Below are positions 1-47,355 of a stretch of 47,355 nt of DNA, in pieces. The translations under genes and the position numbers were made by a program. The stretch's first letter is position 1. Each line of letters starts with the position of its first letter. Under the pieces are notes generated by a model. It worked only from the letters and a program-made list of their open reading frames with translations. It made no database searches and had not been told where the DNA came from. Source of the DNA: Clostridiaceae bacterium BRH_c20a (lineage in GTDB: Bacteria > Bacillota > Peptococcia > Peptococcales > BICA1-8); the NCBI GenBank assembly GCA_000961765.1, contig LADT01000029.1, forward strand, positions 1-47,355. Reading direction: 5' to 3'.

Positions 1-492
1 ACAAAAAGCAGATACGTTCGACTTCTTAGGATTCACTCACTATTGTGGAAAGAGCAAAGCGGGTAAGTTTAGAGTTAAAAGAATCACTAGCAAGAAAAAG
101 ATGAGGTCGAAAGTTGTAAAGATAAAGCAATGGCTGAGAAAAAGTTTAACAAAGCCAATAGTACAACTCATAAAAGAACTAAATGTAAAACTACAAGGGC
201 ACTATAACTACTATGGCATCACAGATAACACTCCAGGAATAAAGAAGTATGCGTATATAGTTAGAAGAGCCCTATTTCGACACATCAATCGAAGGCGACA
301 AGGAAAGCCATGTGATTTCTTGAAATTCGAGAAACTAATAAGTAAATACCCATTGGCTACACCGAGAATTCGTGTAAGTATTTATTAGACATGAAGACGG
401 AGGCGAAAGTTGTTATGAAGAGCCGGATGCCTTAATAGGGCACGTCCGGTTCTGTGAGAAGCGGGTGCAGTGATGCACTCCGTTTACTCGAC
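1..492 (+). ncRNA. Group II intron, 3' part (ORF end plus domains V and VI)
   Basis: The window opens inside a group II intron. After the maturase stop codon, the stretch at about 419-453 has the form of domain V: GAGCCGGATGCC at its 5' side pairs with GGCACGTCCGGTTC at its 3' side. A GC-rich hairpin for domain VI follows, and the intron appears to end in TTTACTCGAC at 492, matching the AY ending of bacterial group II introns. A second intron at 35623-36442 has the same domain V layout and a similar end. The 5' part lies outside the window. The exon begins at about 493, only 59 bases before a transposase start codon. Confidence 0.85.
2..388 (+). CDS. ltrA: Group II intron reverse transcriptase/maturase, C-terminal part
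   Basis: The frame is open from the window edge. Translation gives FDFLGFTHYCGKSKAGKF followed by a basic maturase (domain X) region with GHYNYYGITDN, and ends in the PRIRVSIY tail typical of LtrA-type proteins. The reverse transcriptase fingers and palm are off the edge. In this family the protein binds its own intron RNA, helps it splice and copies it into DNA. No HNH endonuclease domain is visible at the C-terminus, so the protein is of the endonuclease-lacking type or has lost that domain. The visible part is intact. Whether the whole gene is functional cannot be told. Confidence 0.85.
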   Translation, partial: QKADTFDFLGFTHYCGKSKAGKFRVKRITSKKKMRSKVVKIKQWLRKSLTKPIVQLIKELNVKLQGHYNYYGITDNTPGIKKYAYIVRRALFRHINRRRQGKPCDFLKFEKLISKYPLATPRIRVSIY

Positions 493-551
493 CTTGCTTC
501 CCTTCTTTTTCTGTGGAAAATAAAGTAAAAAAGAATGTAGTGGTGATAAGT

Positions 552-1330
552 ATGCCTCGAGGAGCTAGAGAAAAAAGTGAAATTGGAATATACCACATAA
601 TGATAAGAGGTGCCAATAGACAGGAGATTTTCCATGATGACGAAGATAACTTAAGAATTTTAGAAACTCTGAATAAAATTAAGGCGACGTCAGAAATCAA
701 GGTATACGGCTGGTGTCTAATGGGTAATCATGTACATCTGCTTTTAGGTGAAGGGAAGGAAGACCTTTCTGTTACCATGAAACGTATTGGGGTAAGCTAT
801 GTCTGGTACTATAATCGGAAGTATAAAACAACAGGGCATCTCTTTCAGGATGGTTTAAAAGTGAAACGGTAGAATCAGACGAATACCTACTAACAGTAAT
901 AAGATATATCCACCAAAATCCAGTCAAAGCACAAATAGTAAAGCGAGCTGAACAATGGAGATGGAGCAGTTGCCTTGGGTATTATGGTAACAGAGTTTAT
1001 CCGGAGGGATTACTGGATAATGATTTTATATTGAGAATGTTTTCCGAAGATAAGAATACAGCAATAGAGCGATTTAAGCAATTTAATGAACTGGAAAATG
1101 ATGATAGCTGCTTAGACGATTTGGTTAATGAGAGAGCCCGTTTGTCTGACGAAGAGGCAAGGCAGGAAATTTTGAAGCAAATTGGTGAAATTGAAATTCC
1201 CCAAGTAAAAAGTCTCCCAAAGTTAGAAAGGGATGAATTATTACAAAAGATAAAAAGCATAGAGGGAATAACACAAAGACAAGCGGCAAGGATTCTAGGG
1301 GTTTCCCCCAGTCTTATATTTAAAGCCTAG
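552..1330 (+). pseudogene. REP-associated tyrosine transposase (RAYT, Y1_Tnp), frameshifted
   Basis: The protein starts MPRGAREKSEIGIYHIMIRG, the standard N-terminus of RAYT proteins, and carries the metal-binding motif GNHVHLLL (the HUH motif) about 60 residues in. Near position 852 the frame breaks inside LFQD: one base has been lost. The other frame continues with YIHQNPVKA, WRWSS and a C-terminal helix-turn-helix-like segment (ITQRQAARILGVS), ending at 1330. An intact copy would be about 259 residues. These single-strand transposases act on palindromic extragenic hairpins. The start is taken at ATG 552 because MPR is the family start, although the frame is open from 513. The group II intron ends 59 bases upstream. 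Confidence 0.85.
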
Positions 1331-1365
1331 ATTGGAAGCGGTAGAACTGTCCCAGCGCTTCCAAT
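1331..1365. repeat. Perfect hairpin directly after the RAYT stop codon
   Basis: ATTGGAAGCG (1331-1340) is the exact reverse complement of CGCTTCCAAT (1356-1365), with a 15-base loop. It touches the RAYT stop codon and runs into the long repeat that starts at 1359. It may be the hairpin end of the transposon or a terminator; there is no T-run after it, so the transposon end is the better guess. Confidence 0.6.
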
Positions 1366-1575
1366 TGAATATAGAGGGGGGAGGTATAAAGAAACATCCT
1401 TTAAAACTAACCTAAAAGAAATAGCTAGAATACCGGAAGCCTAAAAAACCCAAATAATCCAAATAAAATAACATCATAAAAAAATATTAGTCTGTAATGA
1501 AATTTAAACAACATATTAGATTTTAATAGCTCCTAATATTAAAAAATTATCAAGTTAATATAATTGAAAATTTAA
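1359..1575 (+). repeat. Long direct repeat, left copy (partner at 40145-40359)
   Basis: This 217-base non-coding stretch starts TTCCAATTGAATATA and ends AATTGAAAATTTAA. It is repeated in the same orientation at 40145-40359 with only two 1-base indels and one substitution that I can find, so about 98-99% identity. The left copy abuts a RAYT hairpin on one side and a RAYT element on the other. The two copies lie 38.8 kb apart and bracket the recombinase and defence gene region. Confidence 0.9.
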
Positions 1576-2146
1576 GGGTGTCTGGGGACGGTCCTTTGAC
1601 ACACCATAGGGAAATTTTCAAAGATGACAGGGACCGGGAGAAGCTATTAGGTATCATTAGGGAAAAGAAAAAAGAAGAAGTTTTGACCTGTATGGATATT
1701 GCTTAATGAATAACCATGTTCATTGTAGATACCTGGGAAATACTCTCTCTTTATTTTCCCAGGAGAAAACAAAGCTATTGAATATTTTAAGGAATTTTCC
1801 AATAAGGAGAATGACGATCAATTTATAGATATAAAGGAAGATGATTCTGATGTCTTTATTTTTCAGGAGACGGACAATTCTTGGGAGGTGGAAAAATACT
1901 TAAAGGACAATAACCTGCCAATTACTGATTTAAAAAAAGATTGTAATAAGCATTATCTGCAGGAAGTCATAGTAAATCTACGAAAAAAACTTAACTGTCA
2001 ATTCGAGGAATAGCCGATCTTTTGGGATTGAACCGAGGAATTGTGCAAAGAATGGTATCACAAAAACCTGTTGCCCCAGAGGATGGGGGGCAAAAAAAAT
2101 GAGTATTTATGTCAAGCGTGTCAAAGGGCCGTCCCTATACACACCC
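1576..2146 (+). mobile_element. Small RAYT element with imperfect terminal inverted repeats
   Basis: The left end GGGTGTCTGGGGACGGTCCT (from 1576) and the right end (2116-2146, reverse complement beginning GGGTGTGTATAGGGACGG) form imperfect 30-base inverted repeats. Between them lies a decayed RAYT gene. Elements with GGGTGTC...GACGGTCCTTTGACAC ends next to RAYT genes are common in Clostridia. The insertion lies exactly at the end of the long direct repeat and touches the stop codon of the leftward coiled-coil gene at 2149. Confidence 0.7.
1606..2102 (+). pseudogene. RAYT transposase, heavily decayed
   Basis: Reading across frames gives REIFKDDRDREKLLGIIREK, then MNNHVH (the HUH motif) and, after a large internal deletion, a C-terminal domain with WEVEKYLKDNNLPITDLKK, RGIADLLGLNRGIVQRMV and a TGA at 2100-2102. 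The N-terminus and the segment holding the catalytic tyrosine are missing or scrambled, and stop codons interrupt the frame. It cannot make an active enzyme. It differs clearly from the RAYT at 552-1330, so this is a separate insertion rather than a duplicate. Confidence 0.75.
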
Positions 2147-2148
2147 TT

Positions 2149-2448
2149 TTATTTTATTCTTTTAATAATAATTTCTTCATGTTTAGATACCTCTTCTTCA
2201 ATCCGCTCAAGCTGCTGGGTATGCTGGGCAGATCCGTCAAAAAGAGCAGTGAGCTTTTCACCGTGTACATTTTCAATTTGTAGTACAGTCTTTTCAATGG
2301 AGTCCACCTTATTTTCTAGCGTGTCAATTCTACTATTTACCTGTTTAAACTTTTCTTGCACCTGTATAAACTCTTCTTTCACCTGCTTAAAGCCGTTTTG
2401 CATTTCATTATACATTTTCTCCATTAGGTCATACATCTTATTTTCCAT
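2149..2448 (-). CDS. Small coiled-coil protein, function unknown
   Basis: A 99-residue, highly charged protein almost wholly built of heptads (IDTLENKVDSIEKTVLQIEN and similar), with no membrane segment and no cysteines. Small coiled-coil proteins with this MENKMYDLMEKMYNEMQ-like start are widespread in Clostridia, and no function is established to my knowledge. A GGGAG lies 11 bases before the ATG. The stop codon touches the inverted repeat of the RAYT element at 1576-2146, so the original C-terminus may have been altered by that insertion. Confidence 0.65.
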   Translation of the reverse strand: MENKMYDLMEKMYNEMQNGFKQVKEEFIQVQEKFKQVNSRIDTLENKVDSIEKTVLQIENVHGEKLTALFDGSAQHTQQLERIEEEVSKHEEIIIKRIK

Positions 2449-2660
2449 TCATTTTTAAACTCCCAATTATAAATTCATTGAATATCTATACGTAAAGTTT
2501 TTATTTCTAAATCACTTTAGAATGGGGCAAAGGGTTCTCTTTTATAAACTGAAAATATAATATACGAACTAGCTACATTTTACCAAATAAAAATATTTAT
2601 GTAAGTATATAAATATAAAGATTATAAAAAATGAAATTAATTATGTCCCATCTTAGCCTT

Positions 2661-2711
2661 AGCCTTGCGCAGCTTTGCTGCACATTACAACAATTGTTAC
2701 GATGTAAGGCT
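2661..2711. repeat. Nested hairpin cluster
   Basis: An outer stem AGCCTT/AAGGCT encloses GCAG-CTTTG-CTGC and a second arm ACAT/ATGT around the palindrome AACAATTGTT. It is much more GC-rich than its surroundings. It could be a folded RNA or a RAYT/REP-type target; no adjacent gene explains it. Confidence 0.45.
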
Positions 2712-3057
2712 ATGAATTTCCGATTATCCTTAGTGAATTATACGAAGTACGGATATGGGTTCTGATATATTTCCATTTCCCTGGAAATAGCAGAGAGGGG
2801 AGGGTATTAACTGAGTAAGTAAACAAATTAAATTCACAAAGATTTAATAACACAACTCGTATCATAAATGGCATATGCTCAAAATCACAAAGTTAAAATA
2901 GTTTAAAATGCTGTGATTATTTTATTGAATTATTATTGGGCCCACTTAAATGTTTTTATTTAGAATTTTCATAATTGAATTTTCAGTTGAAACATAAAAA
3001 ATTTAAAACTAAATATAACCAATAAAATGCACCTATGATGTATTAAATTAGCATTTA

Positions 3058-3303
3058 CATAACGGGTACATACAAAGACCTTGGCCACGAAATTCTAAAG
3101 GCTTACAGGGCAAATTAGAGGGGCATAATGCAACTGAACAATTTCAGTTTTTTAAGGTTAAGAAAAAGACAAAAAAATATAAACCCGTGAATTACAAAAA
3201 ATAAATTAAATTTTCGGATAGAAAGTTGAGGAGGGTAGGTTAATAATAAGCAGATATAAACAAGTTATCTTTTAAAATTTTACTAGTTTACATAACATTT
3301 ATT
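3058..3303 (+). repeat. Diverged direct repeat, left copy (partner 40424-40713), with candidate att core
   Basis: The segment shares with 40424-40713 a block around ATTCTAAAGGCTTACAGGGC, then a hairpin, and finally an exact 21-base match at 3283-3303 and 40693-40713 (begins CTAGTTTACATAACA). The hairpin stem is kept with changed bases: AACTGAA/TTCAGTT here against AACTGAGC/GCTCAGTT in the other copy. The spacing inside the two copies differs. The exact 21-mer lies 401 bases from the end of the recombinase operon, so it is a candidate attachment site core. Confidence 0.6.
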
Positions 3304-3333
3304 GTCACAAATTATTTTTTCCTTAAAGTAGAA

Positions 3334-3375
3334 GGGAGAGCCCAGTATTAAAGGGCTCTCCCGTTTATTATTTTT
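3334..3375 (+). terminator. Strong intrinsic terminator
   Basis: GGGAGAGCCC (3334-3343) pairs perfectly with GGGCTCTCCC (3353-3362), followed by GTTTATTATTTTT. No rightward gene lies directly upstream, so it either insulates the island edge or ends transcripts entering from the left. Confidence 0.85.
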
Positions 3376-3381
3376 ACAACC

Positions 3382-3420
3382 GGGGAGTGTTGCAAATGTT
3401 TTCGTAAACTCCCCATTTTT
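3382..3420. terminator. Second terminator-like hairpin
   Basis: GGGGAGT (3382-3388) pairs with ACTCCCC (3408-3414) and is followed by ATTTTTAATT. Seven bases after the first terminator's T-run, it makes a tandem terminator. Confidence 0.65.
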
Positions 3421-3703
3421 AATTATCTACCCTATATATATTTTGCTCATATTATAAATAATATATTTATAATAATCAAAATTATTTTTCTCCATATTTT
3501 CTACTAATAGTTATTAGATACTGAGATCTCCGAGAATTATATTTAAAAATAAGATATTGAAGAAAATACTTCACCCAATATCTCTTAAGAAGACACATAT
3601 TATTTACCTTTATGGTTTCTCTGATGGTAAACATCTTAAAACTTTTTCTTTCGGGAAAGCGTAGCTCAGCATTTAAGGAAGCCAAATCAAACTAATTTAA
3701 TAT

Positions 3704-4552
3704 TTAAAAATGTTTTTTATGAATTTTGTTTAAGCGTTTTGTTCTATTATGAAGGTATATTTTTGTAGTATATAAATATTTATGCCCCATTAATGAAGCA
3801 GTATGTTCAATATCTAATCCTTTATCATCAACATTTGATGCAAAAGAATGTCTTAATATATTACAATTTACTTTTTGGTGAAAATCAATCTTTTGCTGAT
3901 ATTTATCAAGAATTCTTTGAAGTGGTGTATTCCTATTTGTTGAAAATCTTTTTCCAAACTTATTTATAAATAAATATGGGCAGTCATCATTTCTTGTACT
4001 TAAATATTCCTTAATTATGACTGCACATCTTGAAGTAAATACAACATGTCTTTTTTTACAACCTTTACCTTTAAGAATAGAGATTGTATTATCATTAAAA
4101 TCAATATCTTCTATTTTAATGTTTATCAATTCTTGAGGTCGAACTCCAGAGTAGAAAAAAACGTTAAGCATTGCTCTATCTCTTAGATGACCTTTACAAG
4201 CTTCATCCAATATCCAAAAGTCCTCCTCAGTAATAATGAAGTAATCTCTTTGAGGTACTTTAATTTTTGAAATCTCCAATGTTGGATTGGAACTAATAAT
4301 ATTCTTCTTAACACAAAATTTAAAAAAAGTCTTGAGAATAGTTAAACATAATCTTCTTGTATTTTCGTTATTACCTTCTTTCTTTAAATGTGAAAGCCAT
4401 GATATAATGTCAACTTCAGTAATATCTTTTATGTCTTTTGGACAATAATCTAAGAATTTCTTAATATGCCGGGGATAATATTTTAAAGTATCTACACTAT
4501 AAAACTGTGACTTTTCTTTTATAAAATACTCAAAAATTTCTTGTTTATCCAT
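3704..4552 (-). CDS. Tyrosine recombinase D (XerC/D-like), HxxR histidine replaced by Asn
   Basis: A 282-residue phage-integrase-family protein, last gene of a leftward operon of four. It has the N-terminal SAM-like core-binding domain (about 1-95) and a catalytic domain with R138 (SGVRPQEL), a lysine at 161 or 163, R234 (NILRHSFA), H257 (GHKYLYTT) and the tyrosine nucleophile Y266 (KIYLH). The usual HxxR motif reads N231-I-L-R234, so one catalytic histidine is replaced. Other recombinases tolerate some change here, but reduced activity or a structural role is possible. It starts 3 bases after the stop of recombinase C, so translation is probably coupled. Confidence 0.9.
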   Translation of the reverse strand: MDKQEIFEYFIKEKSQFYSVDTLKYYPRHIKKFLDYCPKDIKDITEVDIISWLSHLKKEGNNENTRRLCLTILKTFFKFCVKKNIISSNPTLEISKIKVPQRDYFIITEEDFWILDEACKGHLRDRAMLNVFFYSGVRPQELINIKIEDIDFNDNTISILKGKGCKKRHVVFTSRCAVIIKEYLSTRNDDCPYLFINKFGKRFSTNRNTPLQRILDKYQQKIDFHQKVNCNILRHSFASNVDDKGLDIEHTASLMGHKYLYTTKIYLHNRTKRLNKIHKKHF

Positions 4553-4555
4553 TTT

Positions 4556-5413
4556 TCAACCAACACACCTTCTATATTCATTAATTACTTTTGTTAGATT
4601 TGGCGCTAAATACTCTCTTGTAGTAGAGGTATTTTCGTGAAGTAAAATATCAGCAATTGTCTCTATGCTTACTCCTTTATTATTTAATCTACATGCAAAG
4701 GCATGTCTAAATCGATGTGGACCTAATTTTCCCTTAATACCTATAGACCTAAAAAGTTTTGAAGTAATATAATAAATACCTTCACCACTTAAATTAGACT
4801 TACTATTTTTCCTTGTAAAAACAAAGTCATTTCGATTTTTACCTTCAATTATTTGTTGCAGTAATATTGAACATTCTTCAGAGAAATATATATTTCCTGG
4901 TTTATTTCCTTTACCGATAACCTTGGCGTAACATTCTTTAATATTTAGATCTTTCACTTTTAAATTTCTAATTTCAGTTCTTCTAGCTCCGCTTGTTTCA
5001 AAAAGGAGAATAATAATTCTGTTTCTTATATCCAGCTTTTCAACCTCTATAAGAACTTTAGCAATTTCTTCATCATTTAAGTGTTTAGTAGTCCCTGTGG
5101 GGGTTTTAGGTTTCCAATCTGGATCAACGGGATTTATCTTAATTATATTTTTCCTAACACAGTAATTAAAAAAGTTATTTAACACACCTTTGACAAAGAT
5201 ATATGTAAATGGGCTTTTATTTTGATAGTTATATTTTAGCCATTCAAAAATATCGTCTGATTTTATGACTACAATTTCTTTATCAATGTCCCTGAAAGCT
5301 CTTAATAGGACTTTTTGATATTCTTTAAGTGTATTATCAGACCTTCCTAAAACACTTAACTCATTAGTAAAACGCTTAATAATTTGCATGTTTTCATGAT
5401 TAATATTTTCCAA
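4556..5413 (-). CDS. Tyrosine recombinase C (XerC/D-like)
   Basis: A 285-residue tyrosine recombinase with a full catalytic set: R144 (SGARRTEI), K168 (GKGNK), H233-x-x-R236 (PHRFRHAFA), H259 (LHENTSTT) and Y268 (TREYLA). The start is TTG 5413, chosen because AAAAGGAGTG lies at the right distance upstream. It follows recombinase B by 15 bases and precedes D by 3 bases. The family cuts and rejoins DNA at short core sites through a phosphotyrosine intermediate. The four proteins are clearly different from one another, so this is not a recent tandem duplication. Confidence 0.92.
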   Translation of the reverse strand: MENINHENMQIIKRFTNELSVLGRSDNTLKEYQKVLLRAFRDIDKEIVVIKSDDIFEWLKYNYQNKSPFTYIFVKGVLNNFFNYCVRKNIIKINPVDPDWKPKTPTGTTKHLNDEEIAKVLIEVEKLDIRNRIIILLFETSGARRTEIRNLKVKDLNIKECYAKVIGKGNKPGNIYFSEECSILLQQIIEGKNRNDFVFTRKNSKSNLSGEGIYYITSKLFRSIGIKGKLGPHRFRHAFACRLNNKGVSIETIADILLHENTSTTREYLAPNLTKVINEYRRCVG

Positions 5414-5428
5414 TAGAGTGCACTCCTT

Positions 5429-6268
5429 TTAGCGATGATACTGATCATAAAGATTTCTTAAAGATTCAGTAGTTCTAATACAATACAGTTTTGTGCTTTC
5501 CTCACTTTCATGTCCCAACAAATACATGATATAACCTATGTCTGCACCTTTTTCATCTAGCTTAGTTGCAAAGTAGTTTCTAAAAGAATGTGGAGAGATG
5601 GAAACACTTAGTTTTGCTTCAAAAGCAGCATCTTTTACTATTTTCCATACACCTTGCCTTGTGAATTGTTTATTATGTCTAGTTGTAAATAAATACTTAC
5701 TATCTCTTTTTCTATGATTCAAATATAAAATTAATCTTTCTTTACATTCTTTTGTAATAAATACAAATCTTTCAATTTCATCTTTACATATTTCCAGTTT
5801 TATGTTTCTTTTTTTAAAATTAATGTTATTTATTTCTATATTTATTAACTCAGTAACTCTAACTCCTGTGCAAAGAAATACTTCTAGCATGGCTCTATCA
5901 CGCAAATTATTTTTCATAGATTCTTTTAACATAAAAATATCTTTTCCAGATAATAAGTAAGGTTCTTTACGCTCATCTTTTTCTAGGAAATCTACAGCAA
6001 TCATAGGATTAATTTTTAATATCTCTTCTTCAATACAGTAATTAAAAAAGGAAGCCATTGCCGATTTAATCAAATTAATTGAATTTAAAGATAAATCTGT
6101 TGTTAGCAAGTATAAAAACCATTTCCTAATATATTCATAACTTATTTCCTCAAAACTTAGGTTTTTATGTTCATTATAGAATTTCAATAAGTATGGTAAG
6201 TATGTTTTTTTTGTATTGTCACTATAAGAATTACTATCTTCAAAAAAGCTATAAATAGTAGTTAAAAT
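5429..6268 (-). CDS. Tyrosine recombinase B, probable ATT start
   Basis: The longest conventional frame begins at TTG 6187, but the 27 codons before it are in frame and read SDNTKKTYLPYLLKFYNEH, which completes the core-binding domain. The first codon after the upstream in-frame stop is ATT at 6268, six bases after GGGGTG, which overlaps the stop of recombinase A. From there the protein is 279 residues, exactly the length of A, and R137, H227-x-x-R230, H253 and Y262 fall at the same positions as or near those of A. The residue after R230 is Asn (FRNYFAT) instead of the usual His. An ATT start with coupled translation is the best reading; otherwise the gene has lost its start. Confidence 0.85.
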   Translation of the reverse strand: MLTTIYSFFEDSNSYSDNTKKTYLPYLLKFYNEHKNLSFEEISYEYIRKWFLYLLTTDLSLNSINLIKSAMASFFNYCIEEEILKINPMIAVDFLEKDERKEPYLLSGKDIFMLKESMKNNLRDRAMLEVFLCTGVRVTELINIEINNINFKKRNIKLEICKDEIERFVFITKECKERLILYLNHRKRDSKYLFTTRHNKQFTRQGVWKIVKDAAFEAKLSVSISPHSFRNYFATKLDEKGADIGYIMYLLGHESEESTKLYCIRTTESLRNLYDQYHR

Positions 6269-6273
6269 TTAAA

Positions 6274-7113
6274 TCACCCCATCAACTGGTCGTATTTATA
6301 AAGCATTTCATCAGTTGGTAGCTTTGTATAAATTTTAGTTGTTTTAATATACTTATGACCCAATAAGTCTGCAACAACTTTAATATTATTGCTTCTTATT
6401 AACAAGTTCATTGCGAAAGTATGACGAAGACGGTGGACACCATAATTATTTTCACACCCAACTTTTTTGAGTAATTCAGAAACAAAATTATAAATAGAAC
6501 GATCAGATAATCTTTTATCATCATTATTTAAAAATAGAGGTTCATCTTCATTTTTATTACCTAAATACTTTTCAAGAAAAATAGCTGTTTTGGGGGTAAA
6601 AAAAACAGATCTTTCTTTATTCCCTTTACAACGGACTTTTATTGTTCTATTTTTCAAGTCAACATCCTTACAATTAATTCTTACTACCTCAGCCCGTCTT
6701 AATCCAGTGTCATCTATCAATGTCATTGCTACTCTTTCTCTAATAGGTTGTTTTTCAACTAATTCTCTAAATTGTGCATGTTGACCATTTTCCAGATATT
6801 TTGGAAGAGTTTGCTTCTTTTTTTTTCGCCAGCGAATTTTTAAAGGTATTTTATTGATTAATTTATTAATCAGACAGTACTTAAAAAAACTTTTTAAAAC
6901 TGAGTAACAATGATTATATGTATTTGGATTCTTTTTTGCATAATTTTCATCTAACCATTTTTTTATATCATCACATGATAAAGATTCTATTGGTTTTTCA
7001 ATATCATTACAAAGCCTTCGCAAAATTGAATTGTAGCATTTAATAGTTAATTTTGATTTTCGTAACTTTATTTTATACTCCAGAAAAGCTTCTAATATTT
7101 GAATATTATCCAT
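6274..7113 (-). CDS. Tyrosine recombinase A (XerC/D-like), first gene of the recombinase operon
   Basis: A 279-residue recombinase with all catalytic residues: R139 (TGLRRAEV), K163 (CKGNKERS), H227-x-x-R230 (VHRLRHTFA), H253 (GHKYIKTT) and Y262 (KIYTK). A strong AAAAGGAGGAATTCC precedes ATG 7113. Genes B, C and D follow with gaps of 5, 15 and 3 bases, so all four are very probably one transcript. Known multi-recombinase elements such as Tn554 (tnpA, tnpB plus tnpC) and the RIT elements (three recombinases) have two or three, of larger size. This operon has four similar-sized members and a decayed fifth just upstream. Confidence 0.93.
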   Translation of the reverse strand: MDNIQILEAFLEYKIKLRKSKLTIKCYNSILRRLCNDIEKPIESLSCDDIKKWLDENYAKKNPNTYNHCYSVLKSFFKYCLINKLINKIPLKIRWRKKKKQTLPKYLENGQHAQFRELVEKQPIRERVAMTLIDDTGLRRAEVVRINCKDVDLKNRTIKVRCKGNKERSVFFTPKTAIFLEKYLGNKNEDEPLFLNNDDKRLSDRSIYNFVSELLKKVGCENNYGVHRLRHTFAMNLLIRSNNIKVVADLLGHKYIKTTKIYTKLPTDEMLYKYDQLMG

Positions 7114-7144
7114 GGAATTCCTCCTTTTAGGTTTTTTTCTATTT

Positions 7145-7505
7145 TCATCGTTGGTGTATAAATTGTATCGGACTATTAGAAGTAATACCTACCTTTTTGA
7201 AATATTTTTTTAAAAGCAAATTAAGTTGTCTAGTCGTGTACACTTTATTTTGATTGGTAATAAAAAGGTGAGGGAAGTTATCATTTCTGGTGTCCAAATA
7301 TTTAAAAATAAATGTTTACATTCATTTTTAAATATGACATGTCGTTCAAAATAATGCTTTTTATTATTAATAAAAATAGTGTTATCTTTCCAGTTAATAT
7401 TATCTAACTTAAGGAAACTCATTAATGGATACTGATAGTTTTTTATAGTCTGTTGAGTACATTTCGATGAAATATCATTTAAATAATTTGTTAACTCATG
7501 ATTTT
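7145..7505 (-). pseudogene. Fifth tyrosine recombinase, decayed fragment
   Basis: Reading across frames gives LDNINWKDNTIFINNKKHYF, RHVIFKNECKHLF, then in another frame HLFITNQNKVYTTRQL and LLKKYFKKVGITSNSPIQF. These match the middle of the catalytic domain of the intact neighbours, for example the PYLFINKFGKRF and KLGPHRF regions. The catalytic arginine region, the HxxR box and the tyrosine are absent or stop-interrupted. It shows that the array once had at least five members or has been replaced piecemeal. Confidence 0.7.
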
Positions 7506-7856
7506 TTCAGAATCATTATCACTTTAATATAATTTTTCCTATCTTCTTCAAGTAAATCTATAATTATTCATGTTTTAATAAAAATTTTTAATTTTTTTTT
7601 ATTAGTTTTAATGTTCAAATTATATAGTTAGCACAAACTAAATACATATATTGTTTACATTTACTTTGATGAATTTGATTTAAAAAATTATTTATTAACC
7701 CTATTAAAATAAAGCATTATTATCAATTTCTTAGAAGGAAATAAGAAATATAATGTGAATGTCAATGAATTTCTTTACCACTTGACATTCAAAAAGAAAA
7801 CAGATTAATTATTTAGTAAATTTATGTATAGTGATTTTAAATTATAGGGGGGAACT
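7506..7856. other. AT-rich intergenic region between divergent recombinases and AlbA_2 gene
   Basis: About 350 bases, very AT-rich with long A and T runs. I see no gene, strong hairpin or repeat. It should hold the promoters for the rightward AlbA_2 gene and possibly for the recombinase operon. Confidence 0.5.
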
Positions 7857-8847
7857 ATGAGTTCCAACGCAGAATTATTACTAAATAAACTAAAAGATAA
7901 TAGTTATAAACAAATTAAACGAATGATTTCGGAACCACAGGTTGAGAATTTATGGATAGATTTTAAGTGTAAGGAAGATAGAAATATTAACGTTAAAGCA
8001 TCTATTTCTGATAAAACTAACTTTGCTAAGGCATTGTCTGGGTTTACCAATGCATCAGGAGGGCTTTTAATATGGGGGATAGATGCTAGAAAAGATAGTG
8101 AAGGAATTTTTAATTACTCTGAACAGGCAATATCTAACGTAAGCTCATTTAGACAACAACTGGAAAGTCTGCTTCCCGATGCAGTTAGTAGGATACCCGA
8201 GGGTATAGAAATATTTACAATATTAATTCCAGTGAAAGCGATACTGGTTTTTTAGTTTTAATGTTCCTGAAAGTATTAAAGCACCTCATAGAGCCGAATT
8301 TAATATTCAGAGATACTATCGTAGAGTGGGTGATAGCTTTATTAAAATGGATCATGGTCACCTTGAAGACATGTTTGGAAGAAGACAACGACCTGATATA
8401 AATGTTAGATTCTCTTATAAAGAATTAGAAACAAGTCCTGATTTGCATAAATATCAATTCTTTGTTGAGTTTATAAATGAGGGGCGAGTTATGTGCAATT
8501 ATTATGGCTTTGACTTAATTTTTCCATCTGAATCATTTTTAGAAATAAGAGAGCAAGGAAGACCTGATGGGTCTGCTCCAAGACCTGCCTTTACCGGTAG
8601 ATATTTAAAAGAGGAAGTAAGCAAATATTCTGATATGATCAAGATATCATTTAGAAACGCAAGCGATGAGCCACCTTTATTCCCGGGTGAAAAAAAGCAA
8701 ATCACAAGAGCAGGTAGATTTACATATAAAGTGAACCAGAATATTAGAGAATACTACAATAATAGTGAATTACTTGCTCATGTTTATGGAGATAATTCTC
8801 CTATGAAAACTTTTACAATTAAATTTTCAGAAATAAATTGCTTTTAA
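7857..8847 (+). pseudogene. AlbA_2 (Schlafen-type) DNA-binding domain protein, frameshifted
   Basis: The first frame (7857-8255) has the AlbA_2 signature LWIDFKCKEDRN and ALSGFTNASGGLLIWGID. It then goes out of frame: a short SESDTGF piece in a second frame and FNVPESIKAPHRAEFN, YYRRVGDSF in a third continue the expected domain, and the third frame runs to 8847 with an unknown C-terminal domain of about 170 residues. So two indels lie near 8225-8256, the second at a run of T. AlbA_2 domains occur in predicted transcription regulators and Schlafen-like proteins. A good TAGGGGGGAACT ribosome binding site precedes ATG 7857. A sequencing error cannot be excluded. Confidence 0.7.
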
Positions 8848-8891
8848 TTTATAGATAAATCAAATTAATTTTTGTTTAGATATTATAGAAG

Positions 8892-9119
8892 ATGAGTAAA
8901 ATAAAACAGCAAAACAATATTAGAAATATAAAAGATATTAAAATAACTAGAATCAAATTTAAAAAATTTCACTTTAACCATATTCAACTAATATTGGCTA
9001 ATTCCTTAAGTCAATCTAGAAGGGGAAAGGGTATTAAATTTAGAAATACTAATGACATAATTAGGTGGCTTAAGGATGAAAAGAAAAGAGCAAAAATTAG
9101 AGAATCAGAGGATTTTTAA
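8892..9119 (+). CDS. Small basic protein, unknown
   Basis: 75 residues, rich in Lys, Arg, Ile and Asn (MSKIKQQNNIRNIKDIKITR at the start, NDIIRWLKDEKKRAKIRES near the end). There is no membrane segment and no domain I recognise; the charge suggests nucleic acid binding. The ribosome binding site is weak (AGAAG just before the ATG). It is followed three bases later by the next gene, so the two are probably co-transcribed. Confidence 0.5.
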   Translation: MSKIKQQNNIRNIKDIKITRIKFKKFHFNHIQLILANSLSQSRRGKGIKFRNTNDIIRWLKDEKKRAKIRESEDF

Positions 9120-9122
9120 ATA

Positions 9123-9611
9123 ATGAATTATCGATTATTTAGAAAAGAAATTAAGAAAAGAAAGGCCTTTTTAACTAAAAATAGGCTTACATTTCTAGAA
9201 TTCTTCCAGGCAAGTAAAAGCAATGGTAGATTGAGGAATAATTTTGTATTTTATATTCTTACTAGCAGATTATTATTTTTTAAGCTCTATAAACTAACAA
9301 AAATAGATATGCACGCTAAAGCAATGTATGAAAATCTCTATATAGCATTGCAATTATTAAGTAAAGAAAATGGCAACTCGAAAACTATTGCCAAACATTT
9401 ATTGAAAAGATATTTTGCTAGAAACAATTTAGTTAACATTAATGAAAATGAAGTTTCCTATGAAATAAAAAAGTATCTAAAAACTATTGTCACTCAATAT
9501 TATTTAGAAAAAAGTTATACGAAAGCTGATAGAGAATATTTTTATGAACTAATGGGTAATAAAAATATTGGTAACATAATTGAACAAATGTTTACAAAAA
9601 AAGTCCGTTAA
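9123..9611 (+). CDS. Hypothetical helical protein, unknown
   Basis: 162 residues, mostly helical and basic, with LTFLEFFQASKSNGRLRNN and FFKLYKLTKIDMHAKAMYEN. I do not recognise a family. AGAGGA lies 11 bases before ATG 9123. The stop codon lies inside the stem of the terminator at 9601-9622, so transcription ends directly at the gene end. It is paired with the 75-residue gene and could form a two-gene unit of unknown role. AT content and codon use match the adjoining recombinases. Confidence 0.6.
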   Translation: MNYRLFRKEIKKRKAFLTKNRLTFLEFFQASKSNGRLRNNFVFYILTSRLLFFKLYKLTKIDMHAKAMYENLYIALQLLSKENGNSKTIAKHLLKRYFARNNLVNINENEVSYEIKKYLKTIVTQYYLEKSYTKADREYFYELMGNKNIGNIIEQMFTKKVR

Positions 9612-9625
9612 AAAACGGACTTCTT
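9594..9625. terminator. Bidirectional terminator
   Basis: AAGTCCGTT (9601-9609) pairs with AACGGACTT (9614-9622). On the minus strand the stem is followed by a run of seven T, so it is strongest for the leftward small gene at 9932-10072; rightward it ends the gene that stops at 9611. Confidence 0.75.
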
Positions 9626-9931
9626 GCTATCAGTATAACCAGCGGTTTAACACCAAATGGAATCAAATGAGTATGCCGCCTTTCCGCCCTTATTTTAACA
9701 CTTTTTAACTGCAGAAGTTGAACAGTAAGACCGCTTGGAATTAAAAACCATGTTTCATTAGAATACAAAAAGGTATTAGTGAAAGCTATTCTAAATCTAG
9801 CCTGTGGGCGATCGAGGCTCTACCCTCAAAATTCTGAGGTTTATCGCTTTTGTTTTACAACAGGAAAGTTAAGGCTGAACACTATCGGTCAAAAAGTTTT
9901 TTTAGCGGAAAAGATGTTTAACCTTTAACGG
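9626..9931. other. Gene-free stretch with hairpin and short direct repeats
   Basis: No gene is visible. Around 9806-9853 there is a nested hairpin: GCGAT...ATCGC outside and CCTCA-AAATTC-TGAGG inside, followed by TTTTG. The motif CGGTCAA(A)...TTTTTTTAGCGG occurs at about 9888-9907 and again, slightly changed, at about 9929-9948 (CGGTCAAGGTTTTTTAGTGG). It could be the 3' untranslated region of the leftward small gene or a small RNA. Confidence 0.4.
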
Positions 9932-10072
9932 TCAAGGTTTTTTAGTGGGTATACAAATAGAAGCATCAACTGTGTTTTTAATAATATTTATTGTTTTAGG
10001 AGTACTATGTTTAAGGATGTTGCTAAGCTCTTCAATAGTAAAACCATTCTGTTGGCATTTTTTCTTTTTCAA
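9932..10072 (-). CDS. Short 46-residue protein with strong ribosome binding site
   Basis: On the minus strand GAGGAGGTAACAATT precedes a TTG codon at 10072, opening 46 codons that start MKKKKCQQNGFTIEELSNIL and end at TGA 9932-9934. The GAGGAGGT is the best ribosome binding site in this part of the window, which supports real translation. The protein is basic with one helical segment and no known domain. A bidirectional terminator follows at 9594-9625, roughly 310 bases downstream. It may be a regulator or a toxin or antitoxin peptide, but nothing in it decides this. Confidence 0.5.
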   Translation of the reverse strand: MKKKKCQQNGFTIEELSNILKHSTPKTINIIKNTVDASICIPTKKP

Positions 10073-10247
10073 AATTGTTACCTCCTCAAAAAAATTTGTA
10101 CACTATTTATATTTTAGAATAATATTTCTTAAAGTATACATAAAATAAATTATTTTAAAAAAGCTAACAAATTAATCATTTCTATTCTTAAAATTTTTAA
10201 ATGGTACTTTAGAAAATATGTATAAATTTCTAACATTCCAGCCATTA

Positions 10248-11684
10248 TTATGCTATTCCGTCTTCTTCAATTTCCGAACTTGGTAACGCAACAATTTCTG
10301 GAGCCTGTAAAGAACGTGTTGCTTTTTCAACTGTATCTAGATTATCAATATCAGAAACTGAATATCCACCTAATTCTTTAAACTTTCTTGCGGTTACTAA
10401 AACCCTATTTTCTAAAGTCCCAACAGCTTTATTATAAGCATCAACAGAGTTATCTAATCCTTTTCTAATATCTGCAAAATGACCAGCTAAAACCCTAATT
10501 CTATCATATAGTGTTTTCCCCAAATCGCTTATTGCTTGAGCATTCTCTGCGATTTTTTCCTGTTTCCATCCATAAGCAACGGCTCGAAGAAGAGCAATAA
10601 GAGTAGTAGGGGTAGCCAGTATAACCCGCTGTTCAACACCATATTCAATCAAAGATGGGTCTTGTTCCAAAGCAGCACTAAAGAATGTTTCACCAGGGAG
10701 AAACAAAATAACAAATTCAGGCGTAGAGTTAAATTGCTCCCAGTAACCTTTAGATCCTAATTGTGATAAATGATTTTTTATTTGTCTAGCATGATCCTTT
10801 AGCTTGTTTAGTTTTAGAGCCTCATCTTGGGTTTCTAATGCTTCAAGATATCCTTGTAATGGTGTCTTGGAATCAACAATTATTTGTTTGTTCCCTGGCA
10901 ATTTTATTATCATATCAGGGCGAAGACGAGTATTGTCTTTACTAACTGTCTCTTGCTGTAGAAAATCACAATGTTCTATCATTCCAGCCATTTCTACAAC
11001 CCGCTTAAGTTGCATTTCCCCCCAACGGCCACGAACAGTAGGACTCCGTAAAGCTTTTACTAAGTTTGCAGTTTCTGATTGTAATGCAAGCTGAGTAGTA
11101 TAAAGCGACTTTACTTGTTCATTTAAACCTTCATACGCCTTAATACGTTCTTTCTCAATTTCGCCTATCTTACCATCTACTTTTTCTAGTGATTCTTTAA
11201 GTGGTTTAATAACCTGATCTATTGCTTTTTGTCTTGTTTCTAAGTCTGATTTTGCAGAATCCTGATATTTCTCTAATGTGGTTTTGGCTAGTTCTAAGAA
11301 GGATTGATTATTACTCTTAAGTGCATCAGATGATAAGGCTTTAAAAGCGTCTAACAATTTTACTTGTGCCTTATCTACTAATGATAATTTTTCTTCAGCA
11401 TTTTTCCTTTCTTCATTAATTTGAGTTTTTAATTCGGATTGTTTTGTAACTAATTCTCTTACTTCTATTTCTAGCTCTGACATTTTTATTTCCTTATCTT
11501 TAACTTGATTTCTAAGTTCTTCGATAATTATATCTTTACCATTAATTCTTTCCATTAAAGTTGCTCGTTCAGCTTCAAATTCACCTTTTGCCATATTATA
11601 GGCACCTTTTACTTTTGATTGTAAAATTATAAAAACCATAATTCCACCAATGACTAGCCCTATAAGGATTGATATAATATCCAT
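10248..11684 (-). CDS. rmuC: RmuC family DNA recombination protein
   Basis: 478 residues in the usual RmuC order: one N-terminal membrane anchor (about 3-22), a long coiled coil (about 30-200), then the RmuC nuclease-like domain with [34 protein letters not shown] (a D-x-K catalytic pair) and [12 protein letters not shown]. RmuC limits rearrangements such as inversions at inverted repeats, and its fold belongs to the PD-(D/E)xK nucleases. GGGAGG lies 10 bases before ATG 11684. It is divergent from the PIN-domain gene. It is usually a housekeeping gene; its presence between repeat-flanked defence genes is notable but not proof of a defence role. Confidence 0.93.
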
Positions 11685-11856
11685 TTATCTATAACCTCCC
11701 AATGGTATTTACTTTGATATTACCATAAAGAGGTAAAATGGCAAAAAGCATTTCCAAACTTAAGCATAATTTGTAAAACTATAACAGGAAAAATAATAAT
11801 TTTAGGGAATATATACCTTATTAATATTTATGATGCATATTAATTGGAGGAAATTG

Positions 11857-12654
11857 ATGATCTATGTATTTTTAGATACAAATATCCTACTAAACAAACC
11901 AAATATTATCCATGATTTTATTGATAGGAAAATTAACATTGTAATACCTGTTACTATTTTTGATGAATTAGATAATCATAAAAAAAGAGATGACCTTGGA
12001 TATGCTGCTAGATCAACTGGAAGAGTAATTGAAAGTATTATAGCTAATACAAATTACTTGCACCTTACAAATGATTATAAGCAAGATCCTCACCTTAATT
12101 TAAAGAAAGCCGATGATAGAATTCTATCATCGGCGGTAGCTTTTTTTGAGCAAGGTAAGTTAGTAGTTCTAATAAGTAACGATAGGTTTTTGAGGTTAAA
12201 GGCTGAAGCATTTAAAATAAATGTATTTTCAAGCCTTAATAATTTTTATAATTCACAAATATATATAAAAAGCTTAGATTTAAATTCTACAAAAAACTTA
12301 CAACAAGCAACAAGAGACAATGATAATAAAGGTGAAGAAAAAATAACAAATAGAAGAGCGAAATCAAATAATTTCCTATCTTTAGAGGAAAAAAGAATGA
12401 TTTTAAATTCCTTTCATGAGCTTGCAGAGAAAAAAGATAATCAAAATAGATACCATTACTATTTTTTGAATAGTAAAACAGGTCGCAAGAATATAGCCCG
12501 TGAATTTATTGCTTCAGGAAATGGTTATATATATGGAGAAAATTTGCCCCAATATCAAAAATTAACAGACCCTAGAGGATGGGTAAATGTAAAATATTTT
12601 ACTAAGGAAGAACTTATTGAATTAGTAACTAAAGCTATAGAGGCTCATAAATAA
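11857..12654 (+). CDS. PIN-domain ribonuclease-like protein
   Basis: 265 residues from ATG 11857, chosen because TTGGAGGAAATTG precedes it, although the frame is open from 11830. The N-terminal 120 residues form a PIN domain of PhoH/YlaK type: FLDTNILL (first Asp), TIFDELDNHK (Glu/Asp), ADDRILSSA and ISNDRFLRLKA (later acids). PIN domains are Mg-dependent RNases. The C-terminal part (about 180-265), with RGWVNVKYFTKEELIELV, is unknown to me and no PhoH ATPase domain follows. It is single, without an antitoxin gene, and divergent from rmuC. Confidence 0.8.
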   Translation: MIYVFLDTNILLNKPNIIHDFIDRKINIVIPVTIFDELDNHKKRDDLGYAARSTGRVIESIIANTNYLHLTNDYKQDPHLNLKKADDRILSSAVAFFEQGKLVVLISNDRFLRLKAEAFKINVFSSLNNFYNSQIYIKSLDLNSTKNLQQATRDNDNKGEEKITNRRAKSNNFLSLEEKRMILNSFHELAEKKDNQNRYHYYFLNSKTGRKNIAREFIASGNGYIYGENLPQYQKLTDPRGWVNVKYFTKEELIELVTKAIEAHK

Positions 12655-12789
12655 TTAAGCGTATCATTGAAAGTTATTGTCCTAATGTCTATTAATGGGA
12701 AACTGAAATGTTTCACTTAATGAGGATTGATAATTAAATATGACGAACAAAAATTGAAGGTATTTGTAACTATATAAGGAAAATTATAG

Positions 12790-12954
12790 ATGAGGATTAT
12801 CTTAATACACCCTCAACCTGACAAAGTTGGTAATAGTGTGCGATTCCTTAGAGAACTTATAGGGATAAACCATATCCACCAAGATGTTAGTGAATATGCA
12901 CTACTACTTGGAGTAAGGAGGATAAATGAAAATAACAAAAGAAGATTTGATTGA
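12790..12954 (+). CDS. Possible short leader gene overlapping the CBASS effector
   Basis: 54 codons starting MRIILIHPQPDKVGNSVRFL, with AAGGAAA seven bases upstream. It ends at TGA 12952-12954, overlapping the first 29 bases of the CBASS effector gene in another frame. Such an overlap would couple the two. I recognise no domain, and it could equally be an open frame by chance or a remnant. Confidence 0.35.
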   Translation: MRIILIHPQPDKVGNSVRFLRELIGINHIHQDVSEYALLLGVRRINENNKRRFD

Positions 12955-14017
12955 ACTATTCAAAATACTAATACCGTTTGCTAATAAACCAATAGAGTCG
13001 TTCATCATTAAATTCTTCCTCAACATGGGAAGAGCTTTAATCATCGGACTTTTTACAAAACCATGGTGGGAATCAGTTGTTTTAGAACTAATTGATAAAC
13101 AGTTTGGTACGAATTTTAGTTCTTCAGGGAGCACACTAAGTTGGGGTTTATTTGGAATGGCAATATTATCTTGGGTAATTGCATTAGTTTTTTATTGGTT
13201 GACGGTTTATAAGCAGAAACAGCCTAAGAAAAGAGCAATATCTATTTATCAACATTCTGTAGAAAATGTAGTCGATAGAAATCCTATTTCGGATGATGAG
13301 AGTATATATGAGATTGATTTAACTCGTGAACTACGCGTTAAAACTAAACATAATGTATTAAATGCATTGGAAAAGCAATTTGAAAGAACACTCACAATTC
13401 AAGAAACTATAAAACGTGAAGAGCATACTAATGTCAATTATTATGGATTGGCAAGTGTTCCTTTTACAATGCTTCTTGGCTATTGTATATCTGATAAGTA
13501 TAAAACGACATTCAATGAATGGGATAACAATAGAAAGAAGTGGGTTCGGTTAACTACTGATAACAATTATCCTCAAATAGAAGTTAAGTCCAAATATGGA
13601 TTAAATAAAGATTCAAGAGTTGGGGATTTGATTATAAGAGTCAATTTCACAACTGAAGTTATGGATGAACATATTGAGAATCTTGATTTGGAATCATTGA
13701 ACGTTATCGACTTTGGAGTAACGAAACCTGAAAGAGGATTAATAAAATCTGAAGCTCAAATAGTTAAGTATCAAGAGAAATTTAGGAATCTACTTGATGA
13801 TATCAATGCGTATTATCCAAATATCAAGAGATTGCATGTCTTTATGTCTGCACAGCCATCAATAGTATTCTCTCTTGGTAGTAAGATTAGTGAACGGATG
13901 GATGCAGAAGTTATTGTATACGAACATTCAAAAAAAGGAAGTATTAGATATCCTTGGGGGATACGACTTTCCAAAAGTAATAAAGATATGGAAAGTATGA
14001 TCGTTAAATTAAGTTAG
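12926..14017 (+). CDS. CBASS effector: two-TM SAVED-domain protein
   Basis: 363 residues. The N-terminal part has hydrophobic segments at about 30-50 and 72-95 (LSWGLFGMAILSWVIALVFY), and the C-terminal half is a SAVED domain, recognised by IKRLHVFMSAQPSIVFSLGS and AEVIVYEHSKKG. SAVED domains bind cyclic oligonucleotides made by a CD-NTase, and membrane-anchored versions are thought to damage the inner membrane and kill infected cells. GTAAGGAGGATAA precedes ATG 12926. The CD-NTase follows 10 bases later, giving a type I (two-gene) CBASS with effector first. No Cap2/Cap3 or HORMA/TRIP13 genes are present. Confidence 0.88.
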   Translation: MKITKEDLIELFKILIPFANKPIESFIIKFFLNMGRALIIGLFTKPWWESVVLELIDKQFGTNFSSSGSTLSWGLFGMAILSWVIALVFYWLTVYKQKQPKKRAISIYQHSVENVVDRNPISDDESIYEIDLTRELRVKTKHNVLNALEKQFERTLTIQETIKREEHTNVNYYGLASVPFTMLLGYCISDKYKTTFNEWDNNRKKWVRLTTDNNYPQIEVKSKYGLNKDSRVGDLIIRVNFTTEVMDEHIENLDLESLNVIDFGVTKPERGLIKSEAQIVKYQEKFRNLLDDINAYYPNIKRLHVFMSAQPSIVFSLGSKISERMDAEVIVYEHSKKGSIRYPWGIRLSKSNKDMESMIVKLS

Positions 14018-14027
14018 GGGGGACTAA

Positions 14028-15362
14028 ATGTACTCGCTGGGTAATGATTTTATTAGATTCTATTGGAATCACGTTGTACTTTCAGCACAAGAGACTAAAA
14101 ATCTGAGAGAAAAGTATCAGATTAATATTAACAGAGTGAAAAATGGGCTTAGTGAATATAATGAAGAGAATAAGACTTCATATGAATTATTAGAACATGT
14201 TGTCCAAGGTAGTGTTTCTATGGCTACTATTACACAGAATGACGACCAAAATTACGACATTGATGTTGCAGTTGTCTTTGATACTGATGAACTACCTGAA
14301 GGGACTACTGCAACAAAGAACATTATTGTGGATTCATTGAAGAGAAAGTGCAAAAGTTTCAATACAGAACCTGAATTTAAAACCAACTGCATTAGAATAC
14401 AGTACGAAGATGGATATCATATTGATTTTGCAGTATATAGAAGAAGCGAAAAAAATTTCTTTGGAAGATATGAATATGAACATTGTGGTAGTCAGTTCCG
14501 AAGAAGAGACCCAAGAGCAATCAATCGATGGTATTTAGGTGCTGATGCCGAAAAGGGAGGCTACTTGAATCCTATTGTTAGACTTCTAAAAATGTTCACC
14601 AAATCGAGGAGCTCTTGGAATATGCCTGGTGGGTTGATATTATCTGTTCTAGCATATGAATGTTTTGGTAATGGTGAAACTATTGAAGAAGTATATGTTG
14701 AAACGCTGAAGAATATTTACAATAGATTATTTTGGAATACGGAAGTGTTGAATCCAGTAGATACAAGCACAAGTCTTCTACTAACAGAAGCTGATAACAT
14801 TCGAATTGATAATCTAAAGAAAAGGTTGGAGACATATCTCGAAAAACTTGAAGTTCTGGAGAATTGGGGATGCTCTAGAAAAGAAGCTATTGATGCTTGG
14901 GAAGTATTTTTTAACCATAGCTATTTTATTGATTTGAAGAATGATGAGGTCAACCATGAAATCATTCTTCATGATGAAGAAAAATATATTAATGAGCTAT
15001 TTTATATTAGTAATGAGAAATCTCTTGAGCTGGACTGTTATGTTATAAATAATGACTCAGGAACCGTTGAGAGATTGTCGAATATTCTAAGCAAAGGTAA
15101 GAAAATCCCTCTTAAAAGAGAATTAGAGTTTTTCATTAATGAAACAAATGTAAGTTATCCATATAAAGTATATTGGAAAGTTAGAAATTCTGGTGATGTT
15201 GCCCTTTCAAAGAATATGTTAAGAGGAGATATATCTACAACTGGAAATGATACTAGAAGCAAAGAAGAAAGCTCTTTTGCGGGTAATCACTATGTCGAGT
15301 GTTATTTAATTAAGAATGATGTTTGTGTTGCAACAGATATTATTAGTGTTCCTATAGGATAA
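14028..15362 (+). CDS. CBASS CD-NTase (cyclic oligonucleotide synthase) with AGS-C sensor domain
   Basis: 444 residues with the polymerase-beta-like nucleotidyltransferase core: GS at 61-62 (QGSVSMATIT), metal-binding acids D77 and D79 (YDIDVAVVFD) and the third acid D133 (YHIDFAVY). The C-terminus has the adenylyl/guanylyl and SMODS sensor fold (AGS-C): VYWKVRNSGDVA, LRGDI, SSFAGNHYVECYLI. The enzyme makes a cyclic nucleotide second messenger on phage infection that activates the SAVED effector just upstream. AGGGGGGACTAA precedes the ATG. The exact product (cyclic di- or trinucleotide) cannot be read from the sequence. A terminator follows at 15367. Confidence 0.92.
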   Translation: MYSLGNDFIRFYWNHVVLSAQETKNLREKYQININRVKNGLSEYNEENKTSYELLEHVVQGSVSMATITQNDDQNYDIDVAVVFDTDELPEGTTATKNIIVDSLKRKCKSFNTEPEFKTNCIRIQYEDGYHIDFAVYRRSEKNFFGRYEYEHCGSQFRRRDPRAINRWYLGADAEKGGYLNPIVRLLKMFTKSRSSWNMPGGLILSVLAYECFGNGETIEEVYVETLKNIYNRLFWNTEVLNPVDTSTSLLLTEADNIRIDNLKKRLETYLEKLEVLENWGCSRKEAIDAWEVFFNHSYFIDLKNDEVNHEIILHDEEKYINELFYISNEKSLELDCYVINNDSGTVERLSNILSKGKKIPLKRELEFFINETNVSYPYKVYWKVRNSGDVALSKNMLRGDISTTGNDTRSKEESSFAGNHYVECYLIKNDVCVATDIISVPIG

Positions 15363-15366
15363 TCGG

Positions 15367-15390
15367 AAAGGCCTCTTTTAGAGCCTTTTC
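15367..15390 (+). terminator. Terminator of the CBASS operon
   Basis: AAAGGCCTC-TTTTA-GAGCCTTTT forms a stem with one bulged C directly after the CD-NTase stop codon. The T-run is short. Confidence 0.6.
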
Positions 15391-15734
15391 ACATCTGTAA
15401 AAGAATAAAGGGGATAGGTTCGTTGTCCTAGATACATCTACTTTTATATGAATAGTTATATAAGATCGCAGTTACAACGATACGGGAACCGTACAATAAG
15501 ATTATTTATGATATTCTAATTTATAAATCAGAGTAGATTATAAATATGCCGGTTCGGGGTAATTTCACCATAACCGGTTTTTATACTTGAATCAATGGCT
15601 TTAGACTGTAGGTGTCTAAACACATGAAATAAAAGTTATAAGAAGACAATGTAACAGATTAACTTCAAACAAGATTATCAGCCCTAAAGAAAAATTACTT
15701 AAAGGGTTGTATTGAGGGCAATACATGCTTATTC
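15391..15734. other. Intergenic stretch with one hairpin
   Basis: No gene is visible. CCGGTT (15549-15554) pairs with AACCGG (15572-15577), followed by TTTTTAT, a plausible weak terminator. The rest shows nothing I can name. Confidence 0.45.
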
Positions 15735-16091
15735 TTGAGAATTCAAGGCAAGAATTGCAAAACCCTTGACTGTGTCAAGCAAAAAGGAGTAGATTATTGT
15801 TTCAACTGTGGTACCTTTCCTTGTGAGTATTTGATGCCACTTGCCGATGGGGCAGATAAAATTTCCACAAATATTAAACCATATAATCTTTGTTTAATGA
15901 AAAGAATTGGTATTGATGCTTGGGTCAAAAAAGCTAGTGATATCAGGAAAACATGTTTCACTAAAAAGATTGTAATTGGTATAAGTGGGGCAAAGAGGAT
16001 TAGGGCTAGGGAAAATAGGTTTATTATCCCAATAAATAAGAAAATATTAAAAGAGATATACTGTTGTAGCATAATCAATTGCACATTATAA
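15735..16091 (+). pseudogene. DUF3795 Cys-rich protein, fragment
   Basis: The frame starts inside a zinc-binding-like Cys cluster: GKNCKTLDCVKQKGVDYCFN, then CGTFPCEYLMPLAD. This pattern is that of DUF3795 proteins, common and uncharacterised in Clostridia and methanogens. The usual N-terminus with its first cysteines is missing, there is no start codon with a ribosome binding site (only TTG 15735), and after DIRKTCF the frame appears to shift, so the C-terminus is not native. It is probably a remnant. Confidence 0.6.
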
Positions 16092-16497
16092 AAAGGGTGC
16101 CTAAGTATTTGATTAGCACCGCAAAATTTTTAGTTTAATATGAAATTTACATCTATCCATTACAAAGAAATATCAATAGGAGATAGAGTCAACCATGTTT
16201 ACTAAGTTTATAGGAAATATAAGGTAAATGGCTAAATTAAAAGCGTAGTATCTGTATGCGGAACGGCGGGGTAAGTTGGGTTGTGCTGCCAAAATTTTCA
16301 TCCTCTTCTTTTGGCTTTCTTCGTTAACGATATATATAATATTATTAAAGACAGATGAATATTAATATAAGTTTCAGCAATTCGCGATCGTAAGTTTGAC
16401 AACTTTATTGTTGTCTAATTAACTATCGCTTTTTTCATTGATGTAGTTAATTACCGTCTTAAGTTTTTCCGAAACTATTTATTAAAGGATGGATCTA
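16092..16497. other. Intergenic stretch
   Basis: GGTGC...GCACC at about 16097-16121 forms a weak hairpin after the DUF3795 fragment. The remaining ~370 bases show no gene or strong structure. Confidence 0.4.
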
Positions 16498-16698
16498 ATG
16501 AGTTTAACATTTCAACTGACAGTATTTTTTAACCTCAATTCAGATGGTACTTTTGATGGAGCAAGTTACGGTTATAGGGTTTACGACGATTATGTTCTAC
16601 GGATTATTGTAACTTATTACATATTAGGCCTTTTTTTCATTAAAGGATTAACGGTGATTTTGTTGAATAATATCGGTATAACTGAAAAAACGACATAA
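16498..16698 (+). CDS. Small membrane protein, unknown
   Basis: 66 residues from ATG 16498 (MSLTFQLTVFFNLNSDGTFD), with one hydrophobic segment (YVLRIIVTYYILGLFFIKGL). AAAGGATGG lies upstream, and a terminator follows immediately. The last codons, ITEKTT, and the terminator lie in a repeat found again at 33206-33303, where only the 3' end of such a gene remains (TEKTA, stop). That suggests a real gene family whose second copy was lost. No function can be given. Confidence 0.45.
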   Translation: MSLTFQLTVFFNLNSDGTFDGASYGYRVYDDYVLRIIVTYYILGLFFIKGLTVILLNNIGITEKTT

Positions 16699-16770
16699 CT
16701 TAAAGCTACCTTACTCTGGAAAAGTGGGAGGTAGTTTTTTATATGTTCCGATAATGTAGCTAATGTCTAT
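16681..16770 (+). repeat. Direct repeat with terminator, copy 1 (partner 33206-33303)
   Basis: Starts ACTGAAAAAACGACATAA, includes the terminator hairpin AGCTACC...GGTAGT-TTTTT (16704-16740) and ends CTAATGTCTAT. The copy at 33206 is about 75-80% identical with a few indels. The two copies bracket the TerB, Avs-like and phosphoesterase genes. Confidence 0.7.
16704..16740 (+). terminator. Terminator after the small membrane protein gene
   Basis: AGCTACC (16704-16710) pairs with the GGTAGT at 16730-16735, followed by TTTTT. It is nearly the same structure as the terminator at 33228-33266. Confidence 0.75.
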
Positions 16771-16848
16771 CCTGAAAACTACTTTGTTATGCAAGACAAA
16801 AAAGGCAAAAAGAAACCAGACCCAAGCAAATGGGTGGGCATAAAATAA
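16755..16848 (+). pseudogene. Orphan C-terminal gene remnant
   Basis: One frame reads NVANVYPENYFVMQDKKGKK then PDPSKWVGIK and a TAA. The composition is protein-like rather than random for this AT-rich DNA, but the upstream part runs into the terminator, so only the tail of a gene is left. I do not recognise the family. Confidence 0.3.
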
Positions 16849-16868
16849 ATCTAAAATTGAATTGTTAT

Positions 16869-17683
16869 CTAAGCTGTACTTGCCTCAATTTGTTGGTCAA
16901 TGTTAACGGTATACCTAAGCGATTCAAGCCGTTTGACAGATTTTTTTACAATCTCATTTTTTCGGCACTGCTCAAAGAAGTCTGGGCCAAGCTCTTGGTA
17001 AGGAATATTATCTTTAAGCATATGATACACAATTGTAAGGATAGTATGAGCTACTGCTATAGTAGCACGGTTTTTCCCTCTCCTTGCTGCAATTCTCGAG
17101 TATTGAGCGCTAAAATAGGTTTTTTTTAGATGAGCGGATACCTTGGCACACTCTATAAACGTAGCTTTGAGTATATCGCTTCCATTACGGGTTTTCCCAC
17201 TTTTGCGTTTGCCTGCACTTTCATTGTTGCCAGGGCATAGTCCAGCCCATGAAGCAAATGAGCAGCAGATGGGAACTGATTCATATTGATGCCAATTTCT
17301 GCAATAATAACTTGTGCGCTACGTTCACCAACTCCGGGAATAGAGTCGACAAGACTTACTTGTTCATTGACCGGGATCATCTTTTTTTGGATTTCTTGAT
17401 CAAGCGAAAGGATCTGTGCATCAAGAATATCAATGTGCTGGAGCATTAGGCGTAACATTACCCTTTGATGGTCACCCATAAAACCTTGGAGTACTTCTTC
17501 GATTTGGGATATTTTCTTACGCATCTGTCTACGTGCTTTATCTGCTATAGCATTAACATCATTATAGCCAGCTACGAGCATATCAAGCATTTGACGGGAT
17601 GATTTACCATTGATTTCGCTTATAACAGAACCTAATTTAATGTTTGCACCTTCAAGTTGGATAGTCAACACTAATCTAGACAA
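16869..17683 (-). pseudogene. IS110-family transposase, truncated and frameshifted
   Basis: The leftward frame reads LEGANIKLGSVISEINGKS, a coiled segment and SLVDSIPGVGERSAQVIIAE, the Transposase_20 helix-hairpin-helix that marks IS110/IS1111. After FPSAAHL the frame shifts; the continuation ASWAGLCPGNNESAGKRKSG (with the catalytic-site serine region of this family) and later VAHTILTIVYHML runs in another frame to TAG 16869-16871. The N-terminal DEDD (RuvC-like) half is missing. The element is dead, and its 5' end is joined to an IS3 remnant. Confidence 0.85.
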
Positions 17684-17912
17684 CTTTTTTAAGGTTATGT
17701 AATTTATACTCTTTAGGACTCAAATAACCTAAGGTTGAATTAATCCTAAAGTTATTAAACCAGTTAACATAATCTGCCAGCATTATATCCAGTTGCTCTA
17801 AGCTATCGAAATGGTAGTTGTTCACAAATTCGGTTTTGAATATTTTGAAGGTTGATTCTGCAACTGCATTGTCCCAGTTATGACGAATTCGGTATAAATG
17901 GGGTAATGCCTG
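17676..17912 (-). pseudogene. IS3-family transposase (OrfB), C-terminal remnant
   Basis: The leftward reading gives NWDNAVAESTFKIFKTEFVN, then QLDIMLADYVNWFNNFR and STLGYLSPKEYK, the end of an IS3-type DDE integrase core including the catalytic Glu of AVAESTF. Only about 75 codons remain. It is cut off on the left by the IS110 fragment and on the right by another IS3 tail of opposite orientation. Confidence 0.8.
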
Positions 17913-18093
17913 TATAGAATCCTTTCATGCTCTAATAAAGCGAGAATGGCTCAACCGTTATGTTATTAAGCACATTAGACATGCTCATGAATTGATATTT
18001 GAGTACATAGAAACCTTCTATAGCACAGTCAGGATTAACGAGTATTGTGGCATGATGTCACCTTATGATTTCGAAAGAGCTTTATTAAGTTAA
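17902..18093 (+). pseudogene. Second IS3-family transposase (OrfB), C-terminal remnant
   Basis: Rightward frame: NACIESFHALIKREWLNRY, FEYIETFYSTVRINEYCGMM and SPYDFERALLS, stop 18091-18093. This is the last 60 residues of an IS3/IS150-type integrase, including the catalytic Glu in IESFHA. It overlaps the opposite IS3 remnant by a few bases, so two IS copies recombined or inserted into each other. Confidence 0.8.
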
Positions 18094-18294
18094 GATGCTA
18101 AACGGGAATTATATCTACTTTTTACTTGTCCGAAATCATGACAGAAGTCCACATGACCTTGTCTAGTCTATCGTAACCTATCCACATAAGACGGACGCGT
18201 ATTGAGGTATGTAAAGGGAAAATTATCACAGTTTATTTTATCGGACACAACATTAGCATAATTAGCTATACGAAAAGCAAAGGTGGTGAGAAAT

Positions 18295-21200
18295 TTGGGT
18301 TGTATAATAGCGATTATAGTTTGGTTTTTTATAAGTGTTATTTTAGGAAACGCCCTAACTGGCGGATATAATGATTCCAGAACAAGTGTAACAATGTGGA
18401 TATTTTTTGGTTTTCCAATAATAGCTGCGATTGTCTATGATATTAGCAATAAATCTAAAAGTAATGCATCAAGCGCTAAAACCACATTACTTATGAATAA
18501 TAAATATGTCTGTAAATTTGAAAGTTCACACAATCGATATAACGAAATAAAAAACAGTATTGATGAAGCACTTAAAGCAAAATCTGTAATTAATGAAAAT
18601 ATAAATCAAGACAAAAATGACATTTTGCGATTAAAAAGAAAACATTTAATTTCTTGCTTTATGGTCTACGGTTTATTTAACAAAAGCTATAAAACTAAAA
18701 TTGAGAGCTTGGAGAAAAATATTATTGCATTAAATAAAGAAAAAAACGGAATACGCTATAACCTAAATAGTTCATCTACCGCTAAGTTTGAAATTCTAAA
18801 AAAAAGCTATAATGATTGGACTAAATCGTCAAAAATATGGCAGGACGGCAGAGAGATTAATGACTACAACAACTGCGAGAGTGATTATTCAATTATATCT
18901 GCCACCACTAAACCAATGATTTTTAATTTTACCGGTGAATATTGTGTTTATGTTTTTTCGAATGTTGTATTGATATATGATGCAATTGGAACATTTGTTG
19001 ATGCCTGCTATTCTACGTGCTTTTCTATTTCAGTTTCCACAGAAGAATGCAGAGAAGAAAAAAATGTTCCAGATGATGCAATTGTTTTGAGAAAAACATG
19101 GTTGCATCCATGTCGAGATGGTAGTCCTGATCTAAGGTACAGTGTTAATTATCAAATTTATACTGTAAAATATGGAAGAATTAAGTTTTGTTTTTGCAAT
19201 TATTCAGCTTCTTTTCGAGTAAGCAGTTATGATAATTGTACAAATTTAGAAAAGTGTTTAAACAGTTTTAAGGTGGTAAAAAACTATAAAGAAAAAACTG
19301 CATCGAGTACTGTAAGTACTGACCGTGTTTTAGCAAATTCTGTCGATGGAGAAGATAAAGGTAATCTTTCTTCTGTTCAAAAAAAAATCAAGAGTGCTGA
19401 AATTCAATATAAAAATTGCTCAACAGTTAATGAAATCATAGATTGTTATCTGCAATCCATCCCCCAAAATGAGTGGTTGAGTGCTATCCAATTAGGCGTA
19501 TTGCGATACTATTTAACAAATAAAACCACATTGTTTAAGCACAGAGCATTGGATACCACAATGTTAGCGAATGTGATCACACAGAGAGTATCGGGAGAGC
19601 ATATCTCTTTAAAATGTGACACTAAGTTCTCAAGAACAGATGTTAAAGTAAACCGTGGATCAAGTGCAAACACTAGCGATAATAATCCAACTAGCGTCCA
19701 AATTAAAATGAGCGAAGCCAAAAAAGACTATGCTGAGTGCGGTTCATTAAGTGCGGTCTTAGAAAAGTACATTGAGATTACGCCACATGAGGAGCGATAT
19801 AATACTGTCAAATTGAGCATTTTGCTATGGTATATATCACAGGAGAGGCAGTTTATTAGCAGAAATAACCTTAACATAGCCTCATTAAAAAGTCTTATCG
19901 CTGACAGAGTGCCACAAAACGATGGCACAATGCAAGAAAAAGGAGCGTTGATGAGTAGGTTAGTAAATACAATAAATAGCATTTCTGCGAAGCAGGAGCA
20001 ACAAACATTGCTTCCTGAAGATGAGGATGATAATAATGATTTTGATGATGATACTCCTCATCTTTCCATATCCATTTTTAACAGAACATATACTTTAGGC
20101 TCTGATGGTATGATTGAAACTACTCCGGAATACCAAGGATTATCTGAAGATGAAATCAACGAAGTTGAGCAATTTGAAAGTAGAATCAGCCATAAAGTAT
20201 ATCATCTAACTACCTTAGAAAGCATTATTGATGAGTATATCCTTGTTGTTCCCGAGGATAAAGTATTGAATGATTTATACATTAGTAAGTTGTTGAACTG
20301 CATCAACAATGGATACCAGCAATTCAATAATAAGTTTTCAAAAGAGCAAATAATAAAGGGGATTAAAAATACTATTAATCCTCCATCACAATCTGGCATT
20401 GCAGAATTCCAAATGGATGATAATGCAGAAAATGATACACAGTATTCTTCGCAGGCGATTGTTTTTGGAGATAATCTTAAATTCCCGAAGCATATCGAAA
20501 AATATAATCAAATGAAAAAAATATCCCCTTTGAATAGTTCGAATTGGGGATACACCTACTATGACAAAGAAGAGAAATTTTATTTGCAAGCAAAGTTTAT
20601 GGCAGACTTTGAAGATAATTATGAAAAAGCAGAAGAATTCATGACATATTCGCCTACATATGAAGATATGTCATTAAATCAATTAAGAAGTTATTTTACT
20701 TGGAGAGCCAAAATTCGCAAAGGCGAAATACAGCAAACAAGTTTGTCTTATGCATATGTTTATGTTTATGAGCTTCTTAATCAAATAGGAGTGGCTAATT
20801 CAGCAGATGGATTGGACAAGCTAATTAATTTTTGTCTGGTATATCGTGAATATGATAATCACTTGGATAGATATTTACCACGTTGGATAAAAGATTATGT
20901 GATATTCTATGGTGGCGAACTTAAAGAGCTGGACAAGTTGCCAAAAATAAGAAATTATTCGGATTCCTCTGATTCAGCGGCAATACTAGAGGCTCTTAAT
21001 ACAAATCAATACTGCGGATTTGCAGAACTTATGAATACTCGATCTTCTTACAAAATTGTTAAAAGTAAATTTTTCACCAGTTCTTTAGGCTACAAATTTA
21101 ATGAGGCACTATCGTATGTGATGCAATCATTGAATGATCACTACGGCAAAAATACGAAAAATACTTTAATCAAAAGACTGGTAGGCAAAGAGCGGCACAG

Positions 21201-21996
21201 TGAATGGTGGGAGCCATTTAGACAAGCGGTTGTGCTAAAAAAGAAAAACTATACTGCAAAAGAAGTGGTAATCAATAGCTGTGAAAAATATCATTGTGAA
21301 AATGGCAGATGGACACAAATAATATACGCCGATTATGATCCTCAATATATCGGAGCGATATTGAGAACGACTGAGTATTATTTGCGGGAGATTATGAATT
21401 ATCCTTATAAAATCAAATTTGAGGATGTTCCACAGAACTTGAATCATGTTATTAAAAAGAGTGTTCAAAAGTATTGTGATGATACGAAAATAACTGGATT
21501 AGGACGGCAGTTTTTATCAATTGCAAAAACTGAAGCTAAGAAAAAAGCGGAAACTGTGAAGCCCAAACCAGTCGTAATAAATATTGATACGAGTAAACTT
21601 CAAAGCATTAGGCGCGATGCGCAGGTAATACAAGAAAAGTTGATTGTTGAAGATTCCATATTCAATCAGCAGGATAGTAAAAATACAACAAATATTGCTT
21701 CAGATAAAGACTTTACGGCTACAATTGAAATTGGAAAAATAAATAGCGTAGAGGCGGTTTCTTTTTTGCCTGTGCACAAAGAGATTATAAAAGCTTTGAT
21801 CAAACAAGAAGATACCATGGGAGTAGTTAATGCCATTTTGCAAAGAGAGAATATGCTCTTTGAAGTTGTTCTTGAGGATATTAATGAAAAGGCATACGAC
21901 ATTTTTAGTGACAACATTATTGATACGACAGAAATACCGCCATATATCTATGAAGATTATTTGGATAAAGTAAAATCTATGCTCGGGGAGGAATAA
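18295..21996 (+). CDS. Membrane-anchored TerB-N/TerB-C protein (first gene of a three-gene predicted defence operon)
   Basis: About 1233 residues from TTG 18295, preferred over GTG 18283 because AGGTGGTGA then acts as ribosome binding site. Two hydrophobic segments occupy the first 50 residues (CIIAIIVWFFISVILG, MWIFFGFPIIAAIVYD), followed by a helical region, a Cys-rich beta segment (about 200-330), an acidic stretch (about 575-590), a TerB-N domain (about 730-880; FYLQAKFMADFEDNY, LRSYFTWRAKIRKGE) and a TerB-C domain (about 1100-1230; EDINEKAYDIFSDNIID). TerB-N/TerB-C proteins with DUF2791 ATPases and SF2 helicases were predicted by comparative genomics to form nucleic-acid-targeting stress or defence systems. 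The next gene starts 2 bases after the stop. Confidence 0.8.
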   Translation: MGCIIAIIVWFFISVILGNALTGGYNDSRTSVTMWIFFGFPIIAAIVYDISNKSKSNASSAKTTLLMNNKYVCKFESSHNRYNEIKNSIDEALKAKSVINENINQDKNDILRLKRKHLISCFMVYGLFNKSYKTKIESLEKNIIALNKEKNGIRYNLNSSSTAKFEILKKSYNDWTKSSKIWQDGREINDYNNCESDYSIISATTKPMIFNFTGEYCVYVFSNVVLIYDAIGTFVDACYSTCFSISVSTEECREEKNVPDDAIVLRKTWLHPCRDGSPDLRYSVNYQIYTVKYGRIKFCFCNYSASFRVSSYDNCTNLEKCLNSFKVVKNYKEKTASSTVSTDRVLANSVDGEDKGNLSSVQKKIKSAEIQYKNCSTVNEIIDCYLQSIPQNEWLSAIQLGVLRYYLTNKTTLFKHRALDTTMLANVITQRVSGEHISLKCDTKFSRTDVKVNRGSSANTSDNNPTSVQIKMSEAKKDYAECGSLSAVLEKYIEITPHEERYNTVKLSILLWYISQERQFISRNNLNIASLKSLIADRVPQNDGTMQEKGALMSRLVNTINSISAKQEQQTLLPEDEDDNNDFDDDTPHLSISIFNRTYTLGSDGMIETTPEYQGLSEDEINEVEQFESRISHKVYHLTTLESIIDEYILVVPEDKVLNDLYISKLLNCINNGYQQFNNKFSKEQIIKGIKNTINPPSQSGIAEFQMDDNAENDTQYSSQAIVFGDNLKFPKHIEKYNQMKKISPLNSSNWGYTYYDKEEKFYLQAKFMADFEDNYEKAEEFMTYSPTYEDMSLNQLRSYFTWRAKIRKGEIQQTSLSYAYVYVYELLNQIGVANSADGLDKLINFCLVYREYDNHLDRYLPRWIKDYVIFYGGELKELDKLPKIRNYSDSSDSAAILEALNTNQYCGFAELMNTRSSYKIVKSKFFTSSLGYKFNEALSYVMQSLNDHYGKNTKNTLIKRLVGKERHSEWWEPFRQAVVLKKKNYTAKEVVINSCEKYHCENGRWTQIIYADYDPQYIGAILRTTEYYLREIMNYPYKIKFEDVPQNLNHVIKKSVQKYCDDTKITGLGRQFLSIAKTEAKKKAETVKPKPVVINIDTSKLQSIRRDAQVIQEKLIVEDSIFNQQDSKNTTNIASDKDFTATIEIGKINSVEAVSFLPVHKEIIKALIKQEDTMGVVNAILQRENMLFEVVLEDINEKAYDIFSDNIIDTTEIPPYIYEDYLDKVKSMLGEE

Positions 21997-21998
21997 CA

Positions 21999-23321
21999 AT
22001 GGCTACAGTGGTTCCAAAGAGAATAGCTACAACAATTATGAATTCACTCAAAGGTGGCGTTGTGCCACGTGTAGGACTTGAGTATATTGCGGTAGGAAGA
22101 AAGCCAGAAATTGAGGCATTACTACATGATGTTGATATTATTGAAGAAGGTGGAGCCACCTTTAGATTTGTTGTTGGGAAATATGGAAGCGGCAAGAGCT
22201 TTCTATTGCATACGATTAGAAATTATGCAATGGAAAAAAAATTTGTTGTCATTGATGCAGATTTGTCCCCGGAAAAGAGGTTAATCGGTAGTCGAGGGCA
22301 AGGATTAGCTACATACAAAGAATTAATAAAAAACATGTCAACAAAGACTAAGCCGGATGGTGGAGCTTTAAATTTAATCTTGGAAAAGTGGATCTTCTCC
22401 ATACAAACCCAAATAATACAGGAAGATCAAATATCTGTTGAAGACACTCAAATGATACCAAGGGTGGAAACGAAAATATATGAGACCATTAATGAGCTTT
22501 CGGATATGATATATGGTTTTGATTTTGCTAAAGTCATCTCGCTCTATTGGAAAGCAAGCAAGACTGGAGATGATGATCAAAAGGCGAGGGCTATTAAATG
22601 GCTTAGAGGTGAATATACAACTAAGTCGGAAGCGAGAAAAGAATTGGGGGTTAATGCCATAGTATCCGATGACAACTGGTATGAATATGTAAAATTGTTT
22701 TCGATGTTTCTAGTAAAAGCTGGTTATAAAGGAATGCTTATTCTGATTGATGAACTTGTAAACATATTCAAGATTCCCCATTCGATAACAAGGCAGTATA
22801 ACTATGAAAAAATCCTTGCAATGTACAATGATACATTACAAGGTAAGGCAAAGTATATTGGAATTATTATGGGTGGAACACCCCAGTGCATTGAGGATAC
22901 CCGAAAAGGTATATTTAGCTATGAGGCACTAAAGTCACGACTGGAGGATGGAAGATTTGTCTCTGATGATATGCGAGACTTACTTGCCCCTATTATTAAA
23001 CTTAAACCTTTAAATAATGAGGAGCTTTTTGTACTAATCGAAAAGCTTTCGGAAATCCACGCCAATTTATATGGATACACGGCAATCATTACAGATGAAG
23101 ATTTGGTGGCATTTTTGAAGATAGAATATGAGCGAGTGGGTGCCGATACAAATATTACTCCTCGAGAAATCATAAGAGATTTTATTGAGTTGCTCAATAT
23201 CATGTCACAGAATCCTGAGAAAAAGATTACCGAGATGTTGGGAAGTGGTGCATTTGAATTTGCAAAAAATCAAATAAGCGATGAAGCCATACATGCTGGT
23301 TTTGCGGAGTTTGAGCTATGA
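21999..23321 (+). CDS. DUF2791 (BrxD-like) P-loop ATPase
   Basis: 440 residues. Walker A is VVGKYGSGKSFLL (about residues 55-68) and Walker B is LILIDELVNIF (about 247-257); IGIIMGGTPQCIED is a typical sensor region. The family is DUF2791, which includes BrxD of BREX type 2. GGGGAGGAATAACA precedes the ATG, 2 bases after the TerB gene, and the stop overlaps the helicase start by 4 bases, so the three genes form one tightly coupled operon. The ATPase probably works with the Lhr-like helicase on invading DNA. No BREX methylase (PglX) or PglZ is present, so this is not a BREX locus. Confidence 0.85.
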   Translation: MATVVPKRIATTIMNSLKGGVVPRVGLEYIAVGRKPEIEALLHDVDIIEEGGATFRFVVGKYGSGKSFLLHTIRNYAMEKKFVVIDADLSPEKRLIGSRGQGLATYKELIKNMSTKTKPDGGALNLILEKWIFSIQTQIIQEDQISVEDTQMIPRVETKIYETINELSDMIYGFDFAKVISLYWKASKTGDDDQKARAIKWLRGEYTTKSEARKELGVNAIVSDDNWYEYVKLFSMFLVKAGYKGMLILIDELVNIFKIPHSITRQYNYEKILAMYNDTLQGKAKYIGIIMGGTPQCIEDTRKGIFSYEALKSRLEDGRFVSDDMRDLLAPIIKLKPLNNEELFVLIEKLSEIHANLYGYTAIITDEDLVAFLKIEYERVGADTNITPREIIRDFIELLNIMSQNPEKKITEMLGSGAFEFAKNQISDEAIHAGFAEFEL

Positions 23322-25471
23322 GCAAAAACGCTTTTGAAAGGCTCTCCCCTTTTATTCAAGAATATATTTATCGTAATAAATGGACAGAGATACGAGATAT
23401 TCAAGTTGCCGCTTGTGAGGTTATTTTTGATTCAGATAGCAATCTACTATTAGCCTCCGGAACAGCATCTGGAAAAACTGAGGCGGCATTTTTGCCTATT
23501 CTTACGGAATTGTATGAGAAACCATCTGCATCTATTGGAGTACTATACATTAGTCCTTTAAAGGCTTTGATTAACGACCAATTTTACCGTCTTACAGAGT
23601 TGCTGCAAGACGTGGGCATGCCTGTTACAAAGTGGCATGGAGATGTTGATCAGAATGCAAAAAACAAAATTATGCGATCTCCTCAAGGTGTCTTACAAAC
23701 CACCCCAGAATCGTTAGAAGCTATGTTAATGAGACGCACACCGGCGGTTTTAAGTTTATTTAGCGACTTGAAGTTCATCATTATTGATGAGGTGCATTAC
23801 TTCATGGATAATGATAGAGGGGTGCAGTTACTGTGCATTTTAGAGAGAATACAAAATCTTACGCGGAATGTTCCACGCAGAGTGGGGCTATCCGCAACCC
23901 TTAGTGACTATTCCTCTGCGGAAAGCTGGCTAAATTCCGGAACAACAAGAACTTGCATGACGCCTAAGGTGTCCAGCAAGAATCGTAGTTTAAGACTATC
24001 CATGCAGCATTTTCCGATAACGGATAAAGAAAAGGATAGTGACATCACCGTATATTATAAATACCTTTATGATATAACGCTGGGAAAAAGGTGTATTATC
24101 TTTGCTAATTCGAAAAGTAATGTTGAAAATATAATTTCTCGATTAAAACAAATTGCTGAAACCAATCATTTAAAAGATATCTACCATGTTCATCATGGTA
24201 GCATTTCTGCGTCTTTGCGGGAATACACAGAAAGGAAAATGAAAGAATCTGATGGAGCTATCGTTACAGGAGCAACGCTCACCTTAGAACTTGGCATCGA
24301 TATTGGCGCTCTTGAGAGAATTGTTCAAACAGGATCACCGTTTTCTGTATCAAGTTTTGTCCAAAGACTGGGAAGAACAGGTCGGCGTGGAAACCCATCA
24401 GAAATGTGGTTTGCATTTGCCGAGGAAGATAGTAACTCTGATCGTGAATTTTATAAGAAAATTAACTGGGACTTTATCAAATGTATTGCTCTAATCCAGT
24501 TATATTTAGAGGAACGTTGGATTGAGCCGGTCTCGAAGAACTCCTTGCCTTATGGTATTTTATATCATCAGACGATGAGCTATATGGCATCTATGGGCGA
24601 GGTATCTTTGCCTCAAATAGCTCAAAATAATCTCACATTAGGTGTTTTTAAAAATATTTCTAAAGACGACTACAAATTACTACTGCGGCATTTGATTAAA
24701 ATTGAGCAGTTAGAGTTGAGTGAACGAAACGGTGTCTTGGTTGGCGTTGAAGGTGAGAAAGAGATTAATAATTATGAGTTCTTTGCAGTCTTTGAAGCGC
24801 TATTTGAATATGCAGTAAAAAATGCATCTGAAGAAATCGGAACAATTCAACAGCCATACCCTGTTGGAACAAGATTTGGTTTAGCGGGTAGAACGTGGGA
24901 AGTGCTTGAAATCAATAAAAAGTCCCAAGAAATCTTTGTAAAAAGCGTTAAAGGCTTATCGACCAATATGTGGCTTACTCCAGTTTCTTGTCCACTCCAT
25001 ACTAAGGTAATGAAAAAAATGCGTGATATTCTTTTGAGCGACGAGGAGTATAGGTATTTAGGCGACAAGGCTATTATTCGACTACAAGAGATTAGGCAAA
25101 TAACTACAACAGCAAGAATTACCGAGACCCCAATTGTAAAACTAACGGAAAATATGTATGGTGTATTCCCTTGGCTTGGTACAAAGGCAATGGTTGCTTT
25201 ATCATATGCATTAGAACAACAAGGATATCCAAATGCAGTTTGGGGTGGAGTGACAACTATCTGTTTGCTTCTTCACACAGAAACACCATTTTCAGAGCTG
25301 ACTGATGTTTTGAAAAAAATTCAAAGTGCTGATATTGATAAATATAAGTTTAATGTACCAGACGATGCTCAGATTTCCGGTAAATACAATAAATTTATTC
25401 CGAACGAATTGTTAAGAAAGCAATATATTGAGGATTATATCGACGTAGATGATATGCAGTCAGGTCTATAA
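23318..25471 (+). CDS. Lhr-like DEAD/DEAH-box helicase
   Basis: 717 residues. Motif I LLASGTASGKTEAAF, Ia YISPLKALINDQF, Ib QTTPESLEAMLMRR, II IIIDEVHYF (DEVH), III GLSATLSD, then the second RecA domain with TGATLTLELGIDIGAL and SFVQRLGRTGRRG (motif VI). This order and the TTPESLE motif are those of Lhr-type SF2 helicases such as BrxHI. The C-terminal 330 residues lack a clear nuclease motif. The ATG overlaps the ATPase stop (ATGA). It ends the three-gene TerB operon; no clear terminator follows before the next gene. Confidence 0.88.
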   Translation: MSKNAFERLSPFIQEYIYRNKWTEIRDIQVAACEVIFDSDSNLLLASGTASGKTEAAFLPILTELYEKPSASIGVLYISPLKALINDQFYRLTELLQDVGMPVTKWHGDVDQNAKNKIMRSPQGVLQTTPESLEAMLMRRTPAVLSLFSDLKFIIIDEVHYFMDNDRGVQLLCILERIQNLTRNVPRRVGLSATLSDYSSAESWLNSGTTRTCMTPKVSSKNRSLRLSMQHFPITDKEKDSDITVYYKYLYDITLGKRCIIFANSKSNVENIISRLKQIAETNHLKDIYHVHHGSISASLREYTERKMKESDGAIVTGATLTLELGIDIGALERIVQTGSPFSVSSFVQRLGRTGRRGNPSEMWFAFAEEDSNSDREFYKKINWDFIKCIALIQLYLEERWIEPVSKNSLPYGILYHQTMSYMASMGEVSLPQIAQNNLTLGVFKNISKDDYKLLLRHLIKIEQLELSERNGVLVGVEGEKEINNYEFFAVFEALFEYAVKNASEEIGTIQQPYPVGTRFGLAGRTWEVLEINKKSQEIFVKSVKGLSTNMWLTPVSCPLHTKVMKKMRDILLSDEEYRYLGDKAIIRLQEIRQITTTARITETPIVKLTENMYGVFPWLGTKAMVALSYALEQQGYPNAVWGGVTTICLLLHTETPFSELTDVLKKIQSADIDKYKFNVPDDAQISGKYNKFIPNELLRKQYIEDYIDVDDMQSGL

Positions 25472-25745
25472 TATAATATATAACCTGATAATGAAGAATG
25501 TTCAAACTTGATAAAGATTTATAAACAACTTCAATGGCCTTTATCCCACTATCCATAACTGGACAAGTTGTCTATAATGCGAACTTGATTATTTTCTAAT
25601 ATGTCCGATTCTAAACGAGATGTGTAATAATAGCTAATCTACAAGATGATTTAAACTATTCTTATGCTAACTGAATTGCTAACTGAATTACTACCTGATA
25701 CATTCCACCTTGGGTAATTACAAAAATATAAGGGAGGTGGTCACC
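25472..25745. other. Intergenic region before the large STAND gene
   Basis: About 270 bases without a gene, repeat or convincing terminator; it presumably holds the promoter of the gene at 25746. Confidence 0.4.
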
Positions 25746-28700
25746 TTGACACCATATGAAATCGGTGGTCGTGCCGACAAATTTGGAAACAGGTATGAAA
25801 GTCGCTGGGTTGTCAACCAACTTCTCAGGTTACTAAAAGAAGAAATAGCGTCCGTCACTATTGAAGCTATTGGTATAGAGGAAGAAGGAGTTGACCTATG
25901 GATCAAAAACCTAGATGGAAGCCAAGAGTGCCATCAATGCAAAGCCCGAAATGGTAGCAAGGAATACTGGGACTTATGTGATTTAAATGCTAAAGGCATT
26001 TTCAAAAAGGCAAAGCAGCAGCTAGACACTAATAAAAACGTTACGTATTCATTAGTGTCAGCGGTTGCGGGGATTATGCTAAATGACCTAACAATTAGAG
26101 CTCAAAATTCGAATGGTAATTCTGAAGATTTTTATCATTATCAGATTGAAACTAGCAGAAGTGTGAACTCTGCATATAACAGCTTCGCAAGATATATGGA
26201 ACTAAATATCGAGACTACGCAAGGGCGAAGTCTGGCATATGAATATTTAAAAAGGATAAACATGGTTCAATTTCCCGATGATGTTAATATAAAAAAGATT
26301 TTATGTGAAGCAATAAAGTATTTATTTGTTGGTGACGTTGAAACGATATATAGCTTAATTTCAAACTATCCAATTGAAAATAACCTTCTCGGTAAAGAAA
26401 TAACTGCCTATATGTTAAATAATTACTTAAAAGGACAGCCAAGCATTGCCGCTAGGCACTTGCATAAAGATCAAAAGATAATACCAAGGATTGAATATTT
26501 TGATAATGAATTCGTTTCCACTTTTGTTCCAATCAATAATTCAATTATTCATCGAACAGAGAGTGATAATTGCTATACAGAACTAATCAATGGAAAATCA
26601 ATCATTATTCATGGTAGGGCCGGAAGCGGGAAAAGCGGAGCTATATTTGAATTATTGAAAAGACTAAAAGAAAACAACATAGTCCATTTGGCGCTAAAGC
26701 TTGATAGGAGGATTCCGGAACATACTTCCGAAAAATATGGGGAAACTTTAGGGCTACCTGCATCTCCAATCTTTTGTCTAGATGCTATATCAAAAAGTAG
26801 CGAAGCAGTTTTGATCTTGGATCAAATTGATGCGATACGTTGGACCAATAATCATTCAAGAACGGCACTCGAGGTTTGTAAGGAGATGATTAGAGAAACA
26901 GAGTATGTTAATAAAACTAGAGATAAAAAGCTTGTACTAGTTTTTGTCTGCCGTACTTTTGATCTAAAGAATGATCCTGGGATAAAAGAATTTTTTTCAA
27001 AAAATGAACAAAAGGTGGATGCCCTTCCTTGGAAAGAAATCGTCATTAGCGAAATGGATGATGACTATGTAAAAGCCATAGTAGGAGATGCATACTCAAA
27101 CCTTTCGAAAAAGCTGCAAGTCTTATTAAGAACTCCAAGCAATTTATATATTTGGACAAATATTGAAGAGAAAAGAAGAGTTAATACTTACCGGACTTCC
27201 AGCGATTTAATTAAGCAATGGTGGGAACAGTTACAGTTTAACTATGAAACGAAGGGTAATTCTCCTGGTCAGTTAATAGAGCTTAAAGATAAGTTGGTTA
27301 AGAATATTGATAGAACCGGAAAGCTTATGATCCCAGAACAGTTGCTGAGTGGTTTTTCAATAGTGGGAAAAGAATATTTACTATCGTCTGGCCTATTACT
27401 TTTTAATGGAAATCAAGTAGGTTTTGTTCACCAAAGTTTTTATGATTACTTTACTGTAGAAAAGATGCTTAACCAAGTCTATGAGGCTATCACAATTAAT
27501 GAAATTATCGGTCCAGAAATAAAACAAACGCCAATGAAAAGATATCATCTCCAAATGCTTTTTGAGAATCTATTGGACTTCGATATGGATCTATTTATTG
27601 ATATCGGTAAAGAACTTTTGCATAATGTTAAAGTCCGTTTTTATATGAAGTATGTCTTTTTAGAAGTGTTAGGTCAAGCAGAATCGATTAGTGAAAATGC
27701 ACATTCGTTTTTAGTTGTAAGCTTAAATAACGATTGGAGAAGTCACATATTTGATGTTGTTTTTATGGGCCACCCTACTTTTATTAGGTTCCTTATCCAG
27801 GAGGGGTATGTATCTGCATGGTTAGAGTCTGAACAAGACAGAGATAAGGGATATATGTTACTTAGGTCGGTCAACACAGCTCTTCCAGACGAAGTGACGT
27901 CATTACTTTACCCTTTTACATTTAAAGATTCTGAAACTGATAAAAAGATTTATGGGAGCCTATGTTGGAACATTGAAGACGATTCTGATAGTATGTTTGA
28001 ATTTCGATTAGAGATTATGATGAAGCGACCAGAGTTCTGGAATGCTTATCTCCATTGGGAAGCTTTGCTTGATTCTAAGCCAGAGAGAGCAATCCGAATG
28101 CTTGATCTGCTAGTAAGAAATATACATATTAAACAGCACAAAAACACGCACTTATTAGACCAAACGTCAATAGATAAGTTTATAAAAGTTGCTGCAATGG
28201 ATCCACTACATATTTGGAATACCTTTATGCCATATTTGGCAGAAGTTACTTACAACATCGCAAATCATTACGATAAAAAAATAGATTTTTGGGAAACAAG
28301 GCAGCATGTAGAACAAAACTTTGGAAGAACCTATGTCAAAATGATCAAAGAGTCTGCAAAGGAACTAATCTCAAAAAATCCGAAAGAGCTGTTAAAACTC
28401 AGTGAACAATATTTTGATAACTCTTCATTGGTTGTAAATGAGGTGCTTCTTCATATAATGGAAATGTTGCCAGAGGAGTATTCAGACTATGCATTAGATT
28501 GGCTGATGGAGAAGCCTTACCGACGCTTGTTTAATTATACTGGGGAAAACGATGAATACTTAAATTCAGCCAAGCGGATTATTGAGAAACACTCTAAAAC
28601 TTGTTCTGAAAAAGCGTTTCGGATACTTGAAGTTGCAGTTTATTATTTTCATGAAGAAAATGAACTAAGTAATGCAAAGCACCGGTTTAAATTTAACCGG

Positions 28701-30371
28701 GAACATAGGCATTCAGGGAACCATTTATCAGCGTACTGGCCATACTGGGGTAAAGTACAGCACTACTTAATACCAGCATTAGATAATCGGAGGATTTCGA
28801 AGAACATTAAAGAGTTAGCAGTAGTATTACAAAGGCGATTTGAGAAATCGGATGTCCCACATAAAAGAAGCAAGGTTATTGGAGGCGGGGTCGGCTCAAA
28901 GATTGGATCAGTCGCAGACAAGATTAGTGACAAGCAGTGGCTTAAAATCATCGAGAACAAAAAAACATATACACATAGGCGGCAAAGATGGCCAAAAGGA
29001 GAAGGGGCTATTTTGGAATCTTCTCCAGAACAATTCGCAAGAGACCTAGAACGAATTGGAGAAAAAGATCCAAATAGAGTTGCCAAGATAGCTTTGAATT
29101 TTTCTAATGATGTAGACAATCATTATATAAGCGCTGTTTACCATGTGATAGGACTAACCGAGGCTAGCAAGGAAAATACTGAAAAAGATAATTGGAGACC
29201 GGTAGAGCAAGATGTGGCTCAGCAACTGTTCTTAAAGTTTGGTTGTAGTGATGATATCAGTGTTGCAACATCTTTCTGCAGAGCTCTTAGAAAAAGAGCC
29301 GATGAAAAGTGGAATGATGAGATTTTAAGTATGGTATCTCATCTTGCAATAAAACACCCAAATCCTGAGGAAGGAAAAATGAATGTACAGTCTTCAGAGG
29401 ACAAAGAAGGAAAGACTGTCAATATGCTGCACACAAACTCGATGAATTGTGTAAGGGGATGTGCTGCAGAAGCTATAGCAGCTTTGCTTTGGAAGGACCA
29501 AGACCGATATGACCGCCTAAAAGAAGCTGTAGAGGCCATAGTCCATGATAAGCATTTAGCGGTTAATATGGCAGCAATAGAGTGTGTTTGTCCAATAATG
29601 AATTTTGACCGAGAGCATGCGACCAATTGGTTTTTTAATCTAGCCAGCAAAGATCTAAGAATTGTGGCTCACCCATATGCGTATAATTTATTTTATTACT
29701 TGTTTGAGTCTAACGAGGAGTTAATAAAAAAGACAGTACTTCTTATGTATCACGCGGATTACGAAGATGTATCTGAGATTGGGGCTAGGCATGTAGTCAA
29801 TTTGAATGTTTTATTTAATTGCTTTGAAGAAATTGTCTTTGACCATAAACATGTCAGAAAAACAAAATCGCAAAAACAAGGGATTTTGGAGGTTGCCATA
29901 CAACTTCTGAAAAATAATAAGTTTCATGATAAGTGCAAAAAGATTGTTGAGCTGTTTTTAGACGATGATAATCTTTCTAACTTATACTCTCGAATATTTT
30001 GTGCATCATCAGTGAGTGTTGATGAGGATTTAGAGTTTATATTAAAAATAGTAACTGCCAAGGCCAACAGATTACTAATGCATCGTTTTGTTGATTTCCT
30101 TAATGAGAACGATCCCCCTATCGAAGGCTTCAAGGATATTATTCTCGGAATGTGCCAAAATATCGTGCAAAATACGCAAGGCGAAACCAAAGATGTAAGT
30201 AGCGAACTATTTGGAATAGCACCTGAACTATCTAGGCTTATTGCCTTACTCTATGATAAGACGCAAGATAATTTCGAAGTGAATCAACAGTGTTTAGACA
30301 TGTGGGATATAATGTTTGAGAGCCGTATTGGCACTGTACGTGAGTTAAGTCAATCGATAATGAATTTTTAA
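25746..30371 (+). CDS. Avs-like giant STAND NTPase with N-terminal nuclease fold
   Basis: 1541 residues from TTG 25746, chosen because AAGGGAGGTGG lies upstream. The N-terminus has a restriction-nuclease-like core: GNRYESRWVVNQLL, then EEEGVDLWI (acid near residue 49) and ECHQCKAR (QxK near 64-66), as in Cap4/DUF4297-type nucleases. A P-loop follows (HGRAGSGKSGA, about 290-298) with Walker B AVLILDQIDAIRW (about 355-367). The long C-terminal part is helical and repeat-like. This order (effector nuclease, STAND ATPase, helical sensor) is that of Avs antiviral proteins, which detect phage terminase or portal proteins. The gene is solitary, as Avs genes often are. Family membership is inferred from architecture. 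Confidence 0.75.
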   Translation: MTPYEIGGRADKFGNRYESRWVVNQLLRLLKEEIASVTIEAIGIEEEGVDLWIKNLDGSQECHQCKARNGSKEYWDLCDLNAKGIFKKAKQQLDTNKNVTYSLVSAVAGIMLNDLTIRAQNSNGNSEDFYHYQIETSRSVNSAYNSFARYMELNIETTQGRSLAYEYLKRINMVQFPDDVNIKKILCEAIKYLFVGDVETIYSLISNYPIENNLLGKEITAYMLNNYLKGQPSIAARHLHKDQKIIPRIEYFDNEFVSTFVPINNSIIHRTESDNCYTELINGKSIIIHGRAGSGKSGAIFELLKRLKENNIVHLALKLDRRIPEHTSEKYGETLGLPASPIFCLDAISKSSEAVLILDQIDAIRWTNNHSRTALEVCKEMIRETEYVNKTRDKKLVLVFVCRTFDLKNDPGIKEFFSKNEQKVDALPWKEIVISEMDDDYVKAIVGDAYSNLSKKLQVLLRTPSNLYIWTNIEEKRRVNTYRTSSDLIKQWWEQLQFNYETKGNSPGQLIELKDKLVKNIDRTGKLMIPEQLLSGFSIVGKEYLLSSGLLLFNGNQVGFVHQSFYDYFTVEKMLNQVYEAITINEIIGPEIKQTPMKRYHLQMLFENLLDFDMDLFIDIGKELLHNVKVRFYMKYVFLEVLGQAESISENAHSFLVVSLNNDWRSHIFDVVFMGHPTFIRFLIQEGYVSAWLESEQDRDKGYMLLRSVNTALPDEVTSLLYPFTFKDSETDKKIYGSLCWNIEDDSDSMFEFRLEIMMKRPEFWNAYLHWEALLDSKPERAIRMLDLLVRNIHIKQHKNTHLLDQTSIDKFIKVAAMDPLHIWNTFMPYLAEVTYNIANHYDKKIDFWETRQHVEQNFGRTYVKMIKESAKELISKNPKELLKLSEQYFDNSSLVVNEVLLHIMEMLPEEYSDYALDWLMEKPYRRLFNYTGENDEYLNSAKRIIEKHSKTCSEKAFRILEVAVYYFHEENELSNAKHRFKFNREHRHSGNHLSAYWPYWGKVQHYLIPALDNRRISKNIKELAVVLQRRFEKSDVPHKRSKVIGGGVGSKIGSVADKISDKQWLKIIENKKTYTHRRQRWPKGEGAILESSPEQFARDLERIGEKDPNRVAKIALNFSNDVDNHYISAVYHVIGLTEASKENTEKDNWRPVEQDVAQQLFLKFGCSDDISVATSFCRALRKRADEKWNDEILSMVSHLAIKHPNPEEGKMNVQSSEDKEGKTVNMLHTNSMNCVRGCAAEAIAALLWKDQDRYDRLKEAVEAIVHDKHLAVNMAAIECVCPIMNFDREHATNWFFNLASKDLRIVAHPYAYNLFYYLFESNEELIKKTVLLMYHADYEDVSEIGARHVVNLNVLFNCFEEIVFDHKHVRKTKSQKQGILEVAIQLLKNNKFHDKCKKIVELFLDDDNLSNLYSRIFCASSVSVDEDLEFILKIVTAKANRLLMHRFVDFLNENDPPIEGFKDIILGMCQNIVQNTQGETKDVSSELFGIAPELSRLIALLYDKTQDNFEVNQQCLDMWDIMFESRIGTVRELSQSIMNF

Positions 30372-30844
30372 AATTTGGAAACTGAAACAATAATGCCATT
30401 GGTGAAATCAAAAGGAAATAATTGTTATTTTTATACAAAAAAAGAAGAACAGGATGTAGATCTCTAAGTTAAATGACCAATGATAAATTTCATGACGCAA
30501 AACTCATATTTTTATTGAGTAATTTCGATAACATCCTTCGCATTATCCATAATACCAAATGATACCAGGAATATCAGCCTGGTTAACTGATTAAAAATTA
30601 AAAATAGTAAATTATTAAGCCGATTGAAGTTTTTCTCGCACATTAGATAGGTTGCCGAGTACACGTTTCTTTAGCATTATGCTACAACGAACTCACCTAA
30701 TAGTGATTTTTGGAGAGAGTGCCCTGAACCTATTTATAATTTAGACACTAGGCTAGATCGATGGGTAAAGAAATATTATCAAGCTTCAGAACAACTAAGT
30801 ACCGGTTGGATACCTGAAAGAGTAATATCCTAAAAATTGATTAA
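30372..30844. other. Intergenic stretch with a gene remnant
   Basis: The first 300 bases hold nothing I can name. A short open frame at 30672-30831 is listed separately. Confidence 0.4.
30672..30831 (+). pseudogene. Orphan C-terminal protein remnant
   Basis: After an in-frame stop, the frame reads SPNSDFWRECPEPIYNLDTR then LDRWVKKYYQASEQLSTGW and IPERVIS, stop. The many Trp, Pro and Cys residues are unusual for chance translation of AT-rich DNA, so this looks like the last 50 residues of a lost gene. I do not recognise it. Confidence 0.35.
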
Positions 30845-31240
30845 TTAAAGATGATAATTAGGATTGTGATTGTTTAATATGATCTGTAAAAAGGTTCCAA
30901 TGGAATCGTTATTCTCAATTTTCTTCCAGGTTATTGTTCCGGAATATTTTCTAATTTTCTGCAATGGAGCGGAATAATTCATAGAATTATTAATATAATC
31001 TAAGACCTGTGGTATGTCAGTTAAGATTTCAATATCTACAGGCTGCTTCAATAACTCTTTTCCTTTTAAAATTCCATATAATATACAATCTACCTGATTA
31101 TTACAACTTATACGCCCTGAATAAAGTCTGAGATAATTATTATAAAATAATATTCCTACGTATTTACCCATGCCCCCTTTTTGATAAGGGGGCTTTTCTG
31201 CGGATATATAATTCTTACAGCTTTCATAATGGATTCCCAC
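30845..31240 (-). CDS. Degenerate RNase H-like (RVT_3) protein, possibly inactive
   Basis: Up to 131 residues from GTG 31240. The fold order of a reverse-transcriptase-like RNase H is visible: GKYVGILFYNNYLRLYSGRI, CNNQVDCILYGILKGKELL and VDIEILTDIPQVLDYIN. The first catalytic Asp is missing (ISAEKPPYQKGG where IYTDGSY is expected), the Glu of NNxxEL is Asp, and only the later TD pair is kept. So catalysis is doubtful. No ribosome binding site precedes the GTG; instead an SOS-box-like sequence ends 2 bases before it. A hairpin (GCCCCCTT/AAGGGGGC) sits in the first codons. Confidence 0.5.
   Translation of the reverse strand: MGIHYESCKNYISAEKPPYQKGGMGKYVGILFYNNYLRLYSGRISCNNQVDCILYGILKGKELLKQPVDIEILTDIPQVLDYINNSMNYSAPLQKIRKYSGTITWKKIENNDSIGTFLQIILNNHNPNYHL
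31169..31196. terminator. GC-rich hairpin inside the RNase H-like frame
   Basis: GCCCCCTT pairs with AAGGGGGC, followed rightward by TTTTCT. In that direction it resembles a terminator; in the leftward direction it lies early in the coding frame and could limit expression. Confidence 0.45.
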
Positions 31241-31241
31241 C

Positions 31242-31281
31242 CGAACATTTGTTTGGTATGATTATTATAAAGGATAATCAT
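31242..31281. promoter_or_regulatory. LexA (SOS) box-like site and inverted repeat between divergent genes
   Basis: CGAACATTTGTTTG (31242-31255) matches the SOS boxes next to lexA in this window (CGAACATTTGTTCT and CGAACACTTGTTTG). Just beside it ATGATTAT and ATAATCAT (about 31258-31281) form a separate inverted repeat. The site could control the RNase H-like gene, the phosphoesterase/JAMM pair 150 bases to the right, or both. Confidence 0.6.
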
Positions 31282-31403
31282 ATTAACTTCAAGATTTACA
31301 AACGTATATTATTTTTATATTTAAAAGGAAGATAGCAAATTTTGGAGAAATAAGTAAATTAAATCTACATTTATGTAGAAGTGGTTAGAATTGAGGTGTC
31401 TAT

Positions 31404-32246
31404 TTGAAGATTTTATGTACTGGTGATTTGCATTTAGGAAGTAAAAGAAGAAGAATAAATCCAGATATGGTACTAGAGGGAGATAAAGAAATTTTAGATC
31501 AAATAGTACAAGTCGCTATTGAAGAATGCGTCGACTCTGTGTTTATACTAGGAGATTTATTTGATTCGATTGATGTTAGCCCTAGAGTTGTTGAATTATG
31601 TTTAGATAGATTAAATCAGATTAAAAATACCAATATTTATATTTTTCCCGGAAACCATGATTACGAAATTGATTTTAACTCAAACAATATAACAGTGTTT
31701 AAAGGTTGGATGCAAAAAGATATTAGAAAAGAGATTACTGTATATGGTTATGGCTTTCAAAACGAAAATAAGGACTTTTGGAATTGGAAATTTGATTTTA
31801 ATAGTCAAATAAATATAATATGTGGTCACTTTTCTGTTAACCTGCCAAAAAATGGACAAGGAAATAAACATAAAAATAGACAAAGAAATTCCGAAATATG
31901 TTTGAATACTCATGATATTGCTTGTTGGAATGCTGATATTGTTCTTTTAGGACACGATCATACCTCAAGAAGTTTTAAAAAAGGAGATAAACTGATTGCC
32001 GCTTATGTAGGATCTCCGTATAACATTTTTGAAAATGAATGGGTTTCTAGAGGTGTAGTAATATGCGATATTGAAAAAGACAATATCAGTTTAAAACTTA
32101 GACGTTTGGAATGTCCCAGGGATTTTAAAGTAAAAGCAAAAAATAAGCATACAGCAAATGAAATTAAAGAAAAATATAGCCCTATTCCTGTTGGTGAGTA
32201 TACCTGGGAACTATTGTCTCCTTTAAATATAAATGCAAATGACTAA
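31404..32246 (+). CDS. SbcD/Mre11-like metallophosphoesterase (predicted nuclease)
   Basis: 280 residues with all five calcineurin-like phosphoesterase motifs: D8 and H10 (TGDLHLGS), GDLFDS, GNHDY, CGHFSVN and GHDHTS. The order and GDLFD are those of SbcD/Mre11-type DNA nucleases, but it is shorter than SbcD, whose C-terminal capping domain is reduced here, and no SbcC/Rad50 partner is adjacent. TTG 31404 follows a GAGGTG site. The JAMM protease gene follows 31 bases after the stop, with its own AAGGAG, so the two form an operon. A role in cutting foreign or damaged DNA is inference. Confidence 0.85.
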   Translation: MKILCTGDLHLGSKRRRINPDMVLEGDKEILDQIVQVAIEECVDSVFILGDLFDSIDVSPRVVELCLDRLNQIKNTNIYIFPGNHDYEIDFNSNNITVFKGWMQKDIRKEITVYGYGFQNENKDFWNWKFDFNSQINIICGHFSVNLPKNGQGNKHKNRQRNSEICLNTHDIACWNADIVLLGHDHTSRSFKKGDKLIAAYVGSPYNIFENEWVSRGVVICDIEKDNISLKLRRLECPRDFKVKAKNKHTANEIKEKYSPIPVGEYTWELLSPLNINAND

Positions 32247-32277
32247 ATGTTAAATAAAAATCTTAAGGAGTGCTTTT

Positions 32278-33096
32278 ATGACTATTACAAATTATCCAGA
32301 TAAAATAATGTTAATACAAAATAGCTTTTCAACGATACTTCTTGATGCTATTCAATTTTATCCCCAGGAGTCAAAGAAACATAAGGCTGAATCTCATGGT
32401 CTTTTATTTGGTAATATTCAAAAAGGCGTTTTCGAGTGTGATTATGTTTTTCCGGTTGGTAATGTAGCATCCAGGAAAGCCGATGAAATAACAAGTAACC
32501 CCAAAGTGGACGAAGCTATTCAGAATGCAAAACATTTATTATTTACTTCAAAATGTTGTGGCACCTACCATAGCCATCCTAATACATTAAGTTTTAAAGG
32601 CTGGGCAGGGCCCAGTAATGCTGATGTCCTTTATTCAAAAGGATTAAAACTTCCTTACATGATTATTATTGCTATCTCAAGAAATGCTCTATTTGAAAAG
32701 AAATTAACAATCGAGTGTCTTTGTGGTGAAAGAAAAGAGTATTTGTATGAAAAAAAAGCAGGAGGTCATGATGCTCCACGAGAAACTATAATTGAGGGCG
32801 AAGCTGCTTATATAATAGGGAAATTTAAGAAATATACGTTTGAAATGAGGGCGTACAAATACGAAGATAATTGTCTTAAGGATATAAATCTAACTTCTTC
32901 CGAGGCCAAGATGTTAATAGAATTAATCAAAAATGATTTAGCTATTAAAAACCTAACGCCAGAGATGACTTATGGTCTAAGAAAGATTGAATATGATTTT
33001 AGGGTATTAAGTATGCCAGAGAATAGGAATATTGATAGAGTTATGCAAAATTTACAGTATCATATAAATAGAATGAAGACTACAAACGATAATTAG
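32278..33096 (+). CDS. JAMM/MPN-domain metalloprotease
   Basis: 272 residues. The N-terminal half is a JAB/MPN domain: E38 in AESHGLLFG, then H98-S-H100-P and, after a longer than usual loop, S113-N-A-D116 (GPSNAD), which complete the JAMM zinc site. Such enzymes cut isopeptide or peptide bonds near ubiquitin-like tails. The C-terminal half (about 170-272) is unknown. In bacteria JAMM proteins accompany E1/E2/ubiquitin-like cassettes or type II CBASS (Cap3), but none of those partners is here; the only neighbour is the Mre11-like phosphoesterase. Terminator at 33228. Confidence 0.85.
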   Translation: MTITNYPDKIMLIQNSFSTILLDAIQFYPQESKKHKAESHGLLFGNIQKGVFECDYVFPVGNVASRKADEITSNPKVDEAIQNAKHLLFTSKCCGTYHSHPNTLSFKGWAGPSNADVLYSKGLKLPYMIIIAISRNALFEKKLTIECLCGERKEYLYEKKAGGHDAPRETIIEGEAAYIIGKFKKYTFEMRAYKYEDNCLKDINLTSSEAKMLIELIKNDLAIKNLTPEMTYGLRKIEYDFRVLSMPENRNIDRVMQNLQYHINRMKTTNDN

Positions 33097-33132
33097 AAGT
33101 CTGGGCAAAGTTAGATATAGATGAATTCCGTT

Positions 33133-33151
33133 TTACTGATAGTATCTATCA
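33133..33151. promoter_or_regulatory. Perfect short inverted repeat
   Basis: ACTGATAG-TAT-CTATCAGT lies about 40 bases after the JAMM gene. It could be a protein-binding site; nothing else is known. Confidence 0.35.
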
Positions 33152-33205
33152 GTAATTATTTCATCAATTTCTATTTCACTAAGTTTTCTTCTTAAAAATC
33201 GCAGA

Positions 33206-33303
33206 ACTGAAAAAACGGCATAAATTAAAGCTACCTTTCCCTGGAAGAGTGGGAGGTAGCTTTTTATTTAGTCCCTGAGGTACATAATGTGTCTAATGTC
33301 TAT
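33206..33303 (+). repeat. Direct repeat with terminator, copy 2 (partner 16681-16770)
   Basis: Starts ACTGAAAAAACGGCATAA, holds the terminator below and ends CTAATGTCTAT. The first bases encode the TEKT-stop tail of the small membrane protein found intact at 16498-16698, so a second copy of that gene has lost its body here. Confidence 0.7.
33228..33266 (+). terminator. Terminator after the JAMM gene
   Basis: AAGCTACC pairs with GGTAGCTT, followed by TTTTA. It is the second copy of the terminator at 16704-16740. Confidence 0.8.
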
Positions 33304-33381
33304 TAGGGAAGTTTGAAGGCTAACGGAGTCGAAGAAGTGAATAGTTGTATCGATAAACAATATTCTTTGAAGGAGTTTGTC

Positions 33382-35580
33382 ATGAAGAACATTTATGTAA
33401 ATCTTGAAAATTGCTATGGTATACCCAAATTTAAGTATACTTTTGAATTTAATTCCGTAGACAAAAAAGCTCATTTAATTTATGCACCTAATGGTGTCAT
33501 GAAAACCTCTTTCGCAAACACGATGAAAGATATTTGCACAGATATTGATTCAAAAGACTGCTTTTATCCTGAGCGAACCACAGTAAGATGTGTTAAATTC
33601 GACGATGATAAAGGAATCGACCTTACTAAAAATGATATTTTAGTCATAGAGCCCTATACAGAGAATTATAAATCTGAAAATATGAGCATTCTCCTTGCTA
33701 ATGAAGAGTTGAAAGAGGAGTATGAACGAATCCATAGTGAAATAAATGAAAAAATGAGCAAAGTATTTACGATTTTGAACAATTCTTCTGGAAAACGTGG
33801 TTCTGAGGACATTCTAGCAACTGACTTTGACTTTCTTCCAAAAAATATATTTGAGTGTTTGGAGACAATATTAACAGAATATAATAGCGCTGAAGTAATT
33901 GACTTTTCACATGTTAAGTATCGGTATGGAAAACTTTTTACAGCAGATTCAGAAAAAATACTGGCTGATGGTACTGTAATAAGTCAATTACAGTCTTACA
34001 TAGAACAATATGAGAAACTTCTCTCAGAATCGGCTGTTTTTAAAGCTGCATTTAATCACAACAGTGCTGAAGATGTATTAAAAACATTGGGCAAAGAGGG
34101 TTTTTTCAAAGCTAACCATAAAATCCTACTAGCTAATTCCGAAACTTCTGTAGATGAAAATGAATTCAGGAAAACAATTGCTGAAGAGAAAGCGCGTATT
34201 CTTGATGTAGCTTTGGCTGATGAATTTAAGAAAATTGACGATCTATTATCTTCGAAAGCTGGAACAAAAGCACTTAGGGATTTTATTTTTGAGAATCGTG
34301 AAATCATTCCTGAATTAATTGATTTAAAAGCGCTTAAGAAAAAGATATGGATTTCATATTTATTCAAAGATTTATCAGTTTTTCAAGAAGCTATTTTGAA
34401 TTATCAAAATAACAAGAGGCGACTTGTAGAGATAGTTGAAATTGCAAAATCTCAAACTTCGAAATGGAATGAAATAGTCTTGCAATTCAATGAAAGATTT
34501 AGCAATATGCCGTTTTGCTTAGATGTTGCCAATAGAGATGATGTTGTCTTGAAAAGTAAACTACCATCAATATCATTTATATATAAAGACAGAGGTGAAG
34601 AAACTAGTGTTGAAGAAAAGGATTTAATCCTTCACTTAAGTAATGGGGAAAAGAAAGCACTTTATCTACTGAATATATTGTTTGAACTTCAAGCACGTAA
34701 AGAAATGGGAATATCGACATTTCTCATTATGGATGATATCGCAGACTCATTTGATTATAGAAACAAGTATGCAATTATAGAGTATATCAAAGACATTGTT
34801 GATTACGATTTGTTCATGCCAGTAATATTAACTCATAATTTTGACTTTTATAGAACTGTCGCTGGTCGAATTGAAATTAAACCCACTTCACATTTTGTGT
34901 TAAAAAATAATAATGTGGTGACAGTCATTCATGGGCAGTACTTTGAAAATGTATTTGATTCATGGCGAACGAATATTTATTCAAATCATACAGTGTTTCT
35001 TTCATCAATAGCATTTGTTAGAAATCTAATCGAATATATCAAAGGAAGAACTGATGCTACGTATATAAACTTAACCAGCCTTTTGCATTACAAAAAAAAT
35101 TCGATAGATGGAGCAATGGCAACAGAAGATATAAAAAATTCAGATGTAATGAATTGGTATTGTAATGAGTGGGGCCGTGATTTATCAAAATTTACTCAAG
35201 ATCCATCACAAAAAACAATTGATTTGTTAACTCAAATAGCAGATGATATTGTAAGTAATTCAATGGAAGCAATTGAAATAGAGAAAAAAATCGTTTTATC
35301 CATTGCTATCAGATTAAAAACTGAGAAATATATGATTAGTAGAATCAACGATGACGCTAAAATCAATTTAATTAAAGGAAACCAGACACGAAAATTGAGA
35401 GACTTAATATTTTTTAACAATTCAATCTCAAATGACATGAAAATTCAGGAAATAATTGAGAGAGTTCTAATTATTACATCAGAGAATATACATATCAATT
35501 CTTTTATGTATGAACCTATAGTCGATATGTCGCTAGGTGAATTAATCCAATTATATAATGACGTCAAAACGAATCTATAA
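33382..35580 (+). CDS. Large ABC/SMC-type ATPase, predicted single-gene defence protein
   Basis: 732 residues from ATG 33382, chosen because GAAGGAGTTTGTC precedes it; the frame is open from 33313. The P-loop is YAPNGVMKTSFAN (about 36-48), with Met where most have Ser or Gly. Far downstream come the ABC signature LSNGEKKALYLL, Walker B FLIMDDIADSFD and the H-loop LTHNFDFYRTV, so head halves flank a long helical region, as in SMC-like ATPases. The last 200 residues (SIAFVRNLIEYIKGRTDATY, LTSLLHYK) may hold the effector, but I see no sure nuclease motif; a HEPN-type fold is possible. It resembles the AAA_13/PrrC-RloC class in organisation only. Confidence 0.75.
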   Translation: MKNIYVNLENCYGIPKFKYTFEFNSVDKKAHLIYAPNGVMKTSFANTMKDICTDIDSKDCFYPERTTVRCVKFDDDKGIDLTKNDILVIEPYTENYKSENMSILLANEELKEEYERIHSEINEKMSKVFTILNNSSGKRGSEDILATDFDFLPKNIFECLETILTEYNSAEVIDFSHVKYRYGKLFTADSEKILADGTVISQLQSYIEQYEKLLSESAVFKAAFNHNSAEDVLKTLGKEGFFKANHKILLANSETSVDENEFRKTIAEEKARILDVALADEFKKIDDLLSSKAGTKALRDFIFENREIIPELIDLKALKKKIWISYLFKDLSVFQEAILNYQNNKRRLVEIVEIAKSQTSKWNEIVLQFNERFSNMPFCLDVANRDDVVLKSKLPSISFIYKDRGEETSVEEKDLILHLSNGEKKALYLLNILFELQARKEMGISTFLIMDDIADSFDYRNKYAIIEYIKDIVDYDLFMPVILTHNFDFYRTVAGRIEIKPTSHFVLKNNNVVTVIHGQYFENVFDSWRTNIYSNHTVFLSSIAFVRNLIEYIKGRTDATYINLTSLLHYKKNSIDGAMATEDIKNSDVMNWYCNEWGRDLSKFTQDPSQKTIDLLTQIADDIVSNSMEAIEIEKKIVLSIAIRLKTEKYMISRINDDAKINLIKGNQTRKLRDLIFFNNSISNDMKIQEIIERVLIITSENIHINSFMYEPIVDMSLGELIQLYNDVKTNL

Positions 35581-35622
35581 TAGTTGAACCTTTTAGAACT
35601 GTCCATTAGGCTAATAATGGGA

Positions 35623-36442
35623 GTGCGACAAGAAGCGGCTTCTTCTTGAAAGGTTAGTGCAGACAAGTGTCTGATATTCCAGTAGTAGGAATATTCCCAT
35701 CCGAAACTGCATCGGGAGCAATCCTGATGTGGGTTGCATGAGGAAAAGCCTAACTGGTTGCCTAGTATCCATGGCAATTATGGGCAAGGGAAAGGTTGGC
35801 ATGGTTTACGATTAAGCGTCGTCATTAGCAGCAATGGTTGGGATATGTTAGCCATTGTATTGCAGATTAGAAAACGCAGCTTCCTATATGCGTATGTTAC
35901 TACCTACATATCTGCCGGTGTATTGAATAAACCTAACCCATCCGTATCTAATAGAAGCTGAACGAACTTGGTAAGTCCTATGGAGTCCATTTCTGGTAGG
36001 TCGACCGCAAGGGAAGATACAATCTCCAGAGGATAGAGGATGGTGCAATTATCATAATCATGTTTGTGCGAAAAAGACGTTTCAAACCTTGGATAAAAAC
36101 ATATTTAGATATTTATGGTTATGGGCAAAGAGAAGACACCCGATGAAATCAAAGACATGGCGGAAAAACAAGTACTTTGCTCAAATCAAAACAAGAGATT
36201 GGATATTCAAATCAGAAAACGCAACTTTACATTTTGCTAGTGACTTTAAAATTAAAAGACACGTGTTAATAAAGTTTGATGCCAATCCATATCTAGATGT
36301 GTTTGATTCTTACTATTTGAAAAGGAAAGCTTGCTAACCACTGGTACTGGTTAGTTATAAATAACTTGAGCCGTATGACGTGAAAGTGTTATGTACGGTT
36401 CTTAGGGGAGAACGAGGGAGTAATCCCTCTGACTTACCCGAC
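35623..36442 (+). mobile_element. Group II intron with most of its reverse transcriptase deleted
   Basis: The 5' end GTGCGACAAGAAGC fits the GUGYG start of group II introns. Domain V is clear at 36368-36400 (GAGCCGTATGACG...ATGTACGGTTC), and the intron ends TGACTTACCCGAC near 36442. Total length is about 820 bases instead of the usual 2-3 kb. The internal ORF keeps only the last maturase part. It sits between the ABC ATPase gene and the NACHT gene, in non-coding DNA. It might still splice if a maturase is supplied from elsewhere. Confidence 0.85.
36089..36337 (+). pseudogene. Maturase C-terminal remnant inside the intron
   Basis: The frame reads DKNIFRYLWLWAKRRHPMKS then WRKNKYFAQIKTRDWIF, the typical end of domain X and start of the D region in LtrA-type proteins. 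The reverse transcriptase domains are gone, as is the endonuclease. It is not a functional protein. Its subgroup differs from the maturase at the left window edge. Confidence 0.8.
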
Positions 36443-36491
36443 TATTTCGTGCATTACGATTAAATAAATACATACATGGTGAGGTAGAGAA

Positions 36492-38816
36492 ATGAGCGTT
36501 AAAGAATTATTTGATGAAATAGTAGATGCAAATCCTTCAAATGAAGCTGAAGTAGAAACTAAAATTCTTCTAAATATATTTAAGTTACTAGGTTTTAACT
36601 ATCAAGATAGAGCAGATAAAATTAAAGTCAAAATGAACTTTGGAAGAGAACAAAAAACTAAAATTGCAGATTTTATTCTATACAATGGAACAGATCGAAC
36701 AGTAAATAATTCATTAATTGCTGTTGAGACAAAAAAAACTACTGAAAGTATCTCAGGAGCGGAAGGTCAAGCTATTTCGTATTCTGCTTGGGCGGGAACC
36801 CCTTATTTTATGGTATGTAATGGTATAGAAATTATGGTAGCAAAGCATACAGCTTTTTCAACAGAAGTCGAAAAGGTAAGCATTCGAATAGATGAGATTC
36901 ATTCAAAATTTAATGTAATTTATGACTTTTCTAACAAAACCGAAGTTATTCTGAATAAAGAAAGACTTGCATATATAACTAAATACTTCCCTAAAATAGA
37001 AAATTTACCTCCTGTTGATTTTTTTAGGGAGTATCTTGATAAGTTCAAAACAAGATTTTCGTATCATGGAAACTTTTCTGAACCACTAACAGGAGATAAT
37101 AGAGTACCGATTGATTTACCAGTGAGTATTAATTTAAATGAAAAAAACTATATGCCACAATTACTTACAGAAGACATAATAAATAGCGAGATGTTTGTAG
37201 TGATTGAAGGAGAACCAGGAAGTGGAAAATCAACTCTCTGTAATAAGCTCGCATATTTACTATCTGAAAAAATAGTATCTGAGAATATTAATACGGTTCC
37301 AATATTTGTATCATTAAGAACTAGTATTCCAAAAGATATATTTACGGCTTTCAAATATTCTTGTGATGAATTGGGTGTAAGTGTATTTGAGAATATTTAT
37401 AGAGATAAGATTAATAACATTAGTCCCATTCTAATCTTAGACGGATTTGATGAAGTCTCTGATTTGGAGAATGGATCTAAAAATCTAGGAAGGCTCATAA
37501 ATGATTCGAATATACATTCTCTAGTAATTACTTCTAGACCCCATACGATTAATGAATTGAATATAATTTCTCATAATCTAAGATTTGCTACAATCAATAA
37601 ACTGACAAAGTCCGAAATTTCTAATATTGCTGAACGGTTTAAAATCGATGTTAATTATTTAGAAAATATAAGTGGGTTAGATATAAGTTCTCCTATACAA
37701 CTTTTAATGATTATAAAACTATATAATGAAGGTTATTTGGAAAAGCATTTTTCTTTGTTTGAATTATATAGAAAATATATTGTAATCTTAACGAAATATT
37801 ACAACAAAGAGTGCGATGAGAATTATATTGATAAATTATTGAATACACTTGGGGAAGTTGCTAATTTAGTCGTTAAATATGAGCATTTAGGTGAAAAAAT
37901 TAGTTTAAGTAAGTTATACAATATGATTCAGAAACCTGCATACTTTGGTGATTTAATAAAATGTGGTTTAGTAACATCTAAGTCGGGAAATGCTTCATTT
38001 CTACATAAAACATTCGAAGAATATGGAATAGCCTATATTTTGTTGGAATGTGTAAATAACTTAGATGAACAGAAAATAAAATCTGTATCTATTAGTTCAG
38101 ATGAAGTCTATAGAGTAATTGCATCTAATATAAGTGATTCGAACAAACAGAATCTATTCATACTCTTAAAAAGTAAATCTAATAAGGTAAGAAAAAGGGC
38201 AATAGGGATATTAAAATATATTGGATTAAGTGAAGCTGATGAGTATAAGCTAATAGAAACCTTAAAGGTAGAAAGTAGCCAAAAAGTTAAAAGAACAATT
38301 TTTAGAATGCTGGCTTATACCAAAAAAGGAGATATTTTAATTAATCTTCTACAGTATAAAGGGATTAGCAGAACAGATAAAAAAGATTATTTTAAAGTTT
38401 CATACAATTCCGATGCTTTAAAAGAGGCCATTTCTATAATAAGCTTGGGTTTTGAAAAGTTTTATAATTTAAAAATATCGTATTGGGTGCTATTTTATGC
38501 TTTGCATGATGGGGCATTATATAAGTTTAATTTTGAGTTGTTAGAATTAATTATTAATGATGATGCTTTTGAAAAAAGAGAAGTGTTTAATTTACTTACA
38601 AGTAAAGACAGATGTATTAGTTATTATTTCATTATGCGCTTGTATTTTATGTTAGGTAATGCAAAAGAGATATTATATTTGTTTAGAAAGGATTTCATTA
38701 ACATGGGAGAATATGATCAAGAATTAAAAAAATATCTACTTGAAACCCTTAGAAATATAGATGGATTAAAACAGGATGACCTTCTTAAATTAGAGAAGCT
38801 TGCAGAAAATTTATAA
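36492..38816 (+). CDS. NACHT NTPase with N-terminal HsdR-N-like nuclease domain (bacterial NLR-like)
   Basis: 774 residues. The N-terminus matches type I restriction HsdR-N folds of PD-(D/E)xK type: acids near 20-22, D60 (IADFIL) and E79-x-K81 (VETKK). A NACHT module follows with Walker A GEPGSGKST (240-248) and Walker B LILDGFDEV (314-322); the double acid GFDE is typical of NACHT. The helical C-terminus (about 430-774) has repeats that suit ligand sensing. NACHT proteins of this kind protect bacteria from phages. GTGAGGTAGAGAA precedes ATG 36492. It stands alone between an intron and a hairpin cluster. Confidence 0.88.
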   Translation: MSVKELFDEIVDANPSNEAEVETKILLNIFKLLGFNYQDRADKIKVKMNFGREQKTKIADFILYNGTDRTVNNSLIAVETKKTTESISGAEGQAISYSAWAGTPYFMVCNGIEIMVAKHTAFSTEVEKVSIRIDEIHSKFNVIYDFSNKTEVILNKERLAYITKYFPKIENLPPVDFFREYLDKFKTRFSYHGNFSEPLTGDNRVPIDLPVSINLNEKNYMPQLLTEDIINSEMFVVIEGEPGSGKSTLCNKLAYLLSEKIVSENINTVPIFVSLRTSIPKDIFTAFKYSCDELGVSVFENIYRDKINNISPILILDGFDEVSDLENGSKNLGRLINDSNIHSLVITSRPHTINELNIISHNLRFATINKLTKSEISNIAERFKIDVNYLENISGLDISSPIQLLMIIKLYNEGYLEKHFSLFELYRKYIVILTKYYNKECDENYIDKLLNTLGEVANLVVKYEHLGEKISLSKLYNMIQKPAYFGDLIKCGLVTSKSGNASFLHKTFEEYGIAYILLECVNNLDEQKIKSVSISSDEVYRVIASNISDSNKQNLFILLKSKSNKVRKRAIGILKYIGLSEADEYKLIETLKVESSQKVKRTIFRMLAYTKKGDILINLLQYKGISRTDKKDYFKVSYNSDALKEAISIISLGFEKFYNLKISYWVLFYALHDGALYKFNFELLELIINDDAFEKREVFNLLTSKDRCISYYFIMRLYFMLGNAKEILYLFRKDFINMGEYDQELKKYLLETLRNIDGLKQDDLLKLEKLAENL

Positions 38817-38880
38817 GATTACAGTATCTAATTAAATAATTGATTGACTATCTGATAATTTAACAAGATTCATCGAAATA

Positions 38881-38992
38881 CTTCAGCTAACTTCGAATTC
38901 ACAGAAATTAGCTGAAGTCACGGTACTTGCGGTTGCGCAAGTACCGTGACAAGCTTGGCCCTGATGGTCAAACCGCTAACTTCGTGAATTCG
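38881..38992. repeat. Three consecutive hairpins, REP-like
   Basis: Hairpin 1: CTTCAGCTAA (38881-38890) with TTAGCTGAAG (38908-38917). Hairpin 2: TCACGGTACTTGCG (38918-38931) with CGCAAGTACCGTGA (38936-38949), a perfect 14-base stem with loop GTTG. Hairpin 3: TTGGCC with GGTCAA (about 38955-38971). The loop of hairpin 1 and the sequence after hairpin 3 share GCTAACTTCG and GAATTC. It is GC-rich against the surroundings and looks like a REP-type or MITE-like unit. It lacks a T-run, so it is not a simple terminator. Confidence 0.7.
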
Positions 38993-39081
38993 CCTCTCGT
39001 TAAATGAAATTGGTCAAGGTTAATATTCTTTAATAAATAGGAAAGTTTACTGAAATTTTTTAGGGAGGGATAAATATAAGT

Positions 39082-39579
39082 ATGAACAGGGAACTCAATA
39101 AGGAAATATACTCCTATGCAATTACTAAGCTAGAGCATAAACTTGATGCTAATAAACATATTGAAAATAAAAGTATATTATTATTGCAAGCAACAGCAGT
39201 ATTTATAACATTATTTATATTTTTTATTGATAAAAGCTATAATTATAAAATTTGCTCTGAAATATTAACTTTCTTAAAACTATCATTTTATATATCACTA
39301 TCCGCAACGTGTATCATTATTTTTATTTTATTAAATTATGGTATCTTTGGTAAGAGGAATTATATGGATACTTTGTTGCCTAGTCAAATTTTAGAACAAA
39401 ATCTTTCTAACCTAGAAGACCATTATGAAAAATTAATATATGATTTTTCGGAATCTATAAATAGTGTTCAAAAGAAAAATGAATTTATGGCACAACTATT
39501 AAAGTGGGCTTTAAGGATATTTATTATCTCAATTTTAATTTTAATCATATTGGGAATATTATTGTTATTTGGGGGTTAA
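39082..39579 (+). CDS. SLATT/Pycsar-like membrane protein
   Basis: 165 residues. Three or four membrane segments: about 45-68 (SILLLQATAVFITLFIFF), 83-107 (LSFYISLSATCIIIFILL) and 140-163 near the C-terminus. The first is preceded by KLEHKLDANKHIENKS, resembling the helix before the membrane pair in SLATT and Pycsar-type TM effectors, which damage the membrane when triggered. No nucleotide cyclase or CD-NTase lies beside it, so a defence role is only a suggestion. AGGGAGGG lies somewhat far before the ATG. The next gene starts 4 bases after the stop. Confidence 0.6.
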   Translation: MNRELNKEIYSYAITKLEHKLDANKHIENKSILLLQATAVFITLFIFFIDKSYNYKICSEILTFLKLSFYISLSATCIIIFILLNYGIFGKRNYMDTLLPSQILEQNLSNLEDHYEKLIYDFSESINSVQKKNEFMAQLLKWALRIFIISILILIILGILLLFGG

Positions 39580-39583
39580 TAAA

Positions 39584-40117
39584 ATGAATGAAAATGGAAA
39601 ATTGTATACTGTCAACGAATTACTCCAAGAACTAAAAAAACATGATGGGGATGAAAAAATAACTGTATTTTTCCATAATAATAGATCTGGACGCGGATAT
39701 GGTACTACCCAAACAATGGTATACGGAGCTAGAAACTTTACTTTGTTTTTCGATTCTGTAGGATATGTTAAAGATGGTGAAGGTGAAGCTAAACAACTTG
39801 ATGTAGCTCCTTTTGTGAAAGATGGACAGGGGTATGCTTCGTTAAATACAATTGAAAATGTTTTGAATATAAACATAAATCATATCCTTATGAAAAATAT
39901 TATTATAATAAATAATTCTGGTGCTCTAATAATATTTGAACTAAATTCTAACTTGGTATTATTGGATGGGATAACAGAAAAAAGAATTAAGGGGATGCCT
40001 ATTTTAAAAGAAGAAAAGATTTTTCTTCCTTTAGACTATATTATCGAACTATTAGAAATGGAATTTCAATATATTCGAGCAGCTGATGGGAGTATTACTG
40101 CAATTACAATTTATTAA
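39584..40117 (+). CDS. Copper-amine-oxidase-N fold protein without signal peptide
   Basis: 177 residues from ATG 39584, chosen because GGGGG lies just upstream (the frame is open from 39569). Two stretches resemble the Cu_amine_oxidN1 fold: APFVKDGQGYASLNTIENVL and GMPILKEEKIFLPLDYIIEL then ITAITIY. In Clostridia such domains usually sit on secreted proteins, but this one has no signal peptide or membrane segment, and its first 80 residues (ELLQELKKHDGDEKITVFFH) are unlike an export signal. It forms a two-gene unit with the membrane protein before it. Confidence 0.65.
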   Translation: MNENGKLYTVNELLQELKKHDGDEKITVFFHNNRSGRGYGTTQTMVYGARNFTLFFDSVGYVKDGEGEAKQLDVAPFVKDGQGYASLNTIENVLNININHILMKNIIIINNSGALIIFELNSNLVLLDGITEKRIKGMPILKEEKIFLPLDYIIELLEMEFQYIRAADGSITAITIY

Positions 40118-40129
40118 ACTTCAGCTCAA

Positions 40130-40170
40130 TCCTCCCCCATTTATTTCCAATTGAATATAAGGGGGGAGGT
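40130..40170 (+). terminator. Terminator-like stem overlapping the right long repeat
   Basis: CCTCCCCC (before the repeat) pairs with GGGGGGAGG at about 40160-40168 (inside it). In the left repeat copy the first arm is missing and replaced by the RAYT hairpin, so the right copy may be the original context of the repeat. Confidence 0.55.
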
Positions 40171-40359
40171 ATAAAGAAACATCCTTTAAAACTAACCTAA
40201 AGAAATAGCTAGAATACCGGAAGCCTAAAAAACCCAAATAATCCAAATAAAATAACATCATAAAAAAATATTAGTCTGCAATGAAATTTAAACAACATAT
40301 TAGATTTTAATAGCTCCTAATATTAAAAAATTATCAAGTTAATATAATTGAAAATTTAA
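40145..40359 (+). repeat. Long direct repeat, right copy (partner 1359-1575)
   Basis: 215 bases matching 1359-1575 except two 1-base indels and one substitution. It begins in the loop of a terminator-like stem after the preceding gene. Confidence 0.9.
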
Positions 40360-40764
40360 TAAGATTATTACTTTGGAAGTAGATAATAGATTATTCTTGT
40401 TGCTTTATAACGGCCATTATATAACAGATGCATATAAAAACCCTAAGGGCAAAATTCTAAAGGCTTACAGGGCAAATTAGAGTGGCATAATAAAACTGAG
40501 CAAGCTCAGTTTTAAGTTGAGGTTAAGGTAAAGGTTGAAAATTAATTTAAGGTAAATGTTAAGGTTGAGGTTTGTGAATGAGTATTTAAAAAGGTTTAAA
40601 ATAAAAAACATAAGTTAAGATGATCTTTTTATTTTTAAGCTGGGGAGGGGGTTGAAACATAATTAATCCGACAAGTATATAAATTTTTCTTTCTAGTTTA
40701 CATAACATTTATTATGGGAAGTGGGAATTTAAATTAATAATAAGCATTAGATTTGTAAATCCTT
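40360..40764. other. Gene-free stretch holding the right diverged repeat
   Basis: No gene is seen. It contains the diverged repeat 40424-40713 and several copies of a GGTTAAGGT/AAGGTTGA-like motif around 40517-40575 (AAGTTGAGGTTAAGG, AAGGTAAAGGTTG, AAGGTAAATGTTAAGG, TTGAGGTTTG). Confidence 0.55.
40424..40713 (+). repeat. Diverged direct repeat, right copy, with candidate att core
   Basis: Shares with 3058-3303 the block ATTCTAAAGGCTTACAGGGC, a hairpin with changed but still pairing bases (AACTGAGC-AA-GCTCAGTT), and the exact 21-mer at 40693-40713. It could be the right attachment site of the island. Confidence 0.6.
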
Positions 40765-40938
40765 TTATAATATATCCTCAAAATCTACAAGTATTGTTTC
40801 GTAATCTTTTTTATTATTAGGTTCTAAACATGAACAGCAATTATCGCAGATTTTCGCAGAATTCAAATCACAAAGCATACACGCCTGACATCTATCACAT
40901 TTTTTATCCTCGCTTAAAACACAGAAGTTTTTATTCAT
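40765..40938 (-). CDS. Small Cys-rich protein
   Basis: 57 residues: MNKNFCVLSEDKKCDRCQAC then MLCDLNSAKICDNCCSCLEP and an acidic tail. Nine cysteines in about 35 residues, arranged CxxCxxC...CxxCCxC, suggest a zinc- or iron-sulfur-binding mini-protein. AGGGGGG precedes the ATG. Similar small Cys-rich proteins beside lexA occur in Peptococcales, as far as I recall, but I know of no function. Confidence 0.7.
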   Translation of the reverse strand: MNKNFCVLSEDKKCDRCQACMLCDLNSAKICDNCCSCLEPNNKKDYETILVDFEDIL

Positions 40939-41014
40939 TATTAACCCCCCTATTCTTAAATTATTTTAACATGTATTATACTCAAAAAAAATAAATAAAG
41001 AAGAAAAACCTTCT

Positions 41015-41314
41015 TTATTTATATAAGGGTATCTCAATAAGTTGTCCAGGGTATATAGTGTCTCCAATATTATTAATACTTTTAATTTCAAATATCATTT
41101 TTCTTAAATCTATTTTATTGTTATCGTATTTTTCTGCCAATAACCAAAGGTTATCACCAGGCTTAACAATTACTTGGATTAACTCTACATCTTTATCGGA
41201 ATTGGCACTACTAGTTACCAAACCTATGCTTAATGTAATAAAAATTATTATAGAAAACATAAAACTTGTTTTAAGTAAGCCCTTTTTCCAATTTAGATTT
41301 CTTTTATTATTCAT
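41015..41314 (-). CDS. yneA: LysM cell-division suppressor, YneA-like, SOS-controlled
   Basis: 99 residues from ATG 41314, chosen because GGAGGTGG lies 7 bases upstream (the frame is open to 41386). One membrane anchor (about 16-38, FMFSIIIFITLSIGLV) is followed by a LysM domain (about 48-97, IVKPGDNLWLLAEKYDN and YPGQLIEIPLYK). In Bacillus, YneA has the same layout, lies divergent to lexA and delays division during the SOS response. Here too the gene is divergent to lexA, and two SOS boxes lie upstream, one between its -35 and -10. Orthology is inferred from layout and domain. Confidence 0.85.
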   Translation of the reverse strand: MNNKRNLNWKKGLLKTSFMFSIIIFITLSIGLVTSSANSDKDVELIQVIVKPGDNLWLLAEKYDNNKIDLRKMIFEIKSINNIGDTIYPGQLIEIPLYK

Positions 41315-41327
41315 TAATATCCACCTC

Positions 41328-41436
41328 CGAACAAATGTTCTGTAGTTACTATAGTTATAGTAACACGAACATTTGTTCTTAGTCAATACTTTTTTTCGAA
41401 CACTTGTTTGTACTGGATATTAATATATGTTATAAT
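41328..41436. promoter_or_regulatory. Divergent SOS promoters with three LexA boxes
   Basis: Boxes: CGAACAAATGTTCT (41328-41341), CGAACATTTGTTCT (41366-41379) and CGAACACTTGTTTG (41397-41410). For lexA, a promoter TTGTAC (41408-41413), 17 bases, TATAAT (41431-41436) overlaps box 3. For the yneA-like gene, TTGACT (minus strand, 41386-41381), 18 bases, TACTAT (41362-41357) encloses box 2. Both genes should be repressed by LexA. Confidence 0.88.
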
Positions 41437-41493
41437 TAATTTAATAATTAATTTGAAAAATGAGATTGATAAATAACCGATGTGGAGGTCTTT

Positions 41494-42111
41494 ATGGTTA
41501 ATATATCAGCAAGACAAATGGAAATATTGAATTTTATTAAATCAGAGCTGCGTTCGAAAGGGTATCCTCCTTCTGTACGGGAAATAGGTGAAGCTGTAGG
41601 TTTAAATTCCAGTTCTACGGTACATGGTCATCTTTTACAACTAGAAAAAAAAGGCTTCATTCGACGGGATCCTACAAAACCTAGGGCTATTGAAATAGTA
41701 AATACTGAATCCCAAGGTAATAAGTTTACTAAAGAAATATTTAATGTTCCCATTCTTGGTCAAGTTGCAGCTGGAAATCCTATTCTTGCCGAAGAAAATA
41801 TCGAAGATGTATTTCCACTGCCTTGGGAGATTGTTAGATCTGAACATGTATTTATGCTGCGTGTGGTCGGTGACAGTATGATAAATGCAGGAATCTTAAA
41901 CGGTGATTTAGTGCTTGTTCGCCAACAAAATACTGCCAGAAACGGTGAAATAGTAGTTGCTTTAATAGAAACTGAGGCTACGGTGAAAAGGTTCTTCTTA
42001 GAAAAAGATTGCATTAGATTACAACCTGAAAATGATGCATTAGAACCGATTTATTCTAAAGATGCTCAAATAATAGGAAAAGTTATTGGTGTTTACAGAC
42101 AAATTCACTAA
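41494..42111 (+). CDS. lexA: LexA repressor
   Basis: 205 residues from ATG 41494, preferred over GTG 41482 because GTGGAGGTCTTT then serves as ribosome binding site. The winged-helix DNA-binding domain ([20 protein letters not shown]) is followed by the self-cleavage region: QVAAGNP with the Ala-Gly scissile bond, GDSMINAGI with the catalytic Ser, and EATVKRFF with the catalytic Lys. On RecA-DNA signal it cuts itself and frees SOS genes. Three LexA boxes upstream show autoregulation. It is complete, with a strong terminator after it. Confidence 0.97.
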
Positions 42112-42113
42112 AC

Positions 42114-42160
42114 ATTAAACCCCCACAAATTAACCTTTCGTTAATTTGTGGGGGTTTAAT
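42114..42160. terminator. Bidirectional terminator between lexA and the larA-like gene
   Basis: ATTAAACCCCCACAAATTAAC and its exact reverse complement flank CTTTC, a 21-base perfect stem. It serves the convergent genes lexA and the larA-like operon. Confidence 0.95.
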
Positions 42161-42189
42161 GTTATAATCATCAAGTATAAGACTAATAG

Positions 42190-43443
42190 CTATTTTAGTA
42201 GGGGAATTGTGGAGGGCGCTTTGGGCATGACATAAATTTTAGGATTCTCTGGTAAAGTCTTAAGCACCATATCTATTGCATGTTGTAGAGTCTCAGCTTT
42301 TTCAACCTGCATTATCTCAGCAGTAGCTTCATCAATTCCGTCAGCTACCAGTATTACTCTAGCTTTGTTTAAGGAAGTACCCCATAAATACGCTTTATGA
42401 GCACCTACCTTAAACTCTTGTTTGGAGAAATTATCGAGAATATCCTGAGGAGTTTTACTAAGTTGCATAGTATTTGTAAAAAGTTCCTCCCCTACCCCTT
42501 CTAAACATTCAGCTGCCAATATTATTGTTCCTTCATCTTTTACAGCAATTGCTGCATGAAGTAAGGCTTTTTGAGCTTGATAAAGATTTACATCTTTAGG
42601 AAAGCCTCCGCTAGCAGCAATTACAAGATCAGCAGCTTGATTTAACTCAACCTGCAAAGCTTTTCTTGCAGCTTCAACTCCAACTTGATGAGCTTTAATA
42701 AAATGTCCAGCTACAGCTTTTACTACTTCTTTTTTACTGTTTAGTATTACATTTACTATGAAATCGATGCCAATTTTTTCACCAATTTCGTCGATATCTC
42801 CTCGAACGGGATTACCTTCTAAATTACCTAAGGTTGCTTGAGGATGGGTTAGCATAGCATGATTTGCTTGAACTAGTTTTTCTCCTCCTAAGCCGATTAC
42901 AACACCTTTGGCGCCACCGCTTATTCCAACAAATTGATGGGGGTCTATTACACCTAAAACTATTCTAGCATCTGCTTCGATATAATGTTTATTGATAACT
43001 ATTGGTGTATTCCGAGAAGACTTCCCTAAATAAGTCAAATTTTCACCATCCCATGCATCATGGGAAATGATTTTTATTTGTTTAGCTAATTCTTCACCAA
43101 CTAATTCAACAAATTCCTCTTCTGGTGAAACACGATGCAGCCCTGTCCCTATCAATAAGGTAATCTGTTCCTTTTTTATACCAATTGCTTCTAATTCAGC
43201 AATTAAAGGGGGTAAAATAAGTTTATTCGGGACAGGTCGTGTCAGGTCGCTAGTTACTATTACAACATTTTTGGCACCTTTTAGGTTGGATAAAGAAGCT
43301 CCAACGGGGTTTTTAAGTGCATGAATAATTTCGTCACTGCTTGGGCGCACAACAGCATCTTCCGAAATAGAAATAATCTCATATGAAAAGGGAATCTGTC
43401 CAGTAATATAATTTTTCCCGTACGGAAGTTTGATATGATTCAT
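42190..43443 (-). CDS. LarA-family nickel-dependent 2-hydroxyacid racemase/epimerase
   Basis: 417 residues from ATG 43443, with AGAAGGTG upstream. LarA-type residues are kept: SDLTRPVP (Arg of the substrate site), GTGLHR (catalytic His), DPHQFVGISGGAKG where His and the cofactor-binding Lys are 10 apart as in LarA, and NHAMLTHP. LarA proteins use a nickel-pincer nucleotide cofactor to interconvert the stereoisomers of 2-hydroxy acids. No larBCE maturation genes are in the window. It is the last gene of a leftward operon with tctBAC and a UxaA/SuyB-type lyase, so its substrate is likely the acid imported by that transporter, not necessarily lactate. Confidence 0.88.
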   Translation of the reverse strand: MNHIKLPYGKNYITGQIPFSYEIISISEDAVVRPSSDEIIHALKNPVGASLSNLKGAKNVVIVTSDLTRPVPNKLILPPLIAELEAIGIKKEQITLLIGTGLHRVSPEEEFVELVGEELAKQIKIISHDAWDGENLTYLGKSSRNTPIVINKHYIEADARIVLGVIDPHQFVGISGGAKGVVIGLGGEKLVQANHAMLTHPQATLGNLEGNPVRGDIDEIGEKIGIDFIVNVILNSKKEVVKAVAGHFIKAHQVGVEAARKALQVELNQAADLVIAASGGFPKDVNLYQAQKALLHAAIAVKDEGTIILAAECLEGVGEELFTNTMQLSKTPQDILDNFSKQEFKVGAHKAYLWGTSLNKARVILVADGIDEATAEIMQVEKAETLQHAIDMVLKTLPENPKIYVMPKAPSTIPLLK

Positions 43444-43462
43444 AAAAAACACCTTCTTAATT

Positions 43463-43918
43463 TTAGAATAGTATTCCCGGCGGGGTTGGAACCTTTAAAA
43501 ATACTTTAAAGGCAGCATAAACTAACCCCATTACTACTATACCTAAAACTCCCAATTTTGCAAAGACCTTTAATCCTATACTCCTATCTCCTAAAAGCCA
43601 TGTAAGAATAATTATAAAAAAGAAACTGGTGACATAAAATCCAATAGTTTTAAGAGCAAAGTAATAAATTATTGTCGCAATAATTGAGGTTAACACCCTA
43701 TTATACTTTGTCCCTTCAAAGGGTTTTCCTTGGATCAATGCTTTTGGAAAAAATATTGATTGAATAAGTAGGGCAAATGCTAAAAATGCTGTGATGGCAA
43801 TAACTGTTTGGGGATAAATATGAGCAGGTGGTCTAATTCCTGCTGCGTCAGTCCAGAAGAAATAACAGAGGGCTAAAATAAGGGTAGATATTATATAGTT
43901 TATTTTACGCATCGACAT
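43463..43918 (-). CDS. tctB: Tripartite tricarboxylate transporter, small membrane subunit TctB
   Basis: 151 residues with four hydrophobic segments (for example IISTLILALCYFFWTDAAG, VIAITAFLAFALLIQSIFF, ALKTIGFYVTSFFFIIILTW, LGVLGIVVMGLVYAAF). Size, segment number and position between tctA and the enzyme gene are those of TctB. GGAGTGG precedes ATG 43918, 14 bases after tctA. It forms the membrane complex with TctA. Confidence 0.88.
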   Translation of the reverse strand: MSMRKINYIISTLILALCYFFWTDAAGIRPPAHIYPQTVIAITAFLAFALLIQSIFFPKALIQGKPFEGTKYNRVLTSIIATIIYYFALKTIGFYVTSFFFIIILTWLLGDRSIGLKVFAKLGVLGIVVMGLVYAAFKVFLKVPTPPGILF

Positions 43919-43932
43919 AGTTTATCCACTCC

Positions 43933-45444
43933 TTACGCATTTTCTAATTTATTTTTACGGGATTTTTTTACACGAACATATATAGGTGAAACAATAGCCA
44001 TGATACACATAAAGATTAAAAAGGCACTAATAGGTCTGGCTACAAAGGTATCAAACATTGAGCCCGATGCTTTAGCCATTAATAAGGATAATGAAAAACC
44101 TTCTTCGGCAAGGGTTCCTAAGATTAATCCTAAAACAATGGGACCAGGTTCGAATCCTACTTTTAGCGTAATAAAACCTATGATACCACAAACAATCATT
44201 ATGACAATATCAAACAAATTATTTCTTATAGCATAACTGCCAATAACTGAAAGAACAATTACAATTGTGGCAATGTAATGGGAAGGAACATTTAATACTT
44301 GAGCAAAAAGGCGCATACCTAAAAAACCAACAAATAGCATTAAGAGATTAACTACAATCAAGCCGATAATAAATGTGTAGGCAATATCACCCGTTTGAAT
44401 AAACAGCTTTGCACCAGGCTGTAGGCCATGAATAAGTAAACCACCTAATAATACTGCAGCTACCGGACTTCCAGGAATTCCTAGGGATAAAAGTGGAATT
44501 AAAGAAGAACTAACAGTGGCATTATTAGAAGACTCACTAGCTACTACACCTTCAATTTCTCCTTTGCCAAAGGTTTCAGGATTCTTAGACCAACGCTTAG
44601 CTTCATTATAGGCTACAAAGGAAGCTACATTTCCACCTGCACCAGGAAGTATGCCAACAAAGGTGCCTATTAGTGATGATCTTAATAAGTTTTTCTTAGA
44701 AAACTTTAACATATGTCCAAATACTTTTCCAATAACTCCTTTATTTGGTGAGTATTCAGCAAGATATTTTTGATTTTCGTCAACCAAGGTTAACACCTGA
44801 GCAAAAGAGAAAAATCCAATCATTGCCGGAATTAAAGTAATACCTCCAATTAAAGGGCGGTAATCAAAAATAAACCTTGAATGACCTGTTACTGGGTCTA
44901 TTCCAATTGTTGCTAGTAAAAGGCCTAATACTCCACCTAAAAGACCCTTAATCATATTCCCTTCGGATAACGAACTGATAATTGTTAAGCCGAAAATTGC
45001 CATCCAGAAATATTCGGGTGACCCAAATTTTAAGGAAACTAAAGCTAATGGCTGAGTAGCAACTAGTAGAAAAATAGTACCAATAACACCACCAATAACA
45101 GAACTCACTAATGCAGTAAATAGAGCTTCGTCAGCTCTCCCCTGTTTAGTAAGAGGGTAGCCATCAAAGGTTGTACAAACAGCTGATGGAGTTCCGGGAG
45201 TATTTATTAAAATAGCTGAGTTAGCACCACCATAAATTGCTCCGGTATACATAGCACCTAACATTAAAAGGCCGGTAGCGGGATCCATACCAAAAGTTAG
45301 CGGTACGAGCAAGGCAACTCCCATAGTAGCTGATAATCCTGGGAGAGTTCCAATAGCAATTCCTCCGGCAAGGGCCAAACTCATAATTAAAATATTCATT
45401 GGATGTAAAGCATTTTGAAAACCAATTAAAAAATCTGCCAGCAA
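43933..45444 (-). CDS. tctA: Tripartite tricarboxylate transporter, large membrane subunit TctA
   Basis: 503 residues, about 11-12 membrane segments, with the TctA signatures GTLPGLSATMGVALLVPLTF, GAMYTGAIYGGANSAILINT (followed by PGTP) and GILPGAGGNVASFVAYNEAK. TTG 45444 is the start, with AAGGAGGGTC before it. It moves the carboxylate brought by TctC, using an ion gradient. A 36-base palindrome between tctC and tctA may lower its expression relative to the binding protein. Confidence 0.95.
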   Translation of the reverse strand: MLADFLIGFQNALHPMNILIMSLALAGGIAIGTLPGLSATMGVALLVPLTFGMDPATGLLMLGAMYTGAIYGGANSAILINTPGTPSAVCTTFDGYPLTKQGRADEALFTALVSSVIGGVIGTIFLLVATQPLALVSLKFGSPEYFWMAIFGLTIISSLSEGNMIKGLLGGVLGLLLATIGIDPVTGHSRFIFDYRPLIGGITLIPAMIGFFSFAQVLTLVDENQKYLAEYSPNKGVIGKVFGHMLKFSKKNLLRSSLIGTFVGILPGAGGNVASFVAYNEAKRWSKNPETFGKGEIEGVVASESSNNATVSSSLIPLLSLGIPGSPVAAVLLGGLLIHGLQPGAKLFIQTGDIAYTFIIGLIVVNLLMLFVGFLGMRLFAQVLNVPSHYIATIVIVLSVIGSYAIRNNLFDIVIMIVCGIIGFITLKVGFEPGPIVLGLILGTLAEEGFSLSLLMAKASGSMFDTFVARPISAFLIFMCIMAIVSPIYVRVKKSRKNKLENA

Positions 45445-45462
45445 TTCTTGACCCTCCTTAGC

Positions 45463-45498
45463 TTTAAAACCGGGAGGAGTACTCCTCCCGGTTTTAAA
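45463..45498. terminator. 36-base perfect palindrome between tctC and tctA
   Basis: TTTAAAACCGGGAGGAGT is followed directly by its reverse complement, without a loop. In leftward transcripts it would be a hairpin ending in T-rich sequence only on the open side, so it probably acts as a partial terminator or as protection for the tctC mRNA end. Confidence 0.8.
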
Positions 45499-45507
45499 AT
45501 AAGCAAT

Positions 45508-46509
45508 TTATTTCTTATCTAGTAAATCATATTCTTCTAACAACTTAGTTGCTGTTTCAACTTCTTTCTTCAAATCGTCATATACTTTTTCGCCATCTTT
45601 CCATTCCTCTGGTTGTCCAATTTTCTCCATATCTTTTAGATATTCAGGATTTTTAGCAATGTTTTCAAAGCCTTCTTTTAAACGGGCTAATTTTTCAGGA
45701 GCAATATCTTTTGGTGCCGCGAATAATCTGGTAATACCTTGAGTCATATCAAGACCTAATTCTTTAAATGTCGGAACCTCGGGGGCTAAATAATGTCTTT
45801 CTTCAGTTGTGATGCCTAAAATTTTATATTTGTCCAAATCCCGCATAACATCATTTAAGTTCCCCATAATTGCATTAACATGTCCGCCTTGTAATGCAAC
45901 AATTTGGTCTGCAGCACCCTTATAAGGTATCAATGTAAATTCCGTACCAGTTAGATTCATAAAATTCAAGGAAGCTATATGGTGACCGCTAAAAGTACCT
46001 ACATTACCTAGAGTAATTTGACCAGGTTTTGCTTTTGCATCATCAATTAATTCCTGAAGTGTATTATACTTACTATCCTTCAATACAGCAATTAATTGAG
46101 GATCATTAACCATTTGGCCAATATATGCAAAACTATCAATATTAAACTCTGTTTCTCTAGCTAGTGGCTGTAAAATAATATGTGGAACATTTAAACCACC
46201 AATTACATAGCCATCAGCCTTTGATTTTGCAAGCTCCGTAAAGCCAACTTCTCCACCAGCACCTTCTTTATAAGTAATAATCATATTAACGCCAAACTCT
46301 TCTTTAAAATACTTTTCAACAATTCTAGCTTGGACATCACTAGACCCACCGGCAGTAAATGGAATAATTACAGTTATATCTTTTGACGGATACGTTTCTT
46401 CTGCTTTACCACCATCTTGCTGTTTTTCCTCTGCTTTTTGGCAACCGGCCAATCCTAAAGTTAAAAGGAAACCAATAATCAATAATACAGCAATTAACTT
46501 TTTATTCAT
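45508..46509 (-). CDS. tctC: TctC family solute-binding lipoprotein
   Basis: 333 residues from ATG 46509: AGGAGG is directly followed by an ATG, too close to be used, so the second ATG is the start. The signal peptide ends with the lipobox LAGC, then a Lys/Glu/Gln-rich linker. The binding fold shows PFTAGGSSDVQARIV, GNVGTFSGHHIASLNFM, LIPYKGAADQIVALQGGHVN (the acid-binding loop) and PTFKELGLDMTQG. It catches an organic acid outside the membrane and delivers it to TctAB. The ligand cannot be read from the sequence. Confidence 0.95.
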   Translation of the reverse strand: MNKKLIAVLLIIGFLLTLGLAGCQKAEEKQQDGGKAEETYPSKDITVIIPFTAGGSSDVQARIVEKYFKEEFGVNMIITYKEGAGGEVGFTELAKSKADGYVIGGLNVPHIILQPLARETEFNIDSFAYIGQMVNDPQLIAVLKDSKYNTLQELIDDAKAKPGQITLGNVGTFSGHHIASLNFMNLTGTEFTLIPYKGAADQIVALQGGHVNAIMGNLNDVMRDLDKYKILGITTEERHYLAPEVPTFKELGLDMTQGITRLFAAPKDIAPEKLARLKEGFENIAKNPEYLKDMEKIGQPEEWKDGEKVYDDLKKEVETATKLLEEYDLLDKK

Positions 46510-46582
46510 TTTCATCCTCCTGATTAATTATATTTTATGGTTTTTAGTAGTACCGTTTTTTAGATGTTCGGTACTATTAAAA

Positions 46583-47355
46583 TTAGATACTTAAACCAAC
46601 TCTGTGGATAGCAAAACCAGTTCTTTCTAAAAGAATATCAGCTTTTGTCATTTTGCCGTTTAAGGTAGCTACGACTTCATTGTAGATTACGTCACCAGCT
46701 TCTTCTAAGCTCATTGTTCCAGCTAAGATACCAGAAAGATCCAGGTCAACAGTATCGTTCATCCGCTGCCAAGAGTTAATGTTACCGGTAATTTTAATCG
46801 TAGGCATGATAGGATGGCTGATAGTATGTCCGCCGCCGGTGGAGAATACCATTAACTGTGAACCTGCTGCAGCGATACCTGTAATGGACTCTGCGCCATG
46901 ACCAGGAGTATTCATCATATACACACCAGGTGCCTTACCAGGAATACGAGCATAACCTATTACGTCCTGAATAGGTGCGGAGCCACTCTTTTTAGCTCCA
47001 CCCAAAGATTTCTCTTCAATAGTACTGATACCACCTGCAATATTATCACCAGTTGGCTGTGAACCACGGATATCTTCGCCGGTAGCATAGATTCTTTGCT
47101 CATAAGCATCAATTTCAGAATCAATTTTTCTAGCTACTTCTTCATTGATAGCTTTAGCTTTCAACCAAGGCTCGGCACCCATTAACTCAGGAAATTCTGC
47201 TAAAATTGAGCGGCCGCCCTCTTTGACAATTCTGTCAGAACAGAAGCCCAAAGCAGGGTTGGAAGCAATACCGGAGGTAGTATCCGAAGTACCACAGTTT
47301 AAGCCAAAGAGGAATTCACTAATATCTACTTCTTCCCTTTGATAAGTGGATAATT
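46583..47355 (-). CDS. UxaA-family lyase (altronate dehydratase-like or sulfolactate sulfo-lyase-like), C-terminal part
   Basis: Partial; it enters from the right edge. The visible ~256 residues start with FLFGLNCGTSDTTSGIASNP (a metal- or iron-sulfur-binding Cys) and include RGSQPTGDNIAGG, SITGIAAAGSQLMVFSTGGG and a short C-terminal domain. The family contains altronate/galactarate dehydratases (UxaA, GarD) and SuyB, the large subunit of (2R)-sulfolactate sulfo-lyase. The SDTTSGIASNPALG wording and the company of a TTT transporter and a LarA-type racemase fit a hydroxy-acid or sulfolactate pathway better than a hexuronate one, but this is not decided. No strong terminator separates it from tctC, so they are probably co-transcribed. 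Confidence 0.85.
   Translation of the reverse strand, partial: LSTYQREEVDISEFLFGLNCGTSDTTSGIASNPALGFCSDRIVKEGGRSILAEFPELMGAEPWLKAKAINEEVARKIDSEIDAYEQRIYATGEDIRGSQPTGDNIAGGISTIEEKSLGGAKKSGSAPIQDVIGYARIPGKAPGVYMMNTPGHGAESITGIAAAGSQLMVFSTGGGHTISHPIMPTIKITGNINSWQRMNDTVDLDLSGILAGTMSLEEAGDVIYNEVVATLNGKMTKADILLERTGFAIHRVGLSI

What the first reader, a model, noticed from the sequence alone, without database searches (positions are those of the whole stretch)
3704..7505. Operon of four tyrosine recombinases with a dead fifth
Four adjacent, co-directed, similar-sized (279-285 aa) tyrosine recombinases with gaps of 5, 15 and 3 bases form one operon. They are mutually diverged. A, B and C keep the R/HxxR/H/Y set, and D has Asn in place of the HxxR His. 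A fifth, decayed copy lies just upstream. Known multi-recombinase elements (Tn554; RIT trios) have two or three larger proteins. A quartet may be a new class of integration machine, or a site-specific inversion system. It lies next to one end of a repeat-flanked 37-kb island.
Basis: partly seen in the sequence, partly recalled or inferred. Interest (0 to 1): 0.75.

Follow-up and report, generated by a model that had tools for sequence, protein, structure and literature searches.

The report
Four-recombinase defence island at chromosomal dif
Four small DNA-cutting-and-joining enzymes in one operon sit at one end of a 37-kb block of anti-phage defence genes that lies exactly at the chromosome's own dimer-resolution site (dif), which points to a mobile defence island that brings its own set of Xer-like enzymes to insert there.

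Summary
In detail: four intact, co-directed tyrosine recombinases (279, 279, 285, 282 aa; gaps 5, 15, 3) and a decayed fifth. They are two ancient types in alternation, alpha (A, C) and beta (B, D). The same alpha-beta-alpha-beta quartet occurs four times in three genomes, and alpha-beta pairs in three more. In all four quartets, and only there, the last gene (beta2) has lost the HxxR histidine. The operon is not RIT, Tn554, GInt or SE.

The key finding lies outside the given coordinates. The 37-kb island is bounded by a near-consensus dif site at the GC-skew switch (40695-40722) and a second dif-like site beside the quartet (3285-3312). The two share the 6-bp core and the XerD arm (17 bp), but not the XerC arm. 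Two other genomes show the same layout independently: [hybrid dif]-beta/alpha genes-defence cargo-[chromosomal dif].

Best reading: an IMEX-like island that integrates at dif, carries anti-phage cargo (Shango, CBASS; elsewhere Gabija, nuclease genes), and encodes its own Xer-like alpha/beta recombinases. Integration at dif is well supported. Catalysis by alpha/beta, and the role of the fourth subunit, are inferred. G137's quartet is not at dif, and G050's location is unresolved.

The parts
6274..7113 (-). Recombinase A = alpha1 (279 aa), catalytic set R-K-H-R-H-Y
5429..6268 (-). Recombinase B = beta1 (279 aa, ATT start), R-K-H-R-H-Y
4556..5413 (-). Recombinase C = alpha2 (285 aa), R-K-H-R-H-Y
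3704..4552 (-). Recombinase D = beta2 (282 aa), HxxR His replaced by Asn (R-K-N-R-H-Y)
7154..7413 (-). Remnant of a further beta gene, frameshifted
40695..40722 (-). Chromosomal dif: ACTTCCCATAA TAAATG TTATGTAAACT (21 of 22 arm bases); cargo-side end of the island, at the GC-skew switch
3285..3312 (-). Hybrid dif-like site beside the quartet: ATTTGTGACAA TAAATG TTATGTAAACT; core and XerD arm identical to dif, XerC arm different
3313..40694 (.). 37.4-kb island between the two dif sites: recombinases plus defence cargo
40145..40533 (+). Copy of the XerD-side flank of the hybrid site (pairs with 1359-1575 and 3055-3168)
12926..15362 (+). CBASS: SAVED effector (12926-14017) and CD-NTase (14028-15362), cargo
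18283..25471 (+). Shango system SngA (18283-21996), SngB (21999-23321), SngC (23318-25471), cargo
33313..35580 (+). Candidate defence gene PDC-S46 (E 3e-227), cargo
10248..11684 (-). RmuC-like gene, matches RTasRmuC of DRT systems, cargo
41482..42111 (+). LexA-like repressor gene on the XerC side of dif (host flank); named from the sequence, not run against a library
   Evidence: sequence read directly

Best explanation
The operon is the integration module of a genomic island that inserts into the chromosomal dif site. Alpha and beta are arm-less, Xer-like recombinases that most likely work as an obligate hetero-pair, as XerC and XerD do, on a dif-like attachment site of the element: element-specific XerC-type arm, 6-bp core matching the host dif, and the common XerD arm. 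Recombination with host dif leaves two junctions. The one far from the recombinases (host XerC arm + core + XerD arm) is again a good dif, so the host can still resolve chromosome dimers. The one beside the recombinases is a hybrid with a foreign XerC arm, probably a poor XerCD substrate, which would keep the island stable until alpha/beta excise it. The quartet is a doubled alpha-beta pair; beta2, which lost the HxxR histidine, probably keeps DNA binding and synapsis but is catalytically biased, giving the reaction direction. SHOWN: quartets, clades, beta2 His loss, two dif sites with shared 17-bp core/XerD arm in three genomes, position at the skew switch, defence cargo. INFERRED: that alpha/beta (not host XerCD) catalyse it, the hetero-pairing, the role of beta2, present mobility.
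For: (1) Four quartets in three genomes (G000, G050 x2, G137), all alpha-beta-alpha-beta; pairs in G072, G096 (alpha broken), G192 (both broken). (2) Alpha clade 100/99, beta clade 95/88, both apart from Xer. (3) HxxR His missing in 4 of 4 beta2 (N, R, L, R) and in 0 of 15 other members. (4) Window, G096 and G192 each hold exactly two exact copies of their own dif core+XerD arm: one at the chromosomal dif, one beside the alpha/beta genes; expected chance copies are 5e-5 to 2e-4 per region searched. The core differs between genomes (TAAATG, TAAATC, TGTATA) but is the same at both ends within each. (5) Cumulative GC-skew maxima fall 0.1-1.3 kb from the dif assigned: G192 86500, G096 1580500, G137 1392500, window about 42000. 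(6) Same layout and orientation in all three islands (37.4, 16.7, 18.4 kb), XerC arm of the hybrid site facing the recombinase genes. (7) Sites scoring >=18 of 22: none in 1.02 Mb of background. (8) Junction type: in window and G096 homology to the other end runs only on the XerD side and stops at the XerC arm. (9) Defence genes beside the arrays: Shango, CBASS, Thoeris, Gabija and others.
Against: The G137 quartet lies 263 kb from that genome's dif, with only a weak site (16 of 22) nearby. In G050 and G072 the dif-like site beside the genes (18 and 17 of 22) has no known partner, because their chromosomal dif is not on hand. No empty site or circular form was seen; the window's genus has one genome. 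Host XerC and XerD are present and could do the job alone. The duplicated XerD-side flank (about 500 bp in window and G096, absent in G192) is not explained by simple integration. Profiles and trees rest on 19 divergent sequences.
Confidence: 0.66

Rival explanations
1. A classical IMEX: host XerC and XerD integrate the island at dif, and the alpha/beta genes do something else (control of directionality, excision, removal of competing elements) or are cargo.
For: All described IMEX use host Xer. The XerD arm and core at both ends are the host type. Host XerC/XerD-like genes are present.
Against: The recombinase genes sit directly beside the hybrid site in window, G096 and G192 (about 26-392 bp). 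The described IMEX GGI and TLCphi keep the XerC arm and vary the XerD arm; here the XerD arm is kept and the XerC arm varies, as expected if another protein reads that arm. Conserved operon and catalytic residues argue for a catalytic role.
Confidence: 0.22
2. A self-contained second dimer-resolution or dif-maintenance system that keeps the terminus functional around large insertions.
For: Location at the terminus; Xer-like fold; nearest solved structure XerA.
Against: Rare (alpha above 297 bits in 4 of 398 phylum genomes), broken in two genomes, absent from the corresponding region of the sister species of G137, tied to accessory cargo.
Confidence: 0.05
3. An accidental pile-up of unrelated phage-type integrases in a hotspot.
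For: dif regions and defence islands collect mobile genes; a decayed copy is present.
Against: Same order, same two clades and the same His loss in distant genomes; exact second dif core beside the genes in three genomes.
Confidence: 0.03
4. A site-specific inversion system (shufflon) for defence or surface genes.
For: XerA-like recombinases lie beside hsdS genes on some plasmids.
Against: The two dif sites are direct repeats, so recombination excises rather than inverts; no inverted site pairs or duplicated gene halves were seen in the island.
Confidence: 0.04

Closest known systems
[quoted passage not shown]
   Same: Integrated at chromosomal dif; ends with one good dif and one modified dif; large islands known (GGI 57 kb).
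   Different: Known IMEX rely on host XerCD or XerL. This element encodes two to four Xer-like recombinases. The conserved arm is XerD here; GGI and TLCphi keep XerC.
H. pylori TnPZ with XerT
   Same: Mobile island carrying its own Xer-related recombinase.
   Different: One recombinase, heptanucleotide targets at many sites, conjugation genes; not at dif.
GInt islands (ginABCD)
   Same: Operon of several tyrosine recombinases at one end of a cargo island, direct repeats at the ends.
   Different: Three integrases plus a small GinD; 10-17 nt repeats, often at ssb; target not dif.
RIT (ritA-ritB-ritC) and Tn554 (tnpA-tnpB-tnpC)
   Same: Adjacent co-directed tyrosine recombinase genes; this genome's RIT-like trio also has two members without the HxxR His.
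   Different: Two or three larger proteins, other lineages; RIT rows do not join alpha or beta.
Strand-biased circularizing elements (intA-tfp-intB-srap)
   Same: Operon of paired recombinases with overlapping genes, one partner lacking catalytic residues.
   Different: Gammaproteobacterial; four recombinase genes here and no separate srap-like gene; imperfect inverted repeats at the SE ends; SE target not dif.

Membership tests
IMEX | Element integrated at the chromosomal dif | tested here: met
   dif at the skew switch forms one end in window, G096, G192; not met for G137
IMEX | dif-like attachment site sharing core and at least one Xer arm with host dif | tested here: met
   17 identical bases (core + XerD arm) in three genomes
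IMEX | Integration carried out by host XerC/XerD, element without own recombinase | tested here: not met
   The element encodes its own Xer-like recombinases; who catalyses is not testable here. So it works like an IMEX but is not filed as one.
RIT | Trio ritA-ritB-ritC | tested here: not met
   Four genes, two alternating types; RIT-like trio of the same genome is separate. Caution: long RIT branches
Tn554 | TnpA plus a much larger TnpB and TnpC | tested here: not met
   All four proteins are 279-285 aa and no TnpC-like gene follows; no sequence comparison with Tn554 was made
GInt | ginABC plus small ginD, all at one end | tested here: not met
   Four recombinases with full or near-full catalytic sets; no small gene in the operon after D
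XerC/XerD | NCBIfam equivalog cut-off (335 / 330 bits) | tested here: not met
   103-183 bits
Integron integrase | NCBIfam integron integrase cut-off (265 bits) | tested here: not met
   48-103 bits
Simple (arm-less) tyrosine recombinases | Core-binding plus catalytic domain only, R-K-H-R-H-Y | tested here: met
   AlphaFold models pLDDT 89 and 87, top PDB match XerA for both; residues

The most novel reading that the evidence does not exclude
A recombinase synapse built from four different, dedicated subunits (alpha1, beta1, alpha2 and a catalytically altered beta2), one per arm, that targets dif with its own specificity and moves stacked anti-phage islands in and out of the replication terminus independently of XerCD/FtsK.
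Probability: 0.2. Interest if true: 0.92.

Novelty: new variant of a known kind. Interest (0 to 1): 0.78.

Why it matters
Islands at dif were known to borrow the host's Xer enzymes. An island class that brings its own Xer-like pair or quartet would show how defence islands can be placed at a site that every host must keep intact, and how the element keeps a working dif for the cell. The consistent loss of one catalytic histidine in the last subunit makes a concrete model for direction control, and for the open question of why several tyrosine recombinases occur in one operon, testable in a simple plasmid assay. It also gives a rule for finding more: look between dif and the nearest second dif core.

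Tried and rejected
Rejected: inversion/shufflon (end sites are direct repeats). RIT membership (tree). The long flanking repeat as a dispersed repeat or MITE (full copies only at the two island ends; elsewhere only 50-95 bp matches). The XerD-side flank as a conserved element end (similar within a genome, not between genomes beyond about 40 bp). Led nowhere: family members among plasmids and phages (best 131 and 139 bits for the G072 alpha, against 188 bits between window A and the G072 alpha); viral and genome contig scans with an alpha alignment (only Xer-like singles and the G072 contig; the viral hits were not examined further); related genomes of the same class (46 genomes, none but the window); empty site for G137 in its sister species G099 (variable region without alpha/beta but with no clean border). 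G137's weak site at L050 10711-10738 is not clearly better than chance. Literature searches found no description of such quartets or of dif islands with their own recombinase sets, in open-licence papers only. My defence-gene control is rough: at E<=1e-30 at least 10 of 38 neighbouring genes against about 5 of 122 control genes; 12 further families of the control list were not displayed, not all 38 were scanned, and regions were placed by hand, so it is supportive only.
Full report
WHAT IS THERE. The four reported ORFs are exact. On the minus strand A (6274-7113), B (5429-6268, ATT start), C (4556-5413) and D (3704-4552) follow each other with gaps of 5, 15 and 3 bases. All match the phage integrase family and, more closely, XerA-like and Xer-like models, below every equivalog cut-off. 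A frameshifted beta-type fragment lies at 7413-7154. AlphaFold models (pLDDT 89 for A, 87 for B) match XerA best in the PDB, without an arm-binding domain.

TWO TYPES IN ALTERNATION. A and C on one side, B and D on the other, are each other's kin across genomes although identities are mostly 25-39%. In a maximum-likelihood tree alpha is one clade (100/99) and beta another (95/88), both outside Xer and other singles. With the very divergent RIT rows included, beta stays a clade (96/93) and alpha is unresolved. Full alpha-beta-alpha-beta quartets occur in G050 (twice), G137 and the window; alpha-beta pairs in G072, G096 (alpha broken) and G192 (both broken). Among 398 genomes of the phylum only four exceed 297 bits with the alpha profile, the rest stay below 229, so the family is rare. 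Best hits in plasmid and phage collections are far weaker.

THE FOURTH SUBUNIT. All members carry R-K-H-R-H-Y except the last gene of each quartet: N in D, R and L in G050, R in G137. Four of four, against none of fifteen other members; if four losses fell at random on the sixteen quartet genes, this pattern has probability 1/1820. The beta2 rows do not form one clade (AU p 0.0145), which hints at repeated loss, but branches are long and this is not firm.

THE ENDS. The 23/24-bp repeat at 3280-3303 and 40690-40713 contains a dif core. Read on the minus strand, 40695-40722 is ACTTCCCATAA TAAATG TTATGTAAACT, matching 21 of 22 arm bases of a Firmicutes dif consensus written from memory of the B. 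subtilis site; 3285-3312 is ATTTGTGACAA TAAATG TTATGTAAACT, with the same core and XerD arm but another XerC arm. The same pattern was then looked for in the other loci. G096: dif at 1579850-1579877 (ACGTCCTATAA TAAATC TTATGTAAACT) and, about 125 bp after beta, ACCTCAGATAC TAAATC TTATGTAAACT, with a third site 100 bp closer. G192: dif at 86614-86641 (GGTTCCGATAA TGTATA TTATGTTAACT) and, next to beta, CGATCTCAGAT TGTATA TTATGTTAACT. In each genome exactly two exact copies of core+XerD arm were found in the sequence held; chance expectation is 5e-5 to 2e-4. G192 has a further copy with one mismatch at 61297-61313, so older or stacked insertions are possible. That the first sites of each pair are the chromosomal dif is supported by GC skew: cumulative maxima at about 42000 in the window (a plateau from 40 to 42.5 kb), 1580500 in G096, 86500 in G192, 1392500 in G137. 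In 1.02 Mb of background no site scored 18 or more.

LAYOUT. In all three islands the order is hybrid site, beta end of the operon, operon, cargo, chromosomal dif, with the XerC arm of the hybrid site facing the genes; sizes 37.4, 16.7 and 18.4 kb. In window and G096 about 500 bp on the XerD side of both sites are alike (98.6% and 80% blocks in the window, 82% over 498 bp in G096), while the XerC sides differ, so the homology stops at the core, as at a site-specific junction. G192 lacks this flank similarity. The flank is not shared between genomes, so it is probably host-derived; how the element came to carry it is unexplained.

CARGO. Window: CBASS, Shango, PDC-S46, an RmuC-like gene. G096: Gabija inside the island, and a Stk2-like kinase and SngC just outside the hybrid site. 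G192: Cap4-type nuclease and PDC-S36. G050: Thoeris directly after its second quartet. G072: AbiJ-like, HD-CE and a NACHT protein. G137: a DUF4238 gene, also found in G192. A control of random regions gave fewer and more generic matches, but that control is rough, and defence islands attract mobile genes in general.

MECHANISM. Established knowledge: XerC and XerD each bind one arm of dif and exchange strands at the borders of the 6-bp core; IMEX insert at dif with a mimic site and use host Xer. Here the element supplies its own Xer-like proteins. The conserved XerD arm and varying XerC arm fit a pair in which one subunit reads the common arm and the other an element-specific arm. The distal junction rebuilds a full dif, so the host is not harmed; the proximal hybrid should recombine poorly with XerCD, like the modified sites of GGI and LME-1. 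Beta2, without its general acid/base histidine, could hold a position in the synapse and bias which strands are cut. These steps are inference.

LIMITS. G137's quartet is 263 kb from its dif. G050 and G072 have dif-like sites beside the genes (18 and 17 of 22) but their chromosomal dif is not known. No empty site, circle or activity was observed. The dif consensus used for scoring came from memory, but the shared 17-mers and skew positions do not depend on it.

Noticed in passing
window 1359-1575 and 3055-3168 versus 40145-40533; G096 1579850-1580342 versus 1596587-1597084: About 500 bp on the XerD side of both dif sites are duplicated within the genome but not shared between genomes; not explained by simple integration.
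   Followed up: partly
L173 2798-2814 (G192 contig 49, 61297-61313): A third dif-like core (one mismatch) 6.9 kb beyond the hybrid site: possible stacked or older insertion at dif.
   Followed up: partly
L052 9488-9515 and 9588-9615: Two dif-like sites 100 bp apart right after beta in G096, with different cores (AAAATG, TAAATC).
   Followed up: partly
L055 9236-12439 (G000 contig 27): RIT-like trio (410, 323, 336 aa) in the same genome; two of the three proteins lack the HxxR His (R and Y).
   Followed up: partly
L050 10774-11841 and L173 11924-12961: A DUF4238 gene lies close to the alpha/beta genes in both G137 and G192; possible uncharacterised cargo or defence gene.
   Followed up: no
L049 970-2205, 8950-9981, 14054-15196: In G050 the quartets and Thoeris lie between paralogous secreted-protein genes that share leader and terminator sequences; one leader holds a c-di-GMP-I riboswitch.
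   Followed up: partly
window 25710-30371: 1553-aa gene right after Shango with only a weak, partial match (PDC-M54A) and no Pfam match.
   Followed up: no
window 418-492 and 36366-36442: Group II intron ends (Rfam RF00029), one inside the island and one near the contig end, which probably broke the assembly.
   Followed up: no
window 513-1330: Gene fragments that look like a REP-associated (IS200-type) transposase just left of the repeat; a second decayed one seems to interrupt the repeat at about 1576-2160. Read from the sequence, not searched.
   Followed up: no
window 16680-16770 and 33205-33303: 99-bp direct repeat (80%) inside the island, before two different cargo blocks; role unknown.
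   Followed up: no
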